A DNA stretch of 40,573 nt, from positions 1-40,573 of the forward strand of contig CAKKRK010000045.1 in assembly GCA_919902665.1 (NCBI GenBank), read 5' to 3'. The stretch comes from Nitrospiraceae bacterium (GTDB lineage Bacteria > Nitrospirota > Nitrospiria > Nitrospirales > Nitrospiraceae). A program made the position numbers and the translations under genes. The notes beneath the pieces were generated by a model. That model did no database searches. It was not told where the DNA came from and saw only the letters and a list, made by a program, of their open reading frames with translations. Positions 1 to 40,573 of the stretch are shown here, in pieces (positions within the stretch are counted from its first letter, which is position 1; every line of letters starts with the position of its first letter).

Positions 1-10
1 ATAACTTCAG

Positions 11-126
11 GATGCTCAAGAGAACCGTCCAGCAAGGTTGCAGCGAGCGAAGAGGTGAAGCGTACGCTTCCGTACGTTGAGACTCTGAGCGATGCGAGAA
101 CGCTGCTGGCGGACTTTTTCAGCATC
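11..126. repeat. Long imperfect palindrome (intergenic repeat)
   Basis: Bases 11-66 and 71-126 form two arms of about 56 bases that pair imperfectly. The outer ends are GATGCT and AGCATC, and the centre is built on CGTACG on both sides. The whole would fold into one long hairpin. It lies upstream of the first lipoprotein gene. From memory, elements with these ends and this layout are dispersed between genes in Nitrospira genomes; that link cannot be tested here. It could be a miniature mobile element or a transcription attenuator. Confidence 0.7.
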
Positions 127-148
127 AGGTTAGGTTCCGCGAACGCTG

Positions 149-1636
149 TTGAACCCAATCCTCCCACGCTTTGCCCACGGGGTCTCTGTGCGGTGGGGCG
201 TTGTCACCCCGATCTCGTTGCTGCCGTTTCTTGCTGTTCTTGTGTTGTTGGCCGGCTGTGGTCCTTCCGTCAATCACTATCTCCTCATTGAACAGAGCCT
301 CTTTGCCGGTGATCCAAAACGGGCCGTGACGATCGTCGAGCAGACCGAGAAAGAGTATGGAACGAAGGCCCGCCTACTGTATGCAATGGATCGCGGAATG
401 GTGCTGCAGTTAGCAGGTGATTATCAGCAAAGCAGTGCGGCATTGGAGCGAGCGGAAGAAGAGGTCGAGCGGCTCTATACCAGAACCATCCGTTCTGAAA
501 CCGCTGCATTTCTGACCAACGATAACGCCCTGCCGTACGAAGGGGACGCCTACGAACACGTTATGATCAACGTGATCAAGGCCATCAACTACGCGGTTCA
601 GGGGCAGCTTCAGGGCGCACTCGTGGAGGCACGACGAATCGACCATCGTTTGAATGTGCTCAGTGACAGAGTGAAGGATGCAACCAAGTATCGGAATGAC
701 GGGTTTGCTCGGTATGTATGCGGTATCTTGTACGAAGCGGTTGGGGATCTGAACAATGCGTTTATCGCCTACCGCAATGCCTATGAAGCGTATGGAGCCA
801 TGAGCGGGTGGATGAAAATGTCCGCTCCTCCGGCTTTGCACGCCGATCTTCTGCGGACGGCGGAGGCGCTCGACCTCGCAACTGAATTTGCTGAATATCG
901 ACAGGCATTCCCTGATGTCTCCTGGCAACCTCCTTCATCCCAGGAGCGACTCGCTCAAGTCGTGATGATCAGCTATAATGGTCGGGCTCCGCGAAAAGAG
1001 GATCTCTTCTTGGACTTGCCTATTAGTCTTGATGCCGCACAGTTAGTCTTGCTGAATAGGGGGGTCTTCAGGTCGCCCTATCAACGAGATCGCGTTGCAG
1101 ACAGCGTACTCTACGGACTCAATGGGCGCGTGGTTCGTGTTGCACTTCCGCGGTTAGTTCCACAGAAGACGCAGGTCACATCCGAAAGTATGACATTGAC
1201 GGATTCGATCGGCCAGTCAGTCGTTGTTCGGTCTGAACTGGCACACAATGTGACCGCGCTGGCTGAAAAAAGCCTTTCGGAACGTCTGCCGTCGATCACG
1301 GTGAAAGCGCTCGCGCGCGCCGCGACGAAATATGCGGCGGCGGAAGGAGCCATGATCGGAGCGCAACATGCCGCTGGAAAGGATGCTGCCCCCTGGGTCG
1401 GACTGTTGGTCGGGCTCGTGGCTCATGGAATGGCAGTGGCATCCGAAGAAGCCGACAAGCGAAGTTGGCAGACTTTGCCCGATGAAATTCACGTGGCCCG
1501 AGCGTGGGTCCCACCAGGCCAGTACCACCTGTCCATTCGACCCTCGGGACAAGGGGCGACGACGGCGAAAGATGGACAAACGATCGCACTGACTGAAGGC
1601 CAAACGATGTTCATTATCCAGCGTGTGATGCAATGA
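149..1636 (+). CDS. COG3014-like lipoprotein with helical repeat region
   Basis: Probable outer-membrane or periplasmic lipoprotein of the uncharacterised COG3014 family. The N-terminus holds a hydrophobic stretch ending in a lipobox (LLAGC), so the protein is probably lipidated and anchored in the envelope. The next 200 or so residues are helix-rich and TPR-like (for example LFAGDPKRAVTIVEQTEKEY), and a Gly/Ala-rich hydrophobic segment (AAPWVGLLVGLVAHGMA) lies near residue 410. The listed start is a TTG with no clear ribosome-binding site. A GTG at 188 would give a more typical lipoprotein signal and may be the true start. The stop overlaps the next lipoprotein gene by 4 bp (ATGA), so the two are probably translated together. 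Its biochemical role is unknown. Confidence 0.8.
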   Translation: MNPILPRFAHGVSVRWGVVTPISLLPFLAVLVLLAGCGPSVNHYLLIEQSLFAGDPKRAVTIVEQTEKEYGTKARLLYAMDRGMVLQLAGDYQQSSAALERAEEEVERLYTRTIRSETAAFLTNDNALPYEGDAYEHVMINVIKAINYAVQGQLQGALVEARRIDHRLNVLSDRVKDATKYRNDGFARYVCGILYEAVGDLNNAFIAYRNAYEAYGAMSGWMKMSAPPALHADLLRTAEALDLATEFAEYRQAFPDVSWQPPSSQERLAQVVMISYNGRAPRKEDLFLDLPISLDAAQLVLLNRGVFRSPYQRDRVADSVLYGLNGRVVRVALPRLVPQKTQVTSESMTLTDSIGQSVVVRSELAHNVTALAEKSLSERLPSITVKALARAATKYAAAEGAMIGAQHAAGKDAAPWVGLLVGLVAHGMAVASEEADKRSWQTLPDEIHVARAWVPPGQYHLSIRPSGQGATTAKDGQTIALTEGQTMFIIQRVMQ

Positions 1637-2772
1637 GGCGTGTCGGCGGGTCTGCTTTTGGACAAGGCGTCGCGGTGTTCCTCTGTCTGGGGTTGATGGT
1701 ATCTGCATCGACTGGCTGTACCTGGTTCACTGGAAAAGGGAAGCCGGGGTGGGTGGATGGCTGGAGTGCGGACTATCCATCGAGTCAATACCTGACCGGG
1801 GTCGGCCAAGCAGACACTCGAAGTAATGCTGAGGATCAGGCCTATGCGGCCGTGGCTCGTATCTTCAAGGCAGAAGTCGCGGCGCAAGTGAAGGACTGGG
1901 AATCGTACTGGGTCGTTGAAAATCATGGTGTTTCCAACGCCGAGCGGCGGCTCACGATCGACAGTGTGACGAAAGTCTCGACCGATAAAGTGCTGGAAAA
2001 CGTCAGGATCGCGGATGTGTGGTACGACTCGGAGAGCCGGGTGTACTACGCTTTGAGTGTGATGAATCGCGCTCAGGCTGAAGCGTCATTGATGGAGAAG
2101 GTCTTGGGCTTGGATCGCGCGATTGACACGGATGTCACTGAGTCCCGGCAAGCAATCGACAAGCTTGCCAAGGTTCGCGCCCTTCGCCGAGCCGGTCGAA
2201 ATCTGGTTCTGCGCGAGGCGTATAACACGGATTTGCGAGTGATCCGTCCCAGCGGGCAAGGGACCTCGTCTGCCTATCAGGTAAACGAATTATCTGGTGA
2301 GTTGGAGCAATTTCTTGCTACGAATCTGGTGCTTGCGGTACAAGTGTCCGGTGACCATGCAGAACCAGTTGGGCGTGCGTTGGCGGAAGGGCTGATCCGA
2401 GAAGGACTTCGTGTGACCACAAAGAGGGAAGGTGAAGAAGGTGGTGCTCCTGAATTGATTGTCCGAGGCACCGTTCGTCTGTTCCCCATCGAGGTGCGGG
2501 ACCCACATTTCAAGTACGTTCGGTGGTGTAGTGATTTCGAGGTCGTGGAGCCGGGGACACGACGGGTCGTCGGGGCTACGGCGCACGGAGGGAGGGAAGG
2601 GCACCTGACAGAGCGTGAAGCCACGGCGAAGACGTTGCGTGTCATGCAACAAGAGTTGTCGTCGGATGTCGCGAAGGCGATTGCTGCCCATATTTTTGGC
2701 GAGATCGTGTTGCCTGAGACAGCGATGATGCCGGCGAGTTGCCCGCGAGAAGAATCAGGGGTGAGGCGGTAA
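1633..2772 (+). CDS. LPP20-family lipoprotein
   Basis: Predicted exported lipoprotein of 379 residues. A signal peptide ends near STGC, a weak lipobox. It is followed by the LPP20-type segment (KPGWVDGW, then YLTGVGQADTRSNAEDQAYA), which is typical of small envelope lipoproteins that share an AxxxAxA helix. The C-terminal part (about residues 225-355) looks like a CsgG/TolB-N-type alpha/beta domain, with HAEPVGRALAEGLIREGL followed by a strand-rich section. The ATG overlaps the stop of the upstream COG3014-like gene, so they form a two-gene unit. Neighbouring COG3014 and LPP20 genes are a recurring pair in Gram-negative bacteria, but the function is not established. The family call rests on motif likeness only. 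Confidence 0.75.
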   Translation: MRRVGGSAFGQGVAVFLCLGLMVSASTGCTWFTGKGKPGWVDGWSADYPSSQYLTGVGQADTRSNAEDQAYAAVARIFKAEVAAQVKDWESYWVVENHGVSNAERRLTIDSVTKVSTDKVLENVRIADVWYDSESRVYYALSVMNRAQAEASLMEKVLGLDRAIDTDVTESRQAIDKLAKVRALRRAGRNLVLREAYNTDLRVIRPSGQGTSSAYQVNELSGELEQFLATNLVLAVQVSGDHAEPVGRALAEGLIREGLRVTTKREGEEGGAPELIVRGTVRLFPIEVRDPHFKYVRWCSDFEVVEPGTRRVVGATAHGGREGHLTEREATAKTLRVMQQELSSDVAKAIAAHIFGEIVLPETAMMPASCPREESGVRR

Positions 2773-2803
2773 ATGGACGTTCTTTCATGAGGAGGTATTG
2801 ATC

Positions 2804-3073
2804 GTGAAAAAGACAGACGAACTCTCCGTCAGCCGAGCTCCACGCAGCCGGGGGCGGGGGTTGACCAAATCTGGGCAAAAACTTTCAAGCCGTGTGGCCA
2901 AGCGGCGATTGAGCGACCGACTGAAGGAAGACACGGCGTCCTTCAATAGCGGGAATCTTGCCGACACCTTTCGAAAAGAGGGGTATGAAGAGGTGCCACT
3001 CGATGAACTACAAGATCGGCTCTCCAAGCTTCAAGGGCCGCTCGCGGAAATCATTCTGAAGGGGAGGGTATAA
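2804..3073 (+). CDS. Putative VapB-like antitoxin
   Basis: An 89-residue basic-then-acidic protein directly upstream of a PIN-domain gene (4-base gap), which is the usual place for an antitoxin. The N-terminal third is rich in Arg, Lys and Ser and could bind DNA. The C-terminal part (FRKEGYEEVPLDELQDRLSKLQG) is acidic and could wrap the toxin. GTG at 2804 is chosen because GGAGG at 2791-2795 lies 8 bases upstream; a TTG at 2798 is too close to it. No known antitoxin fold (RHH, AbrB, Phd) is obvious, so the call rests mainly on position and size. Confidence 0.55.
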   Translation: MKKTDELSVSRAPRSRGRGLTKSGQKLSSRVAKRRLSDRLKEDTASFNSGNLADTFRKEGYEEVPLDELQDRLSKLQGPLAEIILKGRV

Positions 3074-3077
3074 GGGG

Positions 3078-3521
3078 ATGCCATATTACTATTTTGACTC
3101 AACCGCACTCATTAAGCGCTACAGCATGGAGCGGGGCACGAGGATCGTGAATAGGCTGATGGTGAAGCGCGGTAAAGTTGCGATTGTCCCGACATGGTCC
3201 GTGACGGACTTCTATTCGGTCCTCTGCGCACGCGCACATGAGGGGCAGATTACGCGGGATGATTGCTACTCCGTTTTGTATAAGTTCGAGATTGAATCCA
3301 AACAGGGACTCTATCAGTTTATTGAACCGAAGATGGAGACCTACCTGGCAACCAAGGAATTGGCCCTGGAGTATCCGTTCCTTCGATCGCCACAAGTGAT
3401 GCATCTGGCGCTGGCGTTGGAGTTGAAGCCGTTGCGATTGACCGTCGTCAGTGCAGATCCTCAGCTGTTGGCGGCATCAAAAACTGCAGGACTGCACATT
3501 ATTAATCCGACTGAAGACTAG
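3078..3521 (+). CDS. PIN-domain protein, VapC-like toxin (one acidic site altered)
   Basis: A 147-residue PIN domain, the RNase fold of VapC toxins. The first acidic residue is Asp7 in YYYFDSTALIKRY, the second position is Asp44 (TWSVTDFYSVL) and the last is Asp127 (VVSADPQLL). The motif that normally reads DALHLA reads QVMHLALA here, so the usual third Asp is Gln106. Catalysis may be weakened or lost. The ribosome-binding site is GGAGGG at 3063-3068. The gene follows its putative antitoxin with a 4-base gap and ends near the convergent phosphatase gene. Confidence 0.8.
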   Translation: MPYYYFDSTALIKRYSMERGTRIVNRLMVKRGKVAIVPTWSVTDFYSVLCARAHEGQITRDDCYSVLYKFEIESKQGLYQFIEPKMETYLATKELALEYPFLRSPQVMHLALALELKPLRLTVVSADPQLLAASKTAGLHIINPTED

Positions 3522-3550
3522 CAGTGCCATGCTTTTCTGAATAAGTGCGG

Positions 3551-4426
3551 TCAAGTGGCTCGGATATTGACTGATCGGCCATGGGATGGCTCTTCTGAGG
3601 CCTGTTTGAGCAATTCCAAGACAGCCTGATTCCATCCGGTTGGGCCGATGCCTGGCGCGCGAATGAGGTTCGGCAGATTGATATCGGGGTCATACGTGCC
3701 GTCCGGTTTTTGTACCAAGACAGGATGATCGACCGTCAGTAAGAGCGGGAGATCATTCAAGCTATCGCCAATGCCGATAGTTTCGATATCGTCTGGCAGG
3801 TCGGCCAGTCGCTCCTGTCGCTTGTAGCAGCGGAGAAGAATTTCTGCGGCCCGACCTTTGTCGTTGTTTCCTGTCAAGTGAAAGAACCGTCCCCCTCTTG
3901 TCCAATTCAGCCCTCGTGTCACAATCTGGCGGCAGACCTCTTCGATCAGTTTAGGGGGGCCGTTTACTAAAAACGGCTCATCGAACTCCCGCAGCATAGC
4001 CCGCAGGGCATCTTCTCGGGCGAGCCCCGTGGTCGCCATGACTTCGTCAACCGACAGGTCGCCGAACCCCTGGAGCGGCGTGCCCACCGCTTCTTCAATT
4101 TGCCGGAGCACATCCCGCAGGAGGGCATACGGTGTGCCGAGTTCAATGATTTGATAGCCGGAGCGGCGTCGTGATCGTTCCAAGGGGAAGTCAAAGGTAT
4201 TGAGGGGCACAAACACTGCCGCGCCATTCTCGACGATGAAGGGATTGTGGTGATCAAGGCGCTCTCGAAGCGGTTCGATTTCGGCGCGGGTCTTTCCGGA
4301 GACGATAATGACTGGAATGTCTTCCGCACGAAGGGCGTCGAGCGCCGGTCTCGCCTCGTCAAAGGAATAGGTGTCGTTGTCTAAAAGACAACCGTCCAGG
4401 TCTGTGAAGAGTAGATAGCGTGACAT
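3551..4426 (-). CDS. mpgP: Mannosyl-/glucosyl-3-phosphoglycerate phosphatase (HAD-IIB, MpgP family)
   Basis: A 291-residue HAD-superfamily phosphatase of the MPGP type, which removes phosphate from mannosyl- or glucosyl-3-phosphoglycerate to release the compatible solute. HAD motif I is at residues 8-12 (TDLDG, nucleophile Asp9, Asp11), motif II near VSGKT (42-46), and motif IV is GDSLND (220-225). The ENGAAVF stretch (66-72) is typical of the subfamily. The start is ATG at 4424-4426, where the MSRYLLFTDLDG sequence begins; a longer reading frame upstream would run into the neighbouring gene. It is the last gene of a four-gene minus-strand operon, 4 bases after the channel-like gene. The GpgS-like enzyme in the operon makes glucosyl-3-phosphoglycerate the likelier substrate. 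Confidence 0.85.
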   Translation of the reverse strand: MSRYLLFTDLDGCLLDNDTYSFDEARPALDALRAEDIPVIIVSGKTRAEIEPLRERLDHHNPFIVENGAAVFVPLNTFDFPLERSRRRSGYQIIELGTPYALLRDVLRQIEEAVGTPLQGFGDLSVDEVMATTGLAREDALRAMLREFDEPFLVNGPPKLIEEVCRQIVTRGLNWTRGGRFFHLTGNNDKGRAAEILLRCYKRQERLADLPDDIETIGIGDSLNDLPLLLTVDHPVLVQKPDGTYDPDINLPNLIRAPGIGPTGWNQAVLELLKQASEEPSHGRSVNIRAT

Positions 4427-4430
4427 AGGC

Positions 4431-5138
4431 TTACAGATGTCGTAGGTCCTCGTTGATCTGCGACCGGGAATGTCCGGCCAGACGCCGTTCCAGGAAATCC
4501 TTCGCCAGATCCTTGCCACCCAACCCCAGGGCTAATGCAGCCGCAAGGACGAGTCCTCCCCAGGTAATGCCGAATCCGACCACGACGATGTGCTGAGCAA
4601 TCCCCAACTGTTCGAACGCCATGGCCACGGTCAAGAGCTGAATGCCCCAGCGCGTTCCGGCTGCGATCCAGCGGGCCGGAGGTAACCCCGCGTTCACCGC
4701 AGCGATGAGGACGGCCTGTGACACGAAATTCGAGACGAGGTACCCGATGATTCCGATCACGGCCGCGGTGACCAAATGGGGAATATACGACAAGAGTGAG
4801 TGAGCGGCTTCATTGATCGGGGCCACATCGAGCGCGCCCAGCGATGCCGTGGTGGCGAAGATCACGATCAACCAGTAGGTAATGCGGCCGATAATATAAG
4901 ACGGATCGGCTTTGATGCCTCCCCGCAGGAGGGCTGCCGCGATACCGATTCGATCGCAGAGTCGATCCAGGCCAATGACGCGAAGCAGCCGTTCCATCAA
5001 ATGCCCCATGCCCCAGGCTGCGCCCAGACCAACCAGCAAGAGAATCAGCATGGCCAGGACATTGGGAAGGATGGCAAAGACGCGCTCGCCAAGTGCGGTC
5101 ACTGGTCCGAGTAACGTATGTTCCCAGCTTGAGGTCAT
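4431..5138 (-). CDS. Mechanosensitive ion channel-like membrane protein (conserved TM helix type)
   Basis: A 235-residue integral membrane protein with four to five hydrophobic segments. It carries the Gly/Ala-rich conserved helix pattern of small mechanosensitive-channel relatives (LPNVLAMLILLLVGLGAAWGMG near residues 25-46; FGITWGGLVLAAALALGLGG near the end). The last segment GLGGKDLAKDFLERRL resembles the TM3-to-beta junction of MscS proteins, but no full MscS beta domain follows. The start ATG has AAGGAG 6 bases upstream and overlaps the glycosyltransferase stop by 4 bp. Its place inside a solute-synthesis operon suggests a role in osmotic balance, such as solute release or sensing. That role is inferred from context. 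Confidence 0.75.
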   Translation of the reverse strand: MTSSWEHTLLGPVTALGERVFAILPNVLAMLILLLVGLGAAWGMGHLMERLLRVIGLDRLCDRIGIAAALLRGGIKADPSYIIGRITYWLIVIFATTASLGALDVAPINEAAHSLLSYIPHLVTAAVIGIIGYLVSNFVSQAVLIAAVNAGLPPARWIAAGTRWGIQLLTVAMAFEQLGIAQHIVVVGFGITWGGLVLAAALALGLGGKDLAKDFLERRLAGHSRSQINEDLRHL

Positions 5139-6460
5139 GGCTCGCTCCTTTCAGACTTCGCGCGAGCAGGCTCTATGACTTCGCGCGAGTCATGAGACTG
5201 AGGCCAACGTGCGACAAGATACTCTTTCTGTTTCTCGAACGTCCGGCAGAGCGTTTCGATGAGTTGCTCGGCTTCCGCCGTGGTCAACCCTTGGCTATCC
5301 AGTACGAATGACGCGGTCTTTCCTAAATAGAGAGGGGTCAGCGCTTTCAGGAGATGTTCTTGTGGGAGCACGTTCCGATGATGCGCGAGGGCGGCGTCAT
5401 AAATAATTTGGGCCCATAGTGAATCCGGAATGCGGAAATCCCGTAGGGGGACGTTCCGAAGGCTGGATAGCTGATCCAGGGCGTCTTTCGAGAGCATGCG
5501 TGCCCAAATATCGTGCAGGTCCGTCAGCCCGAGCTGAAACAATTCCACCATCCGTTCGACGTTGACATTCACCGGCTCAACGCCCACCTCATATTGGAAG
5601 CCGAAGAGAGGCACCTTTCGCGAGTCTGTGACGGGGATCCAGGTGGGGGCATGGGCTTCCATCAAGGCGAACAAGGCCCCCACGACCTGTCGCAACATGG
5701 AGGAGAGGTCGGCGGCAGGGTCTTTGGGATCATGAATCTTGGCCCCGAGAAAACTCTGACACACCTTCGCTCCGCTCGTGATGGCCTCGGTCGTCATCCA
5801 AATATCGATCCCGAAGCGCGCAACATCGGACTCCCAGACGTGCTTCTCGAGATAGTGTTGCGCCAGCTCTCCGGTGAAGCCGAAATCTCCACCGATCGGC
5901 TGACGGACCTCCTGTCCGTAGAGGGCTCGGGTCAGCGGATAGGCGATGCTGTTGGTGATAGTTCCGTCGTACTTGTGGCGTCGATAGTACGGGGCCACAT
6001 AGTCATAGCCTTCTTTGAGAATCGGATGAAGGAGCAGTTCCATCCACTCGGGGGTGATGCTGCGGACGTCCGAATCGACGACGGCACAGGCTTTGACTTT
6101 GAGCCGTCGAGCGATCTCGAAAATCGTGCGAAACGCGCTTCCCTTGCCTGGGATTCCATGATACGGCGTGACAATCCGGTGGAGCGTGCTCTGCCGATCA
6201 CTGATGAAGAGGGGATCCAGATCAACCATCGTATTGGCGACAATAGCTGGAGTGTCATCGGTGGAGCCGCCATCGGAATTCACCAGCACAGCGCGATGAC
6301 CGTGAAAGTATTTTGCCAGCCCCGCTCCGACGGCGCGGACGACGTGGCCGACGGTCCTTGCATTGTTGAAGCTGGGAATGCCGACCAAGATGTCGGCACT
6401 GCGCACGGCTTCCAGCAGGTCCTCGGTTTCAGCGGTGAGTGGAATCAAGCTGTTGTTCAT
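5135..6460 (-). CDS. Family 2-type glycosyltransferase, possible glucosylglycerate synthase
   Basis: A 441-residue GT-A fold glycosyltransferase. It has an N-terminal nucleotide-sugar region (ILVGIPSFNNARTVGHVV, residues 24-41), SDGGSTDDT at 62-70, a DxD-type motif VVDSDVRS (127-134) and QPIGGDFG (187-194), followed by a segment with WESDVARFGIDIWMTTEAI. These last motifs match a group of bacterial glycosyltransferases linked to glucosylglycerate or mannosylglucosylglycerate synthesis. The C-terminal 180 residues are helical. It overlaps its neighbours by 4 bp at both ends. It may add sugar directly to glycerate or a second sugar to glucosylglycerate; donor and acceptor cannot be told from sequence. 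Confidence 0.75.
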   Translation of the reverse strand: MNNSLIPLTAETEDLLEAVRSADILVGIPSFNNARTVGHVVRAVGAGLAKYFHGHRAVLVNSDGGSTDDTPAIVANTMVDLDPLFISDRQSTLHRIVTPYHGIPGKGSAFRTIFEIARRLKVKACAVVDSDVRSITPEWMELLLHPILKEGYDYVAPYYRRHKYDGTITNSIAYPLTRALYGQEVRQPIGGDFGFTGELAQHYLEKHVWESDVARFGIDIWMTTEAITSGAKVCQSFLGAKIHDPKDPAADLSSMLRQVVGALFALMEAHAPTWIPVTDSRKVPLFGFQYEVGVEPVNVNVERMVELFQLGLTDLHDIWARMLSKDALDQLSSLRNVPLRDFRIPDSLWAQIIYDAALAHHRNVLPQEHLLKALTPLYLGKTASFVLDSQGLTTAEAEQLIETLCRTFEKQKEYLVARWPQSHDSREVIEPARAKSERSEP

Positions 6461-7701
6461 GAGACAGTCTGCCTGGTTTCCGCCGTAGGATCCCAGGCAT
6501 GGTCCTGTTCGACGGCGTCCATGAGCCGATGAAAAATATCTGGAACAGCATGGGTCACCCGGCTCCAGTTCGAGATCATGGGAACCCCCAACGGGTCGCC
6601 GAGGAAGCTGTCCGTCGCCAACGTCATGCCGCGCAGAAATACTTCAACGGCGCGCCGCTCCTCATGGCGGTCAAAGCGCAAACTGTTGATCGCCGCGTCA
6701 TTTTCGTACCGACTAATCGCTTCTTGCGCGGCTTGGAGATAGGTGGCCCGCAACGTCTTAAGGGTGCCTTCCGAGAGGACCAGCCCTTCGCTCGCCAGGT
6801 TGCGGAAGAGCGATTTGGTGATATCGACGCACATTTTCAAGAGGCCCGCGTCAGGATTGTGCGTCGACAGCGTTTGATGCTTGTGTTCATAGGCATCGGC
6901 GATATCGGCTTGGCAAATACGACGGAGTGCGCAATTGCGGTACACCTCGGCCAGCATGCCGACCTCCAGCCCCCAGTCGCCAGGAATACGGTTGATCCAG
7001 GCCAGATCTCGCACCATCGCGAATTCTCCGGCCAGCGGGTAACGAAAACTGTCCAGAAACGAGAGGAGGGGATGTGGCCCAACCAGTAACTGTAGACTGC
7101 GGATCAGCGGAGTAATGAAGAGACGGGTCACACGCCCATGCATGCGGTCCGTTACGCGGCTGTAATACCCCTTGCAAAATTCGTAGGCGAGGTTCGGATT
7201 GGCGACGGGGTAACAGAGGCGAGCGAGGTACTGGCGGTCGTAGCTCACGATGTCGCAGTCATGCAGGGCGATGACCTGGCTTTGCCCCCGGGCCAGTACA
7301 TAGCCGTAGGCCGTCCAACACCCGCGTCCTTTCCCTTGGTGTCCGATGTCGATCTCATGCGAGACCAAGGTGTTCAGCAGCGCCTGAATCCTGGTCCCGT
7401 CGTTCCAGACGACGCGAACTCGTTGGGGGAGCTGAGAAAAGAATTGCTTGGCTAGTCGGAACTCCAGCGCAGAGGCCTGATCCAGAGAAATGACGATTTC
7501 GTTGATGTAGCGAACCTCACCCAGGATTTCCACGATGCGCTTGAGGGCGGGACGTTCCAGTTCCGAATACAGTGAGGGGAGGACGAGCGCGATCGGCGTC
7601 GTTTTCGCATACCGCTCGAGCTCGTGCTCCAGCTGCTCCGTGTTGGGCTGACCGAGACGGTGGAGAACGGTCACGACCCCATTTTGATAAAAATCAGACA
7701 C
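6457..7701 (-). CDS. gpgS: Glucosyl-3-phosphoglycerate synthase-like glycosyltransferase (GT81)
   Basis: A 414-residue retaining glycosyltransferase like GpgS, which transfers glucose from an NDP-glucose to 3-phosphoglycerate. Seen: LPSLYSELER near residue 41, GKGRGCWTAYGYVLA (123-137), the metal-binding HDCDIVSYD (147-155), YPLAGEFAM (221-229) and DWGLEVGML (242-250). The PLAGE...GxEVG pair is characteristic of GpgS. The start is GTG at 7699-7701 with AGAGG about 6 bases upstream. It is the first gene of the four-gene operon ending with the MpgP-type phosphatase, which fits a two-step synthesis of glucosylglycerate, an osmolyte also made under nitrogen limitation in other bacteria. Mannosyl specificity is possible but less likely. 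Confidence 0.8.
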   Translation of the reverse strand: MSDFYQNGVVTVLHRLGQPNTEQLEHELERYAKTTPIALVLPSLYSELERPALKRIVEILGEVRYINEIVISLDQASALEFRLAKQFFSQLPQRVRVVWNDGTRIQALLNTLVSHEIDIGHQGKGRGCWTAYGYVLARGQSQVIALHDCDIVSYDRQYLARLCYPVANPNLAYEFCKGYYSRVTDRMHGRVTRLFITPLIRSLQLLVGPHPLLSFLDSFRYPLAGEFAMVRDLAWINRIPGDWGLEVGMLAEVYRNCALRRICQADIADAYEHKHQTLSTHNPDAGLLKMCVDITKSLFRNLASEGLVLSEGTLKTLRATYLQAAQEAISRYENDAAINSLRFDRHEERRAVEVFLRGMTLATDSFLGDPLGVPMISNWSRVTHAVPDIFHRLMDAVEQDHAWDPTAETRQTVS

Positions 7702-7940
7702 GATGACCTCTCTGCTGATCGCTGATTATTGCTGAACGTCGATCCCGCGTAAAGCCGGGGGAGCGAAGAGATGCGGATGCTTCTCAACCGATTCTACGCT
7801 GAAGAATGCAGGGGATGTGCCATCGCTGAGTATAACGAAAGGCTAAGACTCTTGTCACTTCGTGCCGGGGATTCGCTCGAATTCTGATAAAACAGCTCGC
7901 AGAGGTGTAGGGAAAAGCAGGCAGGAGTGGAGGGTTTCCC

Positions 7941-9602
7941 CTATGGCTTATCCGTTGACAGCTTCTTCCCTAGCCGCCTCGCCAATCGCACCATGCCGGG
8001 CGATCGATCACTGGGGCTGAGGAGCACGTTCAGGACATGAAGCTGGCTTTGATCGGCAAAGGCAGCGGCAAGGTTCTGTTCAAATTCCCGCTGCGTCCCT
8101 ACGCGCGAGCCTCTTCCGCCTCCGATCAGGTCGCACACTTTGTCATACTGCCATTCATGCACATCGTTAAAGGGGCCCTCCAAAATCTCGCGCTCCGTCG
8201 AATAGCCTCGGTTATTCAAAATAATGACAATCGGAGCTTGCCCGTAGCGCACGCAGCTGGCCAACTCTGTCCCGGTCATTTGAAAGGCGCCGTCTCCCAC
8301 CAGGACGATGGGCCGCAGGCTGGGGTCGGCAAATGAGGCACCTAAGGCTGCGGGAACGGCAAACCCCATCGAGGTGTAATAGGCCGGTGACAGAAACTCA
8401 AACCGGTGGCGCACATGCAAATCCGCAGCGGCGAAGAGCGATTCACCCACATCGGCAATCACGACCGTCTTTTCCGTCAAGACTGTATCAAGATGGCGGA
8501 AGAGTCCGCCGAGCGTTACTGGTGCATCTGGGTCTGGTGTCGCCGGTTCTGGAAAGGTTTGAACCGGGAACAGCCGCTGGGAATGAGAAAAGGAGGGAAG
8601 CGGAGATTTCACAAGACCTTGGACAAAGTCCTGGAATCGAATCGATTCATACCGATGGTGTTTGATGGCGACGCGGTCGGCGGTGGCATGGATGGTGCGG
8701 CCCTCTGATAGTAAGGGCGACGTGGCATCGAGGTCTTCCACATCAGATAGAACAGATCCCAGGATCAGGAGGCAGTCGGAATCGTTGATGAAGTGCTGCA
8801 CTTCATCACGTCCAATGAGCCCGCCATAGACACCGACATAGAGCGGGTGATCCTCTCGGATAATCGATTTACCAAGTAGGGTCGAGGCGATGGGAATGTT
8901 GAGTCGCTCCACTAAACGAGTCAAGTCATCTTGCAGGCCAAATCGACCGACCTCTGCGCCCACCAGCATGGCCGGCTTCTTGGCCGACGCGAGCATGAGT
9001 CGTACTTCACTGATCGCTTCTTCGAGAGCAGCCGGGTCACTCGGCGTGTCCTCGATGCAGATCGGTTTTAGGCCACCCATGAGTGGACAGTGGACCATGT
9101 CTCTGGGAATTTCGATATAAATGGGACGGCGATAGCGGAGGAGGGCGGCAAAGGCCCGATCCATCTCTCGTTCGGCGGTCAGGGGATCATCCAACGTCAC
9201 GGCGGCCACGGTCATCCGCTCGAAGACTTCTCGTTGCGTGGAAAAATCCCGAACCATATGATGCAAGTAGGGAGTGCGAGTTCGTTCAGACAGACCAGGT
9301 GAGCCTGTCAGCAGGACCACCGGCGAGCGTTCCGCATAGGCGCAGGCGATGGCGTTGACGGTATTGAGCCCGCCGACGCAGTAGGTCACGCAGACGGCCC
9401 CAATGCCGTTGATGCGAGCATAGGCGTCTGCCGCGAAGCCGGCGCAGTCCTCCCGCGTGGTTCCGATGTGCGTGATCGGCGAGGCCTCGATGAGTTGATA
9501 GAGAGAGAGGACATAGTCACCGGGAATGCCAAAAATATGGCGAACGCCCAGGCGATACAGGCGATCCAACACAGCAGAACCAATGGTAGCTTTGTCGCCC
9601 AT
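7941..9602 (-). CDS. ThDP-dependent 2-keto acid decarboxylase (pyruvate/indolepyruvate decarboxylase family)
   Basis: A 553-residue thiamine-diphosphate enzyme of the PDC/IPDC family, which removes CO2 from a 2-keto acid to give an aldehyde. The cofactor-activating Glu51 is in TREDCAGFAADAYAR. The paired histidines (YLHHMV, 114-115) that mark decarboxylases rather than acetolactate synthases are present. The C-terminal ThDP/Mg motif runs GDGAFQMTGTELA to ILNNRGYS. The order PYR, central and PP domains is complete. The gene stands alone on the minus strand, divergent from rlmI. Pyruvate, phenylpyruvate or indolepyruvate are all possible substrates and the sequence alone does not decide. Confidence 0.85.
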   Translation of the reverse strand: MGDKATIGSAVLDRLYRLGVRHIFGIPGDYVLSLYQLIEASPITHIGTTREDCAGFAADAYARINGIGAVCVTYCVGGLNTVNAIACAYAERSPVVLLTGSPGLSERTRTPYLHHMVRDFSTQREVFERMTVAAVTLDDPLTAEREMDRAFAALLRYRRPIYIEIPRDMVHCPLMGGLKPICIEDTPSDPAALEEAISEVRLMLASAKKPAMLVGAEVGRFGLQDDLTRLVERLNIPIASTLLGKSIIREDHPLYVGVYGGLIGRDEVQHFINDSDCLLILGSVLSDVEDLDATSPLLSEGRTIHATADRVAIKHHRYESIRFQDFVQGLVKSPLPSFSHSQRLFPVQTFPEPATPDPDAPVTLGGLFRHLDTVLTEKTVVIADVGESLFAAADLHVRHRFEFLSPAYYTSMGFAVPAALGASFADPSLRPIVLVGDGAFQMTGTELASCVRYGQAPIVIILNNRGYSTEREILEGPFNDVHEWQYDKVCDLIGGGRGSRVGTQREFEQNLAAAFADQSQLHVLNVLLSPSDRSPGMVRLARRLGKKLSTDKP

Positions 9603-9765
9603 TCTTCATTTATCCTCACAGGAACGATTGTACTGCTCTGGTGTCAGGAAAACATACTGACCGGGGTTCGTCAAGCAATGAGCGTGTGATGATCGGGCTG
9701 ACGACAGCCGGCATGTGACCACTCTCGCAGAGAGTTCGCTACACCATGTTACAGGAGATACGACG

Positions 9766-10941
9766 ATGACACCGATGGCCCAGGTTCGCCTTACGACACT
9801 ACGGATCCCGGAGGGGCGACCGCTCTGGCTCTTTGCCGGTCATGTCGGACCGCTCGTCGGTCAAGCAGCCGCTGGGGATCTGGTTGATGTCCTGACCCCT
9901 GACGGGCAATTCTACGGCCGTGGTCTCTATAACCCTGCTTCAAAAATCCGTGTCCGTCTCCTGACCTTCGAGGATGAACCCATCGACGAGGCGTTCTGGC
10001 GAGGGCGAATCCAACAGGCGATCCGTCTCCGGCAGCGAGTGGTCACCCAGTCCAATGCCTATCGGTTGATTTATGCTGAAGGCGATCGACTGCCGGGGTT
10101 GATCGTGGATCGGTACGATCAGCTGCTGGTCATGCAGTGCTTGTCGTTCGGCATGGATGGCCGGAAGGAACTCTTGGCCGACATACTGATGAAGGAATTG
10201 AATCTGACAAGGGTCTATCTACGGAATGAAGCCAAGAGCCGTCAACTCGAAGGGCTGCCTCTCGAACGGAGGTTTCTCTGCGGCAGCGGCCCGACGCAAG
10301 TGGAGATTCACGAAGGGGCTGCAAAGTTTCTCGTGGATGTCGAGAAAGGTCAGAAGACCGGCTGGTTTTGCGATCAACGGGAAAATCGGTTGGCGACGGC
10401 CAAGCTGGCAGCAGGTGCCGAGGTGCTGGAAGTGTTTTGCCACACCGGTGCATTCGGCATTCATGCCGCGCTCGCTGGAGCCGTATCGGTGGAAGGCCTT
10501 GATGTCAGTCTAGACACACTGGCCATGGCCCGAACACAGGCCACAATGAACAAGGTGGAGAATCGTTGCATCTATCGACAAGCTGATGCGTTTGAGGAAA
10601 TGCGCAAGCTGGTGAAGGCGGGGAGACGCTATGATCTGGTGATCCTCGATCCTCCGGCCTTCGCCCGGAGCCAACAGGCCTTGGCTGGGGCATTGACTGG
10701 GTATAAGGATGTTAATCTACTGGGCTTGAAGCTGCTGAAGCCGGAAGGGTTTCTCGTCACGAGTTCCTGCTCCCATCCTGTCTCTGAAGAAGATCTCTGG
10801 AAGAGCATCCGCCTTGCAGCTCGTGATGCCAAGCGAGAGATTCGATTGATTGAACAGCGGGGTCAAAGTTCCGACCATCCCATTCTCGCCAGTATGCCGG
10901 AGACCCGGTATCTAAAGTGTTTTATTGTGCAGGTGTTGTAG
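9766..10941 (+). CDS. rlmI: 23S rRNA (cytosine-C5) methyltransferase, RlmI type
   Basis: A 391-residue class I SAM-dependent methyltransferase with an N-terminal PUA domain (about residues 5-80), the layout of RlmI, which makes m5C in 23S rRNA. SAM motif I is VLEVFCHTGAFG (220-231), motif IV is LDPPAFARS (294-302) and the catalytic motif VI is TSSCSHPVS (Cys335). The start is ATG at 9766 with AGGAG at 9753-9757; a GTG at 9715 would add 17 residues but has no ribosome-binding site. The length fits the E. coli enzyme (about 396). The gene is monocistronic as far as can be seen. Confidence 0.88.
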   Translation: MTPMAQVRLTTLRIPEGRPLWLFAGHVGPLVGQAAAGDLVDVLTPDGQFYGRGLYNPASKIRVRLLTFEDEPIDEAFWRGRIQQAIRLRQRVVTQSNAYRLIYAEGDRLPGLIVDRYDQLLVMQCLSFGMDGRKELLADILMKELNLTRVYLRNEAKSRQLEGLPLERRFLCGSGPTQVEIHEGAAKFLVDVEKGQKTGWFCDQRENRLATAKLAAGAEVLEVFCHTGAFGIHAALAGAVSVEGLDVSLDTLAMARTQATMNKVENRCIYRQADAFEEMRKLVKAGRRYDLVILDPPAFARSQQALAGALTGYKDVNLLGLKLLKPEGFLVTSSCSHPVSEEDLWKSIRLAARDAKREIRLIEQRGQSSDHPILASMPETRYLKCFIVQVL

Positions 10942-11285
10942 CGGAAGGATAGCGCGGCATTCCCGTCTCGCTGCGATTGGGACCTATGTGCAGCGCTGGA
11001 GGCGATGGGTGCGGGCGAGATTTGTAAGGAGAGGTGCGCATTGGTTGGAGCGTGGAGGTCGAATTGACGCCCAGGGTGTCGTGGGTTGGCTTACGTTGTA
11101 CAAAAGACTTCAACATTCATCTTTTTGAGGAGATGTGACGATAGGTATGGAGCTCCATCGCGCACCAACCATGGTTTTCTGCTTAGACAGGTGAAGGAAG
11201 AGCGGTTAAGAGGTCTGGTGCCAGTCGACTGCACGGATGCTTATGGCCAAGGAGCGCCCGGATGGCGAAGCCCGTCCTGCAATCC
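10942..11285. other. Intergenic stretch without a recognised gene
   Basis: 344 bases after rlmI. Only short frames are open. One plus-strand frame ends at 11131 with a peptide containing TPRVSWVGL and FNIHLFEEM, which reads like the end of a lost protein, but I do not recognise it. No clear promoter or terminator is seen. Confidence 0.4.
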
Positions 11286-11522
11286 TTATGCGGCTGTTAG
11301 AATTGCTTTCCGGAGTGAAGCCGAGACTGTGATGGGTAAGAAAAGGCTCTTGGGGTAGAGGTAGTCTTCTCCAGACTCATCGACCACGCGAACTTGGCCG
11401 TGCTTGAGTGCTCCCGCATCGGGAATGGCGACATAGACCTTGCGTTTTTCAAGAGAGGCCGCGTATCCCTTATTCTCGACGCAAATCAAAAACCGTGACG
11501 TAGTAAGATTGGGCTTCGGCAT
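11286..11522 (-). CDS. Conserved small protein of unknown function
   Basis: A 78-residue protein. The pattern FLICVENKGYAASLEKRKVY, then a Gly-Val-rich link and DESGEDYLYP before a hydrophobic end, recalls a small conserved bacterial family seen in cyanobacteria and others; no function is known to me. It looks like a small beta-barrel (SH3-like) fold. The ribosome-binding site GAGGAC (complement of 11528-11533) overlaps the stop of the upstream 76-aa gene, so translation of the two is probably coupled. It lies in an accessory region next to gene fragments. Confidence 0.65.
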   Translation of the reverse strand: MPKPNLTTSRFLICVENKGYAASLEKRKVYVAIPDAGALKHGQVRVVDESGEDYLYPKSLFLPITVSASLRKAILTAA

Positions 11523-11531
11523 ATGGTGTCC

Positions 11532-11762
11532 TCAGAGTAGTTGCTTGATCTTGTATTCCTTCCGACCTATTCCCGTGGCCTCATACCAGTGAACTTCCGC
11601 GAGATGGATGGAGCCATCGGAAAGGCGGACTTTAGCGATGCCCTTCCGCTTGCGCCAACGTCCTCTGCCATAAAACTTCCGAAGCCTGGAGATCTCACGG
11701 ATTTGAGACCCAACCGCGAAGGTTTCAATCTGCGTGATTGGGCCGAGCAACTCGAAATGCAC
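11532..11762 (-). CDS. Conserved small basic protein of unknown function
   Basis: A 76-residue protein starting with GTG. The central part is strongly basic (RLRKFYGRGRWRKRKG) and is followed by AKVRLSDGSIHLAEVHWYEA and GIGRKEYKIK. I recognise this as a recurring small bacterial family without an assigned role. It precedes the 78-aa gene by 9 bases on the same strand; the pair could be a two-gene cassette such as a toxin-antitoxin system, but only the gene arrangement supports that. A plus-strand open frame crosses it (from 11541) and is partly its antisense shadow. Confidence 0.65.
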   Translation of the reverse strand: MHFELLGPITQIETFAVGSQIREISRLRKFYGRGRWRKRKGIAKVRLSDGSIHLAEVHWYEATGIGRKEYKIKQLL

Positions 11763-11779
11763 GAGGCCATCGTCCCAAA

Positions 11780-12227
11780 GTCATGTGGTATCAGTCAATG
11801 GGAAAAGCGCGTGCTGCACCGCGTGACCTACGTCGAGCGCGTGCCGCCTCCCATCGCTTCCCGCCCGCTTTTCACCACCTCCAACAACGTGCCCACGCCG
11901 CTCAACGTTCAGGGCAACGCGGAACTGATCCGGCTCGTCGTCGCTCAGATTCCCACGAACACCACAGCGCGCACCCGCCTCATCGTCGGCAACGCGGTGG
12001 CTGCTGCCATCAATCCCTCGTCCACCGCACCCGGCGTGTATCCCGCTTCCGCCCTTGAGGCCATCGTGCCGTGGTGGCGCTCCTTCCTCGACCGGGCTCG
12101 ACCAAACTCAAACGGAACGATCTTCGATCCCGCCGCCGCCGCCCTCCTCCAATCCCTCGTCTCCCGCACCACCACTTACCTCTACAACGGCTTCGCCACC
12201 AAGGCCTTCACCGACATCCATGGCTAA
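11780..12227 (+). pseudogene. C-terminal fragment of an unidentified protein
   Basis: An open stretch encoding about 148 residues up to a TAA/TAG-type end, with a coherent C-terminal look: WEKRVLHRVTYVERVPPP, TRLIVGNAVAAAINPSS, then LQSLVSRTTTYLYNGFATKAF. No start codon with a ribosome-binding site precedes it, and the upstream part of the frame is antisense to the 76-aa gene. Codon use is unlike the neighbours (many CCC, CTC, TCC and CGC codons). I read it as the broken 3' end of a larger acquired gene. The family is unknown. Confidence 0.5.
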
Positions 12228-12285
12228 GTTTTACCAAAGGTGCGAGCTAACGATGGGGGTTGGATCTTGAATCGGGTGTCGTGCA

Positions 12286-12309
12286 GGAAGGAAGATCGGT
12301 CTTCCTTCC
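12286..12309. repeat. Perfect 10-bp inverted repeat
   Basis: GGAAGGAAGA and its complement are separated by TCGG, giving a tight hairpin. No T-run follows on either strand, so it is not a standard terminator. It sits between the fragment ending at 12227 and the first cassette. Confidence 0.6.
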
Positions 12310-12455
12310 AATACCTCGCCTGACGATACGCAGCTTCGGCTGCTATCTGGGCAGCGAGATGCGGGAGGCAGTAAGAAGTAAGGGGTTGGATACGGATTCT
12401 GGCTTCTCAAGGAGAGCTGCTCTGGGATGGATGTCAAGGATCGAGAAAAATAGAA

Positions 12456-12732
12456 TGTGCCGAGAGTCCTTTATTGAGGTGCAGGTACAAGTCAACGGGG
12501 CTCCATTGTGGTTCATCCTTTCATGCCCACCCCGATCACAATGAGCACCGCATAGTCCTGCTTCGTGCAGTCCTCGACCGGAGACATCGCTCCACCAGGT
12601 GCAACGGGAAATGCTGACTGCTTCGCGTGAGCCGGTGAGCACGCACCACCCAGCGTCGCCGGTGTACCGCGCGTGGGCCGGTTGGTTGCTTCATGATCAC
12701 CTGAGAATAAACAAACACTCCCGACCCCTTTT
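12456..12732. repeat. Cassette A: inverted-repeat-bounded element with a gene remnant
   Basis: About 277 bases bounded on the left by a degenerate copy (CGAGAGTCCTTTATTG) and on the right by an inverted copy (CACTCCCGACCCCTTTTA) of the motif GGGGTCGGGAGTCTTTTAT. The inside is largely alignable with cassette B (13561-13843) and with the 3' end of the gene at 14370-15083. It could be a miniature element related to REP-associated (Y1) transposases; no transposase is present. Confidence 0.6.
12513..12674 (-). pseudogene. Remnant of the 14370-15083 gene, C-terminal part (copy A)
   Basis: Read on the minus strand, this encodes TPATLGGACSPAHAKQSA, then FPVAPGGAMSPVEDCTKQDY and AVLIVIGVGMKG before a TGA. 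It matches the last 50 or so residues of the 237-aa protein at 14370-15083 almost residue for residue. The upstream two thirds of the gene are missing. The reading frame has stayed open, so decay is recent or the piece is still translated. Confidence 0.75.
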
Positions 12733-12764
12733 ATTCAACTTCTCAGATTACGGAGATGACACTC

Positions 12765-12793
12765 TGACGACACGGCGCACCGCCGTGTCGTCA
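12765..12793. terminator. Perfect 13-bp hairpin downstream of the 139-aa gene
   Basis: TGACGACACGGCG pairs fully with CGCCGTGTCGTCA around a CAC loop. It lies 76 bases past the minus-strand stop of the small secreted protein gene. There is no T-run on the minus strand, so it could stabilise the 3' end or act as a repeat element rather than a Rho-independent terminator. Confidence 0.45.
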
Positions 12794-12868
12794 GCAATCT
12801 ACCAGGCGCCACGTTAGGAATGGCCTACACTGGCCAACCAACCGGAGCCATCTCTATCCTGCCCTCAA

Positions 12869-13288
12869 TCATTTTCCTACTTTCAAGAGCCATCCGTCGC
12901 CGCGCTCACAGAGGCTGGGGCCTTTCCCTGTAATAGCAACTCTGATGAAGCTGCCTTTGGCCGAGGCGGGGATCTTGCCGCTGACTAGAAACCCACCGAA
13001 GTGAGGCGTCACGGTGACCGGGACGTTTTCGTCCTTGATCATCACCGTAATAGTTTTGGGAAATGTCGACTTGGATGCCACAAACGAAAATGCCGATTGC
13101 GGCGCGACTTCTATATTGTTGTCTGTTTGTGAGTATGGCTTCGGCAGGAACGTGGAAAACGATACGCCGTCGCAACCATCCACGCTGCCAGAGCCGGAAG
13201 GGGCTGAATCATAGCCGGCTCGGACATCGCCGATGTTGCCGAAGGCACTCAGTACTATAACGATCGCTAGGGCATATAGAACATTCAC
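12869..13288 (-). CDS. Small secreted protein, paralogue of 20991-21407
   Basis: A 139-residue exported protein. The start is GTG at 13286-13288, with GAGG 7 bases upstream and a signal peptide directly after it (NVLYALAIVIVLSAFGNIGDVRAG). The mature part is beta-rich, with CDGVSFSTFLPKPYS, VPVTVTPHFGGFLVSGKIP and the end ERGDGWLLKVGK. Two cysteines (in DGCDG and SLCERG) could form a disulfide. It aligns over its full length with the 138-aa protein at 20991-21407, including FSTF, PVTVT, KGS.IR and the DGWLLKVG end. The family is not known to me; an immunoglobulin-like or C2-like sandwich is possible. Confidence 0.75.
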   Translation of the reverse strand: MNVLYALAIVIVLSAFGNIGDVRAGYDSAPSGSGSVDGCDGVSFSTFLPKPYSQTDNNIEVAPQSAFSFVASKSTFPKTITVMIKDENVPVTVTPHFGGFLVSGKIPASAKGSFIRVAITGKGPSLCERGDGWLLKVGK

Positions 13289-13395
13289 GATGATACCTCG
13301 CTGTTGATTGTTGATAGTGGCCAGGATGGCGGGGATCGATGAGTATGGTCTATTGTGTAATCCCTGAGGGGGAAAAAGCAAACCTCGGATGACTC

Positions 13396-13553
13396 GCAGG
13401 GACCGGGGTGAGCGGCTCGCTCGTTGTGGAGACCCTGCACTTTGCCGACGGGAGCATCGCGAATCTGGCTGACTGTTTCTTTCGAATCAAGCCCCGACGG
13501 TGGCGAATCCGCTGACGGATCAAACCGTGCCGGAGAATGCGACGTGTAGCTTC
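13396..13553 (+). pseudogene. Frameshifted fragment of an RTX/cadherin-like protein
   Basis: The plus strand reads GVSGSLVVETLHFADGSIAN followed by LADCFF, and then, after a frameshift, NQAPTVANPLTDQTVPEN and ATCSF. These match adjacent parts of the giant RTX protein near 32490-32620 (NGSLVVSALEFADGNLVNL then NQAPMVAVPVLDQTAAED). It is therefore the broken remains of a second gene of that type, cut on the right where cassette B begins. No start or stop context of a live gene is present. Confidence 0.75.
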
Positions 13554-13560
13554 GGATGGA

Positions 13561-13843
13561 TAAAAGGTACCGGGAGTCTTTTATTGCAGTCGACGCGCAA
13601 GTTGTCGGTGTGCCACCGCGGTTCAGTTGTCCACGCCTATACCGATCACAATGAGCACCGCATAGTTCTGCTTCGTGCGGCCTTTGACCGGAGGTGTTGC
13701 GCCTCCATGCGCAACGGGAAACGCCGTCTGCTTCGCGTGAGCTGGTGAGCACGTGCTACCCACTGCCGCCGGTGTCTAGCGCGTGGGCCGGTGGGTTGCT
13801 ACATGGTCAAACGAGAATAAATAAAGATTCCCGACCCCTTTAC
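13561..13843. repeat. Cassette B: inverted-repeat-bounded element with a gene remnant
   Basis: About 283 bases from ACCGGGAGTCTTTTATTG on the left to ATTCCCGACCCCTTTA on the right, the same inverted ends and the same interior as cassette A. Inside, copy B of the secreted-protein remnant reads leftwards. The left end touches the RTX fragment, which suggests insertion into it. Confidence 0.6.
13623..13775 (-). pseudogene. Remnant of the 14370-15083 gene, C-terminal part (copy B)
   Basis: The minus strand encodes TPAAVGSTCSPAHAKQTA, FPVAHGGATPPVKGRTKQNY and AVLIVIGIGVDN before TGA, matching the end of the 237-aa protein. A TAG stands directly upstream in frame (13776-13778), at the place of a Tyr codon in the intact gene. 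The Cys of EGCTKQ is Arg here, so this copy has decayed further than copy A. Confidence 0.75.
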
Positions 13844-13852
13844 TGAAACTTC

Positions 13853-14026
13853 TTACCGCGCAGCAACAGTCTGGGACTCACGGGCTGCCAGACTCTTCCG
13901 TCGATTATTGGAAATGGTACGGTCGATCATGGCCCCGCAGTTGATGCATTTCCATGCATAGAACACCAGAAAGAAATCTGAGAACCGCTCTAGCATCATC
14001 ATCTCTGTACACTTCGGACATTTCAT
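13853..14026 (-). CDS. Small zinc-ribbon protein (57 aa)
   Basis: A 57-residue protein with two CxxC knuckles, MKCPKC at the start and CINCG at residues 27-31, which would bind one zinc. The tail is basic (NNRRKSLAARES). The start ATG (14024-14026) has a strong GAGGAGG about 5 bases upstream. Small proteins of this kind, with CPxC, a Trp-x-Cys and a second CxxCG, are frequent in Nitrospira-like genomes; their role is unknown (nucleic acid or protein contact is possible). It sits between cassette B and a solo copy of the cassette end motif. Confidence 0.75.
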   Translation of the reverse strand: MKCPKCTEMMMLERFSDFFLVFYAWKCINCGAMIDRTISNNRRKSLAARESQTVAAR

Positions 14027-14210
14027 TGATCCCTCCTCGGGTGGTTAGGCTCATTGCTATCAGCGATGTAAAGCAAGAGCTGCGCCAAATTGTCAGATGT
14101 CAACATCTCAAGGATTCAAGACGTACGTAGTTAAACTGAGCATGGATTGTTGTCAAAATTGACGGTGCGAAGATATGAATCTGTCAATGGTTTGTCAGGT
14201 TGTGTCAGAA

Positions 14211-14240
14211 AATAAAGGGGTCGGGACTCTTTATATGACG
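14211..14240 (+). repeat. Solo copy of the GGGGTCGGGAGTCTTTTAT-type end motif
   Basis: AATAAAGGGGTCGGGACTCT followed by TTATATGACG. It is about 105 bases left of another degenerate copy (14317-14340, CTGGGAGTCTTTCGTTGAGG) which adjoins the 3' end of the 237-aa gene. It may be a relic of the cassette-forming element. Confidence 0.55.
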
Positions 14241-14369
14241 TCATGGTGTCAGTTGCCGAATCAGCTATCCCTTGCACGCGCTGTTCCTGATTCGTCACAG
14301 AGAGGTTGGAGATGAGCTGGGAGTCTTTCGTTGAGGTCGCCGCGCAAGCTGTCGATGCGCCACCACGGT

Positions 14370-15083
14370 TCAGTCTTCCACGCCCATGCCGATTACGATG
14401 AGCACCGCATAGTCTTGCTTCGTGCAGCCCTCGACTGGAGGCATCGCGCCTCCTGGCGCAACTGGAAATGCCGCCTGCTTTGCATTAGCTGGCGAGCATG
14501 AACCACCCACTGCCGCCGGTATATAGCGCGCGGAACGGCAGGCTAGGTGGGTCACGTCGTAGAGTGTTGCGCCTTGGTCGAGCTCCCAGCGCCTATCACC
14601 GCGGCTATCGGCCGGATGAATCGTCAGCACGGCCGTCACTTTGCGGGTCCCCGTGACCACATATTTCCCGGGAGGGAGTGGAATGGTTGGTTGCTCCATG
14701 ATCAAGCCATGTTCCTCAAGCCACCAGTCCGTCTCGTCGAATTTCCAGCGAGCCGGGGCGAGGCCACCGGAATTTGCGAGTGATGGATAACGGTTTAGCT
14801 TCACGCCTCGAGGGCCTGGGTCCAGCGGCCACAGACCCCACAATTGCGCGTCGTTCCCAGAGCTCGCATCTGGATTACCCAAAGCTGCGATGTATTGGGT
14901 CGAGATACGCCTGAATTTGGTCTGGCCTCCGCCTGCGGCATACAGCGTCTGAGCTACGACGGAGATCGTCACCAGTAACACAGCTGCAATGCAGGTGCGG
15001 TGAAAGAGGCGCTGCATACTTCTGGTGCGTCCCGACCGCTGTCCGGAGATGCGGATTCTGATCGTCCTGAGTAGTGACATCAT
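14370..15083 (-). CDS. Conserved secreted protein of unknown function (parent of cassette remnants)
   Basis: A 237-residue exported protein. After a basic start (or from an internal ATG at 15015-15017) comes a signal peptide (TCIAAVLLVTISVVAQTLYA). The mature part holds QYIAALGNPDASSGNDAQLW, GLWPLDPGPRGVKLNRYP, WWLEEHGLIMEQP, LPPGKYVVTG and a C-terminal part with CRSARYIPAAVGGSCSPA and CTKQDYAVLIVIG. Three to four cysteines suggest disulfides. I recall similar hypothetical proteins from Nitrospira but no function. Two decayed copies of its 3' end lie to the left. The 5' end may overlap the divergent SEC-C frame, which argues for the shorter start. Confidence 0.7.
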   Translation of the reverse strand: MMSLLRTIRIRISGQRSGRTRSMQRLFHRTCIAAVLLVTISVVAQTLYAAGGGQTKFRRISTQYIAALGNPDASSGNDAQLWGLWPLDPGPRGVKLNRYPSLANSGGLAPARWKFDETDWWLEEHGLIMEQPTIPLPPGKYVVTGTRKVTAVLTIHPADSRGDRRWELDQGATLYDVTHLACRSARYIPAAVGGSCSPANAKQAAFPVAPGGAMPPVEGCTKQDYAVLIVIGMGVED

Positions 15084-15186
15084 CGCGCGACATTCCTTTC
15101 AGGGCGGTGGAGCAACCATCAGATCGCCACCATCTTTTACCAGCCCAGCCATAGCGATATCCAGAAAGACATCAACTCCACGACGG

Positions 15187-15573
15187 GGGCTCGGCTATGA
15201 CTATCTTGCGGAGGTGTGGAACGAGTACAGGCCTGATGAACTCGATGAGGATTTTGGAGCGTTGCTGATGACGCTCAGCTTCTTTACATCTCCGAAACTT
15301 GCCGAAGCCTACCATCAGGAAACAAAGGGGACGGGGAATTTGGAGCAGCTTGCTCAATCGGTGATTGAGATCTTCCCCGATGCGATGCGTAAGTACGCGC
15401 ACCTGGGACAATTGATTTATCAGGCACGACTCGAAATGGGCGATCTCGATCTCGCGCCCTCGGACTACACCAAGGTTGGGCGCAATGATTCCTGTCCCTG
15501 CGGGAGTGGGAAAAAGTTCAAGCAGTGTTGTCGCGCAAAGGAAGGAACGGGCTCAGGTCCAGTCTTCCACTGA
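15187..15573 (+). CDS. SEC-C motif protein, possibly 5'-truncated or frameshifted
   Basis: The C-terminus carries a SEC-C zinc motif (VGRNDSCPCGSGKKFKQCC), as in the tail of SecA and many small proteins. The preceding 90 residues (DELDEDFGALLMTLSFFTSP, AEAYHQETKGTGNLEQLAQS) form a helical domain. The frame stays open back to 15025, but that part is antisense to the secreted-protein gene and has no coding look. In another frame, 15105-15195 reads IATIFYQPSHSDIQKDINST, which resembles real protein, so a frameshift near 15190 is possible. No good start with a ribosome-binding site is seen. Confidence 0.55.
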   Translation, partial: GLGYDYLAEVWNEYRPDELDEDFGALLMTLSFFTSPKLAEAYHQETKGTGNLEQLAQSVIEIFPDAMRKYAHLGQLIYQARLEMGDLDLAPSDYTKVGRNDSCPCGSGKKFKQCCRAKEGTGSGPVFH

Positions 15574-15652
15574 CAGGCTGTGTTGCTGAGAGTGCTCGTA
15601 CTCAGGAGGACTGAGACAGACAGAGGTGGTGGGTTTCGTCTATACTCGGCAC

Positions 15653-15874
15653 ATGTCTGATCGATCTGACGCTACTGCTTCTTTCTCAGCTGAGTCCCGA
15701 CGAACCTTCTACGAAGGGCATCGGTCGCTGGCCCTGTTCATGCTTTTGGTTGTGTGTGCGGCACCGTTTGCAGGGCTCTACGTGGCTGGATTGCTGGGTG
15801 TCGTGATTGGGGTCGTGGTATCGGCTGCGGCCTATGTGCTCACACCCTCTGTCTGGAAGTGGATTGGCGGCTGA
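15653..15874 (+). CDS. Small membrane protein
   Basis: A 73-residue protein with two adjacent hydrophobic helices (LALFMLLVVCAAPFAGLYVA and LLGVVIGVVVSAAAYVL) after a short hydrophilic N-terminus and a SVWKWIGG tail. ATG at 15653 is taken as the start; a GTG at 15626 would add nine residues. Its stop codon is built into the stem of the terminator at 15866-15892. No family is recognised. Confidence 0.6.
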   Translation: MSDRSDATASFSAESRRTFYEGHRSLALFMLLVVCAAPFAGLYVAGLLGVVIGVVVSAAAYVLTPSVWKWIGG

Positions 15875-15892
15875 CCTTGTAAGTCAGCCGCC
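15866..15892. terminator. Bidirectional terminator hairpin
   Basis: GGCGGCTGAC and GTCAGCCGCC form a perfect 10-bp stem with a 7-base loop between two convergent genes. TTCCTT follows on the plus strand. The TGA of the small membrane protein lies in the left arm. Confidence 0.7.
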
Positions 15893-15904
15893 TTCCTTCG
15901 GGAA

Positions 15905-16927
15905 CTATTGCTGGATAGCCGACAAAAGCCAGCGTCCCTCACGCACGCGCATGAAGGTCCAGACTTCGCCCGATTCGGTCGATGTTTCGTCGCTGCCTTC
16001 GACCAGGTAGCCTGGTTCTCCGCGCGGAATTGTCGTGGAGACCGTATAGTCACGGGCATTCCAGCGTAGGTCCACGGTTGCATAGTCAGTTGTATCTTCG
16101 GACCAGGCTTCACGCACATCTCCCTTGAGCAACTCCACGCCTTCAACGTGATTGTGCACCCCTCGACTGTGATCCTCGGCCAAGGCGGTGCTGAAATAAC
16201 TTAACATTTCCGGCGTCAGACAGCGTCGTAGTCCTGTCACATCTTGCGTACTCCAGGCGGACTGAATATCTGTTAGCAGTTGCTGAAAGGCAGCTTTATC
16301 TTCGGTGGTCACAGTGTAGGTCGTATCAGTGGTTGGCCTATCGGCGCTGCCATTGTTGGACGAGATGTCGAGAAGGCTACCCCTCGTGGCTGTGCTGCGC
16401 GAGAGTCCGGTGAACACGGGAGCAGGTGTCTGGCGGAATCTTTTGAAATAGTAGAGCGCACCGCCTCCGACCAACATGAGCAGGAGGATCAGCCCGAATG
16501 AGTTGGATGAGTTGGATGACGAAGCTGGCTCTTCGGTGTCCGTCGTTTTGGCGCTGCTTTCCGTTGCGCCGAAGAGCATATGCCCAATCCAGCTTCCGGC
16601 CAGACCACCGGCGATTCCAGCGAGCAGGGGGTTGCGTTGCAACCATGACGGTGATGTGGCTGGAGCAGGCTGGCCCATGGGGCTGTTGGCGGCGTTTGGC
16701 GGCGGGGCTGTCGATGGCTTGGCGGTGGTGGACTGTTCAATGGGCTTCGCGCCGTTGTCTTGATGGGTGCGGGATCCACGGCTGCCCATGCTTCCGTAGC
16801 CCCCACCTCGTGAGCCGCTTGAAAATCCTCCGCCTGATCCTCCGCGGGCCTTTGCAAACGAGAGGGTCGGGAGGCCGATGAGTGAGGCAACGATACAGAC
16901 CGCTATGAGTTGTGAACTCTTGACCAT
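15905..16927 (-). CDS. Tim44-like domain membrane protein
   Basis: A 340-residue exported/membrane protein. A signal peptide (SQLIAVCIVASLIGLPTLSFA) is followed by a Gly/Ser/Arg-rich low-complexity stretch (GGSGGGFSSGSRGGGYGSMG), a Pro/Ala linker, a Gly-zipper hydrophobic segment (LLAGIAGGLAGSWIGHMLFG), a transmembrane helix (FGLILLLMLVGGGALYYF) and a C-terminal Tim44-like domain of about 140 residues (AAFQQLLTDIQSAWSTQDV to EGRWLLSAIQQ). This layout is that of bacterial Tim44-domain proteins, of unknown function. The start ATG (16925-16927) has AAAGGAAA upstream. Confidence 0.85.
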   Translation of the reverse strand: MVKSSQLIAVCIVASLIGLPTLSFAKARGGSGGGFSSGSRGGGYGSMGSRGSRTHQDNGAKPIEQSTTAKPSTAPPPNAANSPMGQPAPATSPSWLQRNPLLAGIAGGLAGSWIGHMLFGATESSAKTTDTEEPASSSNSSNSFGLILLLMLVGGGALYYFKRFRQTPAPVFTGLSRSTATRGSLLDISSNNGSADRPTTDTTYTVTTEDKAAFQQLLTDIQSAWSTQDVTGLRRCLTPEMLSYFSTALAEDHSRGVHNHVEGVELLKGDVREAWSEDTTDYATVDLRWNARDYTVSTTIPRGEPGYLVEGSDETSTESGEVWTFMRVREGRWLLSAIQQ

Positions 16928-17048
16928 GGGTTTCCTTTCGCAACAGGGTGGCACGCGTCAATCAGCACAAGCCCCATCTTAGCAGCTTTGAGTATGAAAA
17001 GCCTGAAGCGTGTTCCTTGGATGAAGTCAGTGGTTGACTCTTGAGTTG

Positions 17049-17084
17049 GGTCAGTTGTTCACGCGGTGATGTGAACAACTGACC
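17049..17084. terminator. Perfect 14-bp hairpin after the YbaK-type gene
   Basis: GGTCAGTTGTTCAC and its exact complement are separated by GCGGTGAT. It stands between the end of the YbaK-type gene (minus strand) and the start of the Tim44-like gene, so it most likely ends transcription of the former. A T-run is lacking on the minus strand. Confidence 0.55.
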
Positions 17085-17141
17085 ACGGGTATTGGCAGAG
17101 GGCGAGAACAAAGGTATTCGCGGACTACTGAGCTCATTCCG

Positions 17142-17624
17142 TCAACAGGTCGCCATTGGGGGACGATTGAACTCAGCGACCACGGGAAATACCAACGCGG
17201 CGAAATCCCAGTAGCGCATGCGGATCGCCTCTGAGTGGGTGCCCCCTTCAAACACGATTTGCTCGTCGCCAATGAGTGACCGATCGACATACACCGGAAG
17301 CCCATAGAGGGTACCGAGCGGCGGCATGGCGCCGACTTCGCAGTCGGGGAAGAGGTATGAGATTTCCTCTTCAGTTGCAAGCCGAACGCGGTGAGTTCCA
17401 AAAATCTTCCGTAGACGCTGGACGTCCACTTTCGCCGTCGCCGGCAGCACCGTCGTGACAAATCGCTCCTTCACTTTCACGATCACCACCTTTGCCATTT
17501 CCTGCTCTGATACATGGAGCGTCTGAGCGACGGCAGCCGCTCGGAACATTTGCGAGTGAGGCAAGACATCGTAATGAACATGCTCACGATCAAGATGAGT
17601 TTTAAGCGTCCGTGGAATGGGCAT
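17142..17624 (-). CDS. YbaK/EbsC-family aminoacyl-tRNA deacylase
   Basis: A 160-residue protein of the YbaK/ProRS-INS family, which hydrolyses mischarged aminoacyl-tRNAs in trans. Seen: the conserved Lys45 in EMAKVVIVK, GAMPPLG at 98-104 (the substrate-site glycine loop) and FEGGTHSEAIRM at 125-136. Length and order are those of free-standing deacylases of the YeaK/YbaK type. The tRNA it edits (Pro, Ala, Cys or Ser mischarging) cannot be told. It is separated from sthA by about 260 bases that contain a probable promoter. Confidence 0.85.
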   Translation of the reverse strand: MPIPRTLKTHLDREHVHYDVLPHSQMFRAAAVAQTLHVSEQEMAKVVIVKVKERFVTTVLPATAKVDVQRLRKIFGTHRVRLATEEEISYLFPDCEVGAMPPLGTLYGLPVYVDRSLIGDEQIVFEGGTHSEAIRMRYWDFAALVFPVVAEFNRPPMATC

Positions 17625-17774
17625 GGGAGGACCTCCTCTGGTAGCCGATCTCCAGACGGAGACCGTTGGTGGGTGTTCTTACCGGAAGATTGCTCGGGAA
17701 CGAGAGGATGATGGTCGGAAGAGAGTACATGATTACGACTCCACGTCGATCATGACGCCCAGGAGTTCACAATA

Positions 17775-17802
17775 AGTATAGCCCTTTTATAAGTATGCGC
17801 AA
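17775..17802 (-). promoter_or_regulatory. Candidate sigma70 promoter for the YbaK-type gene
   Basis: On the minus strand, TTGCGC (17797-17802) and TATACT (17775-17780) are separated by 16 bases in an AT-rich patch about 150 bases upstream of the start. The -10 box is good and the -35 box is weak. Confidence 0.35.
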
Positions 17803-17885
17803 ATGTGTCGGGCGAATTCAATAGGCCTTTTTCTGTTGGAGACTGTGTGTCCGGCTATGGTTGGTGAAGGGACCTTCGTATCTGC

Positions 17886-19301
17886 TCACTGCGGAGGGGA
17901 TTGGCGATGTAACCGATTCAGCCCGTCGAGGGCCGCGGTGCGGTAGCATTCGGCCATCGTGGGGTAGTTGAAGACGTTGTGGACGAAGTACTCCACCGTT
18001 CCCCCATAGGTCAGGACTGATTGACCGATGTGAATAAGTTCAGTGGCTCCCTGGCCGATGATGTGGACGCCCAGGAGTGTGTGTGTGTCGCGGTGAAAGA
18101 CCACTTTCAAGAGACCGTGGAGCTCGCCACTGATATGGCCTCTCGCCATTTCCCTAAACAACGCCCTTCCGGCGACGTGCGGGACGCCGACAGCGGCGAG
18201 CTCTTCCTCAGTTTTACCTACCATTGAAACCTCGGGAATGCTGTAGATGCCGTAGGGAATCACCTTGATGTCGTGCGACTCAGACACCTGAAAGGCGTGG
18301 CAAGCGGCGAGGCGGCCTTGTTCCATGGCCGTCGCGGCGAGCGCGGGAAATCCGATAACGTCACCCGTCGCATAGATGTGGGGAATGGCCGTTTGGTACT
18401 GGCTATTGACGGAGAGCTGCCCCTGCTGGTCAGTCGAGAGGCCGATGGCGGGGAGGTTCAACGCATCTGTATTCCCGATCCGTCCCATGGTGTAGAGCAG
18501 CATGTCGGCGGTCACCGTCTCGCCATCGTGGAGATGGATCGCCGGGCGCCCGGCTTCATCCACGCCGATGCCCAGATGCTCTTGTCCGAGTCGGATCGCG
18601 ACCCCATTCTGCAGCATCTGGGAGTCCAACGCCTGCGCGATTTCCTGGTCGAGGAACCTCAACAGCTGAGTTCGCCGGTCGATGAGGGTGACCTTGACCC
18701 CAAAGGCGGCTAACATCGAAGCATACTCTGTGCCGATGACCCCGCCTCCGAGGACGATGATACTAGTAGGGTTCTTGGTCGTGCGGAGAAATGAGTCGGA
18801 ATCGCACACGGTCACGTCGTCGAAGGGGATCTCCATGGGGCGGCGTGGTCGTGACCCCGTGGCTAGGACGATGACTGAGGCCTGGACGTGATCGATATGT
18901 CCATCCGATCTCATCACGCTCACGGTATGGGGATCGACAAAGCTGGCTGTGCCCTGGATGATCTCGATGCTGTTACGCTGTAACTGGTTGGTGATCACAG
19001 CGACTTCGGTCTCGATGACCTGGTCTTTGCGTGTCATGAGATCGGGGAGCGTGAGTTGCTTGGTGAGGGCTGCGCCCAGCTGGTGTAATCCTCGCCGTCC
19101 TAAGCCATGAATGTACTCGATCGTATCCTTGAGGGTCTTGCTGGGTAAGGTGCCTGTATTGAGCGAGGTTCCGCCGAGTTGTCGCGCTTTCTCGATGATG
19201 ACTACGCGTTTGGACAGTTTTGCCGCTTGGACAGCGGCTTTCTGGCCGGCTGGTCCACTGCCGACGACCACCATGTCATAGGATCGCATAGAGGATTTCA
19301 C
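17886..19301 (-). CDS. sthA: Si-specific (soluble) NAD(P)+ transhydrogenase
   Basis: A 471-residue FAD flavoprotein of the two-dinucleotide-binding-domain family, matching soluble transhydrogenase, which passes hydride between NADPH and NAD+. FAD site VVVGSGPAGQKAAVQAA near residues 11-27; NAD(P) site VLGGGVIGTEYASMLAAFG near 180; ATGDVIGFPALAATAMEQGR near 315; C-terminal dimer domain with GQGATELIHIG and FNYPTMAECYR. The position of the redox disulfide reads GGTSLNTGTLPSK, so both cysteines of lipoamide dehydrogenase-type enzymes are absent, which supports the transhydrogenase call. The start may be the GTG at 19301 or the ATG four codons later. Confidence 0.87.
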   Translation of the reverse strand: MKSSMRSYDMVVVGSGPAGQKAAVQAAKLSKRVVIIEKARQLGGTSLNTGTLPSKTLKDTIEYIHGLGRRGLHQLGAALTKQLTLPDLMTRKDQVIETEVAVITNQLQRNSIEIIQGTASFVDPHTVSVMRSDGHIDHVQASVIVLATGSRPRRPMEIPFDDVTVCDSDSFLRTTKNPTSIIVLGGGVIGTEYASMLAAFGVKVTLIDRRTQLLRFLDQEIAQALDSQMLQNGVAIRLGQEHLGIGVDEAGRPAIHLHDGETVTADMLLYTMGRIGNTDALNLPAIGLSTDQQGQLSVNSQYQTAIPHIYATGDVIGFPALAATAMEQGRLAACHAFQVSESHDIKVIPYGIYSIPEVSMVGKTEEELAAVGVPHVAGRALFREMARGHISGELHGLLKVVFHRDTHTLLGVHIIGQGATELIHIGQSVLTYGGTVEYFVHNVFNYPTMAECYRTAALDGLNRLHRQSPPQ

Positions 19302-19507
19302 TGCTCCGTCTTATCGGTGCGCAGCGCCTACGATATCGTGGCGAGCCAGACTCGCCAAGAAAATAGCGGATGTCGGAAGCGATGCCTCCCACCTGATTGC
19401 GCCGGTTGGTGTGAACCTCTTAAAATACTCCGCTGATTTGTTACGCCTATGTGTGTCGGGGTGGGAGCACAGTCCATGCTTCCGTCTCGTCTTATTCAGG
19501 AGGCCTC

Positions 19508-20074
19508 ATGGATTCTGATCTGATCAAGCAGCTCGGGCCGCTGGCTGCGCTGGCGGGTGTGTGGGAGGGAGACAAAGGCGCGGATGTGGCGCCGTCGGAC
19601 GATCGAGATACGGAGCAGAATCAGTTTCGCGAGCGGATGACCTTTGAGCCGATGGGACCAGTGCGCAATCACGAGCAGGTGTTGTATGGCTTGCGGTATG
19701 CCACGGTGGCTCGGCGTATTGGAGAAGCCGATCCGTTCCACGAGGAGGTGGGCTACTGGCTCTGGGATCCTGGCGAGGGGCAGGTGTTGCGTTGTTTCAT
19801 CGTACCACGCGGGGTGGCGCTGATTGCCGGTGGCACGGCAGCGCCAGCCGCCACCACGTTTACGCTGGTGGCAGAGGCGGGATCGGACACCTATGGGATC
19901 TGCTCAAATCGGTTTCTCGACAAGGAGTTCAAGACGGTGCGTTACGAATTGACGGTGACGGTCCTCGACCAGAACCGGTTTCATTACAAGGAGGATACCC
20001 AACTCCGCATGCCGGGGCGGCCGGATCTGTTTCACCATACGGATGAGAATACGCTGACACGCGTCATAGGGTAA
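19508..20074 (+). CDS. Nitrobindin-like heme-binding beta-barrel protein
   Basis: A 188-residue protein of the FABP-like/nitrobindin (THAP4 heme-binding) family. Typical parts: LGPLAALAGVWEGDKG at the start (GxWxGxG-like), FHEEVGYWLWDPGEGQVLRC, GVALIAGGTA, and the C-terminal strand set ending HHTDENTLTRV. Members bind ferric heme and can react with NO or peroxynitrite; a distal/proximal His cannot be assigned with confidence here. The start is ATG at 19508 with CAGGAGG 4 bases upstream, not the upstream in-frame codons. It is divergent from sthA. Confidence 0.8.
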   Translation: MDSDLIKQLGPLAALAGVWEGDKGADVAPSDDRDTEQNQFRERMTFEPMGPVRNHEQVLYGLRYATVARRIGEADPFHEEVGYWLWDPGEGQVLRCFIVPRGVALIAGGTAAPAATTFTLVAEAGSDTYGICSNRFLDKEFKTVRYELTVTVLDQNRFHYKEDTQLRMPGRPDLFHHTDENTLTRVIG

Positions 20075-20238
20075 CCGACTGGGGGCCAGTTTCCATGTTG
20101 TGAACAGATCAGCGCTGACCCATACCCGCTGATGGCGCCGGTGTTCTGAGAGGGCTACGCCCCAGCCGTCAAATTCGACGGCCGAGCGTGGCGGGTTTTT
20201 GGGTGTGTGGTTTCTTGACCTGGTGCTGGACGGGTTGT

Positions 20239-20697
20239 ATGGTGAAAAAGTATATGCGGCACATTCTAAGAATGAGATGGGTCGTTGGCATCAGCGCCAC
20301 GATCGGTTTTAGTTTGTGCTGGTCGCTTTCCTATGCGGGCCCAACTGAAGATAGACATTCAGCGATCGGACCAGCCACCTCCAGCGTCGCGGCATCTTCG
20401 GGTGCTGTCATGGTCACGGAGGCGATAACGGGGCAGGGGCCCCTGACAGTGGAGAGCATGGGACTCCTGAGAGCTGTTCCGACCCTGACGAAACAGATTG
20501 CGGTGGGAGGAACGAAGCTGATGCCCTATATCGGTGCAGGGTTTGGGGGCGGCTATCTCACGGAGTTTGATCGTTCCCAGCATGCTTTGCCATCCTTCTC
20601 GTCTTCTTCTGGCTCCACCAATGCCGGACTGAGGAGCCTGTTTGGACAACACCTCATTCCAAACGAGGTCCAGATGGGCATCCGTTTTCCCTTCTAA
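20239..20697 (+). CDS. Small exported protein of unknown function
   Basis: About 152 residues if started at ATG 20239 (MVKKYMRHILRMRW). A signal peptide follows (VVGISATIGFSLCWSLSYAG). The mature part is Ser/Ala-rich, then has IAVGGTKLMPYIGAGFGGGY and ends EVQMGIRFPF. The alternating C-terminal residues with a final Phe resemble an outer-membrane beta-strand end, so it could be a small outer-membrane protein. The ribosome-binding site is weak and the exact start is uncertain. Confidence 0.6.
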   Translation: MVKKYMRHILRMRWVVGISATIGFSLCWSLSYAGPTEDRHSAIGPATSSVAASSGAVMVTEAITGQGPLTVESMGLLRAVPTLTKQIAVGGTKLMPYIGAGFGGGYLTEFDRSQHALPSFSSSSGSTNAGLRSLFGQHLIPNEVQMGIRFPF

Positions 20698-20769
20698 CCA
20701 TCTACGATCCTGCTCGGTCTGTGCGACGCATCAGGGCTCATCATCTACAGGCAGAACGGAGGACCTACT

Positions 20770-20916
20770 GTGAAAACGGGCTATCGGTTACTCTTGGTCG
20801 ATAGAGATGGCGTACTGGTAAGTGAATTCCAATTGACGGAGCGTGCCCTCGCTCAGCCGGAGGCCTTTGTGGCGGCGTTGCAAGAGTCAATCGAGTCTGT
20901 GGAAGAAGCAGAGTAG
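20770..20916 (+). CDS. Small acidic protein (48 aa)
   Basis: A GTG-started frame of 48 residues with a strong GGAGGA ribosome-binding site 6 bases upstream (20758-20763). The peptide starts MKTGYRLLLVDRDGVLVSEF and ends with an acidic helix (ESIESVEEAE). No family is recognised. The ribosome-binding site and the balanced composition argue that it is translated. Confidence 0.55.
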   Translation: MKTGYRLLLVDRDGVLVSEFQLTERALAQPEAFVAALQESIESVEEAE

Positions 20917-20944
20917 TAAGGAGGATGTCGGCGAGTGTCAGGAT

Positions 20945-20980
20945 AACGACATGGGCAGGAGGAATCCCGCCCACATCGTT
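20945..20980. terminator. Bidirectional terminator-like hairpin
   Basis: AACGACATGGGC and GCCCACATCGTT pair except for two central bases, and the inner part (AGGA / TCCC) can extend the stem. It lies between the convergent 48-aa and 138-aa genes. Confidence 0.6.
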
Positions 20981-20990
20981 GTGGCAACAG

Positions 20991-21407
20991 TCAGTTCCCT
21001 ACCTTGAGCAGCCACCCATCGGTTTTGTCACAGTCACTGGGCCCTTTGGCGAAAATATCGAGTCGGATGTAGCTGCCCTTGATGTTGGGGGGCAGTTTCC
21101 CCTTGACCTGGAACCCATATCCGACTGAAGTGACGGTGACCGGAACTTTTTCTTCCTTGATCTTTACCATGATGCTTGCGGAAGTCGTGGCCTTGGATGC
21201 AAGGAATGAAAAATCCGATTTCGGTGCCACAGTGACATTATTCTTCTCTACCGAGAAGGGAGGAGGTGTGAACGTAGAAAAGATGACCTGGTCACAGGCG
21301 GTTATGTCGGTACCAATATTCGGACTTGGATCATACGCCCAGACTGGGCCGGCGGTACCGCAGACCCCGACTGCAAGAACAAGCCGTAGAAGATTTCGCA
21401 GACTCAC
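20991..21407 (-). CDS. Small secreted protein, paralogue of 12869-13288
   Basis: A 138-residue exported protein with GTG start (21405-21407), GAGAGGGGC upstream and a signal peptide (LLRLVLAVGVCGTAGPVWA). The mature part includes ITACDQVIFSTFTPPPFS, KVPVTVTSVGYGFQVKGKLP and the end DCDKTDGWLLKVGN. Two cysteines sit at the same places as in the paralogue at 12869-13288. The two proteins are collinear and clearly homologous but well diverged. They probably form a beta-sandwich; function is unknown. Confidence 0.8.
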   Translation of the reverse strand: MSLRNLLRLVLAVGVCGTAGPVWAYDPSPNIGTDITACDQVIFSTFTPPPFSVEKNNVTVAPKSDFSFLASKATTSASIMVKIKEEKVPVTVTSVGYGFQVKGKLPPNIKGSYIRLDIFAKGPSDCDKTDGWLLKVGN

Positions 21408-21793
21408 GGTTATGCCCCTCTCTCTTATGGTGGTTGACGATTAGGTCCAGACTGACAACGCGGGGATATTTTGTACGCGTGAAATAGAAAAAACAACCCC
21501 CCGGTGTTTGAATCCTGTAGGTCGTGTGGAGGCGAGCGTTGCCCTGTCACTGATCGATTTGAATGACTTGTGCAGATGAGTTCATCTCGTGTGTGAAATA
21601 GGAGAGCTTCCGTTTGGTTGTTCTGCTCCGTAGCGCAACCTGATCATGTAGAGCGAAAAGTTACCGGGCCTCTTTTTACGTACTCAACCAGCCCTCGGGC
21701 ACTGCTGTGTGCCTGGACAAGGGGGTTGTTACAGTCTCGCCAGCCGGTACGAAACAGGAGATGGTATTTGTCGCGCGATGGCTGGTAACGGCC

Positions 21794-21963
21794 GAGGCTG
21801 TGTGAAAACGGGAAAGGAATTGAAGTCTAAGAAAATCGACCTCTCAGAATGAGCTGTATTCGATCATTTCGAGCCGGGTAATGGTATGAGGACCCTAGAA
21901 ATCATGCAAAATCGAACTGCCTACGAGTTTTCACACACCCTCGGTCGAGGCTGTGTGAAAACG
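21794..21963. mobile_element. Solo insertion-sequence ends / miniature element
   Basis: The 17-mer GAGGCTGTGTGAAAACG occurs exactly at 21794-21810 and again at 21947-21963. Between them, 21924-21942 is an inverted, near-identical copy (CGAGTTTTCACACACCCTC). Thus 21794-21942 is a 149-base element with inverted ends and no transposase, followed by another left end. The end sequence is like termini of IS1182/IS5-type elements, an assignment made from memory. Confidence 0.6.
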
Positions 21964-22177
21964 TGGGCCGCATCCGTACGGAACAGTTTGGTCTTGCCCA
22001 CGTCACATCCTTCATGGACCGAGTGGGCAGTACCAATTCATTCGGGAGTCGCTTGCCATTGCGATGCCGCTCGATACGTTGTATTTTTCACCACATGATC
22101 ACGTGCCCCATGGTGTCGATGGTACGACGGATCTCATCGGTACAGTCCACTCGCCTGACGAGGTATACCTGATGGAG

Positions 22178-22208
22178 ATAAGAAAGGGGTCGGGAGTCTT
22201 TTATGCAG
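22178..22208 (+). repeat. Copy of the GGGGTCGGGAGTCTTTTAT end motif
   Basis: AGAAAGGGGTCGGGAGTCTT followed by TTATGCAG. It is the best preserved copy of the motif that bounds cassettes A and B, here without an obvious partner end. Confidence 0.6.
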
Positions 22209-22491
22209 TGCGATTCTCATATCATTGTCGATGTGGTTCCTTCCGGGCGGGTATGTGCGTAGCTCTCGGCTTCGGATTGCCACGGTAGGAGTGTTTCTGA
22301 GCCCACTGATGAGTGTGCGCATGTCGGGCCAAGAACAAATAAGGATGTCACGGAATCCCTACGTGTCCTGGTCGCACCAGGGACATTCGGCTTCCTTCCA
22401 TCCCCCTCTTTTGGCTAGTTACAACACTTAGGCACTTTCGTGCAGATTCCATCCGGCTGGCTCTGGATGACGCATCGGGGTGAAGGGGGCC

Positions 22492-22520
22492 TTGACAGCA
22501 AACCGACGGATTCTTAGACT
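22492..22520 (+). promoter_or_regulatory. Candidate sigma70 promoter of the lipase-RTX operon
   Basis: TTGACA (22492-22497) and TAGACT (22515-22520) are separated by 17 bases, about 95 bases upstream of the 107-aa gene. The -35 box is perfect and the -10 box shares four of six consensus bases. Confidence 0.45.
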
Positions 22521-22616
22521 CACGCACCCACTCATTAGGAACCCACATGCATTGGGTTATTCCTGTGCTGTTGTCATCCTCGCGGTTTCTCATCCACGAC
22601 GAAGGAGCGTGAGCCT

Positions 22617-22940
22617 ATGAGCGAATCCAAAGACGCCACCATTGCGTTGAATGTCCGGTTGAAGCCCTCTGAATCTTCCACCCATCCACGCGCGGCGAAC
22701 TATACGAACGTCGGTGTTGCACAGGGGATTGCCTATCTGGATTTTGGCTTCATCGAACCGGCGCTCCTTGCTGCTATTGCGAAGACGGCCAAGGACGGCC
22801 AGGCTGCACCCAAAGGCTTGGATGGTCACCTCGTCACCCGCGTGGCGATGGGCGTCGGTGCCCTGGTGCGATTGCAGCAGCAGATTCAGCAGATCTTGGT
22901 GGGATTGCAATCAGCGCAGAAGCCAAAGCCGAAAGACTGA
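22617..22940 (+). CDS. 107-aa protein of unknown function
   Basis: A soluble, cytoplasmic-looking protein. It starts MSESKDATIALNVRLKPSES, has a conserved-looking core NYTNVGVAQGIAYLDFGFIE and a C-terminal helix VRLQQQIQQILVGLQSAQ. The core recalls the small DUF3467 type (a strand, a YxN motif and a hydrophobic D/F-rich strand), but this is only a resemblance. The ribosome-binding site AAGGAG lies about 9 bases upstream of the ATG. It is the first gene of the probable operon leading into the giant lipase-RTX gene. Confidence 0.7.
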   Translation: MSESKDATIALNVRLKPSESSTHPRAANYTNVGVAQGIAYLDFGFIEPALLAAIAKTAKDGQAAPKGLDGHLVTRVAMGVGALVRLQQQIQQILVGLQSAQKPKPKD

Positions 22941-23025
22941 GAAGGAGAAGAGGTGCAGGCGAGTTCAGCGGAATGTAAATGGCGAGACCTGTTGCAACAG
23001 ACAAGACAACCTGAGAGGTCCGATC

Positions 23026-24096
23026 ATGCAACGACCGTGGTTGGTTCTAACCTTCCTTGTGGTGGCCATAAGCCCGCAGTTGGTGGAGGGTGGAGAAACA
23101 GCATCTCCGTATCCAATCGTTGATTCCGGCGTATGGGCAACGAACAGTTTCCCCGGAGATGTGTATTGGCTCGACAATGAGCGCGTGCTGTTTCTGGGAA
23201 GTGAAGATGGCAAACCCGTTGCGAAAGAACATGAGGCGCTCCTCGTTTGGGACACAACGAAGAAGGCCGTAACTCTCCAGAAACGCAATATCTCATCACT
23301 CTGTTATCGGAATGGGATCGTGCTGTTAGGACAGAAGATCGACAACCCGGCTGGCGGTCCCTGGAAATATCGATTCTTTAGAGGTTCATTGGGTGCGGAA
23401 CAACTACAAAAGAAAGAAAGCAAAGACCGAATAGACCATCTAAATTGCCGCATAGTGGGAAAAGCACCTGGCCAGGACCAAGGCCATTTTGGACGTTATT
23501 TGCTCGATGGCCACGGGTATTTAGACTACGGCGAAACAAGGCCATCGGATCTGCGCGCCAATCCGCCTGTCGTGTTGATCAAGGAAGGTGCTGCCAAAGG
23601 AATCGCACTGCCTTTCGGTATACGCCAAGTGGAGAGCTTGGAGTTTTATCCTTTTAATGGGGCGTACTTTTTGTACGGATGGTTCTTAGATTCATCAACG
23701 CACATCGTTAAATCTCCATGGCCCAATACTGTCCCTCATCCACTGTGGTGGCTCATGCCTGAGGGTACTGTCAGTGAAGTCTTGATTCCCTCGGGGGTAT
23801 GGAATTCCGGCGGATCCCTTCGATTTACTCCAACGATGAGGGGAGTGTTGGCGACATATCACGGAGGTACCAAGTCAGACCACGATCCTGGAACGCAAGG
23901 CGTCTACTTGATTCGAGAAAACGAAGTCGCACGGACCATTATCCGAGGCTTCGTTGCTCACGTCGGCGTGTCACCAGATGGCTGCAGGGTGGCGTTTTCC
24001 CATGCGCCTAATTATGAAGCAGACCGCCGCCCCAATGGCAAGAATCGCCGGACACTCAAGATGATTGATCTCTGCTCAGAAGGAGTCCAGTCATGA
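23026..24096 (+). CDS. Sec-exported protein coupled to the giant lipase-RTX gene
   Basis: A 356-residue protein with a signal peptide (RPWLVLTFLVVAISPQLVEG). ATG at 23026 is used, with AGAGG upstream; the longer open frame to 22714 runs through the 107-aa gene. The mature protein has repeated short strand-rich blocks (VYWLDNERVLFLGSEDGK; ALLVWDTTKKAVTLQ; GVSPDGCRVAFSHAP), the look of a TolB/WD-like beta-propeller, but no family is certain. Its stop overlaps the start of the 3356-aa lipase-RTX gene by 4 bp (ATGA), so the two are translated together. A periplasmic partner, chaperone or protective role towards the lipase is an inference from this coupling. Confidence 0.75.
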   Translation: MQRPWLVLTFLVVAISPQLVEGGETASPYPIVDSGVWATNSFPGDVYWLDNERVLFLGSEDGKPVAKEHEALLVWDTTKKAVTLQKRNISSLCYRNGIVLLGQKIDNPAGGPWKYRFFRGSLGAEQLQKKESKDRIDHLNCRIVGKAPGQDQGHFGRYLLDGHGYLDYGETRPSDLRANPPVVLIKEGAAKGIALPFGIRQVESLEFYPFNGAYFLYGWFLDSSTHIVKSPWPNTVPHPLWWLMPEGTVSEVLIPSGVWNSGGSLRFTPTMRGVLATYHGGTKSDHDPGTQGVYLIRENEVARTIIRGFVAHVGVSPDGCRVAFSHAPNYEADRRPNGKNRRTLKMIDLCSEGVQS

Positions 24097-27000
24097 TCTC
24101 AGAAACCCAAGCACAGACATTTTTGACAGCCAGCAGTCTGGCATATATCGACAATCCTCCAACGGGGCCTGTCGGATACGAGGTCGTAAGAGAATTTGCT
24201 GATCCAGCGACTGGCTTTCATGCTGTGGTGTTTAAAAATTCGAATAATGAATATGTTATTGCGTTTCGAGGAACCGAGACGAATTTTCAAGATGCTTACA
24301 CCGATCTAAATCTTGGCTGGACTCAGTGGACTGCAAGAAGTGAGGAAATTCTTACGTTTTTTAGGACACTTGAACTTAGCGGTGAAGTTGCCAGCATTGC
24401 CTTTACTGGACATAGCCTCGGGGGAGCCTTAGCCCAATATGCAGCCTACGAATACGCCAATGAGGCAAATCACGCACAATTTACGCTGACCACATTCAAT
24501 GCGTTTGGCGGTGTGCAAGGGATAGAGCAAAATCTTGCTCCTGGCCAGAGCTATGATAGCGCACGTCTCGCTGGGATTGATGTGAATCATTTCCGCGTTG
24601 CATCAGACATGGTCAGTCGTCTTGGTGAAGGACACATCGGCGGCAATGTGCGTGTCATTGATCTTCCCACTTCCGATTTTATCGTAGCCCACCGTCTAGA
24701 GACTTCGTTCTTGAATCCCACCAACACTGCGTATGAACTCACAGCCTTGCCGTTCGCCACACCGAATTACTTGCATGTCTCTTCAGGGCAACAGTTGGGC
24801 GCGGCGTTAGGTAACCTGTTCAACGACGGGACCTATAACGAATTCGAAGCCGCGCTTCGGACGACGGGGGCCTTGTTGCTCGTGCTGCAGCTCGCTCCGG
24901 CCAATGAAATCGATCAAGTGATGGATGCAATGCTCCCGCAGTATGCCCAGGTGAATTGGGGCACGGTGCGGTCCGTTCTGCCGGTTTCCGGTGGAGCTGT
25001 TGTGCTTGGTGGTGCTGGGCTGATTCTTGCCGCCGGCGCCTATGAAGGTGTGCAGGGGGCGGCTGACCGATTGGGCGAGGTGAAAACGTTCCTCGGTCGT
25101 ATCCTAGGTGAAAACTTCGACTCGCTCAACACCTTACCGACGGGGCAAGCCAGTCTTCGCATGTCTGTGTACCTGGCAGCCACGTCTGGAGTTGGCTTGG
25201 CCGGTTCCACGTTAGGTCAAGCCTTAAGTGGCCTCACCATCGATCCCGCGCAACTCACGACGCACTTGCTGAGTGGTGCCAACTGGCTCACTGACAGCGT
25301 GAATTATTTGCGAGCGCAAGCCAACACAGCAGGGCAGAATGCGGCAGATTTTAGCGCACGATTAGTATCCGGAATTTATCAAGAAGCACGCGCCCTCACG
25401 GGAGCCGCTACGGACTTTCTGCTCAACACGACGACGGCCCTGGAAACCTTCCTTCGCGACACGGCTCAGGGCATCAGCAACGCGGTCTCGGAGTTTCTCC
25501 ACGACCTGCCGAACACCCTCTTCAATCTCGGCCGCACGCTCAGCTTTGCCGAGCTCAATCCGTTTGCCACGGCATACGCGCAAGCGCTGGAAGATCCGAG
25601 ATGGGGCTCCGCGCTTCGGACCGCGATTGAAGACGCGCAGCAGATCGTCCAACAGGCCGGTCAGACCGTGGTGATGCAACAAGGGATTGGGCCGAATCCG
25701 TTCGCGACGACCGGGTTTAATCCCGATACAGCTCCACCAGCGACAGTGACGGCGAATGAAGGCCAACTGAACATGCTCACTATCCATCTGCCGTTTGAGG
25801 CTGGTGTGGGTGGACAGAAGCTCACGCTTACGCTGAGTGGCCCGAACGCCAGCGGAGTGGTGCTTCGCACAAACGGGCTCGAACTTTCCCCGAACGGCAG
25901 CACCTTTACGCTGACCATTCCCGAAGGCCAGAAGCAACTCGTGGTGGGCTTGCAGCAGAAGCAAGACATCGGAGCGTCCAGTTCGTTGACGGCTGTCGTG
26001 CAGCTCGTTGATGCGAATGGGATCGCCACTCATGCTTCTGACCATGAAGCAACGATCACGGTGGCGGACACAGGTCTCCTGCTCAACGGCACGGCGCCAA
26101 CGATTGACTACGCCGGCAACGGGTTTCCAACCGTGGTCTTCACTCCGGAAAATCCGGATGGCAGTGCCTGGAACATTGCGCGATTCGGCGAGGTCAACTA
26201 CGTGCTGACCGGCGGCAGTTGGAGTGACCAGATCACAGCAGATCTGGGGAACGATCAGTTGTTTGGCGGCGGTGGCAATGATGTGCTACAGGGCAATAAG
26301 GGGCAGGATCTCTTGGACGGAGGTGCTGGGGATGACGAACTTCAAGGGGGAGAGGGCGATGATGTTCTCTATGGTGGCCTCGGCAACGATGTGTTGGTGG
26401 GAACCGGCGCGCTGGCGGACGAAATTGGGAATGACTACCTGGACGGGGGAGAGGGGCTTGATATCTTGCTTGGGGGGTCCGGCAATGATCAGCTGATTGG
26501 CGGAGCCGGGGACGATCAGTTGTCTGGCGAAGGGATCCTGGTCGATGGCGCGGCCTGGACCAGCACCGGCAATGACTATCTCGATGGTGGAGACGGCCAC
26601 GATGGCCTGGCGGGTTTTGCGGGCGACGACATCTTGCTGGGTGGTCTCGGTGACGATCTGCTGAGCGGTGACAATCTGTTGAATGCGACTTTGCCCTGGA
26701 ATCCCACCGTGGACGGCAAAGACTTTTTGGATGGCGGTGCAGGGAACGATCGATTGTTCGGCGGCGGGAAGGACGACATCCTCCTGGGCGGCGATGGGGC
26801 GGACGAGCTCTGGGGCGACGATCAACAAGTCGGTGTGATTCAGGAAGGGAACGATTGGCTGGAAGGTGGTGTAGGGAATGATCAGCTTGTGGGCGGCGGG
26901 GGCAAGGATGCGCTCTTCGGCGGGGAGGGCGACGACCTGCTTGTCGGCGACTATGCCAACAATCCAACACTCGGGTTCGACGACACCCTCGACGGTGGAG

Positions 27001-30000
27001 CCGGGGTGGACGAACTACATGGGGGCGGTGGCGATGATCTGCTCGATGGCGGAAGCGGAAACGATCGCCTTTTTGGCCAGGAGGGGAATGATCAGCTCTA
27101 TGGGGGGATCGGAGATGACCATCTCCAAGGCGGCAACGGCGACGATGTGCTTGTCGGTGAAGCTGGCGTAGATGTCCTTGCCGGACAGGAGGGGGACGAT
27201 CAATTGTTCGGCGAGGATGGACATGACGAGCTGCAAGGCGGGGCAGGACAGGATCTACTTGTTGGCGGGCTGGGCAATGACCTGCTCCTCGGTGGGGACG
27301 GGAACGATGCCTTGTTCGGTGAGGAGGGAGACGATCAATTAAGCGGCGGTGCAGGGCTCGATCAACTGGTCGGAGGAGTAGGAAACGACTTACTCCTCGG
27401 CGACGGCGCGAACGATACCTTGTTCGGTGGAGAGGGGAACGATCAACTGCAAGGCGGTGACAGCAACGATACCCTGCTCGGCGAAGCCGGGATGGATGTG
27501 CTCTTTGGTGAAGCAGGGGACGACACCCTGTGGGGTGATGACGGCGATGATCAGCTTGCAGGAGAAGCCGGCAACGATGTGCTTATTGGCGGGACCGGTA
27601 ATGATCTGCTCCTTGGTGGGGGAGGCCGGGATTTCTATCATGTCGGGATGGGAGAGGGCGCCGACGTGATTACCGATAACGCCGGGGAAGGCAATCGTGT
27701 CGTGTTTGATGTAGGGGTCACGCCTGAGGACTTGCATGTCGGGCTCGCTCCCACTGCGCTGGTCATTCAAATGGGATCTGGCGGAGACCAAGTGGCCATT
27801 ACTGGCTTTAGTGCCAACGACGCGCTGGCGCCCTCTGCGATTACCGATTATCAATTTGCCGACGGGACAATCGTCACCCATGCTGACCTCGTCGCACGGG
27901 GGTTAGGCATTGATCCAACCTTGTTGGCCAATGCCGCAGTCACCGGCCGTGTGATAGCCGGTGGGACCGGTGGTGATCCGCTCAATGGCACGAGTCTTAA
28001 CGACCTCTTGCACGGCGGCGCCGGCAACGATTCGTTGTCAGGAGGCTCAGGAGCTGACACCTTGATTGGTGGCACGGGTGACGATCAGATCGACGGCGGC
28101 AGCGGGAACGACACCTATGTGTACCGCGTAGGAGATGGTCTTGATGTCGTGGTCGATACCGCCGTGGTGGGCGAGGGGAATGTGCTGTTGTTCGGACCTG
28201 GTATTGCCTCGGGCGACCTACGGCTGATGGTGAGTGGCTCGTCGGTTATCGTGGGGACAGGCAATCCGACCCAAGGTGTTCTGTTCGGGAATACGCGCCG
28301 GAACAGTATCACCGGCACGCACGATATCGATCGTTTCCAGACTGCGGATGGCACAGTGCTGAGCTATTCCGATCTGTTGGTGAAGGGTATCGATATTGTG
28401 GGCACGGCGGGCGAGGATCGCTTGGGTGGGACCAGTATAGGTGACCGGTTTCTAGGCAAAGCTGGGAACGATCAATTGTTCGGCGGAGCGGGGCATGATC
28501 AATATCGGTTCAACCTCGGTGACGGCATCGACACGATTGTCGATACGGCATCGGTGGCTGAAGGAAATGAGGTCATCTTTGGCGCAGACATTGCGTCGTC
28601 GATGCTGACGCTGAGCCTCGTGCAAGACTCCATCAACTCCTCGACAGGCCAGGACCTCGTCATGCGCATTGGCAGCGGTGGGGATCAACTGTGGCTCACC
28701 GGCCTCGATCGTGACAATGTTTTGGGACCGCGCGCCGTGGAGACCTTCCGGTTCACAGACGGCACGAGCCTCAGCTACGCCCAATTGCTGGAGCGTGGGA
28801 TTGAGCTCAATGGCACGTCCGGAGACGAGACCTTGACCGGGACGAATGTCAACGATCGGTTCGTCGGCGGGGAGGGCAATGACCGGTTGGAAGGCAAGGG
28901 TGGTGATGATCAGTATGTCTTCGGAAGAGGGGCAGGGCAGGACACGATTATGGATCGAGCGGGCGCGTTGGACAGGATTGAATGGGCCGCCGATGTGTTA
29001 CCCAGCGAGGTGGCGATCACTCGATCGGGCCACGATCTGGTGCTGACGATCACCGGTACAACGGATCGGGTGACGATTTCGGAATTCTTTTTGGCGGATA
29101 CCTTCCGGATCGAGGCGGTGCGGTTTGCCGATGGGACAGTCTGGGATGCGGCCTTTCTGGCCGAGGCGGTACAACACCGTGTTACCGGTACAGCGGGTCC
29201 TGATGTGCTTGATGGGACTGCCGCCGACGATCTGCTTATGGGCTTCGCTGGTGACGACCAACTGACGGGACTGGCAGGTGACGATTATCTTGATGGTGGG
29301 ACGGGCATCGATACGATGGTCGGAGATCTCGGTGACGATGTCTATGTGGTGGATGCCATAGGCGATGAGGTCATGGAGAATCTGAACGAAGGTATCGATG
29401 CCGTGCACAGTTCCGTCTCGCATACCCTCGGGCAGAACGTTGAAAACCTAACCTTGACTGGTCTCGGCGCCATCGACGGGACCGGTAATATACTGGACAA
29501 CATCCTCACTGGAAACAGCACCGCGAACATTCTTGCCGGTGGGGCCGGCAACGACACCTATGTGATTGGCACGGGCGATACGGTGGTAGAACAGGCGAAC
29601 GAAGGTCTCGACACCGTGCAGAGTGATCAGAGTTACGCCCTCGGCACCCATGTCGAGAACCTTACACTCACCGGCGTGGCGGCCATCAAGGGGACTGGCA
29701 ATGCACTGGACAATGTGCTGACCGGCAACGGGTCGATGAATCTGTTAGCCGGCGGAGCCGGCAACGATACGTACGTGCTGAAGGGGCTGGAAATCGTGAC
29801 CGAGTTAGCCGGGCAAGGGATTGATACGGTCATGACGGCACAGAGCTATCAGCTGGGCTCCCACGTGGAGCATCTCACCCTGCTCGATTCGGATCGCTCG
29901 CTCATCGGGAATCGGTTGTCACCGGTGTCGATCGACGCTATCGGCAACGAGCTTGAAAATACGCTGACGGGCAATCGCGGTATGAATCGGTTGGATGGTG

Positions 30001-33000
30001 GAGTGGGTGCCGATGTGATGCGTGGAAAGGCCGGGAACGACATCTACGTGGTCGACGATGCAGGAGACGTCGTGATCGAAACGGCAGTGGCAGGCATCGA
30101 TACGGTTGAAAGCGCGATCAGCTATACGCTGACCGATCACGTGGAGGATTTGTTGCTTACGGGGATGGGGGCCACGTCCGGGACCGGCAATCAACTTGAT
30201 AATCGGATCGTCGGCAATAGTGCGGGCAACGTACTTGATGGAGTCGGAGGCAATGATCGCCTCGAAGGTGGAGCGGGAGGCGACACCTATCTGTTCGGTC
30301 ATGGGTCTGGGTGGGATCGGGTCATTGATTCCGGTGTCGGAGATGTCATTCAGTTGAAGGTGGGGATTACACCGAATGATCTTGCCGTTGCGCAGTACTT
30401 CCACTCCGGCATCTTTCAGCCGAACGGATTGGTTCTCGGCATTCTCGGCTCGACCGATGCCCTCTATATACAGAGCTATTTTCACATGAGCGTGCCTCCT
30501 CTGATCAGGTTTGACGATGGGACGACCTGGGATCTCGCGGCCGTTAATCAACGCATGGTGACCGGCCCGTCTTTTGTCAGTCCAGATTGGAGAAACGTGG
30601 CCACCATTCGGGAGTCGGCCACCACGATTCTGGGAACCGCTGGGGACGACCTGCTGAGTGGTACCGCCGGTCCTGACGTCTTTTTCTCGTTCCTTGGTAG
30701 CGATACGCTGGTCGGTGGTGCCGGTGATGATCGCTATTCGATCGATTTCTCCGGAGACGACGTCATTATCGAGGATCAGAATGGGGGTGTGGACATCATC
30801 ACGGGGGATATACCTGATGAATATGTTCTACCGGACAACGTCGAGCAGGCCGAGTTTTTTGGTCGAGTGATGACCGGCAATGCTCTCGACAACGTGATCA
30901 CGGCAGGACCCGCCTCCAATACATTGGATGGAGGTCATGGGAACGATGTGCTGATCGGTGGGTTCTTGCGTTCCACGCCGGTCAGTCGGGACGATTCCGG
31001 CAGCGATATTCTCATCGGTGGCGACGGCGATGACACGCTTATTCCCGTCGGCGGAGCCCTCGATTCATCAGGCTTTATCTTCTCCATCTCGGATGACGCG
31101 ATCATCAAGGCGGATGATGTGTTAGTGGGTGGGCGGGGTGATGACACCTATATCCTCTATCATGCGGACGAGATGGTTATTGAACGGGTCGGCGAAGGGA
31201 CCGATAAGGTCCGTAGTGCAGTGACCTATACCCTTCCGGGAAACGTCGAGAATTTGGAATTATTGGATTCCAGGATCCCTGGATTGCCGAATGGTACGGG
31301 GAATGAATTGGACAACTTCATTCAGGGGAATAGCCTCGCGAATGTTTTGCAGGGTGAGGCAGGGAACGACACGCTGCAGGGTGGTCTTGACGATGATGTC
31401 CTACGTGGCGGGACCGGCCATGACACCTATCTCTTCAATCTCGGCGACGGCATCGACACGATTGAGGATGCTGCAGTAGTTGGTGAAGGAAACCGGATTC
31501 AGTTCGGAGTGGGCATCAGCCGGAACGATCTCACGTTCACACATGATGAAGCCACGCGGACGCTCATTATTCAAGTGGGCGCAGGTGGGACAGACCGGCT
31601 GGTGCTGAACAATTTTGATCTGGCCGGCGTGAACGGTACGGCGGTCGTTGAGACGCTGGCCTTCGCGGACGGCAGCACGACGAGTCTTGCCGGTTTCTTC
31701 GGACCGACCGTCACAGAAGGGAATGACACGATCACGACCGGAGCAGGGGACGACGTGATCAACGGGCTCGGTGGCGACGACGTTGTGGATGCCGGTGCCG
31801 GCAACGATAGCATCGCCGGTGGAATCGGGAATGATACGCTCACCGGCGGCCCTGGTGATGACACTTATATCTATGACCTTGGTGACGGCATCGACACTGT
31901 CAATGATACAAGCCTGCCTGGAGAAGGGAATGCCATTCAATTTGGGCCGGGGATCAGTCCGAACGATTTGACCTTGGATGTGGGATCTTTTCTGATTCGA
32001 GTCGGCACGACCGGCGGCGCGCTTCACCTCTCCAGTTTCGATCCAGCCAATGTGCTGGGGCCGCGCACGATTGAAACCTTCCAATTTGCTGATGGGACAG
32101 TTCTATCTTACGACCAGCTTGTTCAACGTGGGTTTGATCTGATGGGGACAGACGGCAGCGATTCCATTACCGGCACCAACGTCGTGGATCGGATCACGGC
32201 TCTCGCGGGGGACGATATGTTGGCTGGCGGGCGTGGAGCCGATCACCTGCAGGGTGGTGTGGGCCACGATACCTACATCTTCAACATTGGCGACGGCGTT
32301 GACACTATCGACGATGTGGTGCTGCCCGGCGCAGGGAATCGAATTCAATTCGGGGCTGGAATCAGTCAGAGCGACTTGAGCTTTGTCCAAGATGAAGCTG
32401 CTCGAACTCTGACCATTCAAGTAGGGGCCAGTGGGACCGATCGACTGGTGCTTGCCAATTTTGATCCTCGTGGCGCCAACGGTTCCCTGGTGGTCTCAGC
32501 GCTGGAGTTCGCCGATGGGAATCTGGTGAACCTGATTGACCTCTACCCTCCGAACCAGGCACCGATGGTTGCTGTTCCAGTGTTGGATCAGACCGCCGCC
32601 GAAGATTCATTCTTTACCTTTACGGTTCCCGCTACGACGTTCACCGATGGCGATGTGAGTCATGGAGACGCTCTCGCATATGGCGCATCTCTCGCTGACG
32701 GCAGCCCACTTCCGGCGTGGCTGAGCTTTGATCCGATCACCCGGACGTTTGAGGGAACTCCAAGCCCCGGCGATGCCGGCGTGCTGCAGGTCACGGTGAT
32801 CGCGACGGACACCAAGGGCGCGAGCACGACTGATCAGTTTGCGTTGACGGTATCGGGACCGCTTCCCCAAATCCTGACTGGTACAGCGGGCAACGACATC
32901 CTGATGGGTGGACGGGGAGACGACACTCTCAGTGGGTTGGCTGGAAACGATCTCTTGAATGGTGGGCAAGGGAACGACATGCTTGATGGAGGTACGGGAG

Positions 33001-34163
33001 CTGATTCGATGCAGGGTGGAACGGGCAATGACATGTATAGTGTTGATATGCCCGGTGACGTCGTCACCGAGTTCGTCAATGAAGGTATCGATACCGTGCA
33101 CAGCAGCATGACCTATACCCTTGGCGCCAATATCGAGAATCTTACCTTGGCCGGCACGGTGGCGATCAACGGGACCGGAAATGCCTTGAACAACGTGCTT
33201 CTGGGCAACAGTGCCAACAATACATTGAATGGCGGAGCTGGTCATGATCGGCTTGATGGCGGTCTCGGGATCGATGTGATGATCGGTGGGGTAGGCGATG
33301 ATACCTATGTCGTGGATCGAGCGGGCGATGTGGTGACTGAGCTCGCTGCACAAGGGAGCGATACGGTGGAAAGCAGCATCATCTACATTCTCGGACCGAA
33401 CCTGGAACATCTGATCCTCACCGGCTCGGCTCATATCAACGGTACGGGGAACTCAGTCCATAACGTGTTGTTGGGCAACAGTGGCAACAATATTTTAGAC
33501 GCGGGTTCCGGCGATGACACGTTGGACGGTGGGATGGGGAGTGACGCACTCTTTGGAGGGAGCGGTCACGATAGGCTCTTTGGTGGACTGGGGGACGACA
33601 GCCTCCATGCAGGGAGCGGAAACGATCTCCTTAATGGTGGTGAAGGAATTGATAGGCTCGACGGTGGGTCGGGTGACGATCGATTGTTAGGCGGTGCTGG
33701 CAACGATCAGCTCATAGGCGGCAGCGGGGCCGATCAACTCATCGGTGGGCTCGGCAATGACACGTTGGTCGGCAATTCAGGGAACGACACTTATCAGTTC
33801 GCACGAGGGGATGGTCAGGACACCATTCAGGATGTCGATGCGTTCGCAGGCAACCAAGACCGTGCTCTATTTGAGACGACCATCAATCCCCTTGATCTCG
33901 TCCTTAGCCGCCAGGCGAATGACCTCCGGCTTACCATTCACGGCTCGGCAGATCAGGTTACGGTAAAAGATTGGTATCTCGGAAGGACGAATCACATTGA
34001 GACGATTCAAGCAGGCAATGGAGAGATCCTGCTTAGCACACAGGTCGACCAACTGATCCAGGCCATGGCTGCGTTCTCCCAGCAATCCGGTCTTACGTGG
34101 GATCAAGCCATCGATCAGCGGCCGCAGGATGTGCAGGCGGTACTCGCCGCGAGTTGGCAGTAA
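24093..34163 (+). CDS. Giant RTX protein with N-terminal class 3 lipase domain (3356 aa)
   Basis: Probable type I-secreted, calcium-binding lipase/surface protein. Residues 1-220 form a Lipase_3 domain: VIAFRGTE (55-62), GHSLGG with nucleophile Ser108, likely Asp172 (SDMVS) and His200 (VAHRLET). Residues 220-540 are Ala-rich helices; 545-660 look like a Calx-beta-type sandwich. From about 710 come RTX nonapeptides (GGxGxDxLx), first as one long block to about 1180, then alternating with nine HCBP-related units (Y.F..GDG.DTI.D...GN.I.FG) and eight serralysin-like units (GIDTV.S..SYTLG..VENLTL). A cadherin-like domain (about 2820-2920) precedes a last RTX block. The end (LIQAMAAFSQQSG to VQAVLAASWQ) is a likely type I signal. 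No N-terminal signal peptide. AAGGAG lies upstream of the ATG. No ABC exporter, membrane fusion partner or HlyC gene is in view. Confidence 0.9.
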   Translation: MISETQAQTFLTASSLAYIDNPPTGPVGYEVVREFADPATGFHAVVFKNSNNEYVIAFRGTETNFQDAYTDLNLGWTQWTARSEEILTFFRTLELSGEVASIAFTGHSLGGALAQYAAYEYANEANHAQFTLTTFNAFGGVQGIEQNLAPGQSYDSARLAGIDVNHFRVASDMVSRLGEGHIGGNVRVIDLPTSDFIVAHRLETSFLNPTNTAYELTALPFATPNYLHVSSGQQLGAALGNLFNDGTYNEFEAALRTTGALLLVLQLAPANEIDQVMDAMLPQYAQVNWGTVRSVLPVSGGAVVLGGAGLILAAGAYEGVQGAADRLGEVKTFLGRILGENFDSLNTLPTGQASLRMSVYLAATSGVGLAGSTLGQALSGLTIDPAQLTTHLLSGANWLTDSVNYLRAQANTAGQNAADFSARLVSGIYQEARALTGAATDFLLNTTTALETFLRDTAQGISNAVSEFLHDLPNTLFNLGRTLSFAELNPFATAYAQALEDPRWGSALRTAIEDAQQIVQQAGQTVVMQQGIGPNPFATTGFNPDTAPPATVTANEGQLNMLTIHLPFEAGVGGQKLTLTLSGPNASGVVLRTNGLELSPNGSTFTLTIPEGQKQLVVGLQQKQDIGASSSLTAVVQLVDANGIATHASDHEATITVADTGLLLNGTAPTIDYAGNGFPTVVFTPENPDGSAWNIARFGEVNYVLTGGSWSDQITADLGNDQLFGGGGNDVLQGNKGQDLLDGGAGDDELQGGEGDDVLYGGLGNDVLVGTGALADEIGNDYLDGGEGLDILLGGSGNDQLIGGAGDDQLSGEGILVDGAAWTSTGNDYLDGGDGHDGLAGFAGDDILLGGLGDDLLSGDNLLNATLPWNPTVDGKDFLDGGAGNDRLFGGGKDDILLGGDGADELWGDDQQVGVIQEGNDWLEGGVGNDQLVGGGGKDALFGGEGDDLLVGDYANNPTLGFDDTLDGGAGVDELHGGGGDDLLDGGSGNDRLFGQEGNDQLYGGIGDDHLQGGNGDDVLVGEAGVDVLAGQEGDDQLFGEDGHDELQGGAGQDLLVGGLGNDLLLGGDGNDALFGEEGDDQLSGGAGLDQLVGGVGNDLLLGDGANDTLFGGEGNDQLQGGDSNDTLLGEAGMDVLFGEAGDDTLWGDDGDDQLAGEAGNDVLIGGTGNDLLLGGGGRDFYHVGMGEGADVITDNAGEGNRVVFDVGVTPEDLHVGLAPTALVIQMGSGGDQVAITGFSANDALAPSAITDYQFADGTIVTHADLVARGLGIDPTLLANAAVTGRVIAGGTGGDPLNGTSLNDLLHGGAGNDSLSGGSGADTLIGGTGDDQIDGGSGNDTYVYRVGDGLDVVVDTAVVGEGNVLLFGPGIASGDLRLMVSGSSVIVGTGNPTQGVLFGNTRRNSITGTHDIDRFQTADGTVLSYSDLLVKGIDIVGTAGEDRLGGTSIGDRFLGKAGNDQLFGGAGHDQYRFNLGDGIDTIVDTASVAEGNEVIFGADIASSMLTLSLVQDSINSSTGQDLVMRIGSGGDQLWLTGLDRDNVLGPRAVETFRFTDGTSLSYAQLLERGIELNGTSGDETLTGTNVNDRFVGGEGNDRLEGKGGDDQYVFGRGAGQDTIMDRAGALDRIEWAADVLPSEVAITRSGHDLVLTITGTTDRVTISEFFLADTFRIEAVRFADGTVWDAAFLAEAVQHRVTGTAGPDVLDGTAADDLLMGFAGDDQLTGLAGDDYLDGGTGIDTMVGDLGDDVYVVDAIGDEVMENLNEGIDAVHSSVSHTLGQNVENLTLTGLGAIDGTGNILDNILTGNSTANILAGGAGNDTYVIGTGDTVVEQANEGLDTVQSDQSYALGTHVENLTLTGVAAIKGTGNALDNVLTGNGSMNLLAGGAGNDTYVLKGLEIVTELAGQGIDTVMTAQSYQLGSHVEHLTLLDSDRSLIGNRLSPVSIDAIGNELENTLTGNRGMNRLDGGVGADVMRGKAGNDIYVVDDAGDVVIETAVAGIDTVESAISYTLTDHVEDLLLTGMGATSGTGNQLDNRIVGNSAGNVLDGVGGNDRLEGGAGGDTYLFGHGSGWDRVIDSGVGDVIQLKVGITPNDLAVAQYFHSGIFQPNGLVLGILGSTDALYIQSYFHMSVPPLIRFDDGTTWDLAAVNQRMVTGPSFVSPDWRNVATIRESATTILGTAGDDLLSGTAGPDVFFSFLGSDTLVGGAGDDRYSIDFSGDDVIIEDQNGGVDIITGDIPDEYVLPDNVEQAEFFGRVMTGNALDNVITAGPASNTLDGGHGNDVLIGGFLRSTPVSRDDSGSDILIGGDGDDTLIPVGGALDSSGFIFSISDDAIIKADDVLVGGRGDDTYILYHADEMVIERVGEGTDKVRSAVTYTLPGNVENLELLDSRIPGLPNGTGNELDNFIQGNSLANVLQGEAGNDTLQGGLDDDVLRGGTGHDTYLFNLGDGIDTIEDAAVVGEGNRIQFGVGISRNDLTFTHDEATRTLIIQVGAGGTDRLVLNNFDLAGVNGTAVVETLAFADGSTTSLAGFFGPTVTEGNDTITTGAGDDVINGLGGDDVVDAGAGNDSIAGGIGNDTLTGGPGDDTYIYDLGDGIDTVNDTSLPGEGNAIQFGPGISPNDLTLDVGSFLIRVGTTGGALHLSSFDPANVLGPRTIETFQFADGTVLSYDQLVQRGFDLMGTDGSDSITGTNVVDRITALAGDDMLAGGRGADHLQGGVGHDTYIFNIGDGVDTIDDVVLPGAGNRIQFGAGISQSDLSFVQDEAARTLTIQVGASGTDRLVLANFDPRGANGSLVVSALEFADGNLVNLIDLYPPNQAPMVAVPVLDQTAAEDSFFTFTVPATTFTDGDVSHGDALAYGASLADGSPLPAWLSFDPITRTFEGTPSPGDAGVLQVTVIATDTKGASTTDQFALTVSGPLPQILTGTAGNDILMGGRGDDTLSGLAGNDLLNGGQGNDMLDGGTGADSMQGGTGNDMYSVDMPGDVVTEFVNEGIDTVHSSMTYTLGANIENLTLAGTVAINGTGNALNNVLLGNSANNTLNGGAGHDRLDGGLGIDVMIGGVGDDTYVVDRAGDVVTELAAQGSDTVESSIIYILGPNLEHLILTGSAHINGTGNSVHNVLLGNSGNNILDAGSGDDTLDGGMGSDALFGGSGHDRLFGGLGDDSLHAGSGNDLLNGGEGIDRLDGGSGDDRLLGGAGNDQLIGGSGADQLIGGLGNDTLVGNSGNDTYQFARGDGQDTIQDVDAFAGNQDRALFETTINPLDLVLSRQANDLRLTIHGSADQVTVKDWYLGRTNHIETIQAGNGEILLSTQVDQLIQAMAAFSQQSGLTWDQAIDQRPQDVQAVLAASWQ
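26224..27640 (+). repeat. Main RTX nonapeptide block of the giant gene
   Basis: About 1.4 kb of tandem 27-base units (18-residue double turns) coding GGxGNDxLxG-type calcium-binding repeats with short inserts. The repeats are diverged rather than identical at DNA level, so the block is old. Further RTX blocks lie near 27970, 28440, 29190, 30930, 31720 and 33490-33780. Confidence 0.85.
32540..32872 (+). other. Cadherin-like (CADG/He_PIG) domain coding segment
   Basis: Encodes a segment with NQAPMVAVPVLDQTAAEDSF, PAWLSFDPITRTFEGTPSPG and VTVIATDTKGASTTDQFALT, the pattern of dystroglycan-type cadherin-like domains. The fragment at 13396-13553 matches its first part and the unit just before it. 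Confidence 0.75.
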
Positions 34164-34199
34164 TGATGAGGAGGACTGGCTCAGGGCTCAGTGGCTGTG

Positions 34200-34661
34200 C
34201 TAATCGCTCGGCGGCTCGAAATGTCCGGAGGGGCGCTGTTGCCAGGGCACAGTCGCTTGACGCGATTGTTTGACTAAACTTCGTAGACTCATCTCAGCGG
34301 CCCGCAGAAGTTTGGGGTCACCGGCTTGCATGAGCGTGGTTAAGAGGACATAGAGTGATCGATCGGCGTGAGATCCAGCCAAGATCCGATCGGTCACCGG
34401 ATCAATCTGCGAGGTATCCGGCTCCTCATCCTCTGCTGAATCTGTGAAGAGCCATTTAAAGGATTGGGGGTTGTCGAACAGCCAAGAAGGCGGAATGCAA
34501 AACGCGGAGGCAAGCGCTTCAAGTGTACTCGTTGTGGGATCGGCCTGATCCGCTTCGATTTGTTCAAGGAGCGTGGTTGGAATTCCTGCCGCGTCTGATA
34601 ACGACTCGATCGATTGGTTTCTGGAGAGTCTCCAGCCCTGGATAAATAGCCCTATCGACAT
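34200..34661 (-). CDS. XRE-family helix-turn-helix regulator
   Basis: A 153-residue protein with an N-terminal Cro/CI-type HTH (FIQGWRLSRNQSIESLSDAA, GIPTTLLEQIEADQADPTTS, LEALASAFCIPPSWLF; residues 5-65). The C-terminal 85 residues are helical and not recognised. ATG at 34659-34661 is used; a GTG five codons upstream is possible. It is divergent from the coiled-coil gene at 34822, with an AT-rich intergenic region that contains a palindrome over a -10 box, so it may control that gene and itself. It ends close to the convergent giant RTX gene. Confidence 0.8.
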   Translation of the reverse strand: MSIGLFIQGWRLSRNQSIESLSDAAGIPTTLLEQIEADQADPTTSTLEALASAFCIPPSWLFDNPQSFKWLFTDSAEDEEPDTSQIDPVTDRILAGSHADRSLYVLLTTLMQAGDPKLLRAAEMSLRSLVKQSRQATVPWQQRPSGHFEPPSD

Positions 34662-34752
34662 AAGGCCATGATACACAATGAAAGGTTGAGCTTCAATTGA
34701 ATCATGCGATAAATTGACATTTATTTATTAAAATCAATGTGTTATGATCTAT

Positions 34753-34786
34753 TTCCAGTACTGGTGTGAAATCGGTATAATACCGA
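34753..34786 (+). promoter_or_regulatory. Promoter with operator-like palindrome over the -10 box
   Basis: TCGGTAT-A-ATACCGA (34772-34786) is a perfect 7-bp palindrome around one base and includes a consensus -10 TATAAT (34776-34781). A weak -35 (TTCCAG, 34753-34758) lies 17 bases upstream. Transcription would start near 34788 and lead into the gene at 34822. The adjacent XRE protein is the obvious candidate binder. Confidence 0.55.
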
Positions 34787-34821
34787 CACAAGTTTCATCG
34801 TGTTGAAGGAGGTGGGGGCGT

Positions 34822-35163
34822 ATGTTAGGAACCGATATTCGTGGCATCATGGCTGAGGAAGAAGAGGTCCAGCGCCGACAAGAGGCGCTCAAGTCGCTCA
34901 TGACGATGCGGTCCAAGCAGCTTCGAGAGTCCTTGGATGATCGAATCAAGCGTGCTAGGAGCAGCGGGGATTGGACACAGTTGTCCAAGGCGGAATGCGC
35001 GAATTTACATAAGCAGGAAAGGGCCCACCTGCAGTCTCAGCTTGAACAGTTACAGTTTGAGCAGACTCGGACTCGGGGAAAGCTGACAGCCTTGAAACGT
35101 GCCAAGGCGAGGGCGCAACGTATCCGCGCTGCTGAAGCGGCCTCTGAACGAAGGCGTCGTTGA
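34822..35163 (+). CDS. Small coiled-coil protein of unknown function
   Basis: A 113-residue, highly charged, all-helical protein with two long coiled-coil stretches (EEEEVQRRQEALKSLMTMRS; KQERAHLQSQLEQLQFEQTR) and a very basic tail (ASERRRR). Two cysteines or a known domain are not evident; one Cys lies mid-protein. The ribosome-binding site GAAGGAGGTG is strong. The operator-like palindrome upstream suggests repression by the divergent XRE protein. The basic tail could bind nucleic acid, which is inference. Confidence 0.7.
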   Translation: MLGTDIRGIMAEEEEVQRRQEALKSLMTMRSKQLRESLDDRIKRARSSGDWTQLSKAECANLHKQERAHLQSQLEQLQFEQTRTRGKLTALKRAKARAQRIRAAEAASERRRR

Positions 35164-35219
35164 TTACCCACTCCAGCTGTCTTGATCCTATGTGTTTCAG
35201 TGCGATGAGTGGTCTCTAG

Positions 35220-36065
35220 GTGGCTGTCGTGCTGCAGCCACCGGTTCTCACTCGTGCAGGGGCCTCGCGGATCCGGCATCTGCTTCGCGATACGAAGGCC
35301 AGATCGAGAGAAGCTGCCTTCGTCCTTGAAGGAGCCAAGTCCTGTCGTGATCTCATTCACCAGTCTCCCCAGGCCATTCTCAGTCTGATCGTCTCACCGC
35401 GCTTTCTCTGTATGGAGACCGAGGCAGATCGAAGGGCTCGCGTGCAATTGCCTGCGTCCCAGTTCCTGTGTTCGGACATCGACTTTGACAAGCTGACTGA
35501 TGTTGAGATGCCGCAAGGGATATTAGCCGTCGTCCGACAACCTCGGTGGGATGAAGCCCATGTGCTCAAACAGTCGTGCGTACTTGGCCTGTATGGGGAT
35601 CGACTACAAGATCCAGCGAACGTGGGCGCGATCATTCGGACAGCTGCGGCGCTGAATTTGTCCGGAGTGTGGTTAAGCGCCAATTCCGCCGATCATTTTG
35701 CTCCCAAGGTGGTTCGTGCCACGGCCGGCACCATCCTGAGCCTTCCAGTTTTTCACACGTGGGATTGGCGGGCATTCTCCTCGTATGGGTGTGACATCTA
35801 TTCGGCGGTCCTAGCTTCGACTGATCGAGTCCCCATCAGGAAGATTCGAACAAGACCCAGCCGCCTCATGATTGCGGTCGGAAACGAGGGAGCAGGGTTG
35901 GCCTCAGACATCGTGAAGGCGTCTCGCGTGAGGTTTTCTATTCCACTGGCCGAGGGGGTGGAGTCGTTGAATGTCGCGGCGACCGCGGCGATTTCGGCAT
36001 TCCACTTCAGCGGATTGCGGCTCGACTCCGATGGCGGATCCAGGGGATCAGGCCATTCAGCATAG
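35220..36065 (+). CDS. TrmH/SpoU-family RNA 2'-O-methyltransferase
   Basis: A 281-residue SPOUT methyltransferase that methylates a ribose 2'-OH in rRNA or tRNA. An N-terminal substrate-binding domain (residues 10-105; SRIRHLLRDTKARSREAAFV, LEGAKSCRDLI) precedes the catalytic domain with motif 1 QDPANVGAIIRTAAAL (130-145), motif 2 GNEGAGL (221-227) and motif 3 IPLAEGVESLNVAATAA (241-257). This is the layout of RlmB/TsnR-like enzymes; the target is not clear. The start GTG at 35220 has a weak ribosome-binding site; a nearby GTG three codons on is an alternative. It ends 45 bases before the efflux operon and may be co-transcribed. Confidence 0.85.
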   Translation: MAVVLQPPVLTRAGASRIRHLLRDTKARSREAAFVLEGAKSCRDLIHQSPQAILSLIVSPRFLCMETEADRRARVQLPASQFLCSDIDFDKLTDVEMPQGILAVVRQPRWDEAHVLKQSCVLGLYGDRLQDPANVGAIIRTAAALNLSGVWLSANSADHFAPKVVRATAGTILSLPVFHTWDWRAFSSYGCDIYSAVLASTDRVPIRKIRTRPSRLMIAVGNEGAGLASDIVKASRVRFSIPLAEGVESLNVAATAAISAFHFSGLRLDSDGGSRGSGHSA

Positions 36066-36110
36066 ATGTTTGAAATTAAACGACGTTCGGCCTACTATGA
36101 GGTGCAGTTC

Positions 36111-37415
36111 ATGCGATCCAGACTAGAGGCGAGAATGGGGGTCAGGTTCGTGTTGATGTGTGCAATCAGTCTCGGATGTGGCGTGGTCACGGCCTCTGCT
36201 CAATCTTCTTCTGCTCAATCCGATGGGCAGTTGTATAGCCTCGACATGATCGTCAATCTGGCCTTGGCAAAAAACCCCTTAGTATCCTCCGCGGAAGGAG
36301 TGATCGAGCAGCAGAAGGGACAGCAGACGGCGGCCGGCGCTTACCCGAACCCCACTATTGCTAGTTCCGGTGGTCACGGGAATCTGCGGGATATCGGTCG
36401 AGTGACTATTGGACCGGTCCTTGATCGACAGGGGGTCACGGAATACAACGTGACGGTCGGACAACCGGTCGAATGGCCAGCGCTACGTGCGGCGCGGCAA
36501 CGAGTGGCGGATCTTGGATTGGCGACGGCCAACGTGGGTATGTTGGAGACGCGATTGAACTTGGCGTCACAGGTCAAGGTGGCATTCTACGATCTGCTCT
36601 TGGCTCAACATGATGCTGATTTGGCGCGCCAGAATCTTGATACCGTCGAAGGTGTGGCCCGGATCGTGAGGGCACGGGTCAAGTCGGGTGAAGCGCCTCA
36701 ATTTGAATCCATCAAGGCAGAGGTGGAAGTCTTGAAGGCTCGGCAGCAACTCGCGCGTGCGGATAATCTGGTTCGGATCAACCGCGTTGTCGTGGATACC
36801 TTGACCGGTGGTGCGCTAGGGCCGTCCTATCTGGTCCATGGCGAATTCAGGATCCTGCCTCGTGACCTGGAGATCGAAGGACTCATGACTCGCATGATGG
36901 AGCAGCATCCAACGATCCAGCGTCTCCTCAAGTCTGTCGAACAATCGGATTGGAAGATTGAATTTGAACGGCAGGCGAGAGTGCCGACGCTCACCGTCAA
37001 CGGTGGATACTGGCGTGATCTTGGGCGAGAGGCGTTTCAAGGAGGTCTCTCTGTCCCTGTACCGCTCTGGTACCGGCGTCAGGGAGAAATCGCCTCCTCG
37101 TTAGGGGTGAAACGCCGAGAAGAAGCGGAGCTGCTTCGGACACGCAATGAACTCGGGCGAGCCGTGTACCAACATTTTCAGGATGTGCGCACTACTGCGG
37201 AGCTGCTCGAGGTGTTTGAGAAGGGATTGTTGAAGCAGGCTCAGGAGGCACTGAGGCTGGCGCAGTTCAGTTTTCAACAGGGGGCGTCAAGTCTGCTGGA
37301 AGTGCTCGATGCGCAGCGAGTGCAGCGACAGATCTTACTGGACTATGCGCAGGCGCGTCGTGACCTCTCCGCCTCGCTGGCCCGACTGGAGCAAGCCGTA
37401 GGGGTGGCGCTGTGA
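36111..37415 (+). CDS. TolC-family outer membrane efflux protein (CzcC/CusC type)
   Basis: A 434-residue outer-membrane channel of a tripartite heavy-metal pump. A signal peptide (VRFVLMCAISLGCGVVTASA) is followed by two OEP repeats: about 50-230 (LDMIVNLALAKNPLVSSAEG; NLASQVKVAFYDLLLAQHDA) and 250-430 (QHPTIQRLLKSVEQSDWKIE; AQFSFQQGASSLLEVLDAQR). ATG at 36111 is preferred because GAGGTG stands about 6 bases upstream; an in-frame ATG at 36066 directly follows the previous stop. It overlaps the adaptor gene by 4 bp, and with the RND gene forms a CzcCBA-like operon. Confidence 0.87.
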   Translation: MRSRLEARMGVRFVLMCAISLGCGVVTASAQSSSAQSDGQLYSLDMIVNLALAKNPLVSSAEGVIEQQKGQQTAAGAYPNPTIASSGGHGNLRDIGRVTIGPVLDRQGVTEYNVTVGQPVEWPALRAARQRVADLGLATANVGMLETRLNLASQVKVAFYDLLLAQHDADLARQNLDTVEGVARIVRARVKSGEAPQFESIKAEVEVLKARQQLARADNLVRINRVVVDTLTGGALGPSYLVHGEFRILPRDLEIEGLMTRMMEQHPTIQRLLKSVEQSDWKIEFERQARVPTLTVNGGYWRDLGREAFQGGLSVPVPLWYRRQGEIASSLGVKRREEAELLRTRNELGRAVYQHFQDVRTTAELLEVFEKGLLKQAQEALRLAQFSFQQGASSLLEVLDAQRVQRQILLDYAQARRDLSASLARLEQAVGVAL

Positions 37416-38626
37416 AGGCCCTATCTGGTTCACCACGAGCTTCATGGAGGTGTCTCAGCCGAGGTATGTCCGGTCTTCTGTTCGGTTTGATGGTACTTGA
37501 ATCAGGCTGCGATGGAACACCGAGCGATGTGGTGGCGAGTAAGTCGCCCGTCGCCGTGTCAACGCCTGGCCGCATCACGCTGTCGGCGGAGGAGTCGTCG
37601 CGGGTGGGCGTGGTTGTCCAGCCGGTCGCGCGCAGCGATTTTCGAACGCACCGGGACTTCCCCGCCATCGTGCAACCCAATCAACGGAACATGGCGGAGA
37701 TCACTGCGTTGGTTCGAGGGCGAGTGGTCGAGGTGTACGGCGAGCTAGGCCAGGAGGTCAAAGGAAATGCCCCGCTGGCGATCCTGTATAGTAGCGATCT
37801 GGGGCTTGCTCAATCGGCCTATCTCAAAGCCAAGGCCAAGCTTCACGTGGCGGAGCAGGCCTTCGAGCGTGCGCAATTCCTCCTCCAAGAGCAGGTGATC
37901 GGCGAGGCGGAATTGCAGCGCCGCCAGGCAGAGTTGCTGAGTAACCAGGCCGAGGCCAATGAATCACACGATCGGCTTAAGCTGCTTGGCATGAATGATG
38001 AAGAATTCAGGCGTCTCGAGAGTAGCCGGAAGATCCGTTCGGTCGTGCCGATTGTGGCTCCCTTTGCCGGCCGGATCATCGTGCGTAAGTTGACACGAGG
38101 CGAGGTCGTCGAGACGACCGATAATCTATTCGTGATCGCTGATCTTTCGGAAGTCTGGGTGCAAGCGAATATTCCCGAGAAGGACATTCCCTTCGCGCAT
38201 TCTATCCATGCATCCGGAGACAGGCAAGTTGAGGTGCGGATCAACGCCTATCCCAAGGAGGTCTTTCGAGGGACGATCACCTATGTCGCGGATGTGCTCG
38301 ATCCCGTGACACGCACCATGCAACTCAGGATTGAGTTGCCGAATCAGGATGGGCGGCTCAAACCGGAAATGTTCGCGACGATTCGACTCTTTTCCGAAGC
38401 CCAGCCTGAGCAACTGGCTGTGCCGGAGGCCGCGTTGCAACGCGATCAAGGACGCACCTTCGTCTTCGTGCAACGCAGCCCGAACGAGTATGAGTTGCGG
38501 GAGGTGCACGTCGGCGAATCCAATGGGACCGTGACGGCCATCCTCGGCGGCCTGAACGAAGGCGAACCGGTCGTGACCCATGGTGCCTTTGTCTTGAAGT
38601 CCGAGTTATTGAAGAAACCCGTCTGA
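37412..38626 (+). CDS. RND efflux periplasmic adaptor (CzcB/CusB type)
   Basis: A 404-residue membrane fusion protein. The N-terminus has a hydrophobic segment ending LESGCDG, a non-consensus lipobox, so it may be lipid-anchored. A barrel-sandwich half motif (ALVRGRVVEVYGELGQEVKG) leads into the helical hairpin (residues 135-200), and the second half (VVPIVAPFAGRIIVRKLTRG, then EVVETTDNLFVIADLSEVWV) follows; the beta-barrel and C-terminal domains (EGEPVVTHGAFVLKSEL) complete it. No N-terminal His-rich metal domain is seen. The start GTG overlaps the TolC-family stop. It couples the inner-membrane pump to the outer-membrane channel. Confidence 0.88.
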   Translation: MKALSGSPRASWRCLSRGMSGLLFGLMVLESGCDGTPSDVVASKSPVAVSTPGRITLSAEESSRVGVVVQPVARSDFRTHRDFPAIVQPNQRNMAEITALVRGRVVEVYGELGQEVKGNAPLAILYSSDLGLAQSAYLKAKAKLHVAEQAFERAQFLLQEQVIGEAELQRRQAELLSNQAEANESHDRLKLLGMNDEEFRRLESSRKIRSVVPIVAPFAGRIIVRKLTRGEVVETTDNLFVIADLSEVWVQANIPEKDIPFAHSIHASGDRQVEVRINAYPKEVFRGTITYVADVLDPVTRTMQLRIELPNQDGRLKPEMFATIRLFSEAQPEQLAVPEAALQRDQGRTFVFVQRSPNEYELREVHVGESNGTVTAILGGLNEGEPVVTHGAFVLKSELLKKPV

Positions 38627-40573
38627 TGGTTTCCCGTCTTCTGGATATCTCCCTCCGCCAGCGGCTCCTTATCATTATCTGTTCGGTCATGATCGGCGCC
38701 GGCGGGATCTATGCCTTTCGGACCATTCCGATCGACGCCTTTCCGGATGTGACCAGCGTGCTGGTTCAGGTTGTTACGAAGGCACCGGGGCTCTCTCCCG
38801 CCGAAGTCGAGCGCTTGGTGACCTATCCGGTCGAGCTACAGCTCACGGGTGTGCCGTCTCTCACGGAAATGCGTTCCCTCACAAAGGTCGGTCTCTCGCT
38901 GATCACCATCGTGTTCGATGACTCCATGGACATCAACCTGGCCCGCCAACTGGTGCTCGAGCGATTGCTTGAAGTGGAGGAACAGCTTCCTCCAGGAGCC
39001 GAGCCGATGCTGGTGCCGAACAGCACGGGCTTGGGCGAGGTCTTCCAGTATTACTTGGAGTCTCCTCACGGAGCTCCGGCTGATAGCGAAGCTGAACACC
39101 AAAGCCTGATTGTACAGCGGACCATTCAAGATTGGATCATTCGCCCCCTTCTGAAGAGCACGCCGGAGGTCATCGATATCAATTCAATGGGCGGGTACGT
39201 CAAACAGTATCAGGTGTTGGTCGAACCAGGCCTGCTCCGGAAATACGGTCTGACGCTTCGTGAGGTGTTCGATGCGGTGGCGAGAAACAACGCCAACGCC
39301 GGTGGAAATATCCTCGAAAAACATGATGAGAAATATATCGTGCGAGGAATTGGACTGATCCGCTCGCTTCAGGATATTGAACGGATCGTCGTGAAGGAAA
39401 CCGGTGGCACGCCGGTCTATATCTCTGACGTGGCTCAAGTGGTGATCGACCATGCGGTGCGTCATGGCGCCACGGTGCTGAACGGGGATCGCGAGGTGGT
39501 CAGTGGCATCGTGCTGATGTTGCGTGGAGGCAACGCTCGGGATGTCGTCGAGGGGATCAAGGCTCGTATTGAGGACATCCATGCTAAGCATCTGTTGCCG
39601 GATGGATTGCGCATTGTGCCGTTTTACGACCGTATCGAACTGATCACCGAAGCATTGAATACGGTGTACAAATCGTTGGCTGAAGGTGTGGTGCTCGTCG
39701 TTGTGGTGTTGTTTCTGTTTCTTGGGAATATTCGCAGTGCGCTGATCGTCGTCGGCACACTGGTGTTAGCGCCGCTGGCCACATTTATCGTCATGGGGCA
39801 AATCGGGCTGACCGCAAATCTCATGTCGCTCGGAGGGCTGGCGATCGCGATCGGTATGATCGTGGATGGGTCGGTCGTCGTCGTTGAAAACGTCTATCGC
39901 CATCTGTCTCACCATTCTGCTGCCGCAATACCGAGGCTTCAGCTGGTGACCCAAGCGGTGAAGGAAGTCGGCCAGCCGGTCGTCTTCGGGATTCTGATCA
40001 TTATTTTGGTGTTTCTTCCTCTCTTGTCCCTTCACGGGATGGAAGGGAAGATGTTCAAACCGCTTGCCTATACGATCATGATCGCGCTGTTGGTGTCCCT
40101 CGTCTTGTCGCTGACGCTGTCACCGGTGCTCTGTTCGTTGGCCTTGAGGCAAGGCAGTGAAGAAGATCCTTGGATTGTCCGATTGGCTAAGCGGCTCTAC
40201 GCGCCGTCTCTTCGATGGGCGCTTGGGCATCGGACCGCCGTGGTGGTGATGGCCGTCTCCGCGCTCATCGGGGCGCTGGCGTTGGTGCCAACATTAGGCT
40301 CAGAATTTATCCCTATTCTGAACGAGGGATCAGTTGCCCCTCAGACTATTCGGCTCCCCAGCGTGTCGCTTCCTGCCTCAATCGAAATCGAAAAGCGGAT
40401 GCAGCAGGCGATCATGGAGTTTCCGGAAGTGGAGATGGTCGTCTCGAAAATCGGTCGTACGGAATTGGGGAACGATCCACAGGAGCCGAATGAAAGTGAT
40501 CCGGTGGTTCGCTTGAAGCCGCTGGATCAGTGGACCACGGCCAAGACGATGCCGGAGTTGATGCAGAAGTTTC
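38626..40573 (+). CDS. Heavy-metal efflux RND transporter (CzcA/CusA family), 3' end outside window
   Basis: The first 649 residues of an inner-membrane RND pump; the frame is open to the window edge. It begins MVSRLLDISLRQRLLIIICS with TM1, then the HME-RND motif DAFPDVTSVLVQV, the porter segments (APGLSPAEVERLVTYPVE; MGGYVKQYQVLV) and TM2-6. The TM4 proton-relay motif GMIVDGSVVVVEN has Asp414, as in the CzcA branch. Its ATG overlaps the adaptor stop by one base. The metal (Co/Zn/Cd or Cu/Ag) cannot be fixed because the methionine or acidic site residues are not decisive here and the C-terminal part is missing. Confidence 0.9.
   Translation, partial: MVSRLLDISLRQRLLIIICSVMIGAGGIYAFRTIPIDAFPDVTSVLVQVVTKAPGLSPAEVERLVTYPVELQLTGVPSLTEMRSLTKVGLSLITIVFDDSMDINLARQLVLERLLEVEEQLPPGAEPMLVPNSTGLGEVFQYYLESPHGAPADSEAEHQSLIVQRTIQDWIIRPLLKSTPEVIDINSMGGYVKQYQVLVEPGLLRKYGLTLREVFDAVARNNANAGGNILEKHDEKYIVRGIGLIRSLQDIERIVVKETGGTPVYISDVAQVVIDHAVRHGATVLNGDREVVSGIVLMLRGGNARDVVEGIKARIEDIHAKHLLPDGLRIVPFYDRIELITEALNTVYKSLAEGVVLVVVVLFLFLGNIRSALIVVGTLVLAPLATFIVMGQIGLTANLMSLGGLAIAIGMIVDGSVVVVENVYRHLSHHSAAAIPRLQLVTQAVKEVGQPVVFGILIIILVFLPLLSLHGMEGKMFKPLAYTIMIALLVSLVLSLTLSPVLCSLALRQGSEEDPWIVRLAKRLYAPSLRWALGHRTAVVVMAVSALIGALALVPTLGSEFIPILNEGSVAPQTIRLPSVSLPASIEIEKRMQQAIMEFPEVEMVVSKIGRTELGNDPQEPNESDPVVRLKPLDQWTTAKTMPELMQKF

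What the first reader, a model, noticed from the sequence alone, without database searches (positions are those of the whole stretch)
22617..34163. Giant lipase-RTX protein translationally coupled to an exported partner: candidate type I-secreted effector/surface-enzyme locus
A 10-kb gene joins a complete class 3 lipase (Ser108/Asp172/His200 by motif) to more than 2600 residues of calcium-binding repeats. Its start overlaps by 4 bp the stop of a gene for a Sec-exported protein of unknown family, and a 107-aa protein precedes both. Tight coupling to an exported protein recalls lipase effectors that travel with a periplasmic immunity or folding partner. Lipase, RTX and the overlap are seen; the partner role is inference. 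No type I exporter lies in the 40 kb.
Basis: partly seen in the sequence, partly recalled or inferred. Interest (0 to 1): 0.75.

Follow-up and report, generated by a model that had tools for sequence, protein, structure and literature searches.

The report
Swappable toxin–immunity locus in Nitrospira
A nitrifying Nitrospira bacterium carries a giant secreted enzyme whose enzymatic front domain, together with the exported protein encoded just before it, has been exchanged as a unit between relatives at one chromosomal site, which is how a bacterial weapon and its antidote would be expected to evolve.

Summary
The three genes are intact at the stated places: a 107-aa gene, a 356-aa exported protein and a 3,356-aa lipase-RTX protein (4-bp overlap). 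Ser108, Asp172 and His200 are invariant in nine aligned lipases of its class. The host is a Nitrospira MAG. No type I exporter lies in the window, but an HlyB/HlyD/TolC-type operon lies on another contig of the same genome; its relatives adjoin effector loci in several genomes.

The partner role is supported comparatively. The 107-aa gene matches in 45 of 79 genus genomes. Between it and a conserved RTX tail, partner and effector N-terminus change together: 46 curated pairs fall into 8 effector and 9 partner clusters, almost one to one (ARI 0.93). Partner and N-terminus covary (r = 0.95); both track the tail and the 107-aa protein only weakly (r 0.17-0.19). Five cassette types occupy one orthologous site. 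Some effectors carry a phage-type lysozyme instead of a lipase.

This looks like a polymorphic toxin system with N-terminal toxin cassettes, type I delivery and exported immunity proteins; the window's partner is modelled as a beta-propeller. Nothing was tested at the bench. It is a new variant of a known kind; an antibacterial T1SS role is in print as a hypothesis for FrpC/FrpD.

The parts
22617..22940 (+). 107-aa conserved accessory gene (up107); constant first gene of effector loci and, in some relatives, of an exporter operon
   Evidence: ORF; matches, fragments included, in 45 of 79 genus genomes; 42-sequence alignment, mean column identity 72%; no convincing Pfam, NCBIfam or fold match
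23026..24096 (+). 356-aa exported partner, class P0: predicted signal sequence plus beta-propeller, 4 conserved Cys; proposed periplasmic immunity protein
   Evidence: AlphaFold2 model pLDDT 78.6; propeller matches Z up to 14.4
24093..34163 (+). 3,356-aa effector: N-terminal class 3 lipase + linker + RTX repeats + conserved C-terminal tail
24093..24992 (+). lipase domain, about residues 1-300 (boundary approximate), Ser108/Asp172/His200; exchanged cassette, class E1
26265..33770 (+). RTX nonapeptide region, residues 725 to about 3226, with HCBP_related domains
32562..32855 (+). He_PIG Ig-like domain, residues 2824-2921, inside the RTX region
33501..34160 (+). C-terminal 220 residues, conserved across cassette classes; presumed T1SS signal region (inferred)
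17886..19301 (-). Pyridine-nucleotide-disulphide oxidoreductase (dihydrolipoamide-dehydrogenase-like) gene: conserved upstream flank of the site
34200..34676 (-). HTH regulator: conserved downstream flank of the site in 14 classified loci with five cassette types
35220..36065 (+). SpoU-type rRNA methylase: conserved downstream flank

Best explanation
The locus is one allele of a polymorphic toxin-immunity system delivered by type I secretion. The giant protein is made in the cytoplasm and exported in one step by the HlyB/HlyD/TolC-type exporter encoded on another contig (C20), using its conserved RTX/C-terminal region. Calcium folds the RTX part outside. The N-terminal lipase then attacks membrane phospholipids of a neighbouring bacterium. 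The 356-aa protein goes through Sec to the producer's periplasm, where its beta-propeller binds and blocks the lipase arriving from sister cells. The 107-aa protein is a constant cytosolic helper, perhaps an export chaperone or regulator. Shown here by sequence comparison: cassette swapping, one-to-one pairing, exporter linkage in relatives, lysozyme alternatives. Inferred: bacterial target, phospholipid substrate, inhibition by the partner, way of entry, helper role.
For: 46 curated effector/partner pairs give 8 effector and 9 partner clusters, ARI 0.93, 0 of 5000 shuffles as high; 158 locus pairs same/same, 20 same effector/different partner, 0 different effector/same partner, 857 different/different. 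Profile comparison: the four lipase classes E0-E3 are related to each other (probability 92-97%) and the lysozyme classes E4 and E7 too (93%), but of 36 pairs of partner classes only P1-P5 scores above 5% (77%, over 25 columns). Mantel over 16 full loci: N-term/partner r = 0.95 (0 of 5000 permutations), against 0.17-0.19 for either with tail or 107-aa protein. Nearest relative by tail has the same class in only 2 of 18; window versus L072 95% over 220 residues with a different cassette, L095 versus L101 98%. DNA: window and L072 align at 94% from 32694 to 39278 and at 79% over 22387-22908, but not over partner and lipase. Five cassette types before the same downstream flank in 14 loci. Lysozyme N-terminus above Pfam's cut-off in L083 (32.2 bits, cut-off 22.3); below it in L077 and L069. 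Tandem and truncated cassettes (L069, L108, L094) and orphan partners (L026, L196). Own HlyB 1035 bits (cut-off 725.55) to TIGR01846. 107-aa gene, partner, lipase-RTX, HlyB, HlyD contiguous in G236. All 18 closed effector genes over 1,900 aa are in genomes with this HlyB.
Against: No activity, secretion or protection was tested. Linked genes are inherited together, so pairing alone does not prove binding; the argument rests on swapping against constant flanks and tail. Classes come from single-linkage thresholds that I chose. Genomes are related, mostly MAGs, not independent draws. The weak correlations with tail and 107-aa protein are nominally above chance (103 to 231 of 5000 permutations as high), so exchange is not complete. 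Co-occurrence of 107-aa gene and HlyB is only moderate (39 both, 6 only the gene, 17 only HlyB, 17 neither; Fisher p = 0.0009). In the own genome exporter and effector are on different contigs, and in G059, G061, G068 and G024 they are 132 kb to 1.04 Mb apart. Own HlyD is split over two frames, each piece under TIGR01843's cut-off; TolC is also under TIGR01844's. Lipases also serve nutrition. How a protein of this size would act on a target is unknown.
Confidence: 0.8

Rival explanations
1. The partner is a lipase-specific foldase or chaperone (Lif-like) needed for the enzyme to become active.
For: Exported partner translationally coupled to a lipase.
Against: Related lipase classes have partners without detectable relation to each other, and lysozyme effectors also have one. 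Type I export bypasses the periplasm (established knowledge), so a periplasmic foldase would not meet its client. Orphan partners persist without an adjacent effector.
Confidence: 0.06
2. The partner is a surface receptor that holds the secreted RTX protein on the producer, as has been proposed for FrpD and FrpC.
For: FrpD, an outer-membrane lipoprotein encoded in one operon with FrpC, binds FrpC's N-terminal domain with Kd about 0.2 nM (PMC5233953, abstract and passages). Two distant relatives of the window's partner (L194, L195) have a lipobox-like cysteine by eye (sequences).
Against: The window's partner shows no lipobox by eye. A docking role gives no reason for nine partner clusters each tied to one enzyme class. 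It could coexist with immunity.
Confidence: 0.07
3. The locus is a nutritional or biofilm enzyme, or a weapon against protozoan grazers, with an accessory protein; no bacterial target.
For: Lipase-RTX exoenzymes are common (established knowledge).
Against: Lysozyme alternatives, allelic cassette exchange, tandem remnants and orphan partners are typical of conflict between bacteria.
Confidence: 0.07

Closest known systems
Polymorphic toxin systems (Zhang et al. 2012, PMC3482391; passages seen)
   Same: Constant delivery part, exchangeable toxin domain, adjacent immunity gene, standalone cassettes; lipase-like hydrolases among the toxins.
   Different: There the toxin domains are C-terminal (abstract); here the toxin is N-terminal, the partner precedes it, and the presumed T1SS signal region is C-terminal. 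In the passages seen, type I delivery appears only as background for RTX toxins.
FrpC/FrpD of Neisseria and Smlt3024/Smlt3025 of Stenotrophomonas (PMC5233953 passages; PMC6759196 passages and Discussion part 1)
   Same: T1SS RTX protein with an exported partner in the same operon that binds its N-terminal domain; [quoted passage not shown]
   Different: The N-terminal domain is of unknown function there and the partner a lipoprotein; no series of exchanged cassettes appears in the parts I saw.
Lipocone (Min-Wnt) toxins fused to RTX repeats (PMC12419801, passage)
   Same: Toxin domain at the N-terminus of RTX-like repeats, suggested T1SS export.
   Different: Different toxin domain; one sentence, no locus-level exchange in the passage seen.
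Cdz of Caulobacter (PMC5380434, passages)
   Same: T1SS-dependent contact killing with a dedicated immunity protein.
   Different: Toxins are 84- and 86-aa glycine-zipper proteins, not giant RTX enzymes.
T6SS lipase effectors (Tle) with periplasmic Tli immunity (recalled, from no call)
   Same: Phospholipid-attacking enzyme with a periplasmic inhibitor.
   Different: Delivered by T6SS; no RTX vehicle.

Membership tests
Polymorphic toxin system | Constant delivery region joined to variable toxin domains | tested here: met
   tail conserved across classes, N-terminus exchanged
Polymorphic toxin system | Adjacent gene family specific to each toxin class | tested here: met
   ARI 0.93; one effector cluster (E0) carries two partner clusters (P1, P5)
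Polymorphic toxin system | Standalone or truncated cassettes and orphan immunity genes | tested here: met
   L069, L108, L094; L026, L196
Polymorphic toxin system | Toxin at the C-terminus | tested here: not met
   The enzyme is N-terminal: it works like the family, with reversed polarity
Polymorphic toxin system | Toxicity neutralised by the adjacent protein | not testable with these tools
   Needs expression assays
T1SS RTX substrate | GGxGxDxUX repeats | tested here: met
   34 PF00353 stretches; 63 motif matches
T1SS RTX substrate | ABC/MFP/OMF exporter in the genome | tested here: met
   G000 C20 operon: HlyB over TIGR01846's cut-off; HlyD in two frames and TolC both under their families' cut-offs
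T1SS RTX substrate | Secretion by that exporter | not testable with these tools
   Only operon adjacency in relatives
Class 3 lipase | GxSxG and Ser-Asp-His triad | tested here: met
   Invariant in 9 aligned sequences; Pfam match over the cut-off but partial
FrpC/FrpD type | FrpD-like partner fold | tested here: inconclusive
   Model resembles beta-propellers; FrpD was not compared directly

The most novel reading that the evidence does not exclude
A kin-discrimination locus of nitrifying Nitrospira: one chromosomal site exchanges N-terminal toxin plus exported-immunity cassettes on a constant giant RTX vehicle exported by type I secretion, and further loci beside the exporter hold more of them (four lipase classes, lysozymes, an unknown enzyme). 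A lineage-specific 107-aa helper is shared by effector and exporter operons. This would be a polymorphic toxin class of reversed polarity.
Probability: 0.6. Interest if true: 0.85.

Novelty: new variant of a known kind. Interest (0 to 1): 0.74.

Why it matters
If true, type I secretion joins the routes that deliver exchangeable antibacterial enzyme/immunity pairs. In what I saw this is so far a hypothesis for FrpC/FrpD and a remark about RTX-fused lipocone toxins. It would also give Nitrospira nitrifiers a strain-discrimination weapon, relevant to which strains coexist in biofilters and treatment plants. The series of natural cassette alleles makes the question directly testable: each partner should protect only against its own enzyme.

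Tried and rejected
Looked for the T1SS in the window: the OMF and HlyD-like genes at 36066-38626 are of efflux (CusB) type, so rejected. Plasmid search with the partner: no match. Search for relatives of the 107-aa protein in Pfam, NCBIfam, PADLOC, PDB sequences and folds: nothing convincing (a prefoldin match at E 0.069 is treated as chance, best fold Z 4.1). From its order of strands and helices I considered a SecB-like chaperone; no call supports it. PDB sequence searches: the lipase gives a weak diacylglycerol lipase match (E 0.032) and a presumably spurious hnRNP match (E 0.0053); the partner profile gives 2gop, a propeller, at E 0.094; L083 matches only through its RTX part; L077 and L102 give nothing. 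The E5 N-terminus (L092, L102) stays unidentified. L194 (family f23) has a partner followed by a 345-aa lipase without RTX, but the contig ends 82 bases after the stop, so I do not claim an RTX-less form. P0 and P3 might both be propellers by eye; their profiles score only 4.9% probability over 119 columns, so a remote relation is open. The HlyD family search was unspecific: at its threshold 13 of 14 control genomes also matched, 1 over the cut-off. Foldase and docking readings are kept as rivals.

Rows handled by hand before the count: eight ORFs lacking an N-terminal domain were dropped (L026 two, L089 second, L091 three, L078, L107), as were one further L077 ORF and duplicate rows of L088, L092 and L094. 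Three pairs were set by hand (L077 lysozyme, L063 lysozyme fragment, L025). The named loci L109-L166 were not counted there; several are the same contigs as the unnamed ones. In one search, L080, whose last residues are out of frame, gave one of the two same-class nearest neighbours (over 27 residues only); it was left out, as was L025, for which no 107-aa sequence was in hand (bases upstream read N). Six of 46 partners failed my crude hydrophobicity test for an export signal (40 passed): L081 first, L082, L083 first, L092 first, L094 second and L099; by my reading the first five are truncated pieces, L099 is not.

Paper searches: (open-licence PubMed Central only, listings of at most 20). In these listings I saw no paper describing such a system in Nitrospira.
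Full report
Observation. The window is contig C45 of a 240-contig, 3.56-Mb genome, estimated 99.86% complete. The lipase triad Ser108/Asp172/His200 is invariant in nine aligned sequences, RTX motifs run from residue 725 to 3218, and the partner's stop overlaps the effector's ATG by 4 bp. The genus is Nitrospira by inference: of 58 loci found with the 107-aa family in named genomes, 56 are titled Nitrospira, Nitrospiraceae or Nitrospirae, including the complete N. moscoviensis chromosome; two titles differ (Nitrosospira, Candidatus Peribacteraceae).

Neighbours in relatives. Of 59 genomes, own included, 7 match the partner and 12 the lipase N-terminus (the weakest matches are only lipase-like). 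In G007, G012, G016, G022 and G024 partner and lipase-RTX are adjacent. In G010 the 107-aa gene is followed by a different membrane protein and a giant RTX protein with a different N-terminus. That hint of exchange was followed up with the 107-aa gene, which matches, fragments included, in 45 of 79 genus genomes.

Cassette exchange. Regions downstream of the 107-aa gene were fetched and their genes clustered. A curated set of 46 effector/partner pairs gives 8 effector and 9 partner clusters with an adjusted Rand index of 0.93; no different-effector/same-partner case occurs, and one effector cluster (E0) has two partner clusters. Profile comparison separates the two halves: lipase classes E0-E3 are related (92-97% probability), as are the lysozyme classes E4 and E7 (93%), while 35 of 36 partner-class pairs stay under 5%; the exception is P1-P5, 77% over 25 columns (short pieces were left out, and several classes hold one or two sequences). 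The effector's last 220 residues stay alike between classes (median 58% identity over 210 residues; 61% within classes), while N-termini of different classes align only in part (median 32% over 122 residues, against 48% over 424 within classes). The nearest tail belongs to the same class in 2 of 18, one of these over 27 residues only. Over 16 loci, partner and N-terminus similarities correlate at r = 0.95; each correlates with tail and 107-aa protein at only 0.17-0.19, though nominally above chance (103 to 231 of 5000 permutations as high). Window and L072 share 79% identical DNA over the 107-aa gene and 94% from 32694 through the downstream flank, with no match over partner and lipase between. 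Fourteen loci with classified pairs have the same downstream flank genes (HTH, small gene, SpoU) and carry five cassette types: E1/P0 in 5, E3/P3 in 3, E0/P1 in 3, E2/P2 in 2, E0/P5 in 1; a fifteenth (L107) has only an RTX remnant there. At L089 and L091 the effector is in pieces. Many other stretches were too short to show the flank, and several loci lie beside the exporter instead. I read this as allelic replacement at one site.

What the cassettes encode. Most effector N-termini are lipase-like, many with GHSLG, GQSLG or GYSLG motifs found by a simple pattern. The E4 class matches Phage_lysozyme (L083 32.2 bits over the cut-off of 22.3; L069 17.8, below it), and the E7 protein of L077 matches it just below the cut-off (20.9). 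The E5 class is unidentified. None of the nine partners scanned, from eight classes, reached a Pfam cut-off; one had weak TPR and FG-GAP matches. In 40 of 46 partners the most hydrophobic stretch passes my threshold and lies in the first 130 residues of the longest ORF; no effector has such a stretch in its first 60 residues (0 of 46). The window's partner is modelled as a beta-propeller (pLDDT 78.6; best Z 14.4, to an S9 carboxypeptidase and to the propeller of the Pyrococcus trilobed protease), with four invariant cysteines that could form disulfides in the periplasm.

Exporter. The own genome has an ABC exporter matching TIGR01846 HlyB at 1035 bits (cut-off 725.55), an HlyD in two frames, and a TolC-like gene on C20. 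In G236, a different genus of the family, the order 107-aa gene, partner, lipase-RTX, HlyB, HlyD is contiguous. In G022 the exporter also follows the effector directly. In G060, G063, G026, G092, G091, G095 and G018 an HlyB lies about 8-15 kb from the 107-aa gene, in G017 19 kb; in G034, and with a more distant HlyB (65% identical) in G004, the 107-aa gene stands directly before it. In four others on one contig the distance is 132 kb to 1.04 Mb. The 18 closed effectors over 1,900 aa are all in HlyB-positive genomes, with 56 of 79 positive at E 1e-200, a limit that misses fragments. Against a strict link, 6 genomes with a 107-aa match lack HlyB at that limit; four of these (G070, G071, G072, G077) hold only fragments or copies with stops.

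Spread of the 356-aa family. Profile A2 matched 12 of 395 phylum genomes: eight of this genus, three other genera of the family and one other family. Of the latter four, G236 and G219 have the lipase-RTX neighbour, G310 has a lipase neighbour at a contig end, and G268 has an orphan.

Mechanism. Type I export takes the RTX protein from cytosol to outside in one step (established knowledge), so the producer's periplasm should meet the lipase only when it comes from a neighbour. An exported, class-specific partner then makes sense as immunity. Target, substrate, way of entry and helper role are inferred.

Known and new. Polymorphic toxins with C-terminal toxin domains are well described (PMC3482391, passages). 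An antibacterial role for the T1SS RTX protein FrpC, with FrpD as immunity protein, was proposed as a hypothesis (PMC6759196, Discussion part 1). Fusion of a toxin domain to RTX repeats was noted for lipocones (PMC12419801, passage). I found no paper on such a locus in Nitrospira in nine searches of an open-licence library. I therefore call it a new variant of a known kind.

Limits. Genomes are mostly MAGs of related species, classes depend on chosen thresholds, and no biochemical test exists.

Noticed in passing
L175:8404-9797 (G000:C20): HlyD of the own T1SS operon reads in two overlapping frames; assembly error or real interruption not decided.
   Followed up: partly
L067, L079, L086: The 107-aa gene also precedes further ABC exporter-HlyD-TolC-like operons; the exporter of L067 looks PrtD-like by its N-terminus (by eye).
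   Followed up: no
L160, L150: Records titled Candidatus Peribacteraceae and Nitrosospira carry the Nitrospira-type 107-aa gene; possibly mis-binned or mis-labelled.
   Followed up: no
L196:4273-5364 (G101): Orphan P0 partner (364 aa, uninterrupted) at the conserved site, followed further on by a P1 partner and E0 RTX effector: looks like a retained immunity gene after cassette replacement.
   Followed up: partly
L092:6759-8186 and L102:1872-3371: RTX effectors with an N-terminal domain of unknown family (E5) and their own partner class (P6).
   Followed up: partly
L194:5715-6752 (G310): Lipase of the window's class, 345 aa without RTX repeats, directly after a P0-type partner, close to a contig end.
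   Followed up: partly
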